This document shows, in pieces, positions 1-64,000 of a stretch of 64,000 bases of DNA. The number at the start of each line of letters is the position of its first letter. Within the stretch, counting starts at the first letter, position 1. The notes under the pieces were generated by a model, which saw nothing but the letters and a program-made list of their open reading frames with translations, ran no database searches and had not been told where the DNA came from. Source of the stretch: Bradyrhizobium sp. CCGB01 (GTDB lineage: Bacteria > Pseudomonadota > Alphaproteobacteria > Rhizobiales > Xanthobacteraceae); the NCBI RefSeq assembly GCF_024199795.1, contig NZ_JANADK010000001.1, forward strand, positions 6,820,001 through 6,884,000, in the 5' to 3' direction. A program made the translations under genes and the position numbers.

Positions 1-962
1 TCGATGGCCCGCTCGGTGTCGTCTATGCGCTCGAAGCAGCCCGCGTGCTCAATGCCGATCCCGCGCTCAAGGGCGCGGTCGAGGTCGCCGCATGGTGTGA
101 TGAGGAAGGTCATTTCGGAAGCTTCCTCGGCTCGCGCTCCTATGTCGGGCAGGTGACCGAGGCCGAAATCGATGCCGCGCGCGACCGCACCAGCGGACGT
201 ACGATGCGGGACGCACTCGGCGACATGGGGCTCGCGGGGCGCACGCGCGTCGCCGTCGAGCCGCGACGGCACGTCGGATATCTGGAAGCGCATATCGAGC
301 AGGGCGACACGCTAGAGAGCGGCCGCCTTGCGGTCGGCGTCGTGACCTCCATCGTCGGCATCTGGCAGTACCGCATCAATTTCACCGGCGAGCAGAATCA
401 CGCCGGCACCACGCGCATGGCGGTGCGCAAGGATGCAGGGCTCGCGCTGGCCAAATTCTGCGTGGCGATCGACGAGCGCTTTCCGGACGCGTGCGGTCCA
501 CGCACGGTCTGGACCACCGGCCGCATCACCCTCGATCCCGGCGCACCGAGCATCATTCCCGGCGGCGCCGAAATGCTGTTCCAGATCCGCGACGACAATC
601 CTGCCGTCATCGCGCGGCTGGAGCAACTGCTGCGGACCATGGCGGACGAGGCCAGCGCGAAGGGCCCGTGCACCGTCAACGTGGAGAAGATCCGCACCGG
701 CGCACCCGCCATGATGAACGCGGGCATTCAGGACGCCATCGACGCCGCCAGCAAGGCCCTTGCCGAAGGACGGTCCATCCGCATGCCGAGCGGCGCCGGC
801 CACGACGCGCAGATGCTCGCGACCGTCATGCCCGCGGGTATGCTGTTCGTACCGTCGATCGGCGGGATCAGTCATCACTGGACCGAGAACACCGCCGATG
901 CCGACATCGTGACGGGCGCGCAGGTGTTCGTCGATGCCTGCCGGCGAATCCTCGGTGGTTAG
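1..962 (+). CDS. M20-family Zn-dependent amidohydrolase (N-carbamoyl-amino acid / allantoate type), 3' part
   Basis: The gene enters from the left edge already in frame (first full codon at base 3), so the N-terminus is missing. The visible part opens with DGPLGV and then CDEEGHFGSFLGSR, the metal-ligand region of the M20 carbamoylase/allantoate amidohydrolase family. YLEAHIEQG, GEQNHAGTTRM (dimerisation region), GAGHDAQM and GGISHHWTEN follow in the usual order. The family hydrolyses N-carbamoyl or ureido groups using two metal ions in the cytoplasm. The exact substrate (allantoate, ureidoglycolate or a carbamoyl amino acid) cannot be told from this fragment. Its stop overlaps by four bases the stop of the convergent bamA gene. 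Confidence 0.85.
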   Translation, partial: DGPLGVVYALEAARVLNADPALKGAVEVAAWCDEEGHFGSFLGSRSYVGQVTEAEIDAARDRTSGRTMRDALGDMGLAGRTRVAVEPRRHVGYLEAHIEQGDTLESGRLAVGVVTSIVGIWQYRINFTGEQNHAGTTRMAVRKDAGLALAKFCVAIDERFPDACGPRTVWTTGRITLDPGAPSIIPGGAEMLFQIRDDNPAVIARLEQLLRTMADEASAKGPCTVNVEKIRTGAPAMMNAGIQDAIDAASKALAEGRSIRMPSGAGHDAQMLATVMPAGMLFVPSIGGISHHWTENTADADIVTGAQVFVDACRRILGG

Positions 963-3466
963 AACGACGTCCCGCCGCCGAACCTGAACTCCTGCACGAT
1001 GTCGTACTTGCCCTTCGTGATCGGCACGGCATAGTCGAAGCGCAGCGGGCCGAACGGCGATGCCCAGATCAGGCCGACGCCGACCGACGAGCGCACCGTG
1101 TTGCCGTCGTCATATTGCAGTCCGCAGGTCGGGCAGGCCTTGGTGTTGACCTCACCGGTGGCCGTCCACGACGTCGGCCCCTGGTACCCCCAGAGCGAGC
1201 CGGCATCGGCGTAGATCGCGCCCTTCAGCCCGACCTCCTTGGGCAGGAACCAGAACGGCATCTGCAATTCCATCGACGCGCCCCAATATTTCGTGCCGCC
1301 GAGCGCATCGCCGCTCGCGCCCAGGCTCCAATACGTGATGTCGCGCGGACCGATTCCGTTGGAGGCAAAGCCGCGCACGAGGTTCGGGCCCATCTGGAAG
1401 TGATCCAGCATGCGCAGATCCTGGTTGCCGAGCTTGCTGAGCAGACCGCCCTGGAGGTGGATCACGCTGACGATCTCGGAGACGAGCGGCGTGTAGTATT
1501 TGGTGTCCAGCGCGGTCTTCAGATAGGTGACATCGCCACCGACACCGGCGAAATCCTGGCGGAAGTCGACCAGCAACCCGTCCGTCGGATTCTTGGTGTT
1601 GTCGAGCGTGTTGTAGTTCAGCGTGTAGCCGAGCGCCGAGGTCCAGCTCGCGCCGTTCGCCAGTTCCTTGCGAACCGGCAGGCTCGACTCGCCGTCGCCG
1701 TAGCAGCCATAGCCATAGACGCCCGAGCTCGTGGAATTGGTCGGGTCCACACCGCCCAGCACGTTCTGGATGTAGGCCGGCGTCGGATTGAAGGCGAGCG
1801 AGGTGTTCGACGCGTTGTTGTTGCAATTGTTGTAGGCGCTGGCGAGCGTGATGCTCTGCTGATAGAGCGAATAGCGGAGCTGGAGCGAGAGATCCTCGCG
1901 CAATGCGAGCCCGATGCGCGGCGAGAAGCCCAGCGTCGTCACGCCGTAGCTCGTATAGCTGTTCGACAATTGCTGGCGCCAGTAGGTGTCGAATCCGAGC
2001 GCCATCCGGTAGTCGAGCAGATAGGGCTCGACGAACGACAGCGAGATGCCGCGCGCATACTGGCCGTAGCTGACCGACGCCTTGGCGAAGAGCCCTTTGC
2101 CGAGCAGATTGCGCTCGGAGATCGAGACTTCGGCAAGCGCGCCGTCGGTCGTGGAGTAACCGCCCGAGATCGAGAAGTCGCCGGTCGATTTCTCTTCCAT
2201 GTCGACGATCAGGATCACGCGATCGCTCGACGAGCCGGGCTCGGTGACGATCTTGACGCTCTTGAAATAGTCGAGGTTCTTCAAGCGCCGCTCGGCGCGG
2301 TCGACCAGCGCCCGGTTGTACGCATCGCCCTCGGACAGGTCGAATTCACGCCGGATCACGTAGTCGCGCGTGCGCGTGTTGCCGCGAAGGTTGATGCGCT
2401 CGATATAGGTGCGCGGGCCCTCGTCGACGTTGAACACGACAGACACCGTATGCGCTTCGAAATTGCGGTCGCCGCCCGGCCGGACAACGGCGAAGGCATA
2501 GCCGCGACGCGACGCCTCGACCTGCATCTCCTCGACCGATTTCTCGACCGCTTCGACGTTGTAGAGCGAGCCGGCATTGACGCGCGAGAAGCCGCGCAGC
2601 GAGGCCGCGTCGAAATTGGCAATGCTGGAGCGAAAGTCGACCGCGCCGACGCGGTATTGCTGCCCCTCCTCGATCTTGAAGGTGACCAGAAAGCCCTTCT
2701 TGTCCGGATCGTATTCGGTGAGCGCGGCCACGACCTGGACGTCGGCAAAGCCATTCTTGAGATAGAAGCGGCGGATCAGGTCGCGGTCGGATTCGACGCG
2801 ATCGGGATCATAGATGTCGTTGTTGCCGAGGAAGCTGAGCAAATTGCTCTCGTGCGTCTTGATCACGTCGCGCAGGCGTGAGGCCGAGAAGGCGCCATTG
2901 CCGATGAACTCGACCGACTTGACGCCGGTCTTGGCGCCTTCCTCGACCGTGAAGATGAGATCGACGCGGTTGCTCGGCTGTTCGATGATTTCGGGCGTGA
3001 CGCGCACGTCGTAGCGGCCGGAGCGCCGATAAATTTCGGCGATGCGCAGCGTGTCCGACTGGACCAGTGCCCGTGAGAAGGTGCCGCGCGGCTTGGACTG
3101 GATTTCGGCCGAGAGTTGCTCGTCCTTGATCTTCTTGTTGCCCTCGAAGGCGATGCGCCCGATCACGGCGTTTTCCACCACCGACACCAGGATGCGGCCG
3201 CCGTTGTGGCTGATCTTCACGTCTTGAAACAGGCCCGTCGCGATCAGGGCCTTGAGCCCCTCGTCGATCGCCGGTTGGTCGAGGCGCCCACCGGAGCCGG
3301 GCCGGAAGTAGGAGCGGACCGTCTCGGCCTCGACGCGGCGGTTGCCTTCGACGACGATGACCTCTGCCGTTTGCGCGGCCGCCGGTTGCGGCAACAGGGC
3401 AAGCGAGCTTGCAATCGATACGCCGCTCATCGCCACGACGATCAGCCAGGTCCGCAAAAACGACAT
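959..3466 (-). CDS. bamA: Outer-membrane assembly factor BamA (Omp85), stand-alone copy
   Basis: This 835-residue protein has a signal peptide ending near PAAAQ. Several POTRA repeats follow (for example EVIVVEGNRRVEAETV near the start), then a C-terminal barrel ending in FGGGTSF with the terminal Phe typical of outer-membrane barrels. BamA inserts beta-barrel proteins into the outer membrane. I chose the ATG at 3466 because TTGAGG lies 7-8 bases upstream; an in-frame GTG at 3484 would add six residues. The usual neighbours of alphaproteobacterial bamA (rseP, lpxD, fabZ, lpxA) are absent: an amidohydrolase and a small secreted protein flank it. It may therefore be a second Omp85 copy or a relocated gene. 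Confidence 0.9.
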   Translation of the reverse strand: MSFLRTWLIVVAMSGVSIASSLALLPQPAAAQTAEVIVVEGNRRVEAETVRSYFRPGSGGRLDQPAIDEGLKALIATGLFQDVKISHNGGRILVSVVENAVIGRIAFEGNKKIKDEQLSAEIQSKPRGTFSRALVQSDTLRIAEIYRRSGRYDVRVTPEIIEQPSNRVDLIFTVEEGAKTGVKSVEFIGNGAFSASRLRDVIKTHESNLLSFLGNNDIYDPDRVESDRDLIRRFYLKNGFADVQVVAALTEYDPDKKGFLVTFKIEEGQQYRVGAVDFRSSIANFDAASLRGFSRVNAGSLYNVEAVEKSVEEMQVEASRRGYAFAVVRPGGDRNFEAHTVSVVFNVDEGPRTYIERINLRGNTRTRDYVIRREFDLSEGDAYNRALVDRAERRLKNLDYFKSVKIVTEPGSSSDRVILIVDMEEKSTGDFSISGGYSTTDGALAEVSISERNLLGKGLFAKASVSYGQYARGISLSFVEPYLLDYRMALGFDTYWRQQLSNSYTSYGVTTLGFSPRIGLALREDLSLQLRYSLYQQSITLASAYNNCNNNASNTSLAFNPTPAYIQNVLGGVDPTNSTSSGVYGYGCYGDGESSLPVRKELANGASWTSALGYTLNYNTLDNTKNPTDGLLVDFRQDFAGVGGDVTYLKTALDTKYYTPLVSEIVSVIHLQGGLLSKLGNQDLRMLDHFQMGPNLVRGFASNGIGPRDITYWSLGASGDALGGTKYWGASMELQMPFWFLPKEVGLKGAIYADAGSLWGYQGPTSWTATGEVNTKACPTCGLQYDDGNTVRSSVGVGLIWASPFGPLRFDYAVPITKGKYDIVQEFRFGGGTSF

Positions 3467-3759
3467 TCCACACCTCAAGAACACCCACCTGCTCTGAAAC
3501 GAGACGGCTGTGGCCGCGGTGTGGCTTTAAGATTGCTGTACTGTTTCCGGTCGTTGAATTTGATTGACTGATCAGCGATGTGACCATCGCGGCCAGAACG
3601 AGCGCGCGCCGTCGGCCGCGACCGAGGGACATTGCAGCTACCGCATACGCGGCTTTCCACGCAGGCGTTCAGCAACATCGCGCAACGTCGGGCTTCTTTA
3701 CAGGCACACGAGCCGGTGCGAGAGGCGACGGCATCAGAAACTCGCATGGGAATTTGCCG

Positions 3760-4125
3760 ATGAACGCGATCGTCATGAGAACGGTGCTGCTTGCCCTCCT
3801 TGCCTCACCCCTCTCGGCTCATGCCGCGACGGCAGGCAAGCACGACCGACAACAGACGACAGAGAGCGCGGTGTATGAATACGGCGCGCAGGGCCCCAAC
3901 CGTTCCTACCAGTCCGGTCCGCGCACCCGTATCTATGTGAGCAAACGGTCCTGGCTGGATGGAGGCACCGAGGTGCTGCCGGGCGAGCGAAAATTCACCG
4001 ACTACGCCTTGCCGCCCGGCACTTCGTTCGCGCGTGGGAATAACAACCGGCCGCTCGATCGTCAGCCGCTGAGCCCCGACTCGGATCTGGGCGGATTTGC
4101 GCAGCGAATTCCGATTTCGTGGTAA
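3760..4125 (+). CDS. Small secreted protein of unknown function
   Basis: A 121-residue protein. The first residues form a hydrophobic signal peptide (AIVMRTVLLALLASPLSAHA) followed by a hydrophilic mature part of about 95 residues rich in Arg, Gly and Pro. An open frame continues upstream to 3580, but that part looks like non-coding Arg-rich translation, so I start at the ATG before the signal peptide; ATG 3775 is an alternative. I do not recognise a domain. It is divergent from bamA, with about 290 bases between them. It is likely periplasmic. Confidence 0.55.
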   Translation: MNAIVMRTVLLALLASPLSAHAATAGKHDRQQTTESAVYEYGAQGPNRSYQSGPRTRIYVSKRSWLDGGTEVLPGERKFTDYALPPGTSFARGNNNRPLDRQPLSPDSDLGGFAQRIPISW

Positions 4126-4141
4126 GCGGACTCTCTCTCGT

Positions 4142-4178
4142 GTCCCGGTTCTGCAGCGCATAGCGCTGCGTCCGAGAC
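4142..4178. repeat. Imperfect palindromic intergenic element
   Basis: GTCCCGG..GCAGCGC at 4142-4159 is answered by GCGCTGC..GAGAC at 4163-4178, an interrupted inverted repeat with a three-base centre. It resembles the short GC-rich palindromes scattered between genes in Bradyrhizobium, probably in degenerate form; that comparison is from memory. Confidence 0.4.
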
Positions 4179-4180
4179 AT

Positions 4181-4333
4181 GCCGTCAGCAAGAGGGGTGA
4201 CGTGATCGTGCCGACCGTCACCGGCAAGATCTATAATCACTCCAAGCGGAAGAAGGAAAAGCGCGCGGTGTTGGATGGCGTAGACGCGGAGCTGACGCGG
4301 ATCATAAAGGAGCCGCAAAGGCGCGTCCGCTAG
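4181..4333 (+). pseudogene. Possible C-terminal scrap of a tyrosine recombinase
   Basis: The frame reads VPTVTGKIYNHSKRKKEKRA and then a Leu-rich tail. This is like the end of phage-type integrases, where a catalytic Tyr in a G-x-Y-x-H context is followed by EKR and a final helix. Only about 50 residues remain, with no upstream catalytic Arg or His boxes and no convincing start codon. If correct, it marks an old integration event; no tRNA or attachment repeat is visible nearby. The call rests on this short motif only. Confidence 0.3.
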
Positions 4334-4690
4334 GAGCCGTCGGAGCCGAACGTGATGACGATTGTGAACCAAGCCGTTGCGAAAGAAGAGAACGCCAGGG
4401 ATCTAACAAGTGAGCCACCGCGCGCGTCGAGCAAGACACTTTCATCTGCGGCATGCGTCAATGTGCCTGTCTTTCCCGTAACAGTACTCGCATTGCTGCA
4501 TTCTCGAGGAATGCCCCCCGTCGTCGATGGTCAAGGTTGGCACGCCAAGCCGTGCAAAATGGCGTATACTCGCAAACCGGTAGTATTATAGCCTGACAAA
4601 AAAAGCCCCTCGGAACAAATGCAACGCAGCGTCCTACGCCGGGAGGACGTCGCGATGCAATTGTGCATCACAACCAGAGGGGAAGTTGTT
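4334..4690. other. Gene-free stretch, 357 bases
   Basis: This stretch is less GC-rich than its surroundings. A 79-codon open frame on the plus strand (4352-4591) has no ribosome site and no recognisable motif, so I do not call it. A TATTAT at 4584-4589 could be a -10 element for the secreted gene at 4691, but no matching -35 is clear. Confidence 0.4.
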
Positions 4691-5161
4691 ATGAAGCGAC
4701 GTTCATTGCTCTTGGCATTGTGTTCTTCCGCTTTCATCTCTGCACCGGCACTCGCCGATGAGGTCAAGCAGGAGGCCGAAAAGTTAGCCATCGCCTACAC
4801 CGACTGCGTCGCCAAGAAAGACGCGCCTTGTGTCGCTGCGCTCTATACAAAGGACGGGGTCCAGATCAACCCGGGCGGTGTGTTTTCCGATCTCAAGACC
4901 GTATACGAGAACAACTTCAAGAACGGCACCGATCATATTGAGATCAGAGTCGGCAACATGTCGGTCATCAACAACGATCTGGTCGTATCCAACGGCGAGA
5001 CCGACATCTTCGGCAAGGATCCTAAGAGCGGCGACGCCACCAAGGTCACGGTGTTCTGGGGCGCCATCAACATACGTGAAGGAGGCGCTTTAAAAATCCG
5101 CCAGTTGACCGTCGGCATGAAGCCGCCCCCAGCTAAGGAAGCCAGCGCCGAGAAGAAGTAA
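4691..5161 (+). CDS. Secreted SnoaL/NTF2-like (SgcJ/EcaC-type) protein
   Basis: A 156-residue protein with a clear signal peptide (cleaved after about residue 22, ALADEV). The NTF2-like cone fold pattern follows: a first helix with YTDCVAKKDAPCVAALYT, then KDGVQINPGG and alternating strands ending WGAINIREGGALKIRQ. Such domains bind small ligands or act as simple enzymes; no catalytic role can be assigned. The start is set by AGAGGGGAAG seven bases upstream of the ATG; an open frame reaching back to 4619 has no such signal. The location is probably periplasmic. A strong terminator follows the gene. Confidence 0.6.
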   Translation: MKRRSLLLALCSSAFISAPALADEVKQEAEKLAIAYTDCVAKKDAPCVAALYTKDGVQINPGGVFSDLKTVYENNFKNGTDHIEIRVGNMSVINNDLVVSNGETDIFGKDPKSGDATKVTVFWGAINIREGGALKIRQLTVGMKPPPAKEASAEKK

Positions 5162-5188
5162 GACGTCATAATGTCATAAGTGACCGGG

Positions 5189-5217
5189 CGCCCATCCTCT
5201 TTTGAGGGTGGGCGTTT
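5189..5217 (+). terminator. Rho-independent terminator
   Basis: An 11-base-pair stem (CGCCCATCCTC / GAGGGTGGGCG, one G-T wobble) closes a TTTT loop and is followed by TTT. It sits 27 bases after the stop of the NTF2-like gene. Confidence 0.8.
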
Positions 5218-5557
5218 GATCTTGTTGCACGGCTTAGGGTCGGCGGGGTTGTCAGCGGCGACCAACTGCGCCAGTGATCCAACCGCAACAGGATTTGGCC
5301 TTACTTGGATGGTCGGAACATCGGCCGAATTTGTCATGCCACCCCTGCGCAATTGTCACTGTCGTTTTCCATGGCCACCACGCTGATCGCTGGACTATCG
5401 ATGCGGAGGGGCGTCATCCTCAATGCCCTGCACCTGAGAGGCGGCCCGCGCGTCCGCTTGCATGCCTCTCTGCGACAATTCGAGCGCGCCCGGACATAAA
5501 GGCGCGACAATTCTCGGGTCTATCGTCCGCCCCGCACCTGCTTCTTCCGGAGTTACC
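5218..5557. other. Gene-free stretch, 340 bases
   Basis: I see no supported gene, repeat or RNA here. Short open frames exist on both strands, but none has both a ribosome site and a recognisable sequence. The last 100 bases presumably carry the promoter of the MFS gene. Confidence 0.4.
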
Positions 5558-6718
5558 ATGCATTCTGCCGACCGGCCGGCAACGCGCCTCGCGACGCGGC
5601 TCGCCTTCCTCGTCGCGGGCTTCGGCATCGCGTGCTGGGCGCCGCTGGTGCCGTTCGCAAAGACCCGGCTCGGCGTCGATGACGGCGTTCTTGGATTGCT
5701 CCTGCTCAGCCTCGGCATCGGCTCGGTCGTCGCGATGCTTCTGACCGGGATCATGAGCGCGCGCTACGGCAGCAAGCCGATCATCATTGCGGGCGGGCTC
5801 GGCCTTTCGCTGGTGCTGCCCCTGCTGGCGATCGCGAGCTCGCCTGCAATGCTGGCGCTGGCACTGTTCGCCTTCGGCGCCGCGCTCGGCTCCATCGACG
5901 TCGCCATGAACATCCATGCGGTCGAGGTGGAGCGCGATGCGGGACGTCCGCTGATGTCGGGCTTCCACGCACTGTTCAGTATTGGCGGCTTCGCCGGATC
6001 CGCGCTTATGACCGCCCTGCTCTCGCTGCAACTCGGCGCACTGCCCTGCACGCTGATCTGCTCGGTGCTGATGCTGGTCGCGATGCTGGCCGCCTGGCCG
6101 CGCCTGCTTCGTTCGGTGCAAGTGCAGGACGGACCGCTCTTCGTGCTGCCGCATGGCTCAGTGCTGCTGCTCGCGCTGCTGGGCGCGATCACCTTCCTCG
6201 TCGAAGGCGCGATGCTGGATTGGGGCGCATTGCTCGTCATCGGCGCGGGCCTCGTCTCGGAGGCGCAGGGCGGGATCGGCTATATCGTGTTCTCGATCGC
6301 GATGACGATGGGGCGGCTCGGCGGCGACGCCATCGTTGCACGCATCGGGGATCGTACGACATTGTTCTGGGGAAGCCTCATCGCCGTCGCGGGCTTCGTG
6401 GTTCTGCTCACGGCTCCCGTTGCGGCGGTCGCCATCGCCGGTTTCCTGCTCATCGGCCTCGGCGCCTCGAACCTCGTGCCGGTGCTGTTCCGCCGGGCGG
6501 CCAGGCAGACCGTGATGCCCACTGGGCTCGCCGTCGCGGCGATCACGACCGCGGGCTACGCCGGCATCCTCATCGGCCCCGCCGGCGTCGGCTTCGTCGC
6601 ACGTCTTGGCGGATTGCCGACGGCGTTCTGGCTGCTGGCCGCGCTGATGTGTCTCGTCACGCTGTCGGCGCGCATCGTCACGGCGGAGGGACGCCAGATA
6701 TTGCGTGTCGAGGCCTGA
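5558..6718 (+). CDS. MFS transporter, YbjJ/FucP-like
   Basis: A 386-residue, roughly 12-helix membrane protein of the major facilitator superfamily. It has the short inter-helix loop SARYGSKP after helix 2 and repeated Gly/Ala-rich helices. The overall pattern (early GIACWAPLVPFAK, mid NIHAVEVER) resembles the E. coli YbjJ-type group of uncharacterised permeases. The substrate is unknown. The start is the ATG preceded by GGAG eight bases upstream; the open frame before it is not convincing coding sequence. It is monocistronic and convergent with the Bug protein gene. Confidence 0.75.
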   Translation: MHSADRPATRLATRLAFLVAGFGIACWAPLVPFAKTRLGVDDGVLGLLLLSLGIGSVVAMLLTGIMSARYGSKPIIIAGGLGLSLVLPLLAIASSPAMLALALFAFGAALGSIDVAMNIHAVEVERDAGRPLMSGFHALFSIGGFAGSALMTALLSLQLGALPCTLICSVLMLVAMLAAWPRLLRSVQVQDGPLFVLPHGSVLLLALLGAITFLVEGAMLDWGALLVIGAGLVSEAQGGIGYIVFSIAMTMGRLGGDAIVARIGDRTTLFWGSLIAVAGFVVLLTAPVAAVAIAGFLLIGLGASNLVPVLFRRAARQTVMPTGLAVAAITTAGYAGILIGPAGVGFVARLGGLPTAFWLLAALMCLVTLSARIVTAEGRQILRVEA

Positions 6719-6724
6719 GCGGCC

Positions 6725-7714
6725 TCACAGATTGCTCAGCCCGATCGACTTGATCACGGGCGCGAGGTTCGCCGTTGTCGCATCGACAATGCGCTGGAAT
6801 TTGTCCGGGCTCGAATCGCTGTCCGGTTCCATGCCCTGCGCGCGGTAGCTTGCCTGAAGCGCCCGATCGGCCATGGCCAGATGTGTCGCCTGCGCGATCC
6901 GGTCGATGACCGCATCGTCCGTGTCCTTGGGTGCGAACAGGCCGAACCATCCCTCATAACGCAGGTCCGGCATGCCGGATTCGACAGCGGTCGGAATCTC
7001 CGGCGCCCCGCTCAGCCGCCGTTCGGTGGTAACCGCCAGCAGCCTGATTTTCCCGGCTTGAGCCAGTTGCTGCAATTGAACGGACATGACGGCAATGATC
7101 AGCGATATCTGGCCGCTGACGAGGTCGTTGGTCGCTTGCGCGATGCCCCGATACGGAACATGGACGATGTCCAGCGCGCCGGCCTGCTGCTTGAAGGATT
7201 CGCCGACCAGATGGTTTCCAGTGGCGATGCCGGGGGTCCCATAGGACAGCTTTCCCGGATTGGCCTTTGCGTGAGCGATCAGCTCGCGCAGGTCTACGGC
7301 CGGCACCGCCGGATGGACGGCGAAGACCAGCGCGCTGTTGATCAGGCGGTAGATGGCGCGGAAATCGCCGACGGAATAGCCGGGATTGGCCGACGTCAAG
7401 GGGATGATGACCTGCGTGCTGCCGTTGCCGAGCAGCAGCGAATAGCCGTCAGGCTCCTCGCGCGCGACCGTCGCGCTCCCGATCGCGCCGCCCGCACCGC
7501 CGATATATTCGACGAAAGTCGGTCCGAGCAGCGATGACATCCTGTCGACCCAGGGGCGTCCGATCTGATCGCCCGATCCGCCGGCTCCGTAGGGAATCAC
7601 GAGTCGAATCGGGCGAGACGGATAATCGGCCGCTTGTCCGCTGCGCGGAACGGCCGCCAGCGCCGCCGCGCCCGACAACGCATGGACGACCTGTCGCCGC
7701 GAGAAGAAAGGCAT
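6725..7714 (-). CDS. Bug-family (TctC-like) extracytoplasmic binding protein
   Basis: A 329-residue protein with an N-terminal export signal carrying SRRQVV (possible Tat type) and a mature start at about ADYPSRPIRLVIPYGAGG, the hallmark opening of Bug proteins. The conserved YSLLLGNGS, GGAGGAIGS and VPYRG regions are present. Bug proteins deliver organic acids to TctAB-type transporters; no tctAB genes are adjacent, as is common for the many orphan Bug genes in this group. An in-frame GTG at 7741 is an alternative start. Confidence 0.88.
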   Translation of the reverse strand: MPFFSRRQVVHALSGAAALAAVPRSGQAADYPSRPIRLVIPYGAGGSGDQIGRPWVDRMSSLLGPTFVEYIGGAGGAIGSATVAREEPDGYSLLLGNGSTQVIIPLTSANPGYSVGDFRAIYRLINSALVFAVHPAVPAVDLRELIAHAKANPGKLSYGTPGIATGNHLVGESFKQQAGALDIVHVPYRGIAQATNDLVSGQISLIIAVMSVQLQQLAQAGKIRLLAVTTERRLSGAPEIPTAVESGMPDLRYEGWFGLFAPKDTDDAVIDRIAQATHLAMADRALQASYRAQGMEPDSDSSPDKFQRIVDATTANLAPVIKSIGLSNL

Positions 7715-7931
7715 GTTCGGAATCCGGAAGTCGGTAGTCACTGTCGAAGCGGGACCAGCTCCCTAACCGTCCCCATCGCAGCAATTCGCGACCGCCGTCA
7801 ATGCGCCATCCGGCCTAGAAGCCCGTCGTCATCTTTCTGTCACACAGGCATAACCCATTATTTCTTAAGCCTTATTTCAACGGACCGATCGACCCAAGCC
7901 ATCCACGCAGGGCTGCCAGCCCTGCCCACTG

Positions 7932-7974
7932 CTTTCGGCCAGTTTACTGTACGCCTCGTTCTGATAGAGCAGAA
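7932..7974 (+). promoter_or_regulatory. Conserved upstream element shared by regulator genes A and B (copy A)
   Basis: These 43 bases match 34 of 43 positions in the segment 21056-21098 ahead of the paralogous gene B. The best-kept blocks are CTTTCGG, AGTTTACT and CCTCGTTCTG. The neighbouring upstream DNA does not keep this similarity, so the block is probably a promoter or operator. It ends 39 bases before the preferred start of gene A. Confidence 0.55.
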
Positions 7975-8013
7975 ACAAATACCTTTTGACTCCCGTTGAG
8001 GGGGCAATGGCGC

Positions 8014-10854
8014 GTGCCAGATCGTAGCGAAGACTCGGCCATTTCATTTGGGCCATTTCGACTGTTTCCAAAGTCCCGGCTCTTGGAGAAGGAGGGCTCG
8101 CCGCTTCACGTCGGCGGCCGCGCGCTCGATATCCTGATCTTCCTCGCCGAGCGCCCCGGCGAAGTCGTCGACAAGCGAGAGCTGGTCAAGCGCATCTGGG
8201 CCGACGTCAATGTCGACGAGGGCAGCCTGCGCTTCCACGTCGCAGCGCTGCGCAAGGCGCTGGGCGATACCGGCAAGTCGGCCCGTTATGTCGTCAACGT
8301 GCCCGGCCGCGGCTACTGCTTTGTCGCCTCGTTCGCGCAAACGGCCCCGCCCGCCGCTCAGCCCGTCGTTGATGTCCTGCCTCCCCGTTCCCTCCCCGCG
8401 CAACTCTCGAAGATGGTCGGACGAGAAGAGATCGTCGAGAAGATATCGAACGGGCTTTCTCTGCATCGCTTCATGACCGTGGTCGGCCCGGGCGGCATCG
8501 GCAAGACTGCCGTCGCCGTCACCGTCGGGCATCGCCGCTCCCCGGATTTCGGCGGGCGCGTTTTCTTCGTCGACTTCGGCCCGCTGCGGGATGCGAGCCA
8601 TATCGCGACCACCGTCGCCTCCGCGCTTGGCCTCACCATCAGCGCGGAGGATCCAACGCCGGCCTTGCTGACATTCCTGAAGAGCGGCCCGGCCTTGCTG
8701 ATCTTCGACAGTTGCGAGCATGTGCTGGATGCGTTGGCACCGCTTGTCGAGCGCATCGTTCGCGAGGCGCCGCAGCTTCGCGTTCTCGCGACCAGCCGCG
8801 AGTCGTTCCGGAGCGAAGGCGAGCGGATTTTCCGCCTGTTCCCGCTGGATTGCCCGCCGGAGCGCGAAGGCCTCGATGTCGCCGAGGTCCTCGCTTACCC
8901 CGCGGCCCAGCTCTTCGTCGAGCGCATTGCGCAGAGCTCGGGTCCGTTCCAGCTCAGTGCGGAAGAGGCGCCGCTCGTCGCGAGCATTTGCCGGCGCCTC
9001 GACGGCATTGCGCTCGCGATCGAGCTCGCGGCGGGCCGCGTCAACGCCTACGGCATCGCCGGCACCGCATCGCTGCTCGACAGCCGCTTCTCTCTGCAGT
9101 GGCGGGGGCGGCGCACCGCCGTGCCGCGACACCAGACGCTCGCCGCGGCGCTCGACTGGAGCTACGATCTGCTACCTCCCGCCGAGAGTGCCACGTTGCG
9201 ACGCCTGTCGGTCTTTGCCGGGCCGTTCGCGCCGGAGGCGGCTGCCGCGGTGGCGGCCGGCGACGGTCTCAGCGCCTCGGAAACGCTGGAGGCGATCGAC
9301 AGCCTGGTCACCAAATCGCTGATTTCGCCATCCGGCTCGCGGACGCTGCGCTATCGCCTGCTCGACACCACCCGCACCTATGCGCATGGAAAGCTGAACG
9401 AGCTCGGTGAAACCGGTCAGTTCGCGCGGCGTCATGCAGAGCATTTTCGCGACTTCTTCGAGCGCGCGGAGGCCGAGACATCGACGCCGCTGCCGGAATG
9501 GCTGAGCATCTACGGCGCTGAGCTGGACAATGTGCGCGCTGCATTGAACTGGGCCTTCGGGCCCGACGGCGACGCTGCACTCGGGATCGCGCTAACGGGG
9601 GCTGCCGTCACGCTGTGGGTCCGCCTGTCCCTGTTCGCCGAATGCCGCGAGCGCGCCAAAACGGCGCTCACCGCGCTCGGCGACAGCGGCGGCGATGACC
9701 GCATTCGGATGCAACTCCTGGCGGCGCTCGGCTGGTCGCTGATGTATGGCGAGGGCCGCGCCCGCGAGGCGCGTCCGATCCTCGAGACGACCCTGGAGCT
9801 CGCTGACAGGCTCGACGACAAGGACTTTCGCCTGCGCGCGCTCTGGGGCTTGTGCATCGACCAGTTCAACAACGGGCAGTTCGGCAAGGCCCGCGCCTTG
9901 GCCGACCGCTTTGCGAACGCTGCGGCGAACTCGCCCGACAGGACCGATGTCATGCTCGGCGACCGGCTGACGGCCGTGGCGCTGCACTATCTCGGCGACC
10001 AGAACGACGCACGCGTTCGCATCGACCGCGTGAACGCCTCGCTGCATGTGCTGGCGGAAAAGCCAAAAATCTTCCCGCTCGACCTCAGGATATCGACGCA
10101 ATATTTCCGCGCCCGCATCCTGTGGCTTCAGGGCCTCGCCGATCAGGCCCAGGCGCTCGCCGCCCGAAACATCGAGGAAGGCCGCGCCAACGGCCATGCG
10201 CTGACTTTCTGTAGCGTGCTCGGACAGGCCACCTGCCCGATCGCTTTCTGGTCCGGCGATTTCGAGGCCGCGGAGCGCCACGGCACCGAGCTGCTCGAAC
10301 ACACCGAGCGCCATGCCATCCGGCTGTGGGGCCTGTGGGCGCGGGCCTTCAACGCGGCGGTCATCGTCAAGCGCGGTGACGTCGCCGCCGGCCTGCCGCT
10401 GCTGCGCGAAGAGCTCAATCGCGCCGGCGATGCGCGCTTCCTGCCGCGGTTTCTCCCGCTGCTCGGCGAGCTCGCGGCGAGCTTTCTGGAGGCCGACCAG
10501 ATCGACCGCGGCCTCGACGTGATCGAGGACGTGCTGACCCGCTGCAACGACCGGCAGGAGCTCTGGTATTTGCCGGAGCTGATCCGCATCAAGGGCGAGT
10601 TGATGCTCAGGAGCGCGCGGCATTCAAGCGATGCCGAGGCGCGCTTTCGTGAAGCCATGGGCATCGCCGTCCAGCAGGGCGCGCGCTTCTGGGAGCTGCG
10701 TTGTGCAACCAGCCTCGCGCGGATCATGATCGGCGCTGGCCAGAACGCCGAGGCCCTGGCAGTTTTGGAGAAAGTCTCCGGCTCCTTCGCGGAGGGCTCG
10801 GACATCGCCGATATGCGCGTGGCCCGCTATCTGATCGCGCAATTGCGGGCCTGA
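8014..10854 (+). CDS. Winged-helix / STAND ATPase / TPR-type regulator A
   Basis: A 946-residue cytoplasmic protein. The N-terminal OmpR/CadC-type winged helix (about residues 8-105) runs from ISFGPFRL to VVNVPGRGYCFVA. It is followed by an NB-ARC-like STAND ATPase with Walker A GPGGIGKT near 158-165, Walker B LLIFDSCEH near 228-236 and LATSRESF beyond, and then a long helical, TPR-like C-terminal half. Such proteins are thought to oligomerise on DNA when a signal is sensed by the C-terminal half. I start at GTG 8014 because GAGGGGG lies nine bases upstream; TTG 7996 is possible. Genes at 21098 and 26601 are paralogs. Confidence 0.8.
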   Translation: MPDRSEDSAISFGPFRLFPKSRLLEKEGSPLHVGGRALDILIFLAERPGEVVDKRELVKRIWADVNVDEGSLRFHVAALRKALGDTGKSARYVVNVPGRGYCFVASFAQTAPPAAQPVVDVLPPRSLPAQLSKMVGREEIVEKISNGLSLHRFMTVVGPGGIGKTAVAVTVGHRRSPDFGGRVFFVDFGPLRDASHIATTVASALGLTISAEDPTPALLTFLKSGPALLIFDSCEHVLDALAPLVERIVREAPQLRVLATSRESFRSEGERIFRLFPLDCPPEREGLDVAEVLAYPAAQLFVERIAQSSGPFQLSAEEAPLVASICRRLDGIALAIELAAGRVNAYGIAGTASLLDSRFSLQWRGRRTAVPRHQTLAAALDWSYDLLPPAESATLRRLSVFAGPFAPEAAAAVAAGDGLSASETLEAIDSLVTKSLISPSGSRTLRYRLLDTTRTYAHGKLNELGETGQFARRHAEHFRDFFERAEAETSTPLPEWLSIYGAELDNVRAALNWAFGPDGDAALGIALTGAAVTLWVRLSLFAECRERAKTALTALGDSGGDDRIRMQLLAALGWSLMYGEGRAREARPILETTLELADRLDDKDFRLRALWGLCIDQFNNGQFGKARALADRFANAAANSPDRTDVMLGDRLTAVALHYLGDQNDARVRIDRVNASLHVLAEKPKIFPLDLRISTQYFRARILWLQGLADQAQALAARNIEEGRANGHALTFCSVLGQATCPIAFWSGDFEAAERHGTELLEHTERHAIRLWGLWARAFNAAVIVKRGDVAAGLPLLREELNRAGDARFLPRFLPLLGELAASFLEADQIDRGLDVIEDVLTRCNDRQELWYLPELIRIKGELMLRSARHSSDAEARFREAMGIAVQQGARFWELRCATSLARIMIGAGQNAEALAVLEKVSGSFAEGSDIADMRVARYLIAQLRA

Positions 10855-10884
10855 CGAGACCCGGGGCTGAAGGAACTCTTCAGC

Positions 10885-11823
10885 TCATTCGATGCGGGGA
10901 ATGAATCCGGGCACGCCGGTCTCCACCACCGAGTTGAATCTCACATTCGTTGTGATCTGTTCCCTGATCTCCCGCATGGCGTCTTCAGGCAAGGCGGAAA
11001 TATCAAAATTCTCCTGGATGCGCCGAGCATTGGTCGAGGTTGTCAGGAACGCCGCGCCACGCTGAACGGCCCAGGCCAGTGCGACTTGAGCCGGCGTCTT
11101 GTGGAGGCGCTCTGCGATGGACGTGATCACCGGGTCGGCCAGGAGGTTCGGCTTCATGGCGTGTCCAAGCGCTGCAAACGCCTGCAGAACAATTCCGTGC
11201 TCTCGACAGAAGTCGAGCAGATCCCATTCGGGAAGATACGGATGTGATTCGACCTGCACCATGGCAGGCCTGATCCGCGCGACAGCAACGATCTCGCGCA
11301 ACTTCGCCAAGGTGATGTCTGACAGGCCGATTGACTTGCAGTGCCCCTCGTCGACGAGGCGCTCCAGCGCCTGCCATGTCTCGACCAGCGTAACTCCTGA
11401 ATCATAGATGACCTGACCGCGCTCATCCCTCGGGTCCTGCTCGTCACCGGGCTGAAAGGCAAAGGGCGTATGAATGATGTAGCAATCGATATCGTCGAGC
11501 TGCAGCCTCCGGCGGCTCGCATCGAAGGCAGGCTTGACCCGCTCCGGCCGATGATTGGTATTCCATAGCTTCGTCGTAACGAACATATCCTTGCGCTGAA
11601 GCTTCCCCGCCTTGAACGCCTCCTGCAGCGCATCGCCAACAGCCTCTTCGTTGCGGTAGCGCTCCGCACAATCGAGATGTCGAAAACCCGCTTCCAACGC
11701 AGCTCGAACGACCTGCCTGGTCATGGCAGGATCCGGAATAAGTGTGCCAAACCCGACAGCAGGGATGGTCCCGGCCCCATGGGTGGGTATCCGTGTATAG
11801 CGAAGCGTATCGGACGTCGTCAT
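10885..11823 (-). CDS. Aldo/keto reductase
   Basis: A 312-residue NADPH-dependent reductase of the AKR superfamily. The catalytic tetrad is visible: Asp and Tyr in LDCAERY, Lys in TTKLWN and His in IIHTPF. The cofactor end reads FLTTSTNARRIQEN, close to the usual IPKS region. It reduces aldehydes or ketones; the substrate is unknown. Two ATGs lie six bases apart; I choose 11823 because AGGGAG sits seven bases before it (11829 is the other). It is convergent with regulator A, with only 30 bases between the stops. Confidence 0.88.
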   Translation of the reverse strand: MTTSDTLRYTRIPTHGAGTIPAVGFGTLIPDPAMTRQVVRAALEAGFRHLDCAERYRNEEAVGDALQEAFKAGKLQRKDMFVTTKLWNTNHRPERVKPAFDASRRRLQLDDIDCYIIHTPFAFQPGDEQDPRDERGQVIYDSGVTLVETWQALERLVDEGHCKSIGLSDITLAKLREIVAVARIRPAMVQVESHPYLPEWDLLDFCREHGIVLQAFAALGHAMKPNLLADPVITSIAERLHKTPAQVALAWAVQRGAAFLTTSTNARRIQENFDISALPEDAMREIREQITTNVRFNSVVETGVPGFIPRIE

Positions 11824-11916
11824 GCTCATACTCCCTTGTTTGCCGCCGGCCGTCGCACAAGCGGACGGAAAAGCGAGCGAGTTGCCGATGCGATGTCATT
11901 TCACGACTCTTCCGCG

Positions 11917-13413
11917 TCACCTGGCCGGCCGCGGTTTGCGCAGGAAGAGCACGAGAGGGCTCACGACGAGCATGGCGAACATCAGGATCTCGAACTGGTC
12001 GATGACGGCGACAGTCGCCGCCTGGTGCGTCACCATCCCATTGAGCGCGGCGAGGTCCGGCTTCCGGATAGCCCCCCCGACGTAAGCGGCCACCCGGTAA
12101 GGCGTGAGGTTCTTTGCGAGCGCGACGTGCACGGCCTGTGTGTTGGCGTAGAAGAATATCTGGACCACCGCGATGCCGATCGTGCTGCCGTAGAGGCGCG
12201 ACAGGCCTATCAGCGCACTGCCTTCCGGACGGAGCTTCGGATCCAGCGTGCCGAACGCGGCCCTGGCGAGCGCTGGCATCAGCATGCCGAGGCCGGTGCC
12301 CTGGAGCAGACCGGTCTCGACCACCGGCCGCCAGTCCATCGCCGGCGAATAGCCGAGCATCAGCCAATTGGCATAAACCACCAACGCCATGCCACCCATC
12401 AGGAATGGCCGGTAGTCGGTCTGCGCCGGAACCAGATTCGTCAACACCAGCGCTACGACGAGCGCCACGCCGCGCGGAACGGTCATGTAGCCGGTGGTGT
12501 CGACCGGGTAGTTGAGCAATTCCTCCAGCATCGGGGACGTCAAGGCCAGGGTCGGCAGCAGGACGAAACCAAGCGCGAAGGAGATGATCGTCGAGAGAAC
12601 GAGATTGCGATCCCTGAACAGGGCCGTGCGGAGAAAATGCTCCTTCGTCGTCATGACGTGCACGATGAAGAGATAGAAACCCAGCACGGACGCACCTGCT
12701 TCCAGCCAGATTTCCGTCGAAACAAACCATTCCAGACGTTCGCCGCGGTCGAGCAACATTTGCAGACCGATCATGCCGGCCGAGAACGTAATCAGGCCGA
12801 AAAAGTCGAAGGACTGACTTCGCGTCGCCCTCTTCTTGCTCAGCAGCACGGTCATCGTCAGGACTATGAATCCCGCCATCGGCAGGCTGAAATAGAAGAT
12901 CGACGGCCAGCCATAATATTCGCTGAGCCAGCCGCCAATGGCAGGACCGGTGCTGATGCCGAGCAAGGAGCAGACGGTCCACGCCAGGCTCATGCGCGCA
13001 TGTCGCGCAGCCGGTGTCACCTCGAGCAGGATCGCCAGCGACAGCGGCGCGAGCGGCCCGCTCGCCGCCCCCTGGAGAATCCGGACAAGCACGAACTGGA
13101 TTGACGTCGTCGCCATCGTGTCAAGGACAAGACCTAACACAAAGATCGCGATAGCTGCCTGATAGACCGCCTTCCTGCCGTAGCGGCCCGCGAGCCACTG
13201 CGTGATCGACATGGTCACGGCACTCGCCGCGATATAGGAGGAGAAAACCCAGCCGACCTCGTCATTAGCCATCGAGAGCGCCGCCTGAATGTGCGGCAGC
13301 GCGGCGTTCGGCACGGAGATATTGACGGCCTGCATATAGGTCGCCAGGAGTGCCGCCGCGGAAATCGCGTGATGACCGCTGGACGCTTCGGCGGATGGGG
13401 CGATCGTGCTCAT
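11917..13413 (-). CDS. DHA2-type MFS multidrug efflux protein, EmrB-like
   Basis: A 498-residue, 14-helix drug:H+ antiporter. It shows the DHA2 motifs: NISVPNAALPHI in helix 1, WLAGRYGRKAVY after helix 2 and ILQGAASGPLAPLS. It would pump hydrophobic compounds out through the EmrA-like partner encoded just upstream. The start ATG overlaps the stop of the HlyD gene (ATGA), so the two are translationally coupled; GGAGGGCAA precedes it. The pair is divergent from a TetR gene, the usual arrangement for an inducible efflux pump. Confidence 0.9.
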   Translation of the reverse strand: MSTIAPSAEASSGHHAISAAALLATYMQAVNISVPNAALPHIQAALSMANDEVGWVFSSYIAASAVTMSITQWLAGRYGRKAVYQAAIAIFVLGLVLDTMATTSIQFVLVRILQGAASGPLAPLSLAILLEVTPAARHARMSLAWTVCSLLGISTGPAIGGWLSEYYGWPSIFYFSLPMAGFIVLTMTVLLSKKRATRSQSFDFFGLITFSAGMIGLQMLLDRGERLEWFVSTEIWLEAGASVLGFYLFIVHVMTTKEHFLRTALFRDRNLVLSTIISFALGFVLLPTLALTSPMLEELLNYPVDTTGYMTVPRGVALVVALVLTNLVPAQTDYRPFLMGGMALVVYANWLMLGYSPAMDWRPVVETGLLQGTGLGMLMPALARAAFGTLDPKLRPEGSALIGLSRLYGSTIGIAVVQIFFYANTQAVHVALAKNLTPYRVAAYVGGAIRKPDLAALNGMVTHQAATVAVIDQFEILMFAMLVVSPLVLFLRKPRPAR

Positions 13414-14555
13414 TTGCCCTCCGTCGCAAAAGCGGGCCGGAATAGACGCAGCCAACTGCGGCGATGGCCGGTGTCGACCCGCGCCGTCACGCTGATGCCC
13501 GAGAACAGCGGCCGGTTCGGATCGCACTCATCGAACTCCAGGCGCACCGGCAGCCGCTGGACGACCTTGACCCAATTCCCGGTCGCATTCTCCGGCGGCA
13601 AAAGCGAGAAGTCGGAGCCCGTACCCGGGCTCATGCTGACGATGTGCGCCGTGAACTTGCGGTCCGGATAGGCGTCGACGTCAATCTTCGCCTCCTGGCC
13701 CGTACGCATGTGGGTCAGGCCGGTCTCCCGAAAATTCGCCTCGATCCAGACGTCCCGGCTCGACATCAGCGTGAACGTGGGTGCCCCCGCGTTGACGAAG
13801 CTTCCGACCCGGAGGTCGTCGACCTTGGTCACGATACCGTCGTCCGGCGCCATCACGGTGGCATAGGAGAGATCGAGCTGCGCACGATCGAGCTGCGCTT
13901 TCGCTGCGCGAACGGTCGGGTGTCGATCGACACCGCCATCCGGATCGCCGTTCAGGGCGACGATGGTATTGGCGATCTGCTGTTCGACCGACGCGATGCG
14001 CTGGCGAGCAACCTTGAGATCCGTCTCGGCCCGTTCATAGACCGCACGCGGCGTGAAATCGGACGCGACCAACATCTTCTTGCGGTCGAACTCGCGTTCG
14101 TTGAAGATAGCCGTCTCTCTCGCCGATTGCAGTTCTGCCTGCTGCTGACGGTAGGTCGCCTTGAGCGATTCGATCTGCAGCCGCGCGCTGCCGAGCCGGG
14201 CCTCGGCCTGGTCGACGGCGATCTGGTAGGGCTCCGGATCGATGCGGAACAGGACCTGCCCCTGGCGAACGCGATCGTTGTCGCGCACGGCAATCTCGAC
14301 CGCCTGGCCGGAAACCCGCGCGTTGATAGTCACTTTGGCGGCGCGGACAAATGCGTCGTCGGTCGAGACATATTGCTCCTGGGCCAAATAAATAACGGCC
14401 CCGAGCACGGCCACCGCGGCAGGCAAAGCAAGCATCAGGGGCCGGCGCAGTCGGTCAACAAGCTCCGCTCCACTCCGTTGCGCTGCAGCCTCGCTGCCGC
14501 GGAAACTCTTTCGATCGCCCAGCCAGCCGGCGATTGGCGCGAAACTGAAGCGCAT
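13410..14555 (-). CDS. HlyD/EmrA-like membrane fusion protein
   Basis: A 381-residue periplasmic adaptor. It has one N-terminal membrane helix (about residues 40-58), a biotinyl-lipoyl-like half VSGQAVEIAVRDNDRVRQGQ, a long coiled-coil hairpin (about 100-200) and the second lipoyl half TVMAPDDGIVTKVDDLRVGS. It links the EmrB-like pump to an outer-membrane channel. First gene of the emrAB-like operon, reading away from the TetR gene across 137 bases that hold two operator-like sites. Confidence 0.9.
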   Translation of the reverse strand: MRFSFAPIAGWLGDRKSFRGSEAAAQRSGAELVDRLRRPLMLALPAAVAVLGAVIYLAQEQYVSTDDAFVRAAKVTINARVSGQAVEIAVRDNDRVRQGQVLFRIDPEPYQIAVDQAEARLGSARLQIESLKATYRQQQAELQSARETAIFNEREFDRKKMLVASDFTPRAVYERAETDLKVARQRIASVEQQIANTIVALNGDPDGGVDRHPTVRAAKAQLDRAQLDLSYATVMAPDDGIVTKVDDLRVGSFVNAGAPTFTLMSSRDVWIEANFRETGLTHMRTGQEAKIDVDAYPDRKFTAHIVSMSPGTGSDFSLLPPENATGNWVKVVQRLPVRLEFDECDPNRPLFSGISVTARVDTGHRRSWLRLFRPAFATEGK

Positions 14556-14578
14556 TGGACTGTCTCGCTTTCATTTAA

Positions 14579-14660
14579 TAACGTTCGTTACAAATATTGT
14601 ACTCCGGTGCGACGATCAAGATGCCGGCTATTGATTTTTATAACGATTAATACAAATATA
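14579..14660. promoter_or_regulatory. Two operator-like repeats in the emrA-tetR intergenic region
   Basis: A 20-base motif occurs twice: TAACGTTCGTTACAAATATT at 14579-14598 and TAACGATTAATACAAATATA at 14641-14660. The first contains the palindrome TAACG-TT-CGTTA, the form expected for a TetR dimer. The position between the divergent genes suggests autorepression and control of the pump. The AT-rich copies stand out sharply from the GC-rich surroundings. Confidence 0.6.
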
Positions 14661-14692
14661 TTTACGGATCGGGCAAGCGAGGTTCCAAGGAT

Positions 14693-15334
14693 ATGGCACG
14701 CAAGAAGACCGAGACGGGTCCGGCACGCCGGGGACGGCCCCCCGCCTACGATGCAGAAACCGCTCTCAAACGGGCAACGGAGACGTTCTGGAGAACCGGT
14801 TACTCCGGCACGTCGCTAGACAAGGTCGCGGCCGCAACAGGCATGAGCCCGCCGAGCCTCTATGCGGTGTTCGGCAATAAGCACGCGCTCTATCTTGAGG
14901 CGCTGGAGCGCTACTGGGAGATCAGCCTTGCAGCGACACGCGAGGCACTCGCCGGGGACCATCCCTTGGACGAAGCACTGATGCTTGCCTATGACGCGGC
15001 ACTGTCGATCTATTTTTCCGGCAAGGGAGCCGCACGCGGCTGCTTCGTGGTCGGGACTGCGGTGACCGAAGTTGCGGAAGATGCGGCGATCCGGAACAGT
15101 GTTGCGGCGGGATTGCGCATGATGGATGCCGATTTCGAAGCCCGCTTCCGTCTCGCACAGGACAACGGTGAGCTGAATCGCGAAGCGGATCCCGCCGGGC
15201 TCGCGATCCTCGCTTCAGCCACAATGCATACCATCGCCATTCGCGCGCGCGCCGGAGCGCGCCGCACTGATTTGAGGGAGATTGCCCGTAAGGCTGTGAA
15301 TGTGATTTGCGGACGCCGGCTAGAGCCGCATTGA
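14693..15334 (+). CDS. TetR-family repressor of the divergent efflux operon
   Basis: A 213-residue protein. An Arg/Lys-rich leader is followed by a TetR helix-turn-helix (TGYSGTSLDKVAAATGMSPP, then SLYAVFGNKHALY, about residues 36-70) and an all-helical ligand domain. The family binds palindromes as dimers and leaves DNA when it binds a small molecule, often a substrate of the regulated pump. The adjacent emrAB-like operon and the repeats between them support that role. Confidence 0.88.
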   Translation: MARKKTETGPARRGRPPAYDAETALKRATETFWRTGYSGTSLDKVAAATGMSPPSLYAVFGNKHALYLEALERYWEISLAATREALAGDHPLDEALMLAYDAALSIYFSGKGAARGCFVVGTAVTEVAEDAAIRNSVAAGLRMMDADFEARFRLAQDNGELNREADPAGLAILASATMHTIAIRARAGARRTDLREIARKAVNVICGRRLEPH

Positions 15335-15422
15335 GCCGCGAGACACTTTCGTACGATAAGCGGAGTTCGCACATGTGCACTCCTCGTCAAAAAGTTCTCG
15401 GCGGCCGTCTACGACAATCCGC

Positions 15423-15938
15423 CTAGCCTCCCACGGCGGCCGCACGCCGCGGCAGCTTCCAGTCGGGCCGGATGAAGTGGCAGGTGTAGCCGTCGGGATA
15501 ACGTACGAGATAATCCTGATGCTCCGGCTCGGCTTCCCAGAACTTGCCGACCGACGCGACCTCGGTCACCACCTTGCCGGGCCAAAGGCCCGATGCCTCG
15601 ACGTCGGCGATGGTGTCCTCGGCAATCCGCTTCTGCTCGTCACTCGTGGTGAAGATCGCCGAACGGTAGCTCGTGCCGAGATCATTGCCCTGGCGGTTGA
15701 GCGTGGTGGGGTCATGGATCTGGAAGAAGAACTCCAGCATGGTTCGGAAGCTCGTCTTCGCCGGATTGAAAATGATCTCGATCGCCTCGGCGTGGCCTTC
15801 GTGATTGCGGTAGGTGGCGTTCTTCACGTGCCCCCCGGTGTAGCCGACGCGGGTGGAAATCACGCCCGGCTGCTTGCGGATGAGATCCTGCATGCCCCAG
15901 AAGCAGCCTCCGGCCAATACTGCGCGCTCTGTACTCAT
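15423..15938 (-). CDS. msrA: Peptide methionine (S)-S-oxide reductase MsrA
   Basis: A 171-residue protein with the catalytic GCFWG motif (Cys near residue 12). [23 protein letters not shown] and [23 protein letters not shown] follow, all typical of MsrA. It reduces the S form of methionine sulfoxide using thioredoxin. I choose ATG 15938 because GGAG lies six bases before it; 15950 is the other candidate. No MsrB is adjacent. It is last in a short minus-strand run with a cupin and an OsmC protein, which suggests an oxidative-stress group. Confidence 0.93.
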
Positions 15939-15968
15939 CTGATGCTCCATTCGTTTTCGTCGCGATAC

Positions 15969-16409
15969 TCAGCGCTTGTCCGCAGCCGGATGCAAGCGCG
16001 GATCGTCGTGGTCATCATGATATTCGAGGCCCAGCGGCCCGATGGCCGAGACCTGCGTGACGTATTCGCCGGACTTCGCCCAGTGAAAATGCCAGGTCTC
16101 GCCGGGCAGGACAATGACACTGCCCGGCGGATAGGCTTTCACCAAATCGCCATCAAAGCTCTCCCCGAGCCCGATGTAAAACACACCGAACATAACCGTG
16201 TAGATGCGGTCCTCCGGATGCTTGTGCGGCATCAGCCTGGTCCCGCCGGGCACCTTCACCCGGACCACGTAAGGTCCGGGTTCACTGGGGTGGCCGACCA
16301 TGACGGCCAGCCGCGCTTCCGGCGGAAAGGCGGGAAACGGCTGCCACGCTATGTCCTCCGGCAGGATCGCTCGGAACCTGTCTTCATCCGGCTGATGTTG
16401 GCGAGGCAT
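15969..16409 (-). CDS. Cupin-domain protein
   Basis: A 146-residue single-domain cupin. The metal-binding motif is visible as PHKHPEDRIYTV and the second half as PPGSVIVLPGETWHFHWA. Cupins are small beta barrels with very diverse roles, so no substrate is assigned. CAGGGAG precedes the start. It lies 21 bases after the OsmC-like gene and 30 before msrA, probably in one transcript. Confidence 0.75.
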   Translation of the reverse strand: MPRQHQPDEDRFRAILPEDIAWQPFPAFPPEARLAVMVGHPSEPGPYVVRVKVPGGTRLMPHKHPEDRIYTVMFGVFYIGLGESFDGDLVKAYPPGSVIVLPGETWHFHWAKSGEYVTQVSAIGPLGLEYHDDHDDPRLHPAADKR

Positions 16410-16430
16410 GGTACCGCTCCCTGCGTTTGA

Positions 16431-16853
16431 TCAAGTCAGCTTGGCGTCGAGCGAGATCTCGGCGTTGAGCACCTTTGACACCGGACAGCTCTTCTTGGCC
16501 TCGCCCGCGATCTTGGCGAAACCGGCGTCGTCGAGGTTCGGCACCTTGGCGCGCAAGGTGAGCGCGGATTTGCTGATCTTGAAGCCCTTGCCCTCGGGCT
16601 CGAGCGTGACGGCCGCTTCCGTCGAGAGTTCGTCCGGCGTGAAACCCGCCATCTGAAGGCCGAAGGCCAGCGCCATCGTAAAGCAGCCGGCATGGGCTGC
16701 CGCGATCAACTCCTCGGGATTGGTCCCCTTCTCGTTCTCGAAACGGGTCTTGAACGAATAGAGCGTGTCAGCGAGCACGCCTGACTCACTCGACAGATGC
16801 CCGGTGCCGTCGCGGCCGGTGCCCTTCCAGACTGCTTTTGCCTTGCGGATCAT
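16431..16853 (-). CDS. OsmC/Ohr-family peroxiredoxin-like protein
   Basis: A 140-residue protein with the two redox Cys in the expected places: AHAGCFTMAL (near residue 57) and KKSCPVSKVLNA (near 123). The central helix LQMAGFTPDE is also typical. The KAVWKGTGRDGTGHLSSESG opening marks the OsmC rather than the Ohr branch. The family reduces organic hydroperoxides using lipoylated or dithiol partners. The gene probably begins the OsmC-cupin-msrA transcript. Confidence 0.88.
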   Translation of the reverse strand: MIRKAKAVWKGTGRDGTGHLSSESGVLADTLYSFKTRFENEKGTNPEELIAAAHAGCFTMALAFGLQMAGFTPDELSTEAAVTLEPEGKGFKISKSALTLRAKVPNLDDAGFAKIAGEAKKSCPVSKVLNAEISLDAKLT

Positions 16854-16963
16854 CTCGGTTCTCCTTGTTTGTTTTCAAGCACCGGCGCTCGGTACCGGAG
16901 GAAGGCGACATTGGCACGACCGCCTGTCGCCATTCCAACCGGCCGAACGCCGCAGCGGTTCCG

Positions 16964-17812
16964 TCAGCTTCCGATCTGTCCGACGTGGAAGCCCAGCCGG
17001 TTCTCGACGTCGCCGGCACGATGGAAGCCGTGCGCCATCAGCGTCTTGATCCGGGTCTGGCTCGCGGGACGGCCGAGCGCGGCAAGGAACGCGTCCCATT
17101 CCGGCTTGATCTCGTCATCCGGCGGCAGGCTTGCGACATCGACGAGACGCTTGGTCTCGGCGATGGCCTCCTTGTCGAACGACGCGATGCGCATCGCCAG
17201 CGCCTCGACGAAAGCGTCGAGCTCGGCGTCCGGCAGCGACCGGTTGACATAGCCGTAACGTTCGGCGAGGTCGCCGTGGATATCGTCGGCGCCGAGCAGC
17301 ACTTCGAGCGCACGGCCGCGGCCCATTAGGCGCGGCAGCCGCGCCATCGGTCCGCCGCCGGGCACGAGGCCCGCGCCGACCTCCCATTGCGACAGGATCG
17401 CTTTCTCGCGGCTGGCAAAACGCATGTCGCTGGCGAGCGCGACCTCGCTGCCGACCCCGGTCGCACGGCCCCGGATCGAGGCGATGGACACGACCGGGGC
17501 GCGGCTGAGGCGCACCAGCATGTCGGGCAACGCCTGGAGACCTGTCGGTCCGGGTGGGACTTTCAGCGACTCCTCCAGCGGCGCGAGAAAATCGTAATGC
17601 GTGATGAAGAAGCCTTCGACGGCGCTGTCGAACACCACGACCTTCACGTCCGGATCGGTCTCGATCTCAGTGATGATGCCGTCCAGCTGCGGCAGATGCT
17701 TCGGTCCGAAGATGTTGACCGGCGGCATGTCGAAGGTGACACGCCAATATGACGGCAGGCGGCGCTCCAGGTGGATGTCTTCGGTGGTGAAGGTGCGTTC
17801 GGGGCTTTTCAT
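16964..17812 (-). CDS. Enoyl-CoA hydratase/isomerase-family protein
   Basis: A 282-residue crotonase-fold protein with VKVVVFDSAVEGFFITHYD, an oxyanion-hole region (RGRATGVGSEVALASDMRFAS) and a final helix. The usual catalytic Glu pair of true hydratases is not obvious in the QWEVGAGLVPGGG region, so the reaction is uncertain. It begins 26 bases after the epoxide hydrolase gene on the same strand and is probably co-transcribed with it, and so possibly under the TAAC-repeat promoter at 19252. Confidence 0.75.
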   Translation of the reverse strand: MKSPERTFTTEDIHLERRLPSYWRVTFDMPPVNIFGPKHLPQLDGIITEIETDPDVKVVVFDSAVEGFFITHYDFLAPLEESLKVPPGPTGLQALPDMLVRLSRAPVVSIASIRGRATGVGSEVALASDMRFASREKAILSQWEVGAGLVPGGGPMARLPRLMGRGRALEVLLGADDIHGDLAERYGYVNRSLPDAELDAFVEALAMRIASFDKEAIAETKRLVDVASLPPDDEIKPEWDAFLAALGRPASQTRIKTLMAHGFHRAGDVENRLGFHVGQIGS

Positions 17813-17838
17813 GGTTTCACTCCTGATATGTGCGGAAA

Positions 17839-19152
17839 TCAGATCGACTGGCGTAGCGGGCGGAATGCGGTACGCATTTCCGCAGAGAACAGCGCGGGCT
17901 GCTCCCAGGCCGCGAAGTGACCGCCCTTGTCGAGGCGGTTGTAGTGCATCAGCTTCGGATAGGCTTTCTCGGCCCAGCTGCGCGGCGCGGCGTAGATCTC
18001 ATCGGGGAAGACGCTGACGGCGACCGGGATCCTGATGTGCTTGGGCTCGAAGAACACCAGCTTGTTCTCCCAGTACAGCCGGGCCGATGACACCGCCGTG
18101 TTGGTGAGCCAGTAGAGCGTGATGTTGTCGATCACATCGTCCCGCGATAGCCCCTCTGTTTTGCCGTCGAAGACGCGCGCGATCATCGCGGCGCTGCGCG
18201 CATCATGATCGAGCATCCAGGACGCCAGACCCGCCGGCGAGTCCACGAGGCCATAGAGCGTCTGCGGCCGGTTCGACATCTCGATCGCATAGCCGAGACC
18301 GTGCTTGTAGAAGTCGTCGAGCTGGTCGTAGGCAATGCGCTCGTCGGCCGAGAGATTGGACGGCCGCGTTCCGCCGGGCTGCAGCGCCTTGGCGACGTCA
18401 TCGGGAACGGTGGCAGGCATGTTGGTGTGAATGCCGAGCAGCTCCGGCGGCGCGATCACCGCCATCTGCTCCGTCACGGCATTGCCCCAATCGCCGCCTT
18501 GCGCCACGTAACGGCCGTAGCCGAGTCGTTTCATCAGCACGATCCAGGCGCGCGCGATGCGCTGGGGATCCCAGCCCAGCACCGTCGGCTTGCCGGAGAA
18601 GCCGTGGCCGGGCAGCGAGGGGATCACCAGATCGAAGGCGTCCGCGGCCTTCGCGCCGTGCGCGGTCGGATCGGTGAGCGGGCCGACGATCTTCATCTGT
18701 TCGATGATCGATCCGGGCCAGCCATGCGTGACGATCATCGGCAGCGCATTGTCGTGGCGGGAGCGGACGTGAATGAAGTGGATGTCGACGCCGTCGATCT
18801 CGGTGACGAATTGCGGCAAGGCGTTCAGCCGCGCTTCCATCTTGCGCCAGTCATAGTCGCTCTGCCAGTAGCGCACGAGCTGCTGCACCGTCGTCAGCTG
18901 CACGCCCTGCGACTGGTCGGCGACGATCTCGCGATCTGGCCAACGCGTCGTAGCGAGACGGCGACGGAGGTCAAGCAGATCCTCCACGGGCACGTTGACG
19001 CGGAAGGGGCGGATCGCGCCGCTCGCTGCGGCCTTCGCCGGACGCAGCGGCAAGAGGCTCGATACGCTGGCGGCAACCGCGGTCATCGCAGCCTGGCTCA
19101 GCAATTGGCGGCGATCGGGGTTGAGGATGTCGGCACGTGCTGGCGTGGTCAT
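17839..19152 (-). CDS. Exported epoxide hydrolase (EHN-type alpha/beta hydrolase)
   Basis: A 437-residue protein. The N-terminus carries DRRQLLSQAAM and a hydrophobic stretch (possible Tat signal). The EHN domain follows (PFRVNVPVEDLLDLRRRLA, TRWPD), then an alpha/beta hydrolase core with HGWPGS, the nucleophile Asp in QGGDWGNA (near residue 221) and His in KGGHFAAWEQP (near 412). Members open epoxides to diols. I choose ATG 19152 for its AAGGGAGA site; upstream codons to 19260 are unlikely because they would cover the TAAC-repeat promoter. First gene of a pair with the crotonase-fold gene. Confidence 0.88.
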   Translation of the reverse strand: MTTPARADILNPDRRQLLSQAAMTAVAASVSSLLPLRPAKAAASGAIRPFRVNVPVEDLLDLRRRLATTRWPDREIVADQSQGVQLTTVQQLVRYWQSDYDWRKMEARLNALPQFVTEIDGVDIHFIHVRSRHDNALPMIVTHGWPGSIIEQMKIVGPLTDPTAHGAKAADAFDLVIPSLPGHGFSGKPTVLGWDPQRIARAWIVLMKRLGYGRYVAQGGDWGNAVTEQMAVIAPPELLGIHTNMPATVPDDVAKALQPGGTRPSNLSADERIAYDQLDDFYKHGLGYAIEMSNRPQTLYGLVDSPAGLASWMLDHDARSAAMIARVFDGKTEGLSRDDVIDNITLYWLTNTAVSSARLYWENKLVFFEPKHIRIPVAVSVFPDEIYAAPRSWAEKAYPKLMHYNRLDKGGHFAAWEQPALFSAEMRTAFRPLRQSI

Positions 19153-19251
19153 TAAAATCTCCCTTGCTTTGGTCGGTGACGCTGACCGACTTGAACTCGA
19201 CGCGTCGTTTCGTCGTGGAGAGAGATTGACGCGGACATGCGCAATCGGCTC

Positions 19252-19275
19252 GTTATGCATTGTTAGGCTGCGTTA
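19252..19275 (-). promoter_or_regulatory. TAAC direct-repeat site upstream of epoxide hydrolase gene
   Basis: Read on the minus strand, TAAC occurs three times in exact 10-base register (19272-19275, 19262-19265, 19252-19255) and is followed by GAGCC. It ends 99 bases before the start codon. The core CCTAACAATGCATAACGAGC differs by one base from the site at 24838-24857 before the PfpI gene. Confidence 0.7.
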
Positions 19276-19415
19276 GCCGTTGCGAGCCGCCCAACACCGA
19301 TAGAGCGCGGTCGGTGGCCCGCGATGCGCGCGGCGAAAACGACGCGGCGCGCGATGAACTCGGTCATCGCGCGCCGTGCCGGCCTGCATCAGTCGAAGCG
19401 TTCGTGCTGTCGAAC

Positions 19416-20105
19416 TCAGGATGGCAGCGGCTGACCCGCCTGCTCACGAACGATGTAATCGGCGTACCAATCGGCCCAGTTCTCGTCGTGCCCCCCGGTC
19501 CGCGTCTCGTGCTCGCCATGTGCTGCCGCCGCGCGGCGCATGGCCGCGGCCAGCTCAGCCTGCGAAGCGAATGTCGTGCCGTCGCCCGCGATGCGCCCCG
19601 GCAGTCGCGTGGTGACCTCCTGGAACAGCCAGCCGTTGCCGTCGGGATCGCAGAACGAGGCGAACGAGCTGTAGCTGCCGCGCTTCGGGTCAGCACCGCT
19701 CACGCGAACGTTGCCGAACAGATACGGCTCGTCGCGCCCGGCGTGAACGTCGCCGGCACCATGGAATGGCTCGCTCACCGCGATGCCGCGGTCGAGTAAA
19801 TTCCGTCGGGCTGCCTCCAGATCAGAGACGATCAGATACAGGCCGCGCGCAGAACCGGGCGCTGCCGGCGTGACGTTCCTGCCAAAAATCACCGAACAGG
19901 CCGAGCCGGGCGGCGTGAACTGGATCACGCGCCATTCGTCAGCTGAGGCAAAATCGGCGTCCAAGCGCCAGCCGAGCAGCGCATAGAAGGCCTTGGCGCG
20001 GTCGACATCGGACACGGGGATGACGACGACCTCGAGCTTCAGATCAACACTAGGCGATGTCGAAGACTTGACCGCGGCGTCGCGGTCGATTTCGAGTGTG
20101 GCCAT
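19416..20105 (-). CDS. VOC-superfamily (glyoxalase-like) protein
   Basis: A 229-residue protein. Its core, from LEVVVIPVSDVDRAKAFYALLGW to YSSFASFCDPDGNGWLFQEV, is a full beta-alpha-beta-beta-beta VOC module of two halves. About 60 further residues contain a helical, His-rich tail ending in NWADWYADYIVREQ. VOC proteins bind a metal and act on lactoylglutathione-like, aromatic or antibiotic substrates; the actual one is unknown. The start ATG has CAGGGAG in front. It lies 32 bases downstream of the HisKA_2 kinase gene and is likely its operon partner. Confidence 0.82.
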   Translation of the reverse strand: MATLEIDRDAAVKSSTSPSVDLKLEVVVIPVSDVDRAKAFYALLGWRLDADFASADEWRVIQFTPPGSACSVIFGRNVTPAAPGSARGLYLIVSDLEAARRNLLDRGIAVSEPFHGAGDVHAGRDEPYLFGNVRVSGADPKRGSYSSFASFCDPDGNGWLFQEVTTRLPGRIAGDGTTFASQAELAAAMRRAAAAHGEHETRTGGHDENWADWYADYIVREQAGQPLPS

Positions 20106-20137
20106 GTCGAACTCCCTGAGTTGAAATTGAGAGACCG

Positions 20138-20806
20138 TCAAGCGGCGGCGGGCATCACGATCGTCACCCGCGTGCCGCCCTGCCCCGCCTCGCCCTGCAA
20201 CCGTGCGTCGATGCTGCGTGCGAGCCCTTCGAGGATACGGCTACCCGTCCCCTGAAGCGGAGCGGTCGCCCCGATGCCGTTGTCGGCCACCGTGCAGAGC
20301 CAGGCGCCGTCGCGGCTGGCAATTTCGATGCGGATCAGCGCATCGCTCTTGTTCGGGAAGGCATGCTTGGCCGCGTTCGTGACGAGCTCGGTCAGCATCA
20401 ACGCGAGCCGATGACACTGCGAGGCCGGCAGCGTGCCGCTTTCGATCGCAGCCTCGCAGCGGATCCCCGCCGGCTGCAGCACGGCCTCGGAGATCGCTTC
20501 GCACAGGTTTTCGAAGAAGGCCTCGACGGAGACGGCGGACAGATTGTCGCTATCAGACAAAAGTTGATAGAGCCTGCCGAACGCGACGATGCGCCGCTCG
20601 AACCGGTCCACCGCAACCGAGACGTCCCTGGGACCTGCCCGCGTAAAATCGCGACGGACTGACGCACCCAGCAGCGTCAGCGTGTTCTTCATCCGGTGGT
20701 GGGATTCCCGCAGCACGAGTTCCCAATCACGCGACTGATCGTCAAGACTCGCCACATATTGCGATCGAACGACGTCGTCGCTCGTCCCTAAGCCGATAGC
20801 GGACAT
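20138..20806 (-). CDS. Soluble HisKA_2-type sensor histidine kinase without sensor domain
   Basis: A 222-residue cytoplasmic kinase core. The phosphoacceptor box is ESHHRMKNTLTLLGA (His near 37) and the ATPase domain has ELVTNAAKHAF, DNGIGA and a terminal GGTRVTIVMPAA. No membrane helix, PAS or GAF domain precedes the core, so the input must come from a partner protein. No response regulator is adjacent. I choose ATG 20806 because GGGGAGG lies six bases upstream; 20827 is also possible. Heads a two-gene operon with the VOC protein, with a TAAC-repeat site upstream. Confidence 0.85.
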   Translation of the reverse strand: MSAIGLGTSDDVVRSQYVASLDDQSRDWELVLRESHHRMKNTLTLLGASVRRDFTRAGPRDVSVAVDRFERRIVAFGRLYQLLSDSDNLSAVSVEAFFENLCEAISEAVLQPAGIRCEAAIESGTLPASQCHRLALMLTELVTNAAKHAFPNKSDALIRIEIASRDGAWLCTVADNGIGATAPLQGTGSRILEGLARSIDARLQGEAGQGGTRVTIVMPAAA

Positions 20807-20875
20807 GATTGCCTCCCCGTTGGACATCGAACCTAACTCGAAGCCTATACTGGATGCACCGCGCGCGTTTGGCTC

Positions 20876-20899
20876 GTTAGACGTTGCAAGATTCTGTTA
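20876..20899 (-). promoter_or_regulatory. TAAC direct-repeat site upstream of HisKA_2 kinase gene
   Basis: On the minus strand: TAAC at 20896-20899, a degenerate TTGC at 20886-20889 and TAAC at 20876-20879, each 10 bases apart, followed by GAGCC. It ends 69 bases before the start codon at 20806. Confidence 0.6.
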
Positions 20900-21055
20900 T
20901 GATCGCCGGCGTCGCCATGCGTGGCGGCCGGACTGTCCTCAACGGTCAAGGACGCTGACGAGTCGTCCCGATCGCTTCACAAGCCGCTCGCGTTTGAGCA
21001 AAATTTGTGACGGATAGTCCCGGCACAGTCGGCCGATTGCCGCGCGATTTCGCCA

Positions 21056-21098
21056 CTTTCGGTTAGTTTACTCACGACCTCGTTCTGCTAGATCAGAA
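21056..21098 (+). promoter_or_regulatory. Conserved upstream element shared by regulator genes A and B (copy B)
   Basis: This is the partner of the block at 7932-7974 (34 of 43 identical positions). Here the block runs into the ATG at 21098. If it is a promoter, translation may instead begin at the GTG at 21131, which aligns with the preferred GTG start of gene A. Confidence 0.55.
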
Positions 21099-23968
21099 TG
21101 CAAACAACAGCCCACTGGAATCATTGGCCCGTGCCGGACACGAACGACCAGGATGCGGCGATTTCCTTCGGGCCATTCCGGTTGTCCCCCAAGTCACGCC
21201 TGCTCGAGAAGGACGGGGCTCCGCTTCACCTCGGCGGCCGCGCACTCGACATTCTCATTTTTCTCGCCGAACGCGCGGGTGAGGTCATCGACAAGCGTGA
21301 GTTGATCAAGCGCGTGTGGGCCGATGTAACCGTCGACGAGGGCAGCCTGCGCTTCCACATCACGACGCTGCGCAAGGCCCTGGGCGATGCCGGCGAAGGC
21401 TCCCGCTATGTCGTCAACGTGCCCGGCCGTGGCTATTGCTTCGCAGCCCCGCTGATCCGGGCCTCGGAGCAGCGGACAGGCCCGGCCGTCCCGTCGCCTC
21501 ACGCGCTCCCCTCACCGCTTGCCCGGATGATCGGACGAGACGACGCGGTCGAACGCATTTCCACCGAGCTTGCGCAGCATCGTTTCGTGACGATTGTCGG
21601 CCCCGGCGGGATCGGCAAGACCTCGGTCGCGCTCGCGGTCGCGCATGGCGAACTCCAGGCCTTCGACGGCCAGGTCAGCTTCGTTGATTTCGGCGCGCTG
21701 ACGGACGCCAGGCTCGTTCCCGGCACCATCGCCGCCGCGCTCGGGCTGACCGTCAATTCCGAGGACCCGATGCCGGGCCTGCTGACGTTCCTGCGCAACC
21801 GGCGAACGCTGCTGATCTTCGACAGCTGCGAGCACATCATCGACGAGCTCGCGCCTCTGGCCGAGCACATCGTCCAGGAAGCGCCGGAGCTGCACGTTCT
21901 CGCCACCAGCCGCGAATCCTTCCGCACCGAAGGCGAACGCGTCCATCGGCTGTTTCCGCTGGATTGCCCGCCGCAGCGCGACGGGCTCGGCATCGCCGAC
22001 ATCCTTGCATATCCTGCAAGCCAGCTCTTCGTCGAACGCATTGCCGAGAGCCTCGGCGACTTCGAACTCAGCGAAGAGGATGCACCGCTTGTTGCCGAGA
22101 TCTGCCGGCGACTGGATGGCATCGCGCTCGCGATCGAGCTCGCCGCCGGACGCGTCAACGCCTATGGCATTGCCGGCACTGCCTCGCTGCTCGACAGCCG
22201 CTTCTCGCTGCTGTGGCGGGGGCGCCGCACCGCAATCCCGCGGCACCAGACCCTGAGCGCGGCGCTTGCCTGGAGCTATGATTTGCTGCCGGCAGCCGAA
22301 AGCGCAACGCTGCGTGGATTGTCGGTGTTCGTCGGGCCATTCACGCTGGAGGCCGCGCTCGCCGTCGCGTCCAGCCAGGGTATCGGCGAACCCGAGGCGG
22401 TCGAGGCGATCTCGAACCTGCTCTCCAAATCACTGATCGCAACCTCGCCTGCGGAGCGGCGGCTGCGCTATCGTCTGCTCGACACCACCCGCGCCTTCCT
22501 CGGCGAGAAGCTCGTCGAGAACGGCGAAGCGACCCGCGTTGCGCGCGCGCACGCCGAATATTTCCGCGACCTCCTGCGCGACATCGCACTCAAATCCACG
22601 GGCATGCAGACCGCGGGCGGCTTCCTGCCCTATGCCGACCGTCTGCCCAACGTCAGGGCCGCGCTGACCTGGAGCTTTTCCGACAGTGGCGACCGGGCGA
22701 TCGGCGTGGACCTCGCGGCCTCTGCTGCGCAGTTCTTCCTCGAGCTGACATTGCTGACGGAGTGTTTTCGCTGGACGCAGCAGGCACTGACCGCATCCGA
22801 TGCGCCCCCATTGAACAGCCGTCAGGAGATGACGCTTCAGGCCGCGCTCGGCGTCTCCGTGATGTTCACGCAAGGCAATACTGAGGCGGTCCGGTCGGCG
22901 TTCACGCGCAGCCTTCAGCTTGCACAGGAGCTCGAGGATTCGCACTGGCAGCTCTGGCTGCTGCGCGGTTTGCACATCTACTTGACCCGGGTCGGGGACT
23001 TTCATGGCGCGCTCGGCACCGGCGAGCAGGGCGAGAGCGTTGCGCGCAAGCTGAATGATCCAGCCGCCGCGCTGAACGTGGAATGGATGCTGGGCGTCGC
23101 GCACCATCTGATCGGCAATCAGGACAAGGCCGTGCAGTTCTGCGAGAGCGCGATGGTGCACAATCCCGGCTCGCAGCGGCTGAACATCGGGCATCTCGGC
23201 TATGACGACCGCATTGTGGCGCTGGTCGCTCTGGCGCGCGGGCTCTGGCTCACCGGCCAGCCCGATCGCGCGATCGAGGCCGCGAGATACACCGTTCGCG
23301 AGGCCGAGCTGCTCGAACAGCCGCTCACCCTCGGCATCTCCCTGATCTGGACGATCTACGTATTCCTCTGGGTCGGCGACTGGGCCAACGCCGAAATCCT
23401 GATCGAGCGGTTGATCGACCACTCGGCGCGGCACTTCCTCGGTCCCTATCACGCCGTCGGCATCGGCCAGAAGGGCGAACTCATGCTTCGCCGCGGCGAC
23501 ATCGCCGGCGGGATCGAGCATCTTCGCCGCAGCCAGGCCACGCTGTACGCGACGCGGCACCGGATCATGACGACGGTGTTTGCGACGGTGCTGGCGGAGG
23601 GCCTCGTGGCGGAGAACCAGCCGGACGAGGCCTTGCGCACGATCAACGAGGCCATTGCGCAGATTCCCGATCATGGCGAATCCTTCGACATGCCGGAGAT
23701 GCTCCGGGTCAAAGGCGACATCCTCGTCCGCTCGGGCAACGCCGCGGAGGCCATGAGCTGCTTCCGGAAATCGCTCGATCTGTCGCGCCGGCAGAGTGCG
23801 CTCGGCTGGGAATTGCGCGGGGCGATCAGCCTCGGCCGGGTCTGGCGCCAGGCCGGACAAGCGGACGAAGCACGCGCCCTGCTCGCCCCGCTCGTCGCGC
23901 GCTACCAGGAAGGCCTCCAGAGCCGCGATCTCGTGGCCGCCAGGGAGCTCCTGAGCGCGCTGAATTGA
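21098..23968 (+). CDS. Winged-helix / STAND ATPase / TPR-type regulator B
   Basis: Up to 956 residues, closely similar to regulator A over its whole length. An OmpR/CadC-type winged helix (ISFGPFRLSPKSRLLEKDG to VVNVPGRGYCFAA) is followed by Walker A GPGGIGKT near 168-175 and Walker B LLIFDSCEH near 238-246. The block IELAAGRVNAYGIAGTASLL is shared word for word with A, and a helical-repeat C-terminal half follows. The winged helix should bind tandem direct repeats. The gene sits centrally among the six TAAC-repeat promoters and is a candidate to read them. The start may be GTG 21131 rather than ATG 21098. A short inverted repeat (23971-23988) follows the stop but has no T run. Confidence 0.8.
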   Translation: MQTTAHWNHWPVPDTNDQDAAISFGPFRLSPKSRLLEKDGAPLHLGGRALDILIFLAERAGEVIDKRELIKRVWADVTVDEGSLRFHITTLRKALGDAGEGSRYVVNVPGRGYCFAAPLIRASEQRTGPAVPSPHALPSPLARMIGRDDAVERISTELAQHRFVTIVGPGGIGKTSVALAVAHGELQAFDGQVSFVDFGALTDARLVPGTIAAALGLTVNSEDPMPGLLTFLRNRRTLLIFDSCEHIIDELAPLAEHIVQEAPELHVLATSRESFRTEGERVHRLFPLDCPPQRDGLGIADILAYPASQLFVERIAESLGDFELSEEDAPLVAEICRRLDGIALAIELAAGRVNAYGIAGTASLLDSRFSLLWRGRRTAIPRHQTLSAALAWSYDLLPAAESATLRGLSVFVGPFTLEAALAVASSQGIGEPEAVEAISNLLSKSLIATSPAERRLRYRLLDTTRAFLGEKLVENGEATRVARAHAEYFRDLLRDIALKSTGMQTAGGFLPYADRLPNVRAALTWSFSDSGDRAIGVDLAASAAQFFLELTLLTECFRWTQQALTASDAPPLNSRQEMTLQAALGVSVMFTQGNTEAVRSAFTRSLQLAQELEDSHWQLWLLRGLHIYLTRVGDFHGALGTGEQGESVARKLNDPAAALNVEWMLGVAHHLIGNQDKAVQFCESAMVHNPGSQRLNIGHLGYDDRIVALVALARGLWLTGQPDRAIEAARYTVREAELLEQPLTLGISLIWTIYVFLWVGDWANAEILIERLIDHSARHFLGPYHAVGIGQKGELMLRRGDIAGGIEHLRRSQATLYATRHRIMTTVFATVLAEGLVAENQPDEALRTINEAIAQIPDHGESFDMPEMLRVKGDILVRSGNAAEAMSCFRKSLDLSRRQSALGWELRGAISLGRVWRQAGQADEARALLAPLVARYQEGLQSRDLVAARELLSALN

Positions 23969-24013
23969 CAGTATCTTCAACGAGATACCACCAAAACACC
24001 TGCTCGCAATTCC

Positions 24014-24027
24014 TAACAACTTCTAAC
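24014..24027 (+). promoter_or_regulatory. TAAC direct-repeat site upstream of unknown gene 1
   Basis: TAAC at 24014-24017 and 24024-24027, 10 bases apart, followed by ATGCC. It lies 59 bases before the ATG at 24087 and directly after regulator gene B. Confidence 0.55.
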
Positions 24028-24086
24028 ATGCCAAGCCGCACCCGCCCCGCCATGGTGGTGACGCTTCACGGTGGACATGGCGGGAT

Positions 24087-24794
24087 ATGGCGCTTCTTGA
24101 CGATGTGATTGATGCCAGCGGCGGTATGGCCCGCTGGAATAGCTTGAACCGGTTCACGCTCCACCTTTCCGTCGGCGGCTCGCTGTTCTCCAGCGCCGGA
24201 CATGCCAGCGAATTCAAGGACGTGACGGCGGAGGGCTCGACCCGCACCCAGTCGGTCCGCTTCACCGGCATCACCGGGGGCGAACACTCCGGCTGCTTTC
24301 AGCCCGACGCGATCACGATTGAGAGTCTCGAGGGCGAGGTCCTGCGCACCTGGAACAACCCGAGCCTTGCGTTTCCCGAGACCGGCTCTCCTACGCTGGC
24401 GGACGAACTTCACCTCGTCTTCTTCTGCGGCGTTGCGATCTGGAATTATCTGACCAACCCATTCATGCTCGCCCATCCCGACGTCGTCACGGAGGAGCTC
24501 ACTCCATGGCGCGAGAACGCCGACACCTGGCGGCGACTGCGGGCGCAGTTCCCGCCACACCTGATCACGCTCGCCCCCGAGCAGATCTTCTACTTCGATG
24601 AGAATGCCCAGCAACGGCGGACGGATCACGATCTCTTCGGAACGAAGGTCGCGCATCACTCCTGGGCCCACGACAATTTCGGCGGCATCGTCGTGCCGAC
24701 GCTGCGGCGCGCACAAACGTTGCGGCCGGACGGAACCGTGATCGCCAAGCCCGTGCTGATGGACGTCGAGATCTTCGACGCCGTGTTCGAGTAG
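24087..24794 (+). CDS. Unknown protein, paralog 1 of a two-member local family
   Basis: A 235-residue soluble protein without signal peptide or membrane helix. I recognise no named domain. It shares a pattern with the gene at 25875: an N-terminal GG-x-x-RWN, a central W-x-Y-x-x-x-PF, then PWRENADTWRRLRAQFP, an EQ-x-FYF motif, a basic RR-x-DH/Y pair and a VPT-x-RR region. The alternating short strands suggest a beta-rich fold, possibly LolA-like, but that is a guess. It follows regulator B and has its own TAAC-repeat site. Confidence 0.6.
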   Translation: MALLDDVIDASGGMARWNSLNRFTLHLSVGGSLFSSAGHASEFKDVTAEGSTRTQSVRFTGITGGEHSGCFQPDAITIESLEGEVLRTWNNPSLAFPETGSPTLADELHLVFFCGVAIWNYLTNPFMLAHPDVVTEELTPWRENADTWRRLRAQFPPHLITLAPEQIFYFDENAQQRRTDHDLFGTKVAHHSWAHDNFGGIVVPTLRRAQTLRPDGTVIAKPVLMDVEIFDAVFE

Positions 24795-24838
24795 CGGCGA
24801 CGCGCGAGAGCAGGCAACCGGTCACTGCTCTCAACGCC

Positions 24839-24852
24839 TAACAATACATAAC
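24839..24852 (+). promoter_or_regulatory. TAAC direct-repeat site upstream of PfpI gene
   Basis: TAAC at 24839-24842 and 24849-24852 in 10-base register, followed by GAGCC. It lies 136 bases before the ATG at 24989, leaving room for a leader that contains a hairpin. Confidence 0.65.
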
Positions 24853-24949
24853 GAGCCAACGGGCGGCCCTGGGTGCAGATTGGGCTCGCGGGCAACGAAC
24901 AAATGTCGTGCTCGAACGAGACCGAGGCCGGCGCATCTCCACCACGGGG

Positions 24950-24976
24950 GAGTGCGTCATTGCAGTGAACGCACTC
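24950..24976 (+). promoter_or_regulatory. Leader hairpin abutting the PfpI ribosome site
   Basis: A perfect 8-base-pair stem, GAGTGCGT at 24950-24957 and ACGCACTC at 24969-24976, has an 11-base loop. Its last base touches AAGGAGA, the ribosome binding site of the next gene. It could modulate translation or shield the leader. Confidence 0.5.
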
Positions 24977-24988
24977 AAGGAGACCGTC

Positions 24989-25690
24989 ATGAAGATTCTT
25001 ATGGTTCTCACCTCCCACGACCAGCTCGGCAACACCGGACGCAAGACGGGCTTCTGGCTCGAAGAGCTTGCTGCCCCCTATTACGTTTTCAAGGATTCCG
25101 GCGCGGAGATCACGCTGGCTTCGCCCAAGGGCGGCCGTCCGCCGCTCGACCCCAAGAGCAACGAACCCGATTCTCGCACCGATCTGACGCTTCGCTTCGA
25201 AGCGGACGCCGCTGCGGAAGCCCAGCTCGACAAGACCGTTCGCCTCGACAGCGTCAGGCAAGAGGACTTCGACACGCTGTTCTATCCGGGTGGCCACGGC
25301 CCGATGTGGGACCTCGCCGAAGACCCGAACTCGGTCAAGCTGATCGAGTCGTTCTTTGCCGCCGGCAAGCATGTCGCGATCGTCTGCCACTCTCCGGCGG
25401 CGCTGCGCCACGTCAAGACGCCGGACGGCAAGCCGCTGGTGCAAGGCAAGGAGGTCACCGGCTTCACCAACGGTGAGGAGGAGGCAGTTGGGCTCACCAA
25501 GGTGGTTCCGTTCCTGGTCGAGGACGAGATGCTGCGGCTCGGCGCCATCTTCTCGAAGAAGGCCAATTGGACTCCTCACGTCGTCAGCGACGGCCTCTTG
25601 ATCACCGGCCAGAACCCGCACTCGTCGGGCCCGGCCGCAGAGGCCCTGCTCGCCGCCCTCAGGGGCAAGCCGCTGGCGAAGGCTTCGTAA
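24989..25690 (+). CDS. DJ-1/PfpI-superfamily protein (Hsp31-like class I amidotransferase fold)
   Basis: A 233-residue protein. The nucleophile elbow is AIVCHSPAAL with Cys near residue 133. FYPGGHGPMWDL is the upstream conserved turn and TGQNPHSSGPAAEALL the C-terminal one. Relatives act as glyoxalase III/deglycases, chaperones or stress proteins. The start is fixed by AAGGAGA five bases before the ATG. A role against reactive carbonyls would fit the epoxide hydrolase and VOC genes that share the same promoter motif, but this is inference. Confidence 0.87.
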   Translation: MKILMVLTSHDQLGNTGRKTGFWLEELAAPYYVFKDSGAEITLASPKGGRPPLDPKSNEPDSRTDLTLRFEADAAAEAQLDKTVRLDSVRQEDFDTLFYPGGHGPMWDLAEDPNSVKLIESFFAAGKHVAIVCHSPAALRHVKTPDGKPLVQGKEVTGFTNGEEEAVGLTKVVPFLVEDEMLRLGAIFSKKANWTPHVVSDGLLITGQNPHSSGPAAEALLAALRGKPLAKAS

Positions 25691-25711
25691 CTTCCGGATG
25701 CGGCCACATCT

Positions 25712-25739
25712 CGAGAGGCGCCCGCGATGGCGCCTCTCG
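25712..25739 (+). terminator. Strong hairpin after the PfpI gene
   Basis: A perfect 11-base-pair stem (CGAGAGGCGCC / GGCGCCTCTCG) with a six-base loop starts 21 bases after the stop. There is no T run, so it may stop transcription by another route or protect the 3' end. Confidence 0.55.
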
Positions 25740-25782
25740 ACGCTGCGGTATCCCTCGGAGAAGACGCGATGATGAATCCCGC

Positions 25783-25806
25783 CAACGGCACTTAACAACG
25801 CTTAAC
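25783..25806 (+). promoter_or_regulatory. TAAC direct-repeat site upstream of unknown gene 2
   Basis: CAAC at 25783-25786, TAAC at 25793-25796 and TAAC at 25803-25806, each 10 bases apart, followed by GAGCG. It lies 68 bases before the ATG at 25875. Confidence 0.65.
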
Positions 25807-25874
25807 GAGCGGTGGTCTGTACCAGGGAGTATCTCCAGCGGGGCGACTTCACCCCTGCGAGAGGGAATGGCCCG

Positions 25875-26594
25875 ATGATCCCGTTGCTGGCGAGTGCGAT
25901 CGAGGCCCATGGCGGGCTCGATCGATGGAATGCCCACAGACGCCTCACCGCCACGATCGTGACGGGCGGCGATCTCTGGGTCTTGAAGGGCATCGATCAG
26001 GACCAGGCGCCGCGCATGGTGCGGATCGAGCTGCATCGCGAGCGGGCCGCCGTGGAGCCGTTCGGCAAGCCGGGCCAGCGCACCGAGTTCAGCCCGGAGC
26101 GGATCGCCATCGTGGCCGCGGACGGTCGCATCGCCGCGGTGCGCAACGATCCGCGCGGCTCGTTCGCGCGGCACGATATGCGGACGCATTGGGATCCGCT
26201 GCATCACGCCTATTTCAGCGGCTACGCGCTCTGGACCTACATGACCGCGCCGTTCCTGCTGGCGCTGGACGGGTTCGAGGTCCGGGAGATCGCACCCTGG
26301 CGCGAGGGCGCGGAGGTCTGGCGCGGCTTGCGGGCGACGTTCCCCACCGTCATCGCAAGCCACAGCGCCGAGCAGGATTTCTATTTTGGCCCCGACATGC
26401 TCATGCGCCGGCACGACTACCGGGTCGAGATCGCCGGCAATTTTCCGGCGGCTCATTATGTATTCGATCCCGTCACCGTTGACGGCTTCACGCTCCCGAC
26501 CCGCCGGCGGATCTATCTGCGCGGCGACGATCTGATGCCGCTGCGTGAAGAGCTGATGGTGTCGATCGATCTCGCGGATTTCCGGTTTGACTGA
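25875..26594 (+). CDS. Unknown protein, paralog 2 of a two-member local family
   Basis: A 239-residue soluble protein, similar to the product of 24087. Shared features are AHGGLDRWNAHRRL, ALWTYMTAPFLLAL, APWREGAEVWRGLRATFP, AEQDFYFGPD, RRHDYRVEIAG and LPTRRRIYLRG. No catalytic motif or named domain is recognised. I start at ATG 25875 because GAGGGA precedes it; a GTG at 25812 overlaps the repeat region and is unlikely. Its stop lies six bases from that of the convergent regulator C. Carrying the same promoter motif as paralog 1 suggests a shared role. Confidence 0.6.
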   Translation: MIPLLASAIEAHGGLDRWNAHRRLTATIVTGGDLWVLKGIDQDQAPRMVRIELHRERAAVEPFGKPGQRTEFSPERIAIVAADGRIAAVRNDPRGSFARHDMRTHWDPLHHAYFSGYALWTYMTAPFLLALDGFEVREIAPWREGAEVWRGLRATFPTVIASHSAEQDFYFGPDMLMRRHDYRVEIAGNFPAAHYVFDPVTVDGFTLPTRRRIYLRGDDLMPLREELMVSIDLADFRFD

Positions 26595-26600
26595 GCCTTT

Positions 26601-29474
26601 TCAGGCAGATGCATCGTCCAGCATGAGCCGCGCCGCCGTCAGATCCGCGGTCTCGAATCCTTCCGAGAACCGGGCATAGGTTGCGGCGAGATCGTCGCAC
26701 GGATCTTGCAGGCCCTGCTGGCGCCGAAGCGCCGCAAGCGACATCGCGGTCCGCAATCGCCAGGACAGGGCGCCCTGTTGCTCGGCCAGTTTGAGCGATA
26801 CGGCAAAGCTCGCCTCGGCGGCATCGAGATCACCGGTGCGCGCCTCGAGGTCGCCGCGCCGGCGGAGCAGCTCGGGCATGTCAAAAGCTCCACCGCCCTG
26901 CTCGACGCGGGCAATCGTCTCGTGCAGAACCTGCAGCCCTTCCGTCAATCGCCCCAGGGCCGCCAAACCTTGCGACAGGTCTGCGGCGAACGCAGATGCG
27001 TAGAGCTCGTAGCGATCCGCGTGCAGGCGTGGCAGCGCACTGCGCAGCAGATCGATGCCGCCAGCCACCTCGCCGCGGGCGATCATGGTCTGCGCGCGAA
27101 AGCCGGTCGCTACGGCCTCATAGGGGCCGAGCCCGTGCACGCTCGCATGCGTTGCCAGGCGTGCGGTCATCGTCTCGACGGCAGCCCAGTCGCCGACCCA
27201 ACCAAACACCGAGGATGACCAGCACAGCGCGATGCAATGCATCACCACGTCGCGCGGTGCAGCCGCACCGACGAGCGGGCGGACGCAGTCGAGCGCGCGT
27301 TCGGGAAAGCCGCGCAGCCACAACACGCGCGCGAGGGGAATCTGCGGCGTGCGTGAATAGGCGAAATGCCCGGGCTCTGTCCCGCGCAGCGCGGCATCGT
27401 CACGCACGCCCTCGTCGAGATGGGCCTGCGCTGCTGCCTGGTCTCCGGCAAGATGATAGGACACGCCGAGAAGCGCCTTGCTGCCTGCAATTCCCGCGGT
27501 ATCGCCGATCAGGCGGGCGACGCGCTCGGCCTGGAGTGCGGTCGGCAGCAGATGCCGGTAGTCGCCGGTGCGGCGATAGAACATGTTCAACCGCGACAGC
27601 AGCCTGAACGCATTGGCGTGATCGCCGAGCGCTTCCGCGATCTCCAGCCCGCGCCGGAGTGCGGCCTCGGCCTGCTCGCTGTTGCGCTCCGTGAACATGA
27701 AGGCGTGGCCGAGCGTCGACTGGAGCTCGAGTTCCCATTTGCCGCCCCGGTTGGCATCGTCGAGCGTCGCGAGCGCGCGGCCCGACCAGATGCGCGCCTC
27801 GTTCAGCAGATTGAGTTCGACGAACAGCCTCGCAGCACTGCCGGCGAGCGGCACGCGCAAGGCGGCTCCATCGTCATTGGCAAAACTCCATTCCAGCGCC
27901 GCACGGGCATCCGCGAGCAGGCTCGCGCGCTCCTGCAGGCGGGACGCCTGATCGCCGCCCTGTTCCGCCATGCCGGCTTCGAGCGCGCGCTGAACATATG
28001 CGGTGTGACGGCGCGCGATCGTGGCCGCTTCACCTGCGTCGACCAGCTTCTGCATGGCATAGGCGCGCGTGGCATCCAGCAGGCGATAGCGCCGCGATGC
28101 GCCATCGGGCTGCGCCGACACCAGCGACTTGGCCACGAGCTGCTCCAGCGCATCGGCGACACGATCGCCTGGCGCTCGTTCGTCCGCCGCGACCGACATT
28201 GCGCCCCTGAGCGTGAAGGGGCCAGCGAAGATGGCGAGCCGCTGGAACACGGCCCGCTCGTTGTCGCCGATCAGGCCAAAGCTCCAGTCGAGTGTCGCGC
28301 CGAGCGTCTGCTGCCGTGGCGGCGCCGTTCGCCGTCCACGCCATTCGAGCTTGAGCCTGGAGTCGAGCAGCGCGGCCATCTCCCGCAATCCGTAGACGCC
28401 GACGCGCACGGCGGCGAGCTCGATCGCGAGCGCAATGCCGTCAAGCTTGCCGCAGATCTCGGCGAGGACCTCGGCATCCTCATCGGTGATATCGCCCCGA
28501 TGGCCTGCGGCCGCGGCACGATCGATGAACAGCTGCGCGGCCGGGTAATCCAGCACTTCGCCTGCACTGAGGCGAGCGCCTTGCGGCGGGCCGGCCAGCG
28601 GAACGAGCTCGAAGATCTGCTCGCCTTCCACCAGCAGCGACTCGCGGCTGGTGGCGAGAATGGCAATGCCCGGCGCCTCGCGATAGATGTTTTCTGCCAG
28701 ACGAGCGACCTCGTCGATGACGTGTTCGCAGCTGTCGAGGATGAGAAGTAGTCGCCGTGCGCGCAGAAAATTGACGATGCTGCCGGAGGGATCATCGTGA
28801 TGCACCACGAGGCCCAGAGCGGCGGCAACCGTGCTCGCGACCAGCGTGGCGTCCCTCAGCGGGCCGAATTCGAGGAAATGAACGTGGCCTTCGAATGCCT
28901 GCCACATGTCATGCGCGAGCGCGGTCGCAACCGTGGTCTTGCCGATGCCGCCCGGTCCTCGCAGCGTGACGAAGCGGTCGCTCAGCAGACGCGCCGACAG
29001 CTCGGGCAGCACGTCGTCCCGACCGATCATCCGGTCCAGCCGATGCGGCAAGGCCGCCGGCGGTGCCGCGGGTACCCGCGATGCGGGCACCGGCGCAGCG
29101 TTGCGCTCTCCACGTTGCACGGGCGCGACGAAGCAATAGCCCCGGCTCGGAACGTTGGTGATGTAGCGGGCTCCATCCTTGCCGTCGCCGAGCACCTTGC
29201 GCAGCTCGGCGACATGGACGCGCAGGCTGATCTCCTCGACCGCGAGGCCGGACCACGCGTAGGCAAGGATCTCGTTCTTCGGTACCACTTCGCCGGCGCG
29301 GCTGAGGAGCAGACGGAGAATGTCCATTGCGCGGCTGCCGAGCTTGACCGGCGCGCCGTTTCTCTCGAGCAACCGCGACCGCAGCGAAAACGGTCCGAAC
29401 GAAACGGCATCGAGATCGAGGCTCGCCCCGGCGCCGCTGCGGGGGGCGCGATGTCCTGCCGGGAGCTCGGTCAC
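26601..29474 (-). CDS. Winged-helix / STAND ATPase / TPR-type regulator C
   Basis: About 957 residues, more distant from A and B than they are from each other. The winged helix begins at VSFGPFSLRSRLLERNG and ends YITNVPSRGYCFVA. Walker A is GPGGIGKTTVA near 173-180, Walker B LLLILDSCEH near 238-247, then LATSRESLL and a long helical C-terminal half. The start is uncertain: GTG 29474 gives a length like A and B, while an open frame reaches 29567. It is divergent from the AraC gene across about 350 bases and convergent with unknown gene 2. Confidence 0.78.
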   Translation of the reverse strand: MTELPAGHRAPRSGAGASLDLDAVSFGPFSLRSRLLERNGAPVKLGSRAMDILRLLLSRAGEVVPKNEILAYAWSGLAVEEISLRVHVAELRKVLGDGKDGARYITNVPSRGYCFVAPVQRGERNAAPVPASRVPAAPPAALPHRLDRMIGRDDVLPELSARLLSDRFVTLRGPGGIGKTTVATALAHDMWQAFEGHVHFLEFGPLRDATLVASTVAAALGLVVHHDDPSGSIVNFLRARRLLLILDSCEHVIDEVARLAENIYREAPGIAILATSRESLLVEGEQIFELVPLAGPPQGARLSAGEVLDYPAAQLFIDRAAAAGHRGDITDEDAEVLAEICGKLDGIALAIELAAVRVGVYGLREMAALLDSRLKLEWRGRRTAPPRQQTLGATLDWSFGLIGDNERAVFQRLAIFAGPFTLRGAMSVAADERAPGDRVADALEQLVAKSLVSAQPDGASRRYRLLDATRAYAMQKLVDAGEAATIARRHTAYVQRALEAGMAEQGGDQASRLQERASLLADARAALEWSFANDDGAALRVPLAGSAARLFVELNLLNEARIWSGRALATLDDANRGGKWELELQSTLGHAFMFTERNSEQAEAALRRGLEIAEALGDHANAFRLLSRLNMFYRRTGDYRHLLPTALQAERVARLIGDTAGIAGSKALLGVSYHLAGDQAAAQAHLDEGVRDDAALRGTEPGHFAYSRTPQIPLARVLWLRGFPERALDCVRPLVGAAAPRDVVMHCIALCWSSSVFGWVGDWAAVETMTARLATHASVHGLGPYEAVATGFRAQTMIARGEVAGGIDLLRSALPRLHADRYELYASAFAADLSQGLAALGRLTEGLQVLHETIARVEQGGGAFDMPELLRRRGDLEARTGDLDAAEASFAVSLKLAEQQGALSWRLRTAMSLAALRRQQGLQDPCDDLAATYARFSEGFETADLTAARLMLDDASA

Positions 29475-29700
29475 TTCTGACTCATCTTGACGGCCACTTC
29501 GTTCAAATTCGCGGCGACTATACCCGCCGTCGACGCGCGGTCCAGCAGGGCACCGCGCCGGCCTCACACCCGCACATCGATCGCCGCGCGATGTCCTGCA
29601 ATGTCCTCACACCGCACCGATTCACGCAAATCGTTGAAAAAATGGACAAAATCAAACGTCCTGCGGCGGGCTGTCACACCTTATGTGCGCGCACAAAATC

Positions 29701-29724
29701 TAACACCTCCTAATCATCACTAAC
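29701..29724 (+). promoter_or_regulatory. TAAC direct-repeat site upstream of AraC gene
   Basis: TAAC at 29701-29704, TAAT at 29711-29714 and TAAC at 29721-29724, exactly 10 bases apart, followed by GGGCT. It lies 98 bases before the ATG at 29823. The rest of the 348-base gap between regulator C and this gene shows nothing else I can support. Confidence 0.65.
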
Positions 29725-29822
29725 GGGCTTCTTGCCCGGCTCACGCCTATCCTCGGACCATGGAAAGCATTGAGAGTTGGCCGAGCGTTGCAAGCGGCGG
29801 CGAGGCCAGGAGAGGACGCGCG

Positions 29823-30806
29823 ATGTTGACTGACTTGCAGGCGGAGCATGCCTGGACCGAATTTCCCGCCAGCCAGCGTGATCGCGAGGTTTCGCACGAG
29901 ACGCCGGCCATCGCCCGGGAAAGCGGATGGCGCAAGATCGACCGCGGCCCGGACGCGGCCATCACGGACATCACGATTTCGCGATGGGAGGACTCTCGGG
30001 CCATCTCGTCGCACGAAGCGACGACGCCGGAGGATCGATATTTCGTCGGCATCGCCTTGAAGACCGCCCGGGTGAAGCTGGTCCGGGGCCGTCAGATCAT
30101 TTTCGACGGCACCATGCCCGCGGGGACGCTGTATGTCAGCGCACCATCGAATCTTCTCGGCGTGCAATTCCAGTCGCCGTGCGCTTTCCTGCACTTCCAC
30201 ATCTCGTCCGATCATTTTCCGGCGGCGTTGCCCGCGACCGAGGGCCTCAATGACCTCATCCTGCTGCGCGATCCGCTCGCCGCCGAGCTCGCCAAGGCAC
30301 TGATCGAGGGTGGCGATGCCGCAGACCAGCAGTTCGCGCGCTGCATCGGCCAGACCCTTGCGATGCATCTGACCCGGCTCGAGCTGCCGCGCGCAAAGGT
30401 CAATGCCTTGCCGAAATGGCGGCTCCGGCGCGTCGAGCAGTATATCGCCGATCACTTTGATCGCTGCATCAGCCTGTCCGAGCTCGCCAATGTCGCAGGC
30501 CTCTCCCGGATGCATTTCGCGGCACAGTTCCGCGCCGCGACCGGCTACCGCCCGCGCGAATATCTGCTCAATCACCGGGTCGAGTACGCGAAGACCTTGC
30601 TCACGACGACCGAGCGGCCCCTTGCGGAGATCGCGCTTGCCGTCGGCTTCAGCACCCAGGCGCATTTTTCGACCGTGTTCAAGCGCATCAGCGGCCAGTC
30701 TCCGGCACGCTGGCGCCTGACCACCAAGGCCGTGCGGCCTGCTGCGGAAGCGCTTCCGCGGCGCCGTCCTGCTGCGGACAGCGACTGGATGGGCGCGGCC
30801 GCGTAG
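29823..30806 (+). CDS. AraC-family transcriptional regulator
   Basis: A 327-residue protein. The C-terminal AraC/XylS double helix-turn-helix (about residues 215-315) includes LSELANVAGLSRMHFAAQFR and LAEIALAVGFSTQAHFSTVF. The N-terminal half is a cupin-like ligand domain. I choose ATG 29823 for AGGAGAGG upstream; 29760 is possible. Divergent from regulator C and preceded by a TAAC-repeat site, so it may be a downstream regulator in the same circuit. Confidence 0.88.
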   Translation: MLTDLQAEHAWTEFPASQRDREVSHETPAIARESGWRKIDRGPDAAITDITISRWEDSRAISSHEATTPEDRYFVGIALKTARVKLVRGRQIIFDGTMPAGTLYVSAPSNLLGVQFQSPCAFLHFHISSDHFPAALPATEGLNDLILLRDPLAAELAKALIEGGDAADQQFARCIGQTLAMHLTRLELPRAKVNALPKWRLRRVEQYIADHFDRCISLSELANVAGLSRMHFAAQFRAATGYRPREYLLNHRVEYAKTLLTTTERPLAEIALAVGFSTQAHFSTVFKRISGQSPARWRLTTKAVRPAAEALPRRRPAADSDWMGAAA

Positions 30807-30856
30807 TTGGCGATTGGTTTGGTGTGGGCTGCGAATGCCACGTGCCGGCCGAGGGG

Positions 30857-30888
30857 TCCCGGATTGCGTTTCGCTCCATCCGGGCTAC
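30857..30888. repeat. Palindromic intergenic repeat
   Basis: CCCGGAT at 30858-30864 is answered by ATCCGGG at 30878-30884. On the minus strand the element reads GTAGCCCGGATGGAGC and onward, a form I recall as a frequent short repeat between genes in Bradyrhizobium and related bacteria. It lies between the stops of the convergent AraC and molybdoenzyme genes. Confidence 0.55.
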
Positions 30889-30903
30889 GTCCCGGCGACG
30901 CGC

Positions 30904-33225
30904 CTACACCGGATCGAACGCCCGGATCGGCGGCAGATTGCCGGTGAACTTCTCCACCTCCACCGTCGTCAGCTGCCCAGTGCATCCTTGCGCAAACGAC
31001 GAGGTGCCGATGTCGCGGGTGAGCACATTGGGATTGCCGTGGACGCAGAGCGGCGCCTCGTCCTCGGGGTCCATCGGGTCGTACCACGCGCCGGTCGGCA
31101 GCTGCACCACGCCGGGCGCGATGCCGTCGGTGACATGAACTGCCGCAAGGCACGCGCCGCGTTCGTTGAACAGGCGGATGATGTCGCCGTCCACGATGCC
31201 GCGCGCGGTCGCATCGCGCGGATTCATGCGCGCGACTTCGCGGCCGCGATGTTTTGCTCCCAGCGAATGTCCGCCGAAATCGAGCTGGCTGTGCAGGCGC
31301 GTCACCGGCTGGTTGGCGACGAGGAAGCACGGCGCCCCTCGCCTGGGCATGTCGGACTTGTCGAGCCAGACCGGATGGCCGGGACAATCGGCATCGCCAT
31401 GGCCCGCGATCTTCTGCGAAAATATCTCGATGCGGCCGCTCGGCGTCGGCAGCGGATGCGCGGCCGGATCCTCGCGAAAACTGCGCAGCCGGCCGCCGTC
31501 GTCAGGCTGTTGCGGCACGACCAGGCTGCCGCGCTTCCAGAATTCGTCGAAGTCAGGGGCCTCGAGGCCGCGCGCCTCGAGCGAGGCGCGGGTCGGCTCG
31601 TAGAGATGTTCCAGCCATTGCCGCGACGTGCGGCCTTCGGTGAAAGGTTCACGCGCGCCGAGCCGTTCGGCAAGATCGGCGAAAATCTCGTAATCGTCGC
31701 GCGCAAGACCGAACGGCTCGGCGATCCGGTGCATGGCGACCATCAAGGGATCGTTGCTGGAATAGCCGATGTCCTCGCGCTCGAGCGTCATCGTCGCCGG
31801 CAGCACGATGTCGGCGTGCCGCGCGGTGGCGGTCCAGCCGAGTTCGTGCACGACCAGCGTGTCGACTTTCGCAAAAGCCTTGCGCAGGCGGTTGATGTCC
31901 TGGTGGTGATGGAAGGGATTGCCGCCGGCCCAGTAGACGAGGCGGATGTCGGGATAGGTGCGCGTCTCGCCATTGTAGCGATAGGTGCTGCCGGGATTGA
32001 GCAGCATGTCGGCGATGCGCGCTACCGGAATGAAATCGCGCACGCCATTGCGGCCCTGCCCGAGCGTCGGCCCCGGCACGTCGTTGACGCGGCGGCCGTA
32101 ATAGCCGATCGCTCCCAGCGAATAGGCGTAGCCGCCGCCGGGAAGGCCGATCTGGCCGAGCGCTGCCGCGAGCACCATACCCATCCACACTGGCTGCTCA
32201 CCATGTTCGGCGCGCTGGAGCGAATGCGAGACGGTGATCAGCGCGCGCTTTCCGGCGATGCGACGGGCGAGCGCACGGATCGTGTCTGCCTCGACGCCTG
32301 AGATCGCGGCGGCCCATTCGGCGTGCTTGGGCTGGCCGTCGCTCTCGCCGGTGAGATAGCGCAGGAACACGGGCCACCCTTCCGTGTAGCGATCGAGGAA
32401 GGCCTGGTCGTGCAGGCCTTCTGCGACCAGCGTGTGGACGATGCCGAGCATCAGCGCGGTGTCGGTGCCGGGCACGCAAGTCATCCATTCCGCGCCGGCC
32501 TCGACGGGAAGATCGTCGCGGAGGGGGCTGACCAGGATGAACTCGCAGCCGCGACGGCGCGCCGCTTCCATGGCGCCGCGCTCGACATGCTTGCTGATCG
32601 AGCCGCCGGCCACCATGGAATTCTTCAGCGCCATGCCGCCGAACGCCAGCACGATGTCGGTATCGGCAGCGATCTGCTCCCAGGTCACGTTGCGCTTGGT
32701 GATGTCCTCGTAGCCCGCCAGGATCTGCGGCAGCAGCACCGAGGACGCGCCCGAGGAATAGGAGTTCACCGAGCGCACATAGCCGCCCATCGCGACGTTG
32801 AGGAAGCGATGCACCTGGCTCTGAGCGTGATGGAAGCGGCCCGCGCTCGACCAGCCATAAGAGCCGCCGAACACCGCGCCGGGCCCGCGCGTGTCGCGGA
32901 TGCGGCCGAGCTCGTCGCCGAGGAGATCGAGCGCCTTCTCCCAGCTCACGGAGACGAACTCGTCGCGGCCGCGACGGTCGTCCGGGCCCGGACCACGTTC
33001 GAGCCAGCCGCGGCGGATCGCGGGCTGGGCGATTCGCGCCTGATGCCGCAGCGCGCCGGGGAAATTGTCGATGATGCCGTTCGGATCGGGATCGCCCGCA
33101 TAGGCCCTGACCTCGAGCCCGGCTGCGCCTTGACGGGCCGAAAACACGCCCCAATGCGAGGTGTGGGGCTTGAAGCCGTCAGACAGGTCGAGGCCGGGGT
33201 CGGGAAAGCCAATCGTATCGTCCAT
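30904..33225 (-). CDS. DMSO-reductase-family molybdoenzyme (BisC/TorA-like)
   Basis: A 773-residue molybdopterin enzyme. SVNSYSSGASSV places a Ser ligand to Mo near residue 157, as in DMSO, TMAO and biotin sulfoxide reductases. No N-terminal Fe-S cysteines are seen. VYWAGGNPFHHHQD and HADIVLPATMTLEREDIG are cofactor-binding regions and the C-terminal domain is complete. There is no Tat signal, so it is probably cytoplasmic like BisC, reducing S-oxides or N-oxides. The start is ATG 33225, preceded by AAGGA; a longer reading to 33270 is unlikely. Confidence 0.88.
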   Translation of the reverse strand: MDDTIGFPDPGLDLSDGFKPHTSHWGVFSARQGAAGLEVRAYAGDPDPNGIIDNFPGALRHQARIAQPAIRRGWLERGPGPDDRRGRDEFVSVSWEKALDLLGDELGRIRDTRGPGAVFGGSYGWSSAGRFHHAQSQVHRFLNVAMGGYVRSVNSYSSGASSVLLPQILAGYEDITKRNVTWEQIAADTDIVLAFGGMALKNSMVAGGSISKHVERGAMEAARRRGCEFILVSPLRDDLPVEAGAEWMTCVPGTDTALMLGIVHTLVAEGLHDQAFLDRYTEGWPVFLRYLTGESDGQPKHAEWAAAISGVEADTIRALARRIAGKRALITVSHSLQRAEHGEQPVWMGMVLAAALGQIGLPGGGYAYSLGAIGYYGRRVNDVPGPTLGQGRNGVRDFIPVARIADMLLNPGSTYRYNGETRTYPDIRLVYWAGGNPFHHHQDINRLRKAFAKVDTLVVHELGWTATARHADIVLPATMTLEREDIGYSSNDPLMVAMHRIAEPFGLARDDYEIFADLAERLGAREPFTEGRTSRQWLEHLYEPTRASLEARGLEAPDFDEFWKRGSLVVPQQPDDGGRLRSFREDPAAHPLPTPSGRIEIFSQKIAGHGDADCPGHPVWLDKSDMPRRGAPCFLVANQPVTRLHSQLDFGGHSLGAKHRGREVARMNPRDATARGIVDGDIIRLFNERGACLAAVHVTDGIAPGVVQLPTGAWYDPMDPEDEAPLCVHGNPNVLTRDIGTSSFAQGCTGQLTTVEVEKFTGNLPPIRAFDPV

Positions 33226-33306
33226 CGTCTGATCCTTGTTCCGGTCGGTGGTGGCAGTATACCGATCCACGTTCCGATGTCATCGAGATCAGGCCTGACG
33301 CAAACG

Positions 33307-33522
33307 CTAGGCTCCCGTGCAGCGAACATCTTCCGGCGGCAGGCCGAATTGCGCGATCCGCCGGTCCAGCCGCCATAGCTCGATGCGATGGATCAGAACG
33401 AGCGCGGCGGCCTCGCGCTTGGCCTGCTCGTCATCGTCGCAGGCGAGATTGATGCATCCAAACACGTGCCCGTCCGGATCGATCTGGAAAGCGCGGTAGT
33501 GCTTGATGCTCCGCATGGTCAT
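33307..33522 (-). CDS. Small unknown protein
   Basis: A 71-residue soluble protein starting MTMRSIKHYRAFQIDPDGHV, with a helix rich in acidic and basic residues (CDDDEQAKREAAAL). No family recognised by name. Its ATG overlaps the stop of the upstream small gene (ATGA), which supports both being real and co-translated. Confidence 0.55.
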   Translation of the reverse strand: MTMRSIKHYRAFQIDPDGHVFGCINLACDDDEQAKREAAALVLIHRIELWRLDRRIAQFGLPPEDVRCTGA

Positions 33523-33725
33523 GCTCTTCGTCTCGGATAGACGGGCGCGCTCAGCCAGTCCGTCAGGTTCGAGGTCATCTCGTTCTGCTTGGCACGTCGC
33601 AGCAGCATCTCGCGCTCCTTGCCGGGCGGCAGGTTACGCGCGCGTTCGCGGGCGTTTTCGGCGAATGTCGCCAACCGCTGCTGGAGCGACTGGGTCTGTT
33701 TCCTGCGGTTGCGTTTGGCAGTCAT
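33519..33725 (-). CDS. Small basic helical protein
   Basis: A 68-residue protein beginning MTAKRNRRKQTQSLQQRLAT; it is highly charged, predicted helical, and ends in a Tyr-Pro-Arg-rich tail. An open frame extends upstream to 33863, but GAAGG lies just before ATG 33725. It is coupled by a four-base overlap to the downstream 71-residue gene. Function unknown. Confidence 0.55.
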   Translation of the reverse strand: MTAKRNRRKQTQSLQQRLATFAENARERARNLPPGKEREMLLRRAKQNEMTSNLTDWLSAPVYPRRRA

Positions 33726-33937
33726 TGTACCTTCGCAAGGGACTTCGGATACAAGGAAATTGGGCCCGGCGGGGAGGCTGAGCGCCGGGCCCAGGTTCGT
33801 GCCGGCTGGACGGCCCAGGCCGACAGTGTTCGTAGCTTCGGCCGCAACAGCGGGTTCCGGCATTTCAATAAGTTAACCGCGCTGGATTTTGCTTGCGACG
33901 ACAGCAGGCGAGCAAGCGATGCACTCGCCGACGCGTG

Positions 33938-34120
33938 CTAGTCTTTCCGGTTATCGCGGTGCGCCTTGATCTCCGAACGAACCATGGCGCTTTCCATCAC
34001 TGCCAGGCGCGCCTCGTCCAGGGCGCGGTCATGCCGATCCGTGACCAGTCGATGCTGGCTCCGGAGATCGCGGCTCGCCTCAATTGCGCGGGTCGCGCGG
34101 GCAAAGAGCGGGTCGCGCAT
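33938..34120 (-). CDS. Small unknown protein, DPLF-type paralog 1
   Basis: A 60-residue charged helical protein starting MRDPLFARATRAIEASRDLR. It resembles the product of 34169 (DPLFSRAAAAIAESQTLA), so the two look like an old tandem duplication. No known domain. Confidence 0.45.
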   Translation of the reverse strand: MRDPLFARATRAIEASRDLRSQHRLVTDRHDRALDEARLAVMESAMVRSEIKAHRDNRKD

Positions 34121-34168
34121 TTTTCTGTCATAGCAGCAGCATCGCCATCCGGCATTTGCTTAGGTTAC

Positions 34169-34381
34169 TTAAAAGACGTCACCGCCCAGCCTGCGGTAGC
34201 GCTCGATCAGCTGCTGTTCCGACAGCTTGAGGTGATTGGCCGCCCTCATGGCGCTCAGCATGCGTTGTTCGTAAATGGCGGCCATCTCTTGAAGAAGGAG
34301 CTGGTGCTCGGTGGCCAAGGTCTGGCTCTCGGCGATAGCGGCCGCGGCGCGCGAGAACAGGGGATCATCCTCGACCATCAT
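34169..34381 (-). CDS. Small unknown protein, DPLF-type paralog 2
   Basis: About 70 residues, starting MMVEDDPLFSRAAAAIAESQ and ending in a helix with LSEQQLIERYRRLGG. It is a paralog of the gene at 33938. The start is ATG 34381 or 34378; an open frame further upstream reads through non-coding sequence. It lies 82 bases downstream of the Crp/Fnr gene on the same strand and may share its transcript. Confidence 0.5.
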   Translation of the reverse strand: MMVEDDPLFSRAAAAIAESQTLATEHQLLLQEMAAIYEQRMLSAMRAANHLKLSEQQLIERYRRLGGDVF

Positions 34382-34463
34382 TGGGGAACTTAACACGGGC
34401 TGCGCCCGGTTCCACGGCCCCGCCCCGAAATCCCGAACATTTGAGGGGCATCCACCCCGAAGC

Positions 34464-35210
34464 TCAGCTCCGCCGGTACAGTTGCAGATAACTCGGCGAA
34501 AACAGCGCCGCGTCCTTGAGCGCATCGAGATCGTTGATGGTCAAGGTGCGCTCGCGCAGCACGATCAGGCCTGAGGCGCGCAGTTCCTGGACGGTCCGGT
34601 TGAGATGGACCACCGACAATCCGGTGGCGTCGGCGAGGTCCATCTGCGTGATGGGCATGAGGCAGGAATTGCCGTCGACCATCCCGACGGGACGAAGCCG
34701 CTCGAAGATCTCGCAGAACAGATGCGCCACGCGCTCCAGCGCGACGCGGCGCCCGAGATTGATGGCCCATTCGCGCTGGACGGCGTTGTTGACGAGGGTC
34801 TCGCACCAGAACGCTTCCGCAAGCGTGCGGTCGGCCGCCACCAGACTCTCGAAACGCGTGCGCTTGATTTCAGTGTAGATGACCGGTGTCAGCGTCGCGA
34901 TGGAATGGTCCATGACCGAGAGCAGATAGGCATGCGCATCGCAACTCTCGCCCGGAAAGACGAAATTGACGATCTGCCGCCGGCCGTCCTCGAGCGTCTT
35001 GTAGCGGCAGAGCCAGCCCGACAGCACGACACGGACGCTGTCGACGGGATCCCCCTCCGAGATCAGGTCCTCGCCGGAGCCGGCACGCTCGAGACCTTCG
35101 AGCATCGCATATTCAAGGGATGCACGGGCTTCCGCCGACAAGATCCTCAGCGCATTCAGCCGGCGAAAGACCGGCTCCACCAGGCTCCGATCGGAGGTCG
35201 ACAAAGTCAT
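34464..35210 (-). CDS. Crp/Fnr-family regulator coupled to the CheB-CheR-HWE kinase
   Basis: A 248-residue protein with a cyclic-nucleotide-type sensor domain (EDLISEGDPVDSVRVVLSGW) and a C-terminal helix-turn-helix (MDLADATGLSVVHLNRTVQE). The recognition helix lacks the E-x-x-S-R of TTGA-binding FNR/FixK proteins, so it should read another site. There are no FNR-like Fe-S cysteines at the N-terminus. ATG 35210 overlaps the kinase stop by one base (TGATG), implying translational coupling and a shared pathway. Confidence 0.85.
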   Translation of the reverse strand: MTLSTSDRSLVEPVFRRLNALRILSAEARASLEYAMLEGLERAGSGEDLISEGDPVDSVRVVLSGWLCRYKTLEDGRRQIVNFVFPGESCDAHAYLLSVMDHSIATLTPVIYTEIKRTRFESLVAADRTLAEAFWCETLVNNAVQREWAINLGRRVALERVAHLFCEIFERLRPVGMVDGNSCLMPITQMDLADATGLSVVHLNRTVQELRASGLIVLRERTLTINDLDALKDAALFSPSYLQLYRRS

Positions 35211-38200
35211 CAGCCAGCCACCGCAGGTGTATGGAACGTGCGCTTGGTGAGGGGAAGCGTGATGGTGCATCGCAGCCCAGCAGGATTGAACGCCATCATG
35301 GTCTGCCCCTTGAACTCGAACGCCAGCGTACGCTCCAGAAGCTCCGTGCCAAAACCCTTTCGTGGCGGCGGCGTGACCTGCGGCCCGCCCCGCTCGCGCC
35401 ATTCGAACACCAGCTCCGCGGGCTCCGCAATCTCATCGAGGCGCCAGGCGACCTCGATGCGCCCGGTCGGCAGGCTGAGGGCGCCGTATTTCAGCGCGTT
35501 GGTCGCAAGCTCGTGCAGCGCGAGTGCGAAGGTTTCCGCGGCCTTGGGCTGGAAGCGCACCTTCGGTCCGGACACCCGCATCTGCTCGCCCTCACGGGCG
35601 TTGTAGGCGAGAAGCTCCTCGACCACGAGATATTCGAGGTCGACGCCGCCCTCGGGATCGCGAGTCACGAGTGCCTGGGTGCGCGCAAAGGCGTTCAGCC
35701 GGCCGTCGAGATGAGCGGCGTATTCCTCCACGGTGGAGCTGGATTCCGCAGAGCGGCGGGCGATCGAGCGCACGACGCCAAGCGTATTGCGGACGCGATG
35801 CTGGAGCTCGGCCAGCAGCAGGCGCTGCCGCTCCTCGGCGCGGGTGATCGCGGTGACGTCGATGAAGGTGATGACGACCCCGGCGATGAAATTGTCGATG
35901 CTGCGATAAGGCAGGATACGCACGATGTAACGCGTGCCGCTGTCCGGCGCGCTCAACTCGCGCTCGGCGCTCGCCAGCGTTCGCAGCACGCGGCGGACGT
36001 CCTCGTAGAGCTCCTCGATCGGAATGCGCGCCTTGATGTGGGCAATGGGGCGGCCGGCGTCGGTTTCCACGAGATGCAGCACCTGCGTGATCGCGGGCGT
36101 GAAATTCATCACGCGCAGATCGTTGTCGAGGAATACGGTGGCGATCTGCGTGCTCTCGAGGAAATTCTTGAGGTCGCTGGTGGCGCGCGTCAGTTCCTGG
36201 ACACGATGCGCCAACTCGCCATTGACGGTGGTCAGCTCCTCGTTGACCGACTGCAACTCCTCACGCGAAGTCTCGAGCTCCTCGTTCGCCGACTGAAGCT
36301 CCTCGTTGAGCGACTGGTATTCCTCGTTCGAGGATTTCAGCTCTTCATTGGTGCTCTCCAGCTCCTCGATGGTGGCCTGGAGGCGCTCCCGCGTCGCGCG
36401 CAGCTCGCTTTCGAGACGCTCGACATGCTCGGTGCGCACCAGCGCATTGGGATTGCTCTGATCGGCCTCGAGGGTGCGGACCGGGCCGTCCTTGAACAGG
36501 ACGACGAAATTACGATGGCCGCCGGCGCCGTCCTGGATCGGCTCGACGGTGATGTCGACCAGGACGCGGTGACCGTTCACCCCGAGCTGCACCTGCTCGG
36601 CATGGGCGGGCTCGTTGGTCTCGGCGGCCCGGCTGAGCGCCGTGCGCAGCTCCAGGCGGATATCGCGGTGCACGAGCTGGAGCAGGTCGAGCGTGGCGGC
36701 GCCCGCCGTCGGCTCGATATAGCGCCCGGTACGCCCGGAGAAATGCAGGATCTGGAAATTGTCGTCGGTGATGACATAGGCGGGCGCGTAGCGCTCCGCG
36801 ACCCTTTGCGCGCGGCGCTCCAGCCCGACGTCCGGGCCGAACGAGCGAACCGTCGGCACTTCGACGGGCACCCTCCCCGCCGAGGTCGTGATCGGAAATT
36901 CCGGCGGCAGCCGCGTTCCGGTCTCGAGCTTCTTGAAGATGCGGGCGCGGCGGTCGACGGGTGCGAACAGCTTCGGGTGCCGCGTCACGTTCTCGGAATT
37001 GCCGAGGAAGAGATAGCGCTCGGACAGCAGCGCGAAGTGGAACAGCGGGATCACCCGGTTCTGCAATTCGGCATTGAGATAGATCAGCAGGTTGCGGCAG
37101 GAGACGAGGTCGAGCTTGGAGAACGGCGCGTCCTTGATGACGTTGTGCTGGGAGAAGATGCACATCTCGCGCAGCTCCTTCACCACGCAATAGGTGTCGC
37201 CCTCGCGCACGAACCAACGCGCCAGGCGCTCGCTGGTCATGTCGGCCTCGATGTTGGTGCGGTAGCGGCCGACGCGCGCGGTCGCGAGCGCCCGCCCGTC
37301 GATGTCGGTGGCGAAGATCTGGACCTGCGGCGCGGAGTCGAGTGTCGCCATGTGCTCGCGCAGGAGAATGCCGATCGAATAGGCTTCCTCGCCGGTGGCG
37401 CAGCCGAGCACCCAAACGCGAACCTGCTGGCCGGTGCCCTTGCCCTCGAAGATCTTCGGGATGATCTGGGCCTCGAGCACCTCGAACTCGCGCTTGTCGC
37501 GGAAGAACTCGGTGACGCCGATCAAGAGATCGTTGAAGAGGTTCTGCGCCTCGTCCTTGTCGTTGCGGAGAAAATCGACATAGGCGGGAATGTCGTCGAT
37601 CTGGACCACCTGCATGCGCCGCTGCACGCGGCGCAGGAAGGTGTTCTGCTTGTAGCCGTGGAAATCATTGCCGGTCTTGTTGCGCAGGATGTCGGCGATG
37701 CGCGACAGCGAGGTCGCGGCCGCGGCGAGCACCTCGTCAAAACCGTGCTTCTCGTCCAGGCGGCGCAGATGACGGGCATAGACCTGGATGTGCTCGGGAA
37801 TATCTTCGGGCGGCAGCACGTAATCGGCGATCGCCGCCGGCATGTTGCCGTCGAGAAGATGATCGGCCTCTTCGCGGTTCACGATCTTCTCGGCGATGGC
37901 GAGACCACCGTGATCCTTGAGCGTCGCGGTGCCAAGCGTACCATCGCCGCCGGTGCCGGCGAGGATGACGCCGATCGATTGTTCGGCGCGCTCTTCCGCC
38001 AGCGACACCAGGAAGCTGTCGATCGTGGCCCGCTCGCCGGGCGCCTGCTCGGCCTTGCGGATCGCGAATCGCTCGCCCTGGATGGTGGTGATCATCGCCG
38101 GCGGGCACAGATAGATCGTGCCGCCTTCGATCGCCTGGCCATCTCCGACGTCCGCGACCTTGCCGCCATTCGCCCCCTGCACGATCTGGCGCAGCCGGGC

Positions 38201-38380
38201 TCCATCAAAGGCCTCGTGATGCTGAAGCGCCAGCACGATGGTCTGGTCGGCGCCGATGGCCAGCTTGGCAAAGAAGCGCTCGATGCTGTCAAGTGCGCCG
38301 GGCGAGGCGCCGACCCCGATGATCAGCGGGGACCTGATCTGACGCTCTCTCTCGACCGGCTGGTCGCCGACTTCATGCAT
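35210..38380 (-). CDS. CheB-CheR-coiled coil-PAS-HWE hybrid signalling protein
   Basis: A 1056-residue cytoplasmic protein. Residues 20-195 form a CheB methylesterase-like domain (GASPGALDS, LQHHEAF, GTGGDGTLG). Residues 215-490 are a CheR methyltransferase (CATGEEAYSIG, DIDGRAL, LVSCRNLLIYLN). A PAS-like region, a long coiled coil rich in repeated ELQS/EELE units and a second PAS follow. The end is an HWE kinase with LQHRVRNTLGVVRSIA and the W-R-E motif in FEWRERGG. Such fusions join chemotaxis-type receptor modification to phosphotransfer. It heads an operon with the Crp/Fnr gene; the likely partner, a single-domain response regulator, is at 40028. Confidence 0.9.
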   Translation of the reverse strand: MHEVGDQPVERERQIRSPLIIGVGASPGALDSIERFFAKLAIGADQTIVLALQHHEAFDGARLRQIVQGANGGKVADVGDGQAIEGGTIYLCPPAMITTIQGERFAIRKAEQAPGERATIDSFLVSLAEERAEQSIGVILAGTGGDGTLGTATLKDHGGLAIAEKIVNREEADHLLDGNMPAAIADYVLPPEDIPEHIQVYARHLRRLDEKHGFDEVLAAAATSLSRIADILRNKTGNDFHGYKQNTFLRRVQRRMQVVQIDDIPAYVDFLRNDKDEAQNLFNDLLIGVTEFFRDKREFEVLEAQIIPKIFEGKGTGQQVRVWVLGCATGEEAYSIGILLREHMATLDSAPQVQIFATDIDGRALATARVGRYRTNIEADMTSERLARWFVREGDTYCVVKELREMCIFSQHNVIKDAPFSKLDLVSCRNLLIYLNAELQNRVIPLFHFALLSERYLFLGNSENVTRHPKLFAPVDRRARIFKKLETGTRLPPEFPITTSAGRVPVEVPTVRSFGPDVGLERRAQRVAERYAPAYVITDDNFQILHFSGRTGRYIEPTAGAATLDLLQLVHRDIRLELRTALSRAAETNEPAHAEQVQLGVNGHRVLVDITVEPIQDGAGGHRNFVVLFKDGPVRTLEADQSNPNALVRTEHVERLESELRATRERLQATIEELESTNEELKSSNEEYQSLNEELQSANEELETSREELQSVNEELTTVNGELAHRVQELTRATSDLKNFLESTQIATVFLDNDLRVMNFTPAITQVLHLVETDAGRPIAHIKARIPIEELYEDVRRVLRTLASAERELSAPDSGTRYIVRILPYRSIDNFIAGVVITFIDVTAITRAEERQRLLLAELQHRVRNTLGVVRSIARRSAESSSTVEEYAAHLDGRLNAFARTQALVTRDPEGGVDLEYLVVEELLAYNAREGEQMRVSGPKVRFQPKAAETFALALHELATNALKYGALSLPTGRIEVAWRLDEIAEPAELVFEWRERGGPQVTPPPRKGFGTELLERTLAFEFKGQTMMAFNPAGLRCTITLPLTKRTFHTPAVAG

Positions 38381-38658
38381 GGCTCTCGTAGCTTTCGCTT
38401 GCTGGCGGGCCCCGGGGGATGCCCGGTTCCTGCAAATAGCAGAAATTGATATTACCCCAAGAGGCCAAAGGCGAAAATGTCATGCAGAGCTTTTGATCCG
38501 ATGGCAGATCGCTGTAGCCCTCCGGTCCATGGTGGATCGCTGCTTCGGAACCGCGATGCGGACATCCATGAACGCTGGGCCTGATCAAGCGGGGTCGGGC
38601 GGGCAGCAGCGAGAGAAGCGGCAGCCCGACTGTATGTTCGAGGCGCCGAGGCGAGCCG
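38381..38658. other. Gap without supported gene, 278 bases
   Basis: An open frame of 71 codons on the minus strand (38373-38588) lacks a ribosome site and sensible composition. I see nothing else. Confidence 0.4.
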
Positions 38659-38928
38659 TCAGCGGCCCGGCCGTGCCGGATCGACCTGCTGCCGCAGATA
38701 CGCCACCCGCTCCTCGATCAGGACGCGGTGACGTTCCCACTCGGTCAGGGTCTGCTTGAGCAGCTCGACCAGCCGTTCCGCCTGGCGCGTGTCGTGGCCG
38801 TCCGCCATCAGCTCACGCACCCGTTCCTCCTGGTCGCGGATGCGCTGCCAGCCCTCCTCGATATCCCGATCGGCCTTGACGAGAAGGCGCTGCTCGGCAT
38901 TGAGCTGCTCGGCGAAAGAGACGGCCAT
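38659..38928 (-). CDS. Small coiled-coil protein
   Basis: An 89-residue, almost entirely helical and charged protein (VSFAEQLNAEQRLLVKADRD at the start; RVRELMADGHDTRQAERLVE further on). No catalytic motif. It follows the CheB gene by nine bases and is probably co-transcribed. It may be a scaffold or partner in the signalling cluster; the role is inferred only from position. Confidence 0.6.
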   Translation of the reverse strand: MAVSFAEQLNAEQRLLVKADRDIEEGWQRIRDQEERVRELMADGHDTRQAERLVELLKQTLTEWERHRVLIEERVAYLRQQVDPARPGR

Positions 38929-38937
38929 GGTTGGGTC

Positions 38938-39945
38938 TCAAGCCTCGGGCTTGCGAGCCGGAGGATCGAGCGATTGTAGCACGATACGCCGGATCATGTC
39001 GGCATATTCACGATACTCGGCGGCCCGCGCCGCGTACAATTCGGCGATGGCGGCCCGGCCGCTGCGCCGGCCGTCGGCAGCCATGCGCTGCACCAGTTCC
39101 GCCCGCTCCTCGATGATGCGCAGCGCGACGCGCAAGGCTTCGTCGACCCGCCCTTCCTTCTCCTTGGCGAGTATGTCGGCAGTGAAGGCATGGCCGACCT
39201 GACAGCGGAAACGCATCGGGCGCGCCTCCTTGATCGCGGAAAGCACCCCGCCACATCCCGGACAGGTCAGCGCGACGGGATCGGCCATCGCGACGAGCTT
39301 GTCGCTCCCGATCCGCTCGCCGGTCGCGATCTCGACCTCAAGCCTGATCTCGGGCGGAATCGGCAAGGCAACTCCCGCCTGCTCCCTGACGAGTTCCGAC
39401 AGAACGTCGCCCATGGTGGCGCCCGGAACGCAGAGGTCGACGGTGGTCGCCTCGAGCGCATTTCGCGGCATATCGCTGGCGACGGCGTCCGAGGGGTCCT
39501 GGACCACCGTCATCCCGCCGCAGCGTTTGATGGCATTGAGGCCGGCTGCGCCATCGGACAACAGGCCGCTCAGGAGCACACCGACGACACGCGGTCCGTG
39601 ATAAAGGGCTGCGGAGCGGAACAAGGCGTCGATCGCCGGCCGAACCATGTTCTCGCGCGGGCCGCGCCCGAGGAAAACCTGATGTTCCGACAGCATCAGA
39701 TGGTGGTCCGGCGCGGCCAGATAGACATGGCCCGGCTCGATCGTCATGCCGTTTTGGGCCTGCCGGACCGGAAGCGGGCCGGCACTGCTCGCGACCGTCG
39801 ATAGGATGCCGATGCCCTGCGCCGGAATGTGCAGGACCACGAAGATGGCGGCCGGCAAATCCGTTGGCAGCCGCCCGAGGATCTGCTTCAGCGGGGCGGT
39901 CGCTCCGGCCGAGCCCCCGATGACGATGATGTCGCGGTTGCTCAT
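38938..39945 (-). CDS. CheB-type protein-glutamate methylesterase without receiver domain
   Basis: A 335-residue protein. The catalytic triad elements are GGSAGAT (Ser), VVLHIPAQG (His) and GLLSDGAAGL (Asp), giving a CheB domain over residues 1-185. No N-terminal receiver domain precedes it. The C-terminal third has a CPGCGG zinc-like pair and RFRCQVGHAF, then a long helix; this tail is common in soluble CheB-like proteins of rhizobia. The start is ATG 39945, after AAGGTGGG. It is divergent from the response regulator at 40028. Confidence 0.87.
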   Translation of the reverse strand: MSNRDIIVIGGSAGATAPLKQILGRLPTDLPAAIFVVLHIPAQGIGILSTVASSAGPLPVRQAQNGMTIEPGHVYLAAPDHHLMLSEHQVFLGRGPRENMVRPAIDALFRSAALYHGPRVVGVLLSGLLSDGAAGLNAIKRCGGMTVVQDPSDAVASDMPRNALEATTVDLCVPGATMGDVLSELVREQAGVALPIPPEIRLEVEIATGERIGSDKLVAMADPVALTCPGCGGVLSAIKEARPMRFRCQVGHAFTADILAKEKEGRVDEALRVALRIIEERAELVQRMAADGRRSGRAAIAELYAARAAEYREYADMIRRIVLQSLDPPARKPEA

Positions 39946-40027
39946 GGAACCCACCTTCGGTTGCATCGTTTGCACCAAGGCGGGCCTCCGTCTTATGTTC
40001 CTATGGCTCGCAGCGGCTGGAGGCGCC

Positions 40028-40432
40028 ATGGCGATATCGCCCACATTGTCACCTCAACGAACCCAACTGGACGGGCGGCGCATTCTCGTCGTCGAGGACG
40101 AATATTTTCTCGCCGATGACATCCGCAATACGTTGCGCGGGCTCGGTGCCGAAATCGTCGGTCCCGTCGGTCACCTCGAGGATGCGCTCAAGATCCTGCA
40201 CGACGGCAGCATCCTTGATGCCGCAGTGCTTGACGTGAACATCCGCAGCGAGAGGATCTTTCCGATCGCCCGCGAACTGAAGGCGCGGAACGTGCCCTTC
40301 GTGTTCACGACGGGATATGACAAGATCATTGTCGGTCCGGAATTTCAGGACGTGCCGCTGCTGGAAAAACCGATCGACCTCGCGGCCATGGCGCAGAAGC
40401 TGGCCGAACTCATCGCCGATCCTGCGATTTGA
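40028..40432 (+). CDS. Single-domain response regulator
   Basis: A 134-residue protein consisting of one receiver domain: acidic pocket VVEDEYFLADD, phospho-Asp in AAVLDVNIRS, Thr in FVFTTGYD and Lys in LEKPIDL. There is no output domain, as typical for partners of HWE kinases. GGAGG precedes the start. It is divergent from CheB and near the CheB-CheR-HWE hybrid, so it is the plausible phosphate acceptor. Confidence 0.88.
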   Translation: MAISPTLSPQRTQLDGRRILVVEDEYFLADDIRNTLRGLGAEIVGPVGHLEDALKILHDGSILDAAVLDVNIRSERIFPIARELKARNVPFVFTTGYDKIIVGPEFQDVPLLEKPIDLAAMAQKLAELIADPAI

Positions 40433-40499
40433 CACGCAACGAGGCGTGTTCCTTCGCCATCACGGCAAGACAATCACGGCAAGACACAAGGAACCTTCG

Positions 40500-40691
40500 A
40501 TGATCTATGCACCTAATACCGCCATCGACAAACAGCTGCTGAGCCATTCGCACAAGCTGGTTCGCGAGGCCATGTTGTTGCTGCGCAGCAGCGACCATCT
40601 CGTGAGCGCGCAACGCCTGCGCGATGAGCTGGAGCAGGAACGCCGCCAGCCGCCGCACCGGGACAGCGCGAGAGGTGGCAGCGACCACTGA
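40500..40691 (+). CDS. Small unknown protein downstream of response regulator
   Basis: A 63-residue protein starting MIYAPNTAIDKQLLSHSHKL; helical, charged, with a polar tail. AGGAA lies six bases before the ATG at 40500. It follows the response regulator by 67 bases. No family recognised. Confidence 0.5.
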   Translation: MIYAPNTAIDKQLLSHSHKLVREAMLLLRSSDHLVSAQRLRDELEQERRQPPHRDSARGGSDH

Positions 40692-40710
40692 ACTGCAGGC
40701 ACGCAGCCGA

Positions 40711-40815
40711 TCAGAACAGATGCGCGAAAGCGAGCCAGGCAGTCACCGCCAGGCACAGGGCCACCGCAGCATAGGGCAGCGCAATGCGCAAATCAGGAAG
40801 TCTCCCGGCCGTCAA
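40711..40815 (-). CDS. Putative 34-residue membrane microprotein
   Basis: Starting at TTG, the frame gives a short polar head, a single hydrophobic helix (RIALPYAAVALCLAVTAWLA) and FAHLF. The TTG overlaps the stop of the upstream 31-residue frame by four bases (TTGA). Below the usual annotation length; the coding call rests on the helix and the overlap. Confidence 0.45.
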   Translation of the reverse strand: MTAGRLPDLRIALPYAAVALCLAVTAWLAFAHLF

Positions 40816-40907
40816 GTTATCATCATCCAGACGATTGCCGCCATCATCACGACGAAACCCGTGATTGCCGTTGCGACAAAGGCCTGTTCGACGCGATCCA
40901 TCGCCAT
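40812..40907 (-). CDS. Putative 31-residue membrane microprotein
   Basis: ATG at 40907 follows GGGG by five bases. The product starts MAMDRVEQAFVATAITGFVV and ends in a Met-rich hydrophobic helix, forming one membrane segment. It overlaps the next microprotein by four bases. Function unknown. Confidence 0.45.
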   Translation of the reverse strand: MAMDRVEQAFVATAITGFVVMMAAIVWMMIT

Positions 40908-41069
40908 CACAGCCCCGTTTTCTTCAGCCTCATCTTTCCAGCAGAGCTAGTCTGACGGCTCGGCGCGCTTTGCGCATTAGGCTATGTGAATCGGCGTCCT
41001 TCTTTGTCAGTTCGCGGGACGAGCCGGGCGCCGGCTCGGCTTCATCGACGGCTTTCCTGCGGCGAAAGC

Positions 41070-41540
41070 CTACTTCAGCGAAATCGTGATCTGGCTGATA
41101 TTGGCCGCAAGCTCGAGGCCCGCTTTCGGCCCCTGCATGACGATCGTCACGCCCTTCTCGTTGCGCAAGTGGACACCGCTCACGCCTCCGACCAGCGCGA
41201 AGCCGCCGCCGACGGAACTGTAGGTGCCGGCGAAGTCGCCGATCTCGCGGATGCCCGACGCCCAGCCGTCGAACCGGCCGACTGTCGCACCCGCAGTGAT
41301 GCCGAAGCTCATGCCCGTGATCCTGAATCGATAGGCTTTGCCGCGATAGGTCAGCGTGCCGCTTCCGACGCCACCGCCGACAAGAAGACCCGCCTTGACG
41401 ATCCTGACGTGCACCTGGCCGGCGGCTTGCGCGAAAGCTGGCGCGACTGGCGTAGCGAACACCAGCGCCAGCAGCATGACCGCGATCAGCCGGCCCGCAG
41501 GGAGATATGACGCCGTTCCCTGTTCACGGTTTTGCGGCAT
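41070..41540 (-). CDS. Secreted glycine-rich protein, paralog of 50518
   Basis: A 156-residue protein with a signal peptide (LIAVMLLALVFATPVAPAFA) and a beta-rich mature part: VHVRIVKAGLLVGGGVGSG, YRGKAYRFRITGMSFGITAG and a last strand ITISLK. The same pattern is in the product of 50518. It resembles SYLF/Ysc84-like or DUF1134-like envelope proteins, but I cannot assign it. It is the third gene of the DUF3300-DUF2950 operon and overlaps the DUF2950 stop by 17 bases. The FixK box at 44190 is the likely operon promoter. Confidence 0.65.
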   Translation of the reverse strand: MPQNREQGTASYLPAGRLIAVMLLALVFATPVAPAFAQAAGQVHVRIVKAGLLVGGGVGSGTLTYRGKAYRFRITGMSFGITAGATVGRFDGWASGIREIGDFAGTYSSVGGGFALVGGVSGVHLRNEKGVTIVMQGPKAGLELAANISQITISLK

Positions 41541-42441
41541 CGACCTTCTTCCAGGTCTGGTCAGGATCGAACAGCGTGGTGCGCTCGGCGATGACGGCCG
41601 TCCGCTTGCCCAGATCCTTCTGGTAGACGGTGCCGGCATGGTTGACCAGGAAGGTCATGACGCCGGAATTGCCGTATTCCGCAGGCCAGGCGATCAGCCC
41701 GAAGCCGCCGATCATCTTGCCCTTGACCACGTAGTTGAGAGCGCCGCCGGGCGCATCGCTGCCCTGCGCTTTCAGGATACGGAAATAGTAGCCGTGATAA
41801 GGCGCCGGTCCGACATCGCCAGCGCGATAGCCTTCCTTCGAGGCCTCGGCCGCCAGCGCGCCGAGCGGGCTTGGATCGCTGTCATCGCGCCAGAACAGGC
41901 CGTCCTTCTTGCCCGGCGAGGAGACGATACGCTGCGCGTAGACGCCCGCGCCCTCGCCGCGGTCCTTGTCGGCGTATTCGTTCTGCGCGTCGACATACGC
42001 GAGCGCGGTCTGGATCGCGTCGAGTTCGTTGCGGCCGATGCGACGGCGCAGCACTTCGATCCGTCCCTCGTCGGTATCAAACGTCCAGCCGGCCTTGGTG
42101 TTGACCAGCGGAATCGGGAACGGGAAATCGTCCGGTCCCAGCATCAGGGTCGCGGTCTTGTTGCCCTCCGCCTTGATGCCGTGCCTGGCGTCATACATCG
42201 ACGTGAAGCGCTGGCGGATGTCGTTGTCGGCGACCTCATCGCCGGAGGAGACGATGTCCTCGGCGGCCCTGCCGAGCACCTTCAGGATATCGTCGGGTCC
42301 GCTCTTGACCGCGGCGGCGAGCGCTGCGGCTGCGTCCTCCGGCGTCTTGTAGGATTGCTGCGCCTGTGACGCAGAGCCAAGCAGCGCCAGCGCGATGAGG
42401 CCCGGCAACACCGCGCGGCGGAACGATTTCAGACCACTCAT
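41524..42441 (-). CDS. DUF2950-family secreted protein
   Basis: A 305-residue protein with a signal peptide. It shows the DUF2950 pattern: YKTPEDAAAALAAAVKSGP, WTFDTDEGRIEVLRRRIG, ELDAIQTALAYVDAQNEYA and a GYYFRILKAQGS core. Function unknown; such genes often stand next to DUF3300 genes. The ATG overlaps the DUF3300 stop (ATGA) and has GGAGG in front. Likely periplasmic. Confidence 0.85.
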   Translation of the reverse strand: MSGLKSFRRAVLPGLIALALLGSASQAQQSYKTPEDAAAALAAAVKSGPDDILKVLGRAAEDIVSSGDEVADNDIRQRFTSMYDARHGIKAEGNKTATLMLGPDDFPFPIPLVNTKAGWTFDTDEGRIEVLRRRIGRNELDAIQTALAYVDAQNEYADKDRGEGAGVYAQRIVSSPGKKDGLFWRDDSDPSPLGALAAEASKEGYRAGDVGPAPYHGYYFRILKAQGSDAPGGALNYVVKGKMIGGFGLIAWPAEYGNSGVMTFLVNHAGTVYQKDLGKRTAVIAERTTLFDPDQTWKKVDAAKP

Positions 42442-44135
42442 TGCGTCACCTCCGCAGGGATCTTCGCGCCGCCGGCGAGCCAATCATGGTAGGTGCGGAA
42501 TGTCAGCCCGAGCTTGTCGTAGTAGACACGCAGGTAGCCGTCGCTGCCGCGGGTCACTGCGTCAGGCATCAGCTGCTCGACCTCCTGCGCCATCACGCCG
42601 ACATAGGCCTTGTCGCTGCCGATGTAGCTGAAGCGGTAATAACCGAGGCCGCTCGCGAGATGGCCGAGCAGGACGACATCGTGCTTCAGCGCGATATCGG
42701 AGCGCCGGCCACCGCCGCCGCCGCGGCCGCCTCCCCCGCCTCCACCGCGGAAGCCGCCGCCTCCGCCGCCACGCATTGCCATGCCACCGCCGCCGCCGCG
42801 TCCGGCCATGCTCGGTCCGCCACCACCGCGCGGCATGCTCGCCATGCTGGATCGCCCGCGCGCCGATGCCGCTGCGGCGGAGCGGCCGGACGAGACATTC
42901 ATCGCACCGCCGCGATTGCCGCCGCCACGGTTCGCCGCACCGCCGCCGGCACGGTTGGCAGCCTTGGCGCGATCGCCGCCACCCTTGGCGCGGTCACCGC
43001 TGCCTTTCGCGCGGTCGCCGCCGCCCTTGGCGCGATCTCCAGCACCAGCGCGATCGCCACCGCCGGGCCGATCGCCGCGATTGCCGGCACGGTCACCCGC
43101 GCGATCTCCCGCACGATTGCCTGCCCGATCACCGGCACGATCTCCTGCGCGGTCGCCCGCCCGGTCACGCGCGCCCTGATCAGGACGCAGCACTTGGTTG
43201 CCGTCACGGCCGCGGAAATCCATCCGGTCGGACGCACCGGCCTTGATGTTGGTGTTGCCGAAGCGCTGCTGGACGTTGACGTTGTTGTAGCGCACGCCCT
43301 GGCGATGCGCCGGATTGTGCTGCCAGCCGCCCGCGATGTTGGTGGTGCGATGATTGACGTAGACGTTGCGGTTGCCCCAGTTGCAGCCGCCGCCCCAGTA
43401 ATTGCCCCAGCGCCCGATTGCCCAGGCCGTGCCGAACGCGAGGCCCGCCGCGACCACGCCCGCGCCAATATAGGATGGATAGCCCCAGTAATACGGCGGA
43501 TACTCCGCATAGGGCCAGCTGCCATAGACGGTCGCCGGATCGTAATACGGCACATACATCTCCGCAGGATCGGCCTGCTGGATCACGACGACCTGCTTGC
43601 CTTCCTGGGACTGCACGCTGACCTTCTGCTGCTTGGTGGTGGCGAGCTTCTTGTTGTCATAGGCCTTGGTGCGCAGGCGCTGGATCGCGTCCATCACGTC
43701 GGGCTGCTGCGCGAGAAAGGCATCGCCGAGCTTCTTGGTCCAGTCGAGTTGGTCGCTCATCATAGTCAGGACATCCGCGGTGCTGGCCAGCGCCTTGACG
43801 CTGTCGTCCCACCCTTGCTTGTCGACCTCCGTCTTCAGCGCATCGCCCTTCAGGCTCTTGTGCTCCTTCAGCCAGCGGTCGGCCTGCACCACCTCCAGCG
43901 GATAGGTCGAGGCGGCCAGCACATTGGCGAGGAGTTCGTCGGGATAAAGCGCGATCGGTGCGACCAGGGCCTCGAGTTGCTCGGGCTTCAGAAGCTCGGC
44001 CGTCGGCGCAGGCGGACTCGCCGGCTGCGCCTGCGGCGCCGGGGTCGCTGGTGTCGTGGCAGGCTGCGCCGTTGCAGCGAACGACGTCGCCATCGTGAAC
44101 GCAAGCACCATCAGGATCTTGCCGCAGCGAAACAT
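42438..44135 (-). CDS. DUF3300 protein with DRAG repeats and an S74-like C-terminal chaperone domain
   Basis: A 565-residue secreted protein. After the signal peptide and a Pro/Ala linker comes a DUF3300 domain (LEALVAPIALYPDELLANVL, WPYAEYPPYYWGYP). Repeats of DRAGD/NRAG/DRAKGG (about residues 320-395) and a Gly-rich stretch follow. The end reads SDIALKHDV, then VGVMAQEVEQLMPDAV and DGYLRVYYDKLGL, the layout of the peptidase S74 self-cleaving chaperone of phage tail fibres; Ser near 479 and Lys near 484 are the expected dyad. GGGAGG precedes ATG 44135. First gene of a three-gene operon behind a FixK box. Confidence 0.82.
   Translation of the reverse strand: MFRCGKILMVLAFTMATSFAATAQPATTPATPAPQAQPASPPAPTAELLKPEQLEALVAPIALYPDELLANVLAASTYPLEVVQADRWLKEHKSLKGDALKTEVDKQGWDDSVKALASTADVLTMMSDQLDWTKKLGDAFLAQQPDVMDAIQRLRTKAYDNKKLATTKQQKVSVQSQEGKQVVVIQQADPAEMYVPYYDPATVYGSWPYAEYPPYYWGYPSYIGAGVVAAGLAFGTAWAIGRWGNYWGGGCNWGNRNVYVNHRTTNIAGGWQHNPAHRQGVRYNNVNVQQRFGNTNIKAGASDRMDFRGRDGNQVLRPDQGARDRAGDRAGDRAGDRAGNRAGDRAGDRAGNRGDRPGGGDRAGAGDRAKGGGDRAKGSGDRAKGGGDRAKAANRAGGGAANRGGGNRGGAMNVSSGRSAAAASARGRSSMASMPRGGGGPSMAGRGGGGGMAMRGGGGGGFRGGGGGGGRGGGGGRRSDIALKHDVVLLGHLASGLGYYRFSYIGSDKAYVGVMAQEVEQLMPDAVTRGSDGYLRVYYDKLGLTFRTYHDWLAGGAKIPAEVTQ
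42955..43175 (-). repeat. Degenerate tandem repeat coding for DRAG/NRAG/DRAKG units
   Basis: Within the DUF3300 gene, 12-base units (DRAG, NRAG) give way toward the 3' end of the gene to 18-base units (DRAKGG, DRAKGS). It is a likely site of length variation between strains. Confidence 0.6.
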
Positions 44136-44189
44136 CACATCCTCCCTCGGACTTCCAACGGGAGGATCGGGCCGGGGCACTGACATTTG

Positions 44190-44203
44190 TTGATTAAGAT
44201 CAA
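44190..44203 (-). promoter_or_regulatory. FNR/FixK box upstream of DUF3300 operon
   Basis: TTGATTAAGATCAA, a perfect palindrome of the TTGAT-N4-ATCAA type, ends 54 bases before the start codon. A class II activator centred 41.5 bases before transcription would leave a leader of about 20 bases. Confidence 0.75.
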
Positions 44204-44246
44204 CGAAACGAATTCGTCGCGGCTGCTGCAGCGCGAGAGCCGCGCG

Positions 44247-45233
44247 TCATTCGATCAGTTCGGCCTCCATCAGCAGCCGGTTCGGGACTGCCAGCCCAAG
44301 GGCATTCGCCGCCTTCATGTTGATCGCGAGCTCGAACCTGGTGGCGAATTGCACCGGGAGGGTACGAATCTCGGAACCGCGCAGGACGCGATCGACGTAG
44401 CCCGCGCCGTCACGAAACTGCTGGGTGAGATCGGCGCCATAGGACATCAGCCCGCCGTTCAATGCGTAGAAGCGGACCGCGAAGATCGCCGGCACGCGAT
44501 GCTGCGTCAGCAGGGCAATCGTCATTGCGCTCTGGGGTCCGAAGAAGCCACCATCGGGCAGCACGACCAGACCGCCGCCGGTGCGTGCCGCCGTCTCGAT
44601 CACACCGGCGATGTCGGGGCCACTGCGAACGGCGGCGCCCGCGACCTTGAGGCCGAGGCGGTTTTCCATCTGATGCGCGGCCTGAAGATAATACGGCGCA
44701 TAGGGCGAGGACTCCGGATTGAACAGCAGCGCGGCATGGCTCATCCCCGGCACCATGTCTTTCAGCAGGCTGAGCCATTTCCCGCTCATCGAGTGCTCAT
44801 AGAGCGAGAAGCCGGTGAGATTTCCGGTCGGCCGCGCCAGATTGGTGACGAGGCCGGTCCCGACGGGATCGGAGAGCCCGACGAAGACGATCGGAATCCT
44901 GTGCGTCGCATCGCGCAGCGCCCGCGTCGTTCCGGTACTGGTCGAGAGCAGCACGTCCGGCCCGGCGGCGACGAGCTCGAGCGCCTCCGAGCGCTGCCTT
45001 GCGGGATTGGGACCCGGCCAGCGCACCTCCAGGCGATAGTTCTGGTTGGCGATCCAACCGCGATCGGCGAGCCCCTGCTGAAAGGCGTCAACTCGCATCT
45101 GCGCGCCGGGATCGCCGACGACATTGCCGGTGAGCACGCCGACCGAAGGCATCCTCTCCTGGGCCCTCGCCAAGCCCGGGAATGCAGCCGCCGCACCAAG
45201 CAGCGACATGAACTCACGGCGTCTCATGGCCAC
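44247..45233 (-). CDS. ABC-type substrate-binding protein (PF04392-like)
   Basis: A 328-residue exported protein with a Tat-like leader (MRRREFMSLLGAAAAFPGLA). The two-lobed binding fold starts MPSVGVLTGNVVGDPGAQMR and includes PDVLLSTSTGTTRAL, RIPIVFVGLSDPVG and a C-terminal ALGLAVPNRLL. This family binds small organic ligands; no permease or ATPase gene is adjacent. The start GTG 45233 is well spaced from GGGGAG; ATG 45227 is the alternative. A FixK box lies upstream. The preceding sensor kinase has a related sensing domain, so the two may respond to the same ligand. Confidence 0.85.
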   Translation of the reverse strand: MAMRRREFMSLLGAAAAFPGLARAQERMPSVGVLTGNVVGDPGAQMRVDAFQQGLADRGWIANQNYRLEVRWPGPNPARQRSEALELVAAGPDVLLSTSTGTTRALRDATHRIPIVFVGLSDPVGTGLVTNLARPTGNLTGFSLYEHSMSGKWLSLLKDMVPGMSHAALLFNPESSPYAPYYLQAAHQMENRLGLKVAGAAVRSGPDIAGVIETAARTGGGLVVLPDGGFFGPQSAMTIALLTQHRVPAIFAVRFYALNGGLMSYGADLTQQFRDGAGYVDRVLRGSEIRTLPVQFATRFELAINMKAANALGLAVPNRLLMEAELIE

Positions 45234-45310
45234 TTACGCTCCCCAACACGCGCCCCGCTCCCGGTCATCCCGCAACCGCGAAAGGAAAAGGCCTCACCGA
45301 ACCCCGAGGT

Positions 45311-45324
45311 TTGATCGAGATCAA
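45311..45324 (-). promoter_or_regulatory. FNR/FixK box upstream of the ABC binding-protein gene
   Basis: TTGATCGAGATCAA is a perfect TTGAT-N4-ATCAA palindrome. It sits between the sensor kinase stop (45336) and the start codon at 45233, 77 bases from the latter. Confidence 0.72.
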
Positions 45325-45335
45325 GATAGCGGCCG

Positions 45336-47237
45336 TCAGCGAGCGATCGGAAGCCGGATCGTGAACAGCGCACCGCCCGCCGGCTGGTTCGCTGCGGCAA
45401 CCGTGCCGTGATGTGCCTCGATGATGGTCGCGGCGATCGCGAGCCCCATGCCCATACCTTGCGGCTTTGTCGTGAAGAACGGATCGAACACGTTCGCCAG
45501 ATCGGAGGCGGCAATCCCGGGCCCGGTATCGGTGACCCTGACCTCCGCCTGATTGCCGGCGCGCGCAGTCGAAACGCTGACCTCGCGTTTTCCGGCGTCC
45601 GCGTCGGAGATCGCATCTATCGCGTTGATGATCAGGTTGAGAACCACTTGCTGAAGCTGGACCGGGTCGCCCTTGATCGGTAGATCGGCCTGAACAGGCA
45701 TGTAGGTCAACGTGATCCGGCGGCCATCGGCAACGGCTCTCACCAGACCGATGGCTTCCCGCACCGTGTCATTGAGCTCGATCTGCTTGATCTCGAATGG
45801 CGTCTTCTTCAGAACACTGCGCAGCCTGCGGATGACCTCGCTCGCCCGCTGGTCGTCGCGTCTGATGTCGGCGAGAATCTGACGGAGCTCGCTGATGTCG
45901 GGCGAAGCGGACTTGAGCATGAGCTCAGCGGTCTCGGCGTTGGTCAGGATGGAGCCGAGCGGCTGGTTCAGTTCGTGCGCGATCGACGTCGTCAACTCGC
46001 CGACGGCGGAATAGCGATTGGCGTGAGCAAGTTCGGCCAGGCGCTGGCGCGACTCGACCTCAGCGACGCGGCGGCGCTGGCGCTCGTGCAGCAGCCCGCT
46101 GATGAGGCCCGCCTGCACGAGGAATACGGCCGAGATCAACAACATCTGCCAACGATAGCGCTCCCAGATGCTGGGCTCGCGAAACACGACCTCGCTGCCG
46201 GGAGGCAGCCGACTCTCGCTGATGCCCCACCGCCGCAACTCCCGCCAGTCGTATTTCGGCGGCGCAAATTCGATGGGCTCGGACTTGATGCTCTCCGGCT
46301 TTTCGCCGCCCAGGATGCGCATCACGGCGTTCACCGTCTTGCGGCTCGTTTCATCGACCGAATGCATCGGGCCGCCGACGGTGCTGCCGCCAAAGAACGG
46401 CTCCTGATAGGAAAAGATCGGCGCGTTCGCGACGGCGTGCAGGCTGCGGAGCGCAAGGTCGCCCTCGTGGACGATGCCGGCTCCGTCGACTGACATCAAC
46501 CCCCAGAACAACACGGTATGAGGCGAAAGTTCCGATGCACGCTTCAATATCTGCTCGAACGAAAGGTCCGAATACCAGACGAGATCGAGCCGGCCCTCCA
46601 GCGGCTTCAACTCCCGTTTCACTTCGTCGACCCAGAACTTTTCGAGCGGCGAGGCGCCGATCACGATCGCGGCCGCCCTGGTGTCCGGCAGAAGCCGGAG
46701 AATATTGTCGAACACCGCCATGAAATCATTGCGGATCGACACGACGACGTCATTTCCGGTGAGGTCGGCGCGGTTCACCAGGCGGTGCTCGACCGCGCTC
46801 AGCACCATCGGAGCATCAGGAAAGAGCTTCATCCGGTATTTCTGGACGAACCGCGCCGCGGGCGCGCCGATGCTCAGCACGATGTCGGGCTGCGCGCCCT
46901 GATAGAGCGAGCCGAGATATTCGACGAATGGTGCCTCCGGCCCCGGATTGTTGAAGCGCGCAGTGAGCAGAGTGTGCTCCTGGACATCGAGCGGCCAGAG
47001 CGACTGCCGCTCGAGCTCGGCCTTGATGCTACGCGCATATTCGCTCCAGGGCCGGAATTCCCGCCCGAAGGAATGCAGCACCAGCACGCGCTTGAGCTCG
47101 CGGTAACGTGCTTCGCCAAGCCGGGCGGCATCGGCCGGCGAGGACAAGACGCAGGCAACCAGCACCAGGCCAAGACGAAGCCACGTGATCGCCATCGGCC
47201 ACATCCTGACCGAAACGCTGGCCATGCGCCCGCTCAT
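45336..47237 (-). CDS. Sensor histidine kinase with ABC-binding-protein-like sensor domain
   Basis: A 633-residue membrane protein. It has an N-terminal signal/anchor, then a periplasmic domain of about 300 residues related to ABC_sub_bind proteins (KRVLVLHSFGREFRPWSEYA, PDIVLSIGAPAARFV). A membrane helix near 360-385 (WQMLLISAVFLVQAGLISGL) is followed by a HisKA domain with IAHELNQPLGSILTNAET and an ATPase domain ending DTGPGIAASDLANVFDPFFT and GMGMGLAIAATIIEAHHG. The kinase core is FixL/DctB-like. No response regulator is adjacent; FixJ-like proteins lie at 54877 and 55441. GAGGGAG precedes the start. Confidence 0.87.
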   Translation of the reverse strand: MSGRMASVSVRMWPMAITWLRLGLVLVACVLSSPADAARLGEARYRELKRVLVLHSFGREFRPWSEYARSIKAELERQSLWPLDVQEHTLLTARFNNPGPEAPFVEYLGSLYQGAQPDIVLSIGAPAARFVQKYRMKLFPDAPMVLSAVEHRLVNRADLTGNDVVVSIRNDFMAVFDNILRLLPDTRAAAIVIGASPLEKFWVDEVKRELKPLEGRLDLVWYSDLSFEQILKRASELSPHTVLFWGLMSVDGAGIVHEGDLALRSLHAVANAPIFSYQEPFFGGSTVGGPMHSVDETSRKTVNAVMRILGGEKPESIKSEPIEFAPPKYDWRELRRWGISESRLPPGSEVVFREPSIWERYRWQMLLISAVFLVQAGLISGLLHERQRRRVAEVESRQRLAELAHANRYSAVGELTTSIAHELNQPLGSILTNAETAELMLKSASPDISELRQILADIRRDDQRASEVIRRLRSVLKKTPFEIKQIELNDTVREAIGLVRAVADGRRITLTYMPVQADLPIKGDPVQLQQVVLNLIINAIDAISDADAGKREVSVSTARAGNQAEVRVTDTGPGIAASDLANVFDPFFTTKPQGMGMGLAIAATIIEAHHGTVAAANQPAGGALFTIRLPIAR

Positions 47238-47331
47238 CTGCTCCCTCGACGGCCTTTCGAGCCGATCTTGGCTGCAATTCTAGCGGTAACTGTGCGGTTT
47301 CGACAGCCCCCGAGGACGCTATCCCTGGGTC

Positions 47332-48564
47332 TCAATGGCCGCTCAACACCAGCGTCTGGATCGGCAGCAGCAACGCCTGGATGCGTAGCAGGAGCGCGTG
47401 GACCAAGCCGACGCCGTCGACGACATGCAGGGCAATCTTCCGGCTGGTCGAAGTATCTTTAGCGGAGATTTCCTCGTGATTGCTGGTGTAGGCATTAACG
47501 ATGCAACTGCTGCCGGGCGTGACGCCGTCGAGCCCGCCCTTGTACAGCGGCTCCATGAACACCAGGATCGTGCCGGGCCGCACGGCGTTTTGCGCCTCGA
47601 TCAACTGCTCACCGGAACGAAACTGCCCGGCGGCGATATAGTCCTGCACCGTCGTGATCACCATCGGGATGATGACCCAGGGCTTTGAAATGCAGGTCGC
47701 CTCCGCAACCATGCCCGTCTTCATCACCTGGGCCTCGATCTGGCCGAAACCGGCCTGAAGCAGCTTACGGCCGGCTCCTTCCGGAATCAGCACGCCCGCC
47801 GGGCGCATCAGCTGATTGACGACGTCACCAGTACGGATCAGGAACTGCTCGACGCGCCCATCGACGCCGGCACGTACGATGGTCTTGTCGAGGTCGACCT
47901 GGGCCTGATCGCGTGCGGCTTCCGCACTGGCCTTCTGCGCCGGCAGCAGGGTGGAGACCTGCAGCGATGCGGACTGCCTTGCGGCCGTCGCTGCGTCGAT
48001 ACCCGACTGGCGCTGATCGACCAGCACCTGGAGCTTGTCGATGTCACGCTGCGGGACGATGCCGGGATTGCGGCGCTGGAGCTCGCTCTTGACCTCGAGC
48101 TCGTCCTTGGCCTGCTGATAATTGGCTCTCGCTTCACCGAGCTGCGCCTCCGCCTTGACCACGTCCGCCTGTGCGGTCTGCATCGCGGCATCGACCTCCG
48201 CGATCTTTCGCTTTGCCGTCTCGTAGGCGGCCTGCTGCTTCGAGGCATCGAGCGTGAACAGCACGTCGCCCTTCTTCACGGCTTCGCTGAAGCCGACCTT
48301 GACGTCGGCGACACGGCCCGAGCCCTCCGGCAGGATCGGCACCGTGCGGAAATAGAGCGTCGCGGACGACGTGGAGGGATGGAAGTAGAAGATCATGGTG
48401 ATCAGCGAAACCGTCAGCATCAGGCAGCCGGTGATGCCCCATCTGAGCTCGTACCAGACCGAGAAGAAGGTGATCTCCTTGCCGAAGCGCTTGCCCTGGA
48501 CGTAACGGCGATACAGATAGTCCGGCAGGATCGTCAGCAGCGAGCAGAACATCAGCTCAAACAT
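47332..48564 (-). CDS. HlyD-family membrane fusion-type protein
   Basis: A 410-residue protein. After the opening MFELMFCSLLTILPDYLYRR comes a membrane helix, a lipoyl-like half RVADVKVGFSEAVKKGDVLF, a long coiled coil (about 130-250), a second half VRAGVDGRVEQFLIRTGDVV and a hydrophobic end. It resembles E. coli YiaV/YibH-type proteins rather than pump adaptors, and no pump gene is adjacent. It overlaps the stop of the upstream membrane gene by eight bases and shares the FixK-box promoter at 49063. The role is unknown; envelope export or maintenance is inferred. Confidence 0.8.
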   Translation of the reverse strand: MFELMFCSLLTILPDYLYRRYVQGKRFGKEITFFSVWYELRWGITGCLMLTVSLITMIFYFHPSTSSATLYFRTVPILPEGSGRVADVKVGFSEAVKKGDVLFTLDASKQQAAYETAKRKIAEVDAAMQTAQADVVKAEAQLGEARANYQQAKDELEVKSELQRRNPGIVPQRDIDKLQVLVDQRQSGIDAATAARQSASLQVSTLLPAQKASAEAARDQAQVDLDKTIVRAGVDGRVEQFLIRTGDVVNQLMRPAGVLIPEGAGRKLLQAGFGQIEAQVMKTGMVAEATCISKPWVIIPMVITTVQDYIAAGQFRSGEQLIEAQNAVRPGTILVFMEPLYKGGLDGVTPGSSCIVNAYTSNHEEISAKDTSTSRKIALHVVDGVGLVHALLLRIQALLLPIQTLVLSGH

Positions 48565-49003
48565 GGCTGTGCTCCTTCTCCTTTGCGGGACCCGGCTTGT
48601 CCGCAGGCGGTGGCTCAGTCCCGATCCCTGTCCGGACTTCCCCACCATCGGCGGCGGGCGTCGCATCGGCAATCTTCTCGACGGACCCGGCGATGCTGCG
48701 CAGCGGTGTGCCAAAATCAGGCAGATCGATCAGCGCAAGCAGCAGGCCCGCGACCCAGAAGATGTGCATATGCGTGAACAGCGAAATGAGGCCGAGCACT
48801 GCGACGAGTTCGAATTGCAGCTTTTGCGATTTATGCGCCATGCGCTCGGGCAGGCTGTGCAGCTTCCAATAGAGCGTACCGACCCAGAGCACAGTGCCGA
48901 CCAGGAATACGCCCATCACCACCATGAGCGGATCGGTTCCGCTCCCCGGCGCGAGATAGAACGGAAGATGATGTGGGGCCATCGGATGAAGCTGGTCGCT
49001 CAA
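48557..49003 (-). CDS. Small inner-membrane protein paired with the HlyD-like protein
   Basis: A 148-residue protein with two membrane helices (LMVVMGVFLVGTVLWVGTLY and ISLFTHMHIFWVAGLLLALI) and a Pro/Glu-rich cytoplasmic tail. The spacing of HSLPERMAHKSQK and SLFTHMHIFW recalls DUF3302 (YiaW), the partner of YiaV in E. coli; the resemblance is weak and by eye. First gene of the operon. The FixK box at 49063 lies about 60 bases upstream. Confidence 0.65.
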   Translation of the reverse strand: MSDQLHPMAPHHLPFYLAPGSGTDPLMVVMGVFLVGTVLWVGTLYWKLHSLPERMAHKSQKLQFELVAVLGLISLFTHMHIFWVAGLLLALIDLPDFGTPLRSIAGSVEKIADATPAADGGEVRTGIGTEPPPADKPGPAKEKEHSHV

Positions 49004-49062
49004 ACGTCTCTCCCGGTCAAATGCGCCTGTACGGCACTGTGTTCAGGCAGGCTTCGGTTTGC

Positions 49063-49076
49063 TTGATTTGAATCAA
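49063..49076. promoter_or_regulatory. FNR/FixK box shared by divergent operons
   Basis: TTGATTTGAATCAA, a perfect palindrome. It lies 59 bases before the start at 49003 (minus) and 67 before the start at 49144 (plus), so one box could activate both directions with leaders of about 25-33 bases. Confidence 0.75.
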
Positions 49077-49143
49077 GGGAACGCCCTCTCCCGGACCTAG
49101 CGTTCCCTGGACGCCGATTTGCACAATCATCAGGAGCCGCACC

Positions 49144-49596
49144 ATGCCCGGCCTCGACGATCTCATTCCCAACGCCGCCCAGATTCGCAAGGAAGCCGCC
49201 CTCAAGGAGGCCGAGAAGGCTGACGAATATGTCCGCCTCGCCGCCGCCGCTGAGGCCGAGAAGCGGGCGCTGATCGAGCGCCTGAGCAAGCCCTCCGGCA
49301 AGAGCGAGGAGGAGAAGATCAAGCTCGCCTCGACCATCATCCAGCGCGCGGTGCGAAACGGCCTGACGGAGGTGCTGGTCTATCGTTTCCCCAATTCGCT
49401 CTGCACCGACAAGGGACGCGCCATCAACCAGATGGAAAAAGGCTGGGAGAACACCCTGACCGGCATCCCCAAGGAGATCTACCAGCTGTGGACCGACTAT
49501 CTGAAACCGCGGGGCTACCGCATCGCCTATCAGATCATCGACTTTCCGGGCGGTGTGCCCGGCGACATCGGCGTGACCATTTCGTGGGACGATTGA
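49144..49596 (+). CDS. Unknown protein preceding PPK2
   Basis: A 150-residue soluble protein. The N-terminal third is an Ala/Glu/Lys-rich helix (EAEKADEYVRLAAAAEAEKR). The rest looks globular, with NGLTEVLVYRFPNSLCTDKG and YQIIDFPGGVPGDIGVTISW. No named domain recognised. It is 55 bases upstream of ppk2 and follows a FixK box, so it is probably co-expressed with polyphosphate metabolism under low oxygen. Confidence 0.7.
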   Translation: MPGLDDLIPNAAQIRKEAALKEAEKADEYVRLAAAAEAEKRALIERLSKPSGKSEEEKIKLASTIIQRAVRNGLTEVLVYRFPNSLCTDKGRAINQMEKGWENTLTGIPKEIYQLWTDYLKPRGYRIAYQIIDFPGGVPGDIGVTISWDD

Positions 49597-49651
49597 TTCC
49601 CGGGACGATTGATTGCTGATGCTCGCCGAGCGCAGCAGCGAAAGGACAGGC

Positions 49652-50452
49652 ATGGCCAAGGATGCGCCCGCGGAGCGGATGAAGCGGAAAGACTATGAGA
49701 AGGAGCTCGAGAAGCTCCAGGTCGAGCTGTGCCATCTTCAGGACTGGGTGAGAGCCGAGAAACTGAAGGTGATCATCATCTTCGAAGGGCGCGACGCCGC
49801 CGGCAAGGGAGGCACCATCAAGGCGCTGACCGAAAAAGTGAGCCCGCGGGTGTTCCGCGTCTGCGCCCTGCCCGCACCGTCCGACCGGCAGAAATCTCAG
49901 CTGTTCCTCCAGCGCTACATCGAGCAATTCCCGGCCGGCGGCGAGATCGTGATCTTCGACCGCAGCTGGTACAATCGCGCCGGCGTCGAATATGTCATGG
50001 GCTTCTGCACGCCAGCCGAGCACAAGCGCTTCCTGGAATTGTGTCCGCAGGTCGAGAAATTCGCCGTGGATGCCGGCATCATCCTGATCAAGCTCTGGCT
50101 GGAGGTCGGGATGGAGGAGCAGGAGCTCCGCTTCAAGGCGCGCATCGAGGATCCGCTGCGACAGTGGAAGCTTAGCCCGATGGACACCGAGTCGTTCGGG
50201 CGCTGGTACGACTACTCGCGCGCGCGTGACATGATGTTCGAGGCGACCGACACCAAGCATGCGCCATGGCGACTGATCCGCTCCGACGACAAGCGGCGGG
50301 CACGGCTCAACGTCATCTCGCACATCCTGAGGACGATCCCCTACAAGAAGATCGCGCGGGCAAAGGTCAAGCTGCCGAAGCGGTCCCACAAGGGACGCTA
50401 CAACGACCAGGCGAGCCTGCGCGGACTGAAGTTCGTCGAGGAACGATACTGA
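49652..50452 (+). CDS. ppk2: Polyphosphate kinase 2
   Basis: A 266-residue kinase with the PPK2 P-loop EGRDAAGKGGTIKAL (near 45-60), a Walker B-like FDRSWYNRAGVEYVMGF and the lid region RIEDPLRQWKLSPMD. PPK2 enzymes use polyphosphate to phosphorylate nucleotides or the reverse. AAAGGA precedes ATG 49652. It is second in an operon with the unknown gene at 49144, behind the divergent FixK box. An energy-buffering role in microaerobic cells is inferred. Confidence 0.93.
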   Translation: MAKDAPAERMKRKDYEKELEKLQVELCHLQDWVRAEKLKVIIIFEGRDAAGKGGTIKALTEKVSPRVFRVCALPAPSDRQKSQLFLQRYIEQFPAGGEIVIFDRSWYNRAGVEYVMGFCTPAEHKRFLELCPQVEKFAVDAGIILIKLWLEVGMEEQELRFKARIEDPLRQWKLSPMDTESFGRWYDYSRARDMMFEATDTKHAPWRLIRSDDKRRARLNVISHILRTIPYKKIARAKVKLPKRSHKGRYNDQASLRGLKFVEERY

Positions 50453-50458
50453 AATGCG

Positions 50459-50494
50459 AAACGGGCCGCGGTGACGCAGCCCGTTTGCTTTTGC
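50459..50494. terminator. Terminator between convergent genes
   Basis: AAACGGGC at 50459-50466 pairs with GCCCGTTT at 50479-50486 and is followed by GCTTTT. It lies between the ppk2 stop and the stop of the minus-strand gene at 50518 and may serve mainly the plus strand. Confidence 0.7.
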
Positions 50495-50517
50495 GACCCG
50501 CGCGACCAGTCCTGGGC

Positions 50518-50952
50518 TTACTTCAACTTGATCGTGACGCCGCCCACCGCAGCCGACACTTCCGCGCCGACCTTCGGACCGCTGAGCTGAAGGATCACGC
50601 CATTGCCGTTCTGCAATTGAACGGCGCCGGCGCCGGCGGCAACGGCTCCGCCCGCACCGCCCACTGCGTAAGAACCTTCGATCGACTGCGGCCCCTTCAG
50701 ATTGAGGGCGCGGCCGACGAACTTCGTGGTCGAGGCGCCGACCGTCAAGCCGACGCTCATGCCGGAGACGGTGAATGGATATTTCTTGCCGCGGTAGACG
50801 AGAACACCCTCCCCGCCACCGACGCCGACAATGAAGCCGCCCTTGGTGAAGACGACGGCGACCTGGCCGGTATCGGCATGCGATGGCGTGGCGAAGCCGG
50901 TAAATGCCGCAAGCGTGGCAACCAGGACGGCACCGGTGGCAAATTTTCTCAT
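50518..50952 (-). CDS. Secreted glycine-rich protein, paralog of 41070
   Basis: A 144-residue protein with a signal peptide (VLVATLAAFTGFATPSHA) and a beta-rich mature part: VAVVFTKGGFIVGVGGGEG, YRGKKYPFTVSGMSVGLTVG and the final strand VTIKLK. It matches the product of 41070 over most of its length. GAAAGGAG precedes ATG 50952, and a FixK box is 76 bases upstream. Both paralogs thus lie behind FixK boxes. Function unknown; an envelope role is inferred. Confidence 0.68.
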   Translation of the reverse strand: MRKFATGAVLVATLAAFTGFATPSHADTGQVAVVFTKGGFIVGVGGGEGVLVYRGKKYPFTVSGMSVGLTVGASTTKFVGRALNLKGPQSIEGSYAVGGAGGAVAAGAGAVQLQNGNGVILQLSGPKVGAEVSAAVGGVTIKLK

Positions 50953-51028
50953 GACGTTCTTTCTCCTTTCGTTATGACCCCTTGGGGCAAAATGGTGCGG
51001 GATCGTGAGTTTGGCGCCGGGAACTCCA

Positions 51029-51042
51029 TTGATCCAAGTCAA
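51029..51042 (-). promoter_or_regulatory. FNR/FixK box upstream of the glycine-rich secreted protein
   Basis: TTGATCCAAGTCAA matches TTGAT-N4-(A/G)TCAA. It ends 76 bases before the start codon at 50952. Confidence 0.7.
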
Positions 51043-51103
51043 CGGTCGGACGCATTCTGATAAGGCCGTCCACCACGGCGATCGTTCGCACGCAACGCGC
51101 TGG

Positions 51104-52804
51104 TCAGATCGTCCGTTGCGCGGTCGTGGCCTGCTCTTCGAGAACACCGTCGAGCGAACGCAGCCACTGGCCACTGTCGGTCTTTTCGCCCAGCCCTTCC
51201 GCACGTAGAAGGTCGCGGAGCTGCGCATGCGCCCCGGCGATGCAGAAAGTGACCTTTCGCGAGGCAAGCTCGTCGTAGAGCTCATGCAGCATGCGCGCGC
51301 CGGCGAGATCAATATAGGGCGACGCCGAGAGGTCGCAGACAACCAGCCGAATGTCGGGCGATGTCCGGAGCGCGATCAGCACCGTATCAAGAATGGTCTC
51401 GGCGTTGATGTAGAGCAGCGACGCTTCGGGACGGAACGCGACAATGCCGACCAGCGGCTCGACCCCCTCGTGCCTTGCGCTGTCGGAATAGCGGCCCGTG
51501 CCGGGCAGACGGCCGAGGAACGCCACATTCGGTCTCGAAGCCCGTGCCAACAGGAGGAAGATCGACGCGATCGCCGCCAGCAGGACGCCCTGGAGGATGC
51601 CGAGCAGCAATACGGCGACCAGGGCAATCGCCGCCGCATAGAAATCAATCCGGCTAACCTGCCACATTCGCAGCAGCGCGCGGACATCCACCAGCTTGTA
51701 CACTGCGGCAAAGACGATGGCGGCGAGCACTGCCTTGGGCAGATTGGTCAGGAGCCCCGTGAAGAACAGCAGACACAGCCCGAGCGTCACCGAGCAGATC
51801 ACCAGGGCAAGTGGCGTCCGGGCGCCGGCATTATCATTCACGGCCGATTGCGATAAGCCGCCGGCGACAGGATAGCCATGGCCGAGGGCCGCCGCGAGGT
51901 TCGCCGCGCCCAGCCCCAAAAACTCCTGCCGCACGTCGAGCGGATAGCCGTGCTTGGCGGCGAAGCTGCGGGCGGCTGAAACGCCCTCGATATAGGCCAG
52001 CAGCACGCACCCCGCCGCGAGTGGAAAGAGATCGTCGAATTCCAGCAGGCCGAAAGTTGGTATCCCGAGCGCCGGCAGGCCCTCCGGGATCTTTCCGGTG
52101 ACGGGCACACCGAGAGCCGGGAGGCCAAGCAGAGTTGCCATTGTGATCGCGAGCGCGACGATGGTGATGCCGACCGGTTTGCCCGGCAGGAGCCGTTCGC
52201 CGAGCAAGAGCAGTAGCAGCGCGATTGCGCCGACAGCCAGCACGAGCGGGTCGATGGCGCCAAGCTGCCCGACCAGCTTGACGGCCCGGTCGAAGAAATT
52301 GTGGCCGCCGCCGGCAACGCCGAACAGGCTCGGCAATTGGCTCATGATGATGGTGAGCCCGGCACCGGCCTTGAAGCCGACCAATATGCTGTCGCTGACG
52401 AGCCGGACCAGAACGCTGAGCTTGAACATCCACGCGATCAGACACAGCACCGCGACCGCAAAGGCGGCAAGGCTTGCGATCTGGGCATAGCGTACAGCAT
52501 CTCCTCCGGCCAACATCCCGACGGTGCCTGCAATCATCAGCGAGATCGCCGAGGTCGGCCCGATCGCGAGCTGCCGCGATGCTCCAAGTAACGCATAGCC
52601 GATGCCGCCGAGCATGTAGCCATAGACGCCGATCTGCGGCGGCAGGCCCGCCAGCGCGGCATAGGCGAGCGAGACCGGGATGGCGTAAGCGGCGAGCGTG
52701 ATGCCTGCAACAGCGTCGGACGGTAGCCACTCGCGCCGATAACCACCAAGCCATCCGGCCGGCGGAAAGAAGCGCGTCCAGGTCGGTTCGGGAGGCGAAC
52801 TCAT
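51104..52804 (-). CDS. SulP-family anion transporter with STAS domain
   Basis: A 566-residue protein with 10-12 membrane helices over the first 420 residues. The family signatures are LAAYAIPVSLAYAALAGLPP at the N-terminus and GLGAANLAAALGHGYPVAGG in the middle. A STAS domain (about 440-550) follows, with DIRLVVCDLSASPYIDLAGA. SulP proteins move sulfate, bicarbonate or dicarboxylates; the substrate is not known. The start ATG overlaps the stop of a truncated upstream frame (ATGA). Confidence 0.9.
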   Translation of the reverse strand: MSSPPEPTWTRFFPPAGWLGGYRREWLPSDAVAGITLAAYAIPVSLAYAALAGLPPQIGVYGYMLGGIGYALLGASRQLAIGPTSAISLMIAGTVGMLAGGDAVRYAQIASLAAFAVAVLCLIAWMFKLSVLVRLVSDSILVGFKAGAGLTIIMSQLPSLFGVAGGGHNFFDRAVKLVGQLGAIDPLVLAVGAIALLLLLLGERLLPGKPVGITIVALAITMATLLGLPALGVPVTGKIPEGLPALGIPTFGLLEFDDLFPLAAGCVLLAYIEGVSAARSFAAKHGYPLDVRQEFLGLGAANLAAALGHGYPVAGGLSQSAVNDNAGARTPLALVICSVTLGLCLLFFTGLLTNLPKAVLAAIVFAAVYKLVDVRALLRMWQVSRIDFYAAAIALVAVLLLGILQGVLLAAIASIFLLLARASRPNVAFLGRLPGTGRYSDSARHEGVEPLVGIVAFRPEASLLYINAETILDTVLIALRTSPDIRLVVCDLSASPYIDLAGARMLHELYDELASRKVTFCIAGAHAQLRDLLRAEGLGEKTDSGQWLRSLDGVLEEQATTAQRTI

Positions 52805-52962
52805 CTGATCAGCTCACGTGACGTCACTTCGCAGCACAACAAGACGATCAACAGCGCGACCACGGGAAGGCCAAGCGCGAGATAGGGGATGGTCTTGGTC
52901 ACGAACGCACCGGCGGCAGCACCGAATCCGAACACCACGCACAGAGCGAACAAGATGCCGGA
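52801..52962 (-). pseudogene. Fragment of a membrane protein (DUF1275-like C-terminus)
   Basis: An open frame of about 53 codons without a good start codon gives ILFALCVVFGFGAAAGAFVT and a second hydrophobic stretch, then ends in a TGA that overlaps the SulP ATG. The pattern of two adjacent Gly/Ala/Leu helices resembles the end of DUF1275 (YoaK-like) proteins. In-frame upstream sequence is closed by a stop. Probably a remnant; identity tentative. Confidence 0.35.
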
Positions 52963-53040
52963 GGGTACTCATGTCGGCGATATCGGCTGTCGCAAACTCT
53001 CTTCATCATGTCATAGGCATCGCCTCGCCTCCGCCGGGGC

Positions 53041-53054
53041 TTGATCTGGATCAA
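53041..53054 (+). promoter_or_regulatory. FNR/FixK box upstream of the AspT-like remnant
   Basis: TTGATCTGGATCAA is a perfect TTGAT-N4-ATCAA palindrome, ending 57 bases before the ATG at 53112. With the transporter broken, it may now drive the hydrolase and IalB genes at 53376 and 54278. Confidence 0.7.
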
Positions 53055-53111
53055 GCAATCTTCTCCCGCTGCCAATCAAATCCAGCGCAACGCGCCGGGG
53101 GATATGCGACC

Positions 53112-53373
53112 ATGGACACCGTCAGGTGGATCATCACCACCGCACGGGAGACATTCCTGCTGCTGGCGATTTGCGCTCGGCACCATTCTCGGCCGCCAGA
53201 AGACTCATGGGTTCTCGATCGGGATGACCGCCTGCATCCTGATCGTGTCCGTCCTGATCGGACAGCTCGGCAGTTTCACCTTCCCGCCGACCCTCCGGGC
53301 CGTGCTGTTCAGCCTGTTCGTATTCACCATCGGCTATCGGTCAGGGCCGGAATTCTTCGCATCCCTGAGGTGA
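53112..53373 (+). pseudogene. Truncated, frameshifted AspT/YidE-like transporter
   Basis: ATG 53112 opens a frame with TARETFLLLAI. Near 53175 the reading continues one frame over as LGTILGRQKTHGFSIGM, TACILIVSVLIGQLGSFTF and FTIGYRSGPEFFASL. This is the N-terminal domain of aspartate:alanine exchanger-type transporters. The gene then stops: about 450 residues, including the TrkA_C and second membrane domains, are missing. One frameshift plus truncation makes it non-functional. It lies directly behind a FixK box and ahead of a hydrolase gene. Confidence 0.65.
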
Positions 53374-53375
53374 CC

Positions 53376-54254
53376 ATGCATCGCTTGATCCTCCGGTTTT
53401 TCGCGACCGCCTTCCTCGTTCTGCTCATCTTCGCCGCGCGTGCGCGCGCCGAGGACGAGGTCCGCATCCAGGAAGAGATCTGGGCCCTTCCGCTAGCGTT
53501 GCCGATGTTCGCCTATCTGGTGCGTCCGGTCGGCGACGGCCCGTTCCCGCTCGTGATCATGAATCACGGCGTCTCGCTCAAACCGACCGATCGCAGCTTC
53601 TTTCCGCTGGTCGAATTCCGCGACGCTGCCAAATGGTTCGCAAGGCGCGGCTACCTCGTGGTGGCGCCGGTCGGCAGCGGTTATGGCGCACAGGCGATCG
53701 ACATTCCCGAGCGCGCGCTTTATGGCCCGTTCTTTTCGAAGGTCGGCAAGTGCACCAATCCCAATTTCCACGATGCGGGCCTCGCGGTCGCCCAGGTCGA
53801 TCTCCGGATCATCGACTACATGGCGGCCGAGAAGCGCATCATCCCGGACGACGTGATCGTGGTCGGGCAGTCCGCCGGCGGCTGGGCCTCGATCGCCTTG
53901 TCGAGCCTGAACCCGCCGCCGGTGAAGGCCATCATCGCCTTCGCCGCCGGCCGCGGCGGCCGGGTGGACGGCAAGCCGAACAACAATTGCGCGCCGGACA
54001 GGCTCGTCGAGGCGACCGCGGATTTCGGCCGCACCTCGCGCGTGCCGATGCTGTGGATCTACATCGAGAATGACACATTCTTCGGTCCCGCCCTGTCGCA
54101 GCGCATGCATGCTGCCTTCATCAGCGCCGGCGGCCGGGCCGAGTATCATCTGATGCCCCCATTCGGCAACGAGGGGCATTTCTTCATCGGCTCGCCGGAC
54201 GCGATTCCGCTGTGGTCGCCGCTGGTGACCAAGTTCCTCGATGCGCAGAAATAG
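53376..54254 (+). CDS. Exported alpha/beta hydrolase (dienelactone-hydrolase-like)
   Basis: A 292-residue protein with a signal peptide (RFFATAFLVLLIFAARARA). The core has LVIMNHGVSLKPTDRS, the nucleophile elbow VVGQSAGGWAS (Ser near 168), an acidic residue in LWIYIENDTFFGP and His in GNEGHFFIGS. It would be a periplasmic esterase or lipase-like enzyme; the substrate is unknown. GAGG precedes ATG 53376. It is only a few bases after the AspT-like remnant, so it may depend on the FixK box at 53041. Confidence 0.82.
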   Translation: MHRLILRFFATAFLVLLIFAARARAEDEVRIQEEIWALPLALPMFAYLVRPVGDGPFPLVIMNHGVSLKPTDRSFFPLVEFRDAAKWFARRGYLVVAPVGSGYGAQAIDIPERALYGPFFSKVGKCTNPNFHDAGLAVAQVDLRIIDYMAAEKRIIPDDVIVVGQSAGGWASIALSSLNPPPVKAIIAFAAGRGGRVDGKPNNNCAPDRLVEATADFGRTSRVPMLWIYIENDTFFGPALSQRMHAAFISAGGRAEYHLMPPFGNEGHFFIGSPDAIPLWSPLVTKFLDAQK

Positions 54255-54277
54255 CGCTCCGATCCGGAGGCGTGACC

Positions 54278-54862
54278 ATGCTCAATGCCCGTGACTGTCT
54301 TGCTGGCCTTCTTGCCATCGCCATCACCGGGACCACGACATTGCCCGGCCGTGCCGCACCAAAAACAGCCCAGGCTGACAAGCCGGCCGAAGTCGCAACG
54401 CGTGGCCAGCGCGAAGCGAAGGACATCAGCTACGGCGATTGGCAGAAGCTCTGCTTCAAGGCCGGAGGTGCACCCACGCTGTGCCGGACCTCGATCACCG
54501 GGCAATTCGCGACCGGACAGACGGCTGTGCGCGTCGACCTGATCGAGCGCGAAGACGCTGCCACGGCCCGCCTGCAACTGTTCGTGCCGGTCGGCATGTA
54601 CCTGCAACAGGCACCCAGCTTGAGCATCGACCAAGGCGCCTCCTTCCGCGTGCCCTATAATTGGTGTCTCACCAATCTATGCATCGCGGCGGATGTAGCG
54701 GCGCCGGAGGTCATCAGGGGAATGGAGGCCGGCAAAACGCTGACGCTCGAACTCGTCGATTCCAACCTCCTTGCCCTGACGACTTCGATTCCGCTGGCGC
54801 AATTCGGCTCCGTCCACAAGGGCGCGCCAGCCAGGACGCTCGAGCAATATGTCGACGAATAA
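54278..54862 (+). CDS. Invasion-associated locus B (IalB) family protein
   Basis: A 194-residue protein with a signal-like N-terminus. The IalB core has ISYGDWQKLCFKAGGAPTLC with the Cys pair, then LQLFVPVGMYLQQAPSLSID and a second Cys pair in YNWCLTNLCIAADV. The family is periplasmic and of unclear function; Bartonella members affect erythrocyte invasion, but homologues are common in free-living alphaproteobacteria. GGAGG precedes the ATG. It lies 23 bases after the hydrolase gene, probably in its operon. Confidence 0.85.
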   Translation: MLNARDCLAGLLAIAITGTTTLPGRAAPKTAQADKPAEVATRGQREAKDISYGDWQKLCFKAGGAPTLCRTSITGQFATGQTAVRVDLIEREDAATARLQLFVPVGMYLQQAPSLSIDQGASFRVPYNWCLTNLCIAADVAAPEVIRGMEAGKTLTLELVDSNLLALTTSIPLAQFGSVHKGAPARTLEQYVDE

Positions 54863-54876
54863 CGCCCCGAGTGGAT

Positions 54877-55290
54877 CTACGGGATGCCGGCGCGTTCGAC
54901 GGATTCGATCAGCGACTGCGCCATGAAAGGCTTGATCAAATAGGCAATGCAGCCCGATGCAAGCGCCGCGGCGCGGTTCGCGGGGCTGTCGTTGCCGGTG
55001 ATGTAGATCACCGGCGCAGTGACGCCCTGCTCGGCCAGTTTCCGCCGCACATCGATACCCGACGTTCCACCGAGATTGATGTCGAGGACGATGCAGATTG
55101 CGTTGTCAAATCGCCCGTACTCCAGCAAGGCCCCTGCGGAGTCGAACAGTGTCGCGTCGAAACCGTGCCCGCGCAGCAGCCTGTTCATGCTGGTCCGCAT
55201 GGACAGATCGTCATCGACGACAAAAACGGACTGGCCTGGCGGCAAGACTATCTGCCTTTTCGGGAGATAAGCGAACTGCGAGCGCGGCAA
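54877..55290 (-). CDS. Single-domain response regulator, FixJ-side type
   Basis: A 137-residue receiver domain: VFVVDDDLSM acidic pocket, phospho-Asp in CIVLDINLGG, Thr in IYITGND and Lys in LIKPF. There is no DNA-binding domain. Its place beside FixJ-like and FixK-like genes recalls the fixLJ-rr-fixK2 cluster of Bradyrhizobium, which includes a small receiver-only protein of similar size; that comparison is from memory. No FixL is present. Confidence 0.82.
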   Translation of the reverse strand: MPRSQFAYLPKRQIVLPPGQSVFVVDDDLSMRTSMNRLLRGHGFDATLFDSAGALLEYGRFDNAICIVLDINLGGTSGIDVRRKLAEQGVTAPVIYITGNDSPANRAAALASGCIAYLIKPFMAQSLIESVERAGIP

Positions 55291-55440
55291 CGGGGGCTGG
55301 GTACTGGATTCGCATGCTCAGCATTGCCAACCCGACGCAAGTATGTTGGGCACGGCACGCCGTGCAGTGTCAACACGCCTCAATATTGTCCTTTGGTGCA
55401 GTCACATCGTGTGGGGAACCGCATCGGAATGACAATGTAG

Positions 55441-56070
55441 CTAATGCTCATTCACATCGATCATTCCGAGCCGCTCCGCGATCGAAACGAGCTCAGCAAG
55501 CGAATGAACCTGCATCTTCTCCATCACCTGATGGCGGTGAGCCTTCACCGTGCGTTCGGTGGTCCCGAGCTCATGCGCAATCTGCTTGTTGATCCGGCCA
55601 CGCACGATGAGATCGAACACCTGCCGCTCGCGCTGCGTCAGCCTGGCCAGTTGCGCCCGAAAGGTGTCGAGCCTGCTGCGCTGGGCACGCGCCGTCCGCT
55701 GACTCGCCAACGCGCGCTCGATCGCGTCGATCAGCTGCTCGGAGGATATCGGTTTGGTCAGGAAATCTTCCGCCCCCGCCTTGATCGCACGCACCGTGGT
55801 CGGCGTGTCCGCATGTCCGGTCAGGAAAATGATTGGCAGCATCAGGCCGGACGCGATCAATCGCTCCTGCAAGTCGGGACCGCTCAATCCGGGAATCCGC
55901 ACGTCGAGCAGGATGCAACCAGCCTGCTCGTCATCCAGCGCGCCATCCAGCAACTCCTGTGCTGACGCATAGGTCGCGACCTGATAGCCCGCGAGCTTCA
56001 GCCGGCGCGCGATCGCCGTCCGAAAGGACTCGTCGTCGTCGACCACGTGAACCAAGCCCGGCACCTTCAC
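55441..56070 (-). CDS. FixJ-family two-component response regulator
   Basis: A 209-residue protein. The receiver domain has VHVVDDDESFR, phospho-Asp in CILLDVRIPG, Thr in FLTGHAD and Lys in LTKPISSEQ. The C-terminal LuxR-type helix-turn-helix reads LTQRERQVFDLIVRGRINKQ, then IAHELGTTERTVKAHRHQVM. FixJ proteins activate promoters after phosphorylation by FixL-like kinases. No cognate kinase lies next to it; the kinase at 45336 or 35210 could serve. It is divergent from the FixK-like gene at 56370, a plausible target. Confidence 0.85.
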   Translation of the reverse strand: MKVPGLVHVVDDDESFRTAIARRLKLAGYQVATYASAQELLDGALDDEQAGCILLDVRIPGLSGPDLQERLIASGLMLPIIFLTGHADTPTTVRAIKAGAEDFLTKPISSEQLIDAIERALASQRTARAQRSRLDTFRAQLARLTQRERQVFDLIVRGRINKQIAHELGTTERTVKAHRHQVMEKMQVHSLAELVSIAERLGMIDVNEH

Positions 56071-56369
56071 CTCTCACCTAATTCCAATGAGGACCCTTGA
56101 CGTCTCCTCATTCTGGAAAGTCTTCCTCAACAGTTTGAGGACCAACTATCTGCGTCGCTATGGGCCAAATCCCCGCAGCGGCAGCGCTTCTCATCCTGCG
56201 CACCAAGCCCCCATGCTGTCCCTTGGTACAATGAACCTAGGGACAATGGATTGAAATACCGCCTTGGTCATACATCAACCTCGGCGGGAGTGGGACGGCG
56301 CGGCGCATTCCCGACTGCGAAATATTTCGTTTGACGGACCAATTCGGCGGTGAGCTGGGGAGTTGGCCT

Positions 56370-57053
56370 ATGTTTGTTCGCATCGCAACGGATTCCGCAC
56401 TGCGTCCAAATTCTCTTCGTGACCTCGGCATGACCAGCGATTCAAATGCGCTCGTCAATTTAAGCGAATTTTCGTACAGGAAAGGCACCGAGATCTACGG
56501 CGAGAAAGAGCCTGCCGAGTATGTCTATCAGGTCAGGTCTGGCGCGGTAAGAAGTTACAAGCTGCTGCCGGATGGCCGCAGGCAGATTGGAGCATTCCAC
56601 CTCGCCGGCGACATCTTCGGGCTCGAGAACGGTAGCGCCCACCGGTTCACGACGGAAGCGATCGTGGACACCACGGTGCGCCTGATCAAACGGCAAAGTC
56701 TCGAGACGGTCGCCGAGAGCGATGCCATGGTGGCCAGAAATCTGCTCAGCATGACCACGAACAATCTCCAGCACGCGGAAGACCACATGCTGCTGCTCGG
56801 ACGCAAGACGTCGCTGGAGCGGGTCGCGGCGTTCCTGCTCGAGATGGACAAGCGGCTGACGGCCGCGGGCGTCATGGCGCTGCCGATGTCGCGGCGCGAC
56901 ATCGCCGACTATCTCGGCCTGACACTGGAAACCGTGTCCCGCGCGCTGTCCCGGCTGCATGACCTCGGCGTTCTTGGATTCATCGGCAACACCCAGCGCC
57001 AGATCGTGTTGCGCGACCGGAGCCGGCTCGCCGGCCTCGACTTGCAATCTTGA
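56370..57053 (+). CDS. FixK/FNR-like Crp-family activator
   Basis: A 227-residue protein with an N-terminal sensor barrel (FSYRKGTEIYGEKEPAEYVY, then GAFHLAGDIFGLE), a dimerisation helix and a helix-turn-helix with RRDIADYLGLTLETVSRALS. The recognition helix has E-x-x-S-R, which reads TTGA half-sites. There is no Cys anywhere, so it carries neither an FNR Fe-S cluster nor the redox Cys of FixK2. I choose ATG 56370 for GGGGAG upstream; TTG 56331 is an alternative. It is a good candidate to act at the seven TTGA-N6-TCAA boxes from 44190 to 59081. Confidence 0.85.
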   Translation: MFVRIATDSALRPNSLRDLGMTSDSNALVNLSEFSYRKGTEIYGEKEPAEYVYQVRSGAVRSYKLLPDGRRQIGAFHLAGDIFGLENGSAHRFTTEAIVDTTVRLIKRQSLETVAESDAMVARNLLSMTTNNLQHAEDHMLLLGRKTSLERVAAFLLEMDKRLTAAGVMALPMSRRDIADYLGLTLETVSRALSRLHDLGVLGFIGNTQRQIVLRDRSRLAGLDLQS

Positions 57054-57086
57054 ACTTGCGCTTCATCGGCAACAAGCAGCATCAGA

Positions 57087-57578
57087 TCATCCTGTTGCAC
57101 CGCCAACAGATGACTTAGCTCGATCTTGAGACCTGGACGGCGATCCCGACGGCGCAATCGAGGCAAGATGCTCGAGCGTCTTGCGCAACACCTCGAACAG
57201 GACGGCGGTCGACCAACCGAACATCAGGATGCCGCTCATCGCCGTCATCGGCCCGATCAGCCGCCAAGCCTCGACCGGTGTAACGTCGCCATAGCCCAGC
57301 GTGGTGTAGTTGACGAAGGCGAAATAGAGCAGGTGGCTGCCGGCGGGCGCGGCGCCGACGATCATGTAGGCCAATGCCCAGACCAGGACCTCCAGCGTAT
57401 GCGCGACCATCAGCGACGCTGCGGTTACGACCATTACGGCCATCAAATGCGTCCTGGGCCACATAGTGTGCCGCAATCCCGCCCTGCGGGCAGCGCCGAT
57501 GGCCGCAATGGTCACCAGAGCATGAATCATGATGTCGATCACGCTGACCAGTGCCCCGACCAGGAACTGAAGCGCCAT
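57087..57578 (-). CDS. Small potassium-channel-type membrane protein
   Basis: A 163-residue protein with about four membrane helices. The pore region reads FVNYTTLGYGDVTPVEAWRL, with the K+ selectivity filter TLGYGD, followed by a final helix. It has the layout of an ion_trans_2 channel with no RCK domain. It is convergent with the FixK-like gene. A small K+ channel or leak pathway; gating unknown. Confidence 0.82.
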   Translation of the reverse strand: MALQFLVGALVSVIDIMIHALVTIAAIGAARRAGLRHTMWPRTHLMAVMVVTAASLMVAHTLEVLVWALAYMIVGAAPAGSHLLYFAFVNYTTLGYGDVTPVEAWRLIGPMTAMSGILMFGWSTAVLFEVLRKTLEHLASIAPSGSPSRSQDRAKSSVGGATG

Positions 57579-57592
57579 CCGGACCGCCGGGC

Positions 57593-57769
57593 TTAATCGC
57601 GCTTACGTGGCTGCCGGTCGAGCCGTAGTCTTTGCGCCCTCATGCGGCTGATCTCCTCATTGAGCGCGTCTGTCTTTTCGTCCCGCCGCTCCTTCTTCGA
57701 TTTCGGCGGCTCGTCGCCGCGCAGCTTTTCGAGCGCTTTCTCGACCGAGAGCTTTGTCGTTTCCGTCAT
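57593..57769 (-). CDS. Small charged protein
   Basis: A 58-residue Lys/Arg/Glu-rich protein beginning MTETTKLSVEKALEKLRGDE. GAGG lies eight bases before the ATG. The composition resembles small basic adaptor or nucleoid-type proteins, but no family is recognised. It follows the frameshifted secreted gene and precedes the channel gene on the same strand, possibly in one transcript. Confidence 0.55.
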   Translation of the reverse strand: MTETTKLSVEKALEKLRGDEPPKSKKERRDEKTDALNEEISRMRAQRLRLDRQPRKRD

Positions 57770-57781
57770 GATGGACCTCGT

Positions 57782-58029
57782 CTAGGGGTTGATCTCGGCA
57801 TGCGATTCCAGTGTGACACCGCCCTCTCCGTCATTCTCCCACTTTGCGAGATCGCCCAGATCGTACTTCCCGCCGAGACGAAAGTTCGCGATCTCGTAGG
57901 TTCTCTTCAAACCGTCATGCTGCATTTGCGACGAGCGCCGCGTGGGGGCTGGGCGACGGCGAGAGCCGTGCCGACCAGCAGCAAGATCAGGCCGACAACG
58001 CAACGCTTCAGGGCGCTTGTCGCTGTCAT
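57782..58029 (-). pseudogene. Frameshifted small secreted protein behind a FixK box
   Basis: ATG 58029, with GGGAGGA in front, opens a signal peptide (RCVVGLILLLVGTALAVAQ) but that frame stops at 57907. The frame one over carries a well-formed mature part, MQHDGLKRTYEIANFRLGGK and LAKWENDGEGGVTLESHAE, ending at 57782. A run of five C residues between the halves is a likely indel site. Either a single-base lesion or a sequencing error; a stand-alone start at 57925 has no ribosome site. Confidence 0.6.
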
Positions 58030-58087
58030 GGCGGCGTCCTCCCGGCGGTATTTTGGAGGGACGCTAGGAAGGGCGACCATGGGAGTG

Positions 58088-58101
58088 TTGATTTAACTCA
58101 A
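58088..58101 (-). promoter_or_regulatory. FNR/FixK box upstream of the frameshifted secreted protein
   Basis: TTGATTTAACTCAA keeps TTGA-N6-TCAA. It ends 58 bases before the ATG at 58029, the same geometry as the other boxes. Confidence 0.6.
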
Positions 58102-58200
58102 TGGAATCCTGCAGCACGAGTTGAGGATCGGAGGCATCAGACCACCGGCCGGTTTCGCGATGCGCTTCCTCAGCCACGGCTCATATCGACTACGCTATGA

Positions 58201-58477
58201 GCTCGAGGGCCGACGAATGCACCCGCCCATGTGCTGGTGGACGGGCTCACGCAATATGCGGAGCTTTGGACGACCTATCGCGCGTTCACGCTGGAAAAGG
58301 CCGCCCTTGACGGCCGACCCGCTGGCACGCTTCGCCGAAGACGTGCTGGCGGAGCGCTGGCAAGGCAACAAGGCGGTCTGGATCGCGCCCGAAGACAACG
58401 GCGGCGAGCTTACGCCGTTTCCAGCCGGCTACGACTATCTGCGAGCCATCCCTGTGCAGGATCGCCCAAATGAGTGA
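58201..58477 (+). pseudogene. Broken open frame, unknown protein
   Basis: One frame reads PAHVLVDGLTQYAELWTTYR to about 58315. The next frame continues LARFAEDVLAERWQGNKAVW and EDNGGELTPFPAGYDYLRAI to a stop at 58477. The composition on both sides looks coding, so a frameshift near 58310 is likely. No upstream start is found, and the stop overlaps the ATG of the gene at 58470. Family not recognised. Confidence 0.3.
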
Positions 58478-59084
58478 GCTCCTTGGACCGCTCGATTCCG
58501 AGGGCCGGGTGCCGCCGCACCAGCAGACACGTGTCGCCGCATTCCTCGTCTCTGCCCACGGGGCCCTGGCGCGACAATCCGCATTCACCTTGCCCGCAAG
58601 GTTCGAATCCGCCTGGCAGAGCGAACTGAACGCACAAATCTACCGCGAGACCGAACTCGTCTCGCTGCTGCTGCGCGCGACGAGCTGGGCGCCAGACCCG
58701 GGCCTGGGCTATATGGCCGTAGCCTGGGAAAGCGTTTGGTATCCTCAGCCGATCTACGAGATTTCGGACTGGCCGCTAGCGGTGGCGGCCGGTCTTGCCA
58801 CCCTCGCCCATGCCGTTCACGCCAGCATCCGGCCGGCGGCGCTGTTACCGTTGGAAGCAGATGCCAGCGATCCCTTCGCCATGGCACTGCGCCGCATCGA
58901 ATTCGAAAGCGGCCGCCTGCTCCAGGCACAAATCCTGTCTCTCAACGGGCCTGACCTCGTGCCATTTCGCGAAGCCGTCGACTCTGCCCTGGAACGGCGC
59001 CATGCCGACGTCCGTAGGCAGTGGAGCGAGATGCTGCAAAGCGTCGGAATAAGCCACCGCGACCCAAATGACGGGAAGCCTTGA
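58470..59084 (+). CDS. Unknown soluble protein
   Basis: A 204-residue, Ala-rich helical protein without signal peptide. Notable stretches are LVSLLLRATSWAPDPGLGYM, YPQPIYEISDWPLAVAAGLA and a C-terminal helix with DSALERRHADVRRQW. No domain recognised. It overlaps the end of a broken frame upstream and lies about 70 bases before the CoA-transferase operon. Confidence 0.55.
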   Translation: MSELLGPLDSEGRVPPHQQTRVAAFLVSAHGALARQSAFTLPARFESAWQSELNAQIYRETELVSLLLRATSWAPDPGLGYMAVAWESVWYPQPIYEISDWPLAVAAGLATLAHAVHASIRPAALLPLEADASDPFAMALRRIEFESGRLLQAQILSLNGPDLVPFREAVDSALERRHADVRRQWSEMLQSVGISHRDPNDGKP

Positions 59085-59094
59085 CGCAAATCAA
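59081..59094 (+). promoter_or_regulatory. FNR/FixK box upstream of the CoA-transferase operon
   Basis: TTGACGCAAATCAA matches TTGA-N6-TCAA. It overlaps the stop of the preceding gene and ends 62 bases before the ATG at 59157. Confidence 0.68.
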
Positions 59095-59156
59095 AGGAGT
59101 GCAGTGACCACCGGCCAGCATCCTTGCGCCGCCGCCCTTCGCACTGGAGGTTGATC

Positions 59157-59804
59157 ATGAAGACCGTTTCCGTCGAAGAGGCTGTCGCCATGATCCCCAA
59201 AGGCGCCAGCGTGATGGTGGGCGGATTCATGGGTGTCGGGACTCCGGAACGTCTGCTCGACGAGATCGTCCGCCAGAACAAGACCGGGCTAACGCTGATT
59301 TCCAACGACGCTGCAATCCCCGGCAAGGGCGTCGGAAAGCTGTTCGAGGCGGGCCTCGTTTCGCGGCTGACCGCGACCCATATCGGCCTCAATCCGAAGG
59401 CGCAGCAGCAGATGCTGACGAACCAGATCGCGGTCGATCTCATTCCCCAAGGGACCTTCGCCGAACGTATCCGTGCCGGTGGATGCGGCCTCGGCGGCGT
59501 GCTGACGCCAACCGGCGTCGGCACCCTGGTCGCGGAAGGCAAGCGTCAGATCGAGGTCGACGGAAAGCCGTTCCTGCTCGAGACCGCGTTGCGCGCGCAG
59601 TTCGCCCTGGTGCATGCCTTCCTCGCGGATTACCTCGGCAACCTCGCCTACGCGCTGACCTCGCGCAACTTCAATCCGGTGATGGCGATGGCGGCGGATA
59701 CGGTGATCGTGACGGCGGAGAACATCGTTCCCGTGGGCGTCATCGCGCCCGATCACGTGATGACGCCGGCGCCGCTCGTCGACTATCTCATTGCCAACGG
59801 GTGA
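59157..59804 (+). CDS. atoD: Acyl CoA:acetate/3-oxoacid CoA-transferase alpha subunit
   Basis: A 215-residue subunit with the family-I CoA-transferase alpha pattern: VSVEEAVAMIPKGASVMVGG, MGVGTPERLLDEIV, NDAAIPGKGVGKLFEAG and RIRAGGCGLGGVLTPTGVGT. With the beta subunit encoded next, it moves CoA between short-chain acids such as acetoacetate and acetate or succinate. GGAGG precedes the ATG. It heads a three-gene operon behind a FixK box, suggesting microaerobic expression. Confidence 0.9.
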   Translation: MKTVSVEEAVAMIPKGASVMVGGFMGVGTPERLLDEIVRQNKTGLTLISNDAAIPGKGVGKLFEAGLVSRLTATHIGLNPKAQQQMLTNQIAVDLIPQGTFAERIRAGGCGLGGVLTPTGVGTLVAEGKRQIEVDGKPFLLETALRAQFALVHAFLADYLGNLAYALTSRNFNPVMAMAADTVIVTAENIVPVGVIAPDHVMTPAPLVDYLIANG

Positions 59805-59808
59805 GACC

Positions 59809-60459
59809 ATGGACGCACAGACCATCATCGCCCGGCGCGTCGCCAAGGAGCTTCACAGCGGCGACCTCGTCAATCTCGGCATCGGCATTCCGACGCTGGT
59901 CGCGAATTACGTCTCCGCCGATCTGAAGGTGTTCTTCCAGTCGGAAAATGGCCTGATCGGCACCGGCCCGATCCCGGAGCAAGGAATGGCGCATCCGCTG
60001 CTGACGGACGCGGGCGGTCGCCCGATCAGTGCGTTGCCGGGCGCCTCCACCTTCGACAGCGCGATGTCGTTCGGACTGATCCGTGGCGGCCATGTCGATG
60101 TCACCGTCCTTGGCGGCCTCCAGGTCGACGCGCACGGTCACCTCGCCAACTGGATGATCCCCGGCAAGATGGTGCCGGGCATGGGCGGCGCAATGGACCT
60201 CGTCAGCGGCGCCAAGCGCGTGATCGTCGCCATGCAGCATGCCGCAAAAGGCAAATCGAAGATCGTCCGGAAATGCAACCTGCCCCTGACCTCGGCGCGG
60301 CCGGTGAACATGGTGGTCACCGATATGGCCGTCATCGTTTTTCCCGACGGCAAGGCGACCCTGCTGGAGACGGCGCCCGGCGTCAGCGTCAGTGAGATCA
60401 TCGCCGTGACGGACGCCGAGCTCGTCATTCCCGACGACGTCGGCGAAATGCAGATCTGA
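59809..60459 (+). CDS. atoA: Acyl CoA:acetate/3-oxoacid CoA-transferase beta subunit
   Basis: A 216-residue subunit. The active-site Glu lies in SENGLIGTGP. VNLGIGIPTLVANYVSADLK and HLANWMIPGKMVPGMGGAMD are other conserved regions. It forms the catalytic half of the AtoDA-type enzyme. The ATG at 59809 is four bases after the alpha-subunit stop, so the two are translationally coupled. The usual downstream atoB (thiolase) is missing; a MaoC gene follows instead. Confidence 0.9.
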   Translation: MDAQTIIARRVAKELHSGDLVNLGIGIPTLVANYVSADLKVFFQSENGLIGTGPIPEQGMAHPLLTDAGGRPISALPGASTFDSAMSFGLIRGGHVDVTVLGGLQVDAHGHLANWMIPGKMVPGMGGAMDLVSGAKRVIVAMQHAAKGKSKIVRKCNLPLTSARPVNMVVTDMAVIVFPDGKATLLETAPGVSVSEIIAVTDAELVIPDDVGEMQI

Positions 60460-60466
60460 CGAGGTC

Positions 60467-60931
60467 ATGGCCATGCCGATATTTGGCGATTTCAACGAGA
60501 TCAAAGCCGCCGTCGGCACCGAGATCGGCGTCAGCGACTGGATCGGGGTGACTCAGGACCGCATCAACAAATTCGCCGAGGCGACCTGCGACGAGCAGTG
60601 GATTCATGTCGATCAGGAGCGCGCGAAGAGAGAGCTGCCCGGAGGCACCACCATCGCCCACGGGCTGTTGTCACTTGCGCTTGCGCCGCTCTTCATCCGC
60701 TCGGTGATCGGCCTGAAGGGCCTGCGAAGTACCCTGAACTACGGTGCAGACCGGATCAGGTATCTGGCGCCGGTGCCGGCCGGCGCCAGGCTGCGCGGCC
60801 GCGTCACGGTCGCGGAAGCCGAGGACGTCCCGCCTGATGGCCTTCGCGTGAACTATCATCTCGTGATCGAGATCGAAGGCGGAAAGAAGCCCGCCTGCGT
60901 CGCCGAGCTGATTGCCTTGCACTACCGCTGA
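60467..60931 (+). CDS. MaoC-like (R)-specific enoyl-CoA hydratase
   Basis: A 154-residue hot-dog-fold protein. The catalytic Asp and His are in the DEQWIHVD region, followed by TTIAHGLLSLAL. The size and motif fit an (R)-hydratase of the NodN/MaoC group. It would interconvert enoyl-CoA and (R)-3-hydroxyacyl-CoA, linking beta-oxidation intermediates to hydroxyalkanoates or to FabI-type reduction. ATG 60467 lies very close to its GAGG; ATG 60473 is better spaced. Third gene of the atoDA operon, convergent with fabI. Confidence 0.87.
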   Translation: MAMPIFGDFNEIKAAVGTEIGVSDWIGVTQDRINKFAEATCDEQWIHVDQERAKRELPGGTTIAHGLLSLALAPLFIRSVIGLKGLRSTLNYGADRIRYLAPVPAGARLRGRVTVAEAEDVPPDGLRVNYHLVIEIEGGKKPACVAELIALHYR

Positions 60932-60937
60932 GTCAAT

Positions 60938-61726
60938 TCAGTCGATGATGTGGTAGCCGCCGTCGATATAAAGAACGCTACCGGTGATCAGCCTGGCGCC
61001 GTCGAGCGCCAGGAACGCCGTCGCGTTGCCGACGTCATCGATGCTGACGAGACTTCGCGCCGGTGCCTTCGACTGCGCCTTGTCCATGAGCTCGTCGAAT
61101 TCGGGGATGCCCGATGCCGCGCGCGTCGCCAACGGGCCCGGCGAGATCGCGTGGACGCGGATGCCCTTCGGGCCCAGCTCTGCCGCGATGTAGCGAACCG
61201 ATGCTTCGAGGGCGGCCTTGGCCACGCCCATCAGATTGTAATTTTCAACCACCATCTGACTGCCGTAATAGGTCATGGTGAATATGGTGCCGCCATTCTT
61301 CATCAGCGGCTCGGCCAGATGCGCCATGCGCATGAACGACCAGCACGAGACGTCCATGGTCTTGAGGAAGCCATCGCGGCCAACATCCACCACACGGCCG
61401 TGCAGCGCTTCCTTCGGCGAGAAGGCGATCGAGTGCAGCAGGAAATCGAGCTGCCCCCATTCCTTCGTAATGCGTTCGAACACCTGCTCCGTCTGCCCTT
61501 CGGCCATCACGTCCAGCGGCATGAAGATCGAGGACTCAAGCGCCTGCGCCAGCGGCTCGACGTGCTTTTTGGCGCGGTCGTTGAGGTACGTGACGGCGAG
61601 ATCTGCTCCCAGCGCGCGAAATGCCTTCGCGCAACCCCACGCGATCGATTGGTCGTTCGCGATGCCGACAATGAGGCCTTTCTTTCCCTTCAGGGCGACC
61701 TTGGTATCCGGAAATACGGGAATCAT
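60938..61726 (-). CDS. fabI: Enoyl-[acyl-carrier-protein] reductase FabI-type
   Basis: A 262-residue SDR-fold protein with the FabI nucleotide motif [32 protein letters not shown] and the catalytic Y-x6-K in [20 protein letters not shown]. The C-terminus [12 protein letters not shown] is typical. It reduces enoyl-ACP (or possibly enoyl-CoA) with NAD(P)H. It overlaps the acetate kinase stop (ATGA) and is the last gene of pta-ackA-fabI. A second FabI in this genome would be expected for essential fatty acid synthesis; this copy may serve fermentative chain reduction. Confidence 0.88.
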
Positions 61727-62937
61727 GACACCCTCTTGTGTTTTGCGTCGCGCGATGGCCCGTTCATCAGCAGCGACAGCGTATGCCGTGCAATCATCAA
61801 TTCCTCGTCGGTCGGCACGACATAGACTGGTATGAGACTGCCGGGCCGCGATATCAGTCGCGAATGGCGCGCGTTTTCCGCCGCGTCGAGCGTGACGCCC
61901 AGCCACCCGAACTGCTCGACCACGCGCGCACGGATTCCGGCGGAGTTCTCGCCGATCCCCGCCGTGAAGACGAACGCGTCCAGGCCCTGCAACGCGGCGA
62001 CGAGCATGCCGGCATTGAGCCCGATCCGGTAGACGAAATGATCGATCGCCAGTTTTGCATTGAAGCTGTCGCTGGCCTCGAGTTCCCGCATGTCGTTGCT
62101 GAGGCCGGACAGCCCCTTCAATCCGCAATCGCGATAGAGGAAGTCCTGGATTTTCGCGGCGGACAGGCCCTTTTCGGACATCAGGTAAAGCACGACGCCG
62201 GGGTCCAGCTGTCCGGGGCGCGTGCCCATCGGAAGCCCGTCGAGCGCGGTAAAGCCCATCGTGCTCTCGACGCTCTGCCCGCCTTTCATCGCGCACATCG
62301 ATGCACCGCTGCCGAGATGGGCGACAATCACGCGCAGCCCGGCAATCTCGGGCGCGATCTGCGGCAGGGCTTTCGAAATGTATTCGTACGATAGCCCGTG
62401 GAATCCGTAACGCCGCACGCCCTCGGAATGAAGCTGGTGCGGGATCGCGTAATGGTCGGCGACCGCGCTGTGCGTGCGATGAAAGGCCGTGTCGAAACAG
62501 GCGACCTGCGGCAGTTCGGGAAAGCGGCTCAGGATCGAGCGGATCGGGGCCAGGTTATGCGGCTGATGCAGGGGGGCCAGCGTGGCAAAGCGCTCGAGAC
62601 GCGACACCACGCCATGTTCGATCAGCACGGGCCGATCATATTCCGGGCCGCCATGCACCACACGGTGTCCGACCGCGACCGGATGAATCCGCATTTCCTC
62701 CCGCAGCCATTCGCCGGCAACACCCATCGCGCCCGGAACATCCGGGACTGCCTCGATCGGATAGGCACGATCGGCCAACGGGTCGCCGGTCGTGCCGCTC
62801 GCCCGCAGACGCGGGCGGCTGCCGATGCCCTCCATCTGACCCTTGATCTGGCGCCGCAGCCTGCCTTCCCCCTCGATCGAGAAGACCTGGAACTTGACGC
62901 TTGATGAGCCCGCGTTGACGACAAGAATGGTGTCCAT
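61723..62937 (-). CDS. ackA: Acetate/propionate (acyl) kinase
   Basis: A 404-residue kinase with [50 protein letters not shown] and [10 protein letters not shown], all diagnostic of acetokinases. It converts acyl phosphate and ADP to acid and ATP. I take ATG 62937; GTG 62946 would overlap the stop of the phosphotransacylase gene. It is coupled to both neighbours. It should work with the upstream phosphotransacylase to make ATP from acyl-CoA. Confidence 0.93.
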
Positions 62938-62942
62938 GGCGA

Positions 62943-63905
62943 TCACGCCGCAACTGTCGGTGCTTTTTGCCGTCTAGCTTGTGCATAAAGCGCCGCGACG
63001 GCGCAGGACGCCATTCGCGCACGCGGCGCGTCGGCGCGCGATGTCAGCACCACCGGCACGCGAGCGCCGAGCACGACGCCGGCGCCATCCGCCTTGGCGA
63101 AATAGGCCAGGTTCTTCGCCAGCATGTTGCCGGCCTCGAGGTCGGGAACGACCAGGATCTGCGCCCGGCCGGCGACCTCCGACGTGATGCCCTTGATCCG
63201 TGCCGCCTCCAGATCGATGGCATTGTCGAACGCCAGCGGACCGTCGAGCAGGCCGCCGGTGATCTGCCCGCGATCGGCCATCTTGCAAAGCGCCGCCGCC
63301 TCGATCGTCGAGGGGATCTTCGACGTCACGGTCTCGACCGCCGACAGGATCGCCACCCGCGGCAGCTTGCCGAAGCCGGCCTGCACATAGAGGTCGATCG
63401 CGTTCTGGATGATGTCGCGCTTGGCGTCGAGGTCGGGGAAGATGTTGATTGCCGCATCGGTGACGAAAATCGTCTCGGCATAGGCCGGCACGTCCATGAC
63501 GAACACGTGGCTGATGCGCCGGTCGGTGCGCAGGCCACCGACCTTCGCCGTGACCGCACGCATCAATTCGTCCGTATGCAGACTGCCCTTCATCAGCAGC
63601 TCGCCCCTGGCAGCATGGATCAATTCGACGCTCTTGGTGGCTGCCTCGTCACTGTGCGCCGCATCGACAATCTCGAACGATGAGATGTCGAGGCCAAATT
63701 TGGCGGCGGTATCCCTTATCTTTCCGCTAGGTCCCACCAGAAGCGGTCGGATGATGCCGGCACTTGCGCTATCGACGGCACCGCGCAGCGATGTCTCGTC
63801 GCAGGGATGCACGACGACGGTCGGCGCCGGCGGCATGGCCTTGGCGGCTGCAATCAGCCGGTCATATTTGCTGGGCGACCGCGTCTGCATCGTGTCCACC
63901 GACAT
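62943..63905 (-). CDS. Phosphate acetyl/butyryltransferase
   Basis: A 320-residue phosphotransacylase. [57 protein letters not shown] and GALLDGP-like ([15 protein letters not shown]) are characteristic. In many proteobacteria this type is fused to a MaoC domain; here the MaoC protein is separate (60467). It converts acyl-CoA and phosphate to acyl phosphate. GGGAGAG precedes the ATG. First visible gene of the pta-ackA-fabI run; the promoter is probably upstream of the next gene. Confidence 0.9.
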
Positions 63906-63934
63906 GATCTCTCTCCCGCTCCCGTGAACCTGCC

Positions 63935-64000
63935 TTACGACGCTTTCGCCTTGGGATCGAAAGGGGCTACGTTCGAGTCCCGCTCCCCTCCGGCCTCCAC
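63935..64000 (-). CDS. C-terminal end of a minus-strand gene
   Basis: The last 21 codons read VEAGGERDSNVAPFDPKAKA and end in TAA, 29 bases upstream of the phosphotransacylase start. The frame is open to the right edge. Position suggests it belongs to the same operon; neighbours of pta-ackA-fabI in related genomes are often DUF3141 (PhaC-like) proteins, but this fragment is too short to tell. Confidence 0.5.
   Translation of the reverse strand: MEAGGERDSNVAPFDPKAKAS

Follow-up and report, generated by a model that had tools for sequence, protein, structure and literature searches.

What reads the short direct repeats that stand before six genes or operons in a 64-kb stretch of the Bradyrhizobium sp. 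CCGB01 genome (64,000 nucleotides in all, called the window below), and what do the genes behind them have in common? An initial annotation had proposed that six intergenic TAAC-type sites, built in ten-base steps, mark a regulon read by the winged helices of STAND proteins encoded nearby. That proposal is supported by a genome scan, by orthologous promoters and by the co-occurrence of sites with the regulator family, from which we infer binding. It is quite likely that the repeats are operators of ligand-gated activators with a wHTH-STAND-TPR architecture, the family of regulators A, B and C of the window, with one winged helix-turn-helix (wHTH) domain for each 10-bp unit, and that they drive detoxification genes.

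Repeat sites and their putative target genes

All six sites are present in the sequence, and the case for them is stronger than was stated at first. On the minus strand, a putative operator of three TAAC units followed by GAGCC (19247-19275) precedes an epoxide hydrolase gene (17839-19152, minus; EHN plus alpha/beta hydrolase, Pfam match), whose product begins with what we take to be a Tat-like motif. A second, reading TAAC-TTGC-TAAC and GAGCC (20871-20899, minus), precedes an operon (19416-20827, minus) in which the gene for a HisKA_2/HWE-type kinase (20138-20827) overlaps that for a glyoxalase-like protein (19416-20141). The plus-strand putative operators are TCGC(AA)-TAAC-TAAC and ATGCC (24004-24032) before X1 (24087-24794, plus; 235 aa, with no match in Pfam or NCBIfam); TCTC(AA)-TAAC-TAAC and GAGCC (24829-24857) before a gene for a DJ-1/PfpI family protein (24908-25690, plus; Pfam match); CAAC-TAAC-TAAC and GAGCG (25783-25811) before X2 (25875-26594, plus; 239 aa), a paralog of X1 with 31% identity over 240 columns; and TAAC-TAAT-TAAC and GGGCT (29701-29729) before a gene for an AraC-type regulator (29823-30806, plus). 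The six tails are those originally claimed, and every site is directed at the next gene. Judging from the predicted products, detoxification appears to be the theme of the target set.

Two numerical details of the annotation needed revision. It had allowed three repeats to four of the six sites; the repeats stand, but alignment of orthologs reveals a third unit, sometimes degenerate, at all six, and at the epoxide hydrolase site a fourth (CGCAAC) that carries the array upstream to about 19285. The sites do lie before their genes, but the exact distances given (59-136 bases) vary with the start codon chosen. The AraC and kinase genes probably start at 29823 and 20806, the former being placed there within ORF 29760-30806 because the predicted transcription start site (TSS) is 29760.

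The window holds eight matches to TAAC-N6-TAAC at no more than one mismatch, and all eight fall within five of the six sites (19252-19275 on the minus strand; 24014-24027, 24839-24852, 25783-25806 and 29701-29724 on the plus strand), the sixth (20876-20899, minus) reading TAAC-N6-TTGC-N6-TAAC. This count is mildly unusual (chance mean 3.6; at least eight in 4 of 100 shuffles) and, taken alone, is weak evidence. Conservation was followed in the window and in 63 related loci (one bears the title Frankia), at a site threshold of at least 20 bits; orthologs were scored when they had at least 350 bp upstream and passed identity thresholds, and others were dropped. A site is kept in every scored ortholog before the epoxide hydrolase (45/45), kinase (58/58), X1 (63/63), PfpI (16/16) and X2 (10/10) genes, as the annotation had predicted for orthologous promoters, and before AraC in 49 of 53; the four AraC exceptions, whose start positions were extrapolations of partial alignments, have a site close by. 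The glyoxalase-like gene has a site upstream in 15 of 58 scored orthologs. Six neighbouring gene types show no site of at least 20 bits: regulator A (0/37), AKR (0/16), TetR (0/18), ECH (0/37), regulator B (0/62) and regulator C (0/27).

Promoter layout and a model for activation

A -10-like element (xANNNT) lies at one fixed distance downstream of the repeats, beyond the scored motif, in a comparison from which near-duplicate sites had been removed (40 to 26 in one set and 11 to 11 in the other). This register yields a predicted -10 for each target: CAATCT for epoxide hydrolase (19223-19228, minus; TSS about 19216), CAGTAT for the kinase operon (20847-20852, minus; TSS about 20840), CATGGT for X1 (24051-24056, plus; TSS about 24063), CAGATT for PfpI (24876-24881, plus; TSS about 24888), TATCTC for X2 (25830-25835, plus; TSS about 25842), which is without the T at +23, and TATCCT for AraC (29748-29753, plus; TSS about 29760). 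The -10 keeps only its A at the expected place, not its T, in Rhizobium, in Ensifer and at one Phyllobacterium locus (Ohr promoter). Given the fixed distance, the GAGCC tail coincides with the -35 position and the TAACs come to lie near -59, -49 and -39.

Such a layout is that of an activator site, and from it we infer activation. The same regulators could instead occupy the same sites as repressors that are lifted on ligand binding, since the array abuts the -35 position, but this is unlikely. The units begin upstream of -35 and extend in the direction leading away from the promoter, the -35 sequence is a poor one, and the architecture of the regulators is like that of MalT and AfsR, which are activators (PMC4381067; PMC10936776). 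For activation, the following sequence of events may be envisaged. The C-terminal TPR sensor would bind a ligand and open the STAND ATPase, whereupon the protein would assemble, by analogy with MalT and Apaf-1. The resulting array of winged helices would line one face of the DNA just before -35, filling one 10-bp unit after another (at about -69, -59, -49 and -39), and could bring RNA polymerase to a promoter with a poor -35 (GAGCC) and a weak -10 of the form xANNNT. The regulon so controlled would comprise the epoxide hydrolase, glyoxalase-like, DJ-1/PfpI, kinase, AraC and X1/X2 genes, along with two unlinked ones, for a MOSC-flavoreductase and a SoxC-like protein.

The winged-helix STAND regulators

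Regulator A (7996-10854, plus) has a wHTH (Trans_reg_C), a P-loop (GPGGIGKT) and weak TPR matches, B (21098-23968, plus) is a wHTH-STAND-TPR protein, and C (26601-29567, minus) is wHTH-STAND with a weak TPR match; the start codons of A and C probably lie further in than the annotated ORFs. Matches to Pfam PF00486 (Trans_reg_C) reach 57.4, 59.2 and 53.3 bits in A, B and C against a cut-off of 26.2, and all three have the P-loop, NOD fold and helical-repeat sensor that define STAND proteins. No operator of at least 20 bits was found upstream of A, B or C (64 loci including the window), and so there is no autoregulation tying the regulators to the motif. Orthologs (own genome included) occur in 74 of 213 genomes for A, 76 of 213 for B and 42 of 207 for C. 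Regulator pseudogenes were considered as a sign of redundancy and rejected, the stops lying in an over-extended N-terminus in the five cases checked.

A site is present in all 93 surveyed genomes that have A, B or C and in 16 of 118 that have none. The survey (207 genomes, against 213 in the A and B ortholog counts) scored the best 25 first-look candidates per genome, or the best 136 in genomes added later; four genomes with A or B outside the first survey table (G248, G250, G251 and G252) all had sites when searched afterwards. Much of this co-occurrence reflects linkage and shared ancestry, through inheritance of one linked island of genes and through the phylogeny of the genus.

Assignment of the operator to winged-helix STAND proteins is supported; its assignment to a single owner among A, B and C is not. 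Sites persist in genomes with just one of the three, be it A, B or C, so that the operator looks family-wide, although genomes counted in this way may hold other paralogs able to serve. The loci first compared had been chosen for having B, and B was rejected as sole owner: nine genomes have A and no B, and the eight of them compared as larger loci (the ninth is G033, locus L173) keep sites before X1 (8/8) and AraC (8/8). Conversely, 11 genomes have B and no A, of which two also have C (G169 and G175), leaving nine that are strictly only-B; B-only loci carry the site before X1 in 7/7, with G157 left out for a partial A elsewhere. C was likewise rejected as owner, many site-bearing loci being without C, yet arrays are found in C-only genomes too. 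With paralogs probably sharing one operator, several sensors could feed one detoxification regulon.

Alternatively, the reader of the sites might be some other protein whose gene lies elsewhere, such as a classical OmpR-type response regulator that may be connected to the HisKA_2 kinase, and the STAND genes mere neighbours. The kinase gene itself has a site, no response regulator is found among the 19 window proteins scanned, and the 16 site-bearing genomes without A, B or C are in keeping with such an arrangement. Against it, sites cluster beside STAND paralogs that are quite dissimilar and have other gene neighbours, in further genera as well; some of the 16 genomes (G020, G031, G051) have TAAC-array matches next to other paralogs; and among 59 same-genus relatives a site occurs in 1 of 18 without a family member (E<=1e-80) versus 25 of 41 with one. 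We consider a regulator from outside the family improbable.

Several known systems resemble the proposed wHTH-STAND-TPR activators in part. PhoB/OmpR response regulators place tandem wHTH domains on direct repeats upstream of the -10, next to the -35; the tandem repeats are alike, but A, B and C have no receiver domain (none at E<=0.001, Pfam). MalT binds DNA through a C-terminal domain of the LuxR type, whereas here the winged helix is N-terminal and no C-terminal LuxR-type HTH was found in A, B or C (E<=0.001, Pfam). CadC and ToxR are membrane proteins with a periplasmic sensor. A, B and C carry a STAND ATPase, and a hydropathy scan of them shows no convincing membrane segment (largest 19-residue mean 1.6-1.7); the CadC wHTH (5ju7, E 6.1e-12) is the closest solved wHTH by sequence. 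VIA-align and Foldseek are uninformative for the wHTH because STAND and helical-repeat chains dominate their rows.

The AfsR-type large SARPs of Streptomyces (wHTH-BTAD-NB-ARC-TPR) begin with an OmpR-type wHTH, carry NB-ARC/STAND and TPR regions behind it and use direct repeats placed at the -35 of promoters whose -35 and -10 elements are both weak (PMC10936776, PMC10972967). A, B and C share with them the N-terminal wHTH, the STAND/TPR regions behind it and repeats at -35; B also weakly matches an AfsR model of NCBIfam (22.7 bits; cut-off 1430). The BTAD that directly follows the wHTH in SARPs was not found in A, B or C (none at E<=0.001, Pfam). SARP heptameric repeats are described as usually stepping by 11 bp and overlapping the -35 into the spacer, the afs box spanning -40 to -19, whereas the period here is 10 bp and the array extends upstream from the inferred -35 (about -69 to -31). 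Units of 10 bp are reported for PimR of Streptomyces (PMC10972967).

Sites and family members outside the window

The annotation had called for a genome-wide scan. A profile built from the six sites was run against the 9.3-Mb genome; of 1487 first-look candidates the best 150 were scored, and ten of these reached E<=10, eight of them at E<=0.0036 and the next best at E 0.67. Apart from the six window sites, the eight include two upstream of genes elsewhere, one encoding a MOSC/flavoreductase and the other a SoxC-like protein. It is very improbable that the motif is a mobile or structural repeat (attC-like or REP-like) spread by recombination, for which a superficial likeness of TAAC to integron sites might speak: besides having just two strong copies elsewhere among the candidates scored, the sites are oriented to the next gene, keep a constant distance to the -10 and are absent before the neighbouring genes scored.

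Copies of the unlinked MOSC target with at least 76% identity (37 of 41 listed were examined, 30 + 7) have the site in all 36 of the genomes with A, B or C that were examined, and also in the single examined genome without them (G016, a draft, 89% complete, with no family member at E<=1e-80). In copies of 70-74% identity the site is absent from five genomes with and seven without A/B/C, and one 67% copy (G123, which has A and B) carries it. As a clean unlinked test of A/B/C the MOSC gene was rejected: both kinds of copy occur together in G151, and those of 70-74% identity probably form a clade of their own, which makes the contrast uninformative.

The wHTH-STAND family is large and is common in Bradyrhizobium, where 44 of 100 genomes (own included; up to eight members scored in each) have at least one member at E<=1e-80, yet it is little studied: most members carry no annotation beyond 'winged helix-turn-helix domain-containing protein', and among the matches listed no literature on its operator was found in titles or abstract starts. 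The operator and the predicted start sites make regulon, ligand and mechanism testable, and paralogous sensors with one promoter code are a natural case for study. A broader reading, offered tentatively as a real but less than even possibility, is that a single DNA code (10-bp TAAC repeats, GAGC at -35, a fixed -10) has persisted in the large, multi-copy STAND family of rhizobia and some Burkholderiales while its sensors diverged. Regulators could then be lost or swapped without rewiring their targets, and several ligands would converge on detoxification promoters.

Some other paralogs do adjoin the same or variant repeats (TCAC-TCAC-AAAC, for example), and sites occur at half of 14 loci from other genera, the -10 retaining its conserved A in most of them. 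Many of 80 loci of other wHTH-STAND-TPR members are without a match of at least 16 bits within 5 kb on either side, as are 7 of 15 plasmid loci examined at 17 bits or more. Around the same 80 loci TAAC-N6-TAAC is among the most enriched combinations of 4-mer and spacing, in a ranking limited to those occurring at least 12 times, where it is outranked by TTAA at spacing 16. TCGA-N17-TCGA is also in excess around family loci, distributed over many of them and not confined to one tandem array.

Proposed operator arrays and their conservation

The initial annotation proposed six sites built from TAAC repeats in 10-bp steps, and all six were found in the window, which spans bases 6,820,001-6,884,000 of the genome. 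It credited four of them with three repeats; in the ortholog alignment each site is a run of 10-bp units, with three units in all six and a fourth before the epoxide hydrolase gene, and the first unit is degenerate before X1 (24087-24794) and PfpI. The final unit is TAAC at all six window sites; two variable bases and then GC come next. X1 and its paralog X2 (25875-26594) belong to a family that has no Pfam or NCBIfam match. X1 has 365 relatives, and the names given for the 120 that were listed are all "hypothetical" or "uncharacterized" protein.

The exact string TAAC-N6-TAAC-GNGC occurs five times in the 9.3-Mb single-contig genome, three times inside the cluster. A genome-wide scan, suggested with the annotation as a check, was run with a sequence profile of the sites (R1); it recovered the six sites and two others, all at E<=0.0036, and the next-best match beyond these eight has an E value of 0.67. 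The two additional strong sites precede a SoxC-like sulfite dehydrogenase and a MOSC-flavoreductase-ferredoxin fusion. The target enzymes, whose functions we take from their family names, suggest that the regulon protects against epoxides, hydroperoxides, aldehydes and sulfite. The fusion, whose MOSC part is YiiM-like, is encoded far from the cluster on the minus strand at 4,224,780-4,226,604 of the genome (6781-8604 of fetched locus L053), behind a strong operator. Relatives of it at E<=1e-200 are present in 75 of 207 genomes, some without the site, and probably span more than one clade.

Conservation was scored in 63 loci with relatives of regulator B, the window being added to the ortholog counts. 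The matrix was derived from eight sites of this genome, and a site was counted at 20 bits or more on the correct strand within 350 bp upstream. The alignment of orthologous promoters, likewise envisaged in the annotation, bore out the proposal: the site is kept before the targets and absent before six neighbouring gene types. It precedes every scored ortholog of epoxide hydrolase (45/45), the kinase (58/58), X1 (63/63), PfpI (16/16) and X2 (10/10), as well as 49 of 53 AraC and 15 of 58 glyoxalase-like orthologs. No site was found before regulators A (0/37), B (0/62) and C (0/27), nor before the AKR (0/16), TetR (0/18) and ECH (0/37) neighbours. Beyond the scored upstream intervals, 1.43 Mb contain just 18 matches of at least 18 bits. 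Four of them belong to the AraC orthologs counted as lacking a site, and 11 of the remaining 14 sit at the position of the PfpI site in loci without a scored PfpI ortholog. The B cluster of Bradyrhizobium also appears, 84% identical and with its usual neighbours, in locus L114 (JAUEPE010000001.1), a record titled "Frankia sp. RB7"; the assembly is probably mislabelled or contaminated.

Regulators and their association with the sites

Regulators A (7996-10854, plus strand), B (21098-23968, plus) and C (26601-29567, minus) each combine a Trans_reg_C winged helix with the P-loop GPGGIGKT; B has clear TPR matches, and those of A and C fall below the Pfam cut-off. The AlphaFold model of B (mean pLDDT 79.6, pTM 0.59) matches Apaf-1, the solved STAND-TPR protein 6mfv and MalT. 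The recognition helix is almost identical in A (DEGSLRFHVAALRKAL) and B (DEGSLRFHITTLRKAL) and reads EEISLRVHVAELRKVL in C; its L-R and L-R-K are unchanging across 15 aligned family members, and the helix differs among more distant paralogs.

A genus survey of 213 genomes placed orthologs of A in 74, of B in 76 and of both in 65; C orthologs are present in 42 of 207. Profile R1 found a site in 105 of the 207 genomes, including all 89 with A, B or C (93/93 with four further A/B genomes from outside the 207-genome table) and 16 of the 118 with none of them. All genomes with only A (8, with C unchecked in two), only B (9) or only C (8) retain sites, which are in place in the loci fetched from such genomes; these genomes may hold further paralogs. 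Of 59 same-genus relatives, 41 have a family member at E<=1e-80, and 25 of these carry a site; of the 18 without one, only G016 does, and its single site is the MOSC promoter. The simplest reading is an operator common to the regulators. Part of the association reflects linkage and common descent, and the MOSC fusion, the sole unlinked target examined, does not settle the matter. 

Sites around other family members and in other genera

Eighty loci around family members other than B orthologs, including A-only and C-like loci, were surveyed by counting all 256 4-mers at spacings of 0-20 and ranking those combinations that occurred 12 times or more. TAAC-N6-TAAC (24) and TAAC-N16-TAAC (18) rank near the top, the mean for TAAC pairs at spacings other than 6 being 2.1; TTAA at spacing 16 has a ratio above that of TAAC-N6-TAAC. 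The matrix gave 27 matches of at least 20 bits in these loci, where sequence simulated from their dinucleotide transitions gave 0.4, and many of the 80 loci had no match at all. Variant arrays occur in some groups of paralogs; one example, TCAC-TCAC-AAAC, separates the regulator of the G000:1044071 type from its divergent gene. Paralogs of this type (L178-L182, L185-L190, L212-L214) mostly have TCAC-N6-TCAC-N6-(A/C)AAC-GGG in that position, and their arrays offer a natural way to test whether operator and recognition helix covary.

Sites of at least 17 bits were found in 8 of 15 hand-chosen plasmid loci, and in 7 of the 14 from outside Bradyrhizobium, within the 6-10 kb fetched around the regulator. 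Among these loci, the site precedes an epoxide hydrolase gene in Rhizobium leguminosarum and, in Ensifer canadensis, lies between an Ohr and an epoxide hydrolase gene that are divergently transcribed; in Phyllobacterium one site precedes Ohr and another an alpha/beta hydrolase. The Paraburkholderia site has no annotated gene within 1 kb downstream, and the Variovorax site is in a record without annotation.

A putative promoter signature and mode of action

Downstream of the repeats, a gene-weighted analysis of 254 sites found more than 1 bit in two columns only, A at +19 (0.98) and T at +23 (0.85), which make up the hexamer xANNNT. If this is the -10 element, the TAACs would fall near -39, -49 and -59, and the GAGCC tail would cover -35 to -31. 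A second round of the test used the sites around other family members, in whose discovery the -10 had played no part: 17 of 26 non-redundant sites have xANNNT at the predicted offset (next-best offset, 3), and 23 have A at +19. Plasmid-locus sites show xANNNT in register in 6 of 11 and A at +19 in 10 of 11, or 3 of 8 and 7 of 8 when three from a Bradyrhizobium plasmid are left out. The full hexamer is in register at the Paraburkholderia, Variovorax and second Phyllobacterium (alpha/beta hydrolase) sites; just the A is kept in Rhizobium, Ensifer and the Phyllobacterium Ohr promoter. The predicted hexamers at the six window sites are CAATCT, CAGTAT, CATGGT, CAGATT, TATCTC and TATCCT, of which TATCTC lacks the T at +23.

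We infer that the sites would act in activation, because the -35 is weak, the array reaches upstream from it, and the STAND architecture appears ligand-gated as in MalT (PMC4381067). Tandem winged helices on direct repeats adjoining the -35 are already a known motif class. AfsR is the nearest studied wHTH-STAND-TPR protein acting at direct repeats; its repeats have an 11-bp period and its box runs from -40 to -19 (PMC10936776), and it has a BTAD, the large-SARP layout (PMC10972967). The present system differs in its 10-bp step and in an array that lies upstream, and no BTAD was found in A, B or C, so membership of the SARPs is not claimed. The literature searched, which excluded most subscription papers, showed no account of this family's operator and regulon.

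The predicted transcription start at 29760 would put the start of the AraC gene at ATG 29823. The kinase probably starts at ATG 20806 (interval 20806-20827), which is preceded by an RBS-like GGGGAGG.
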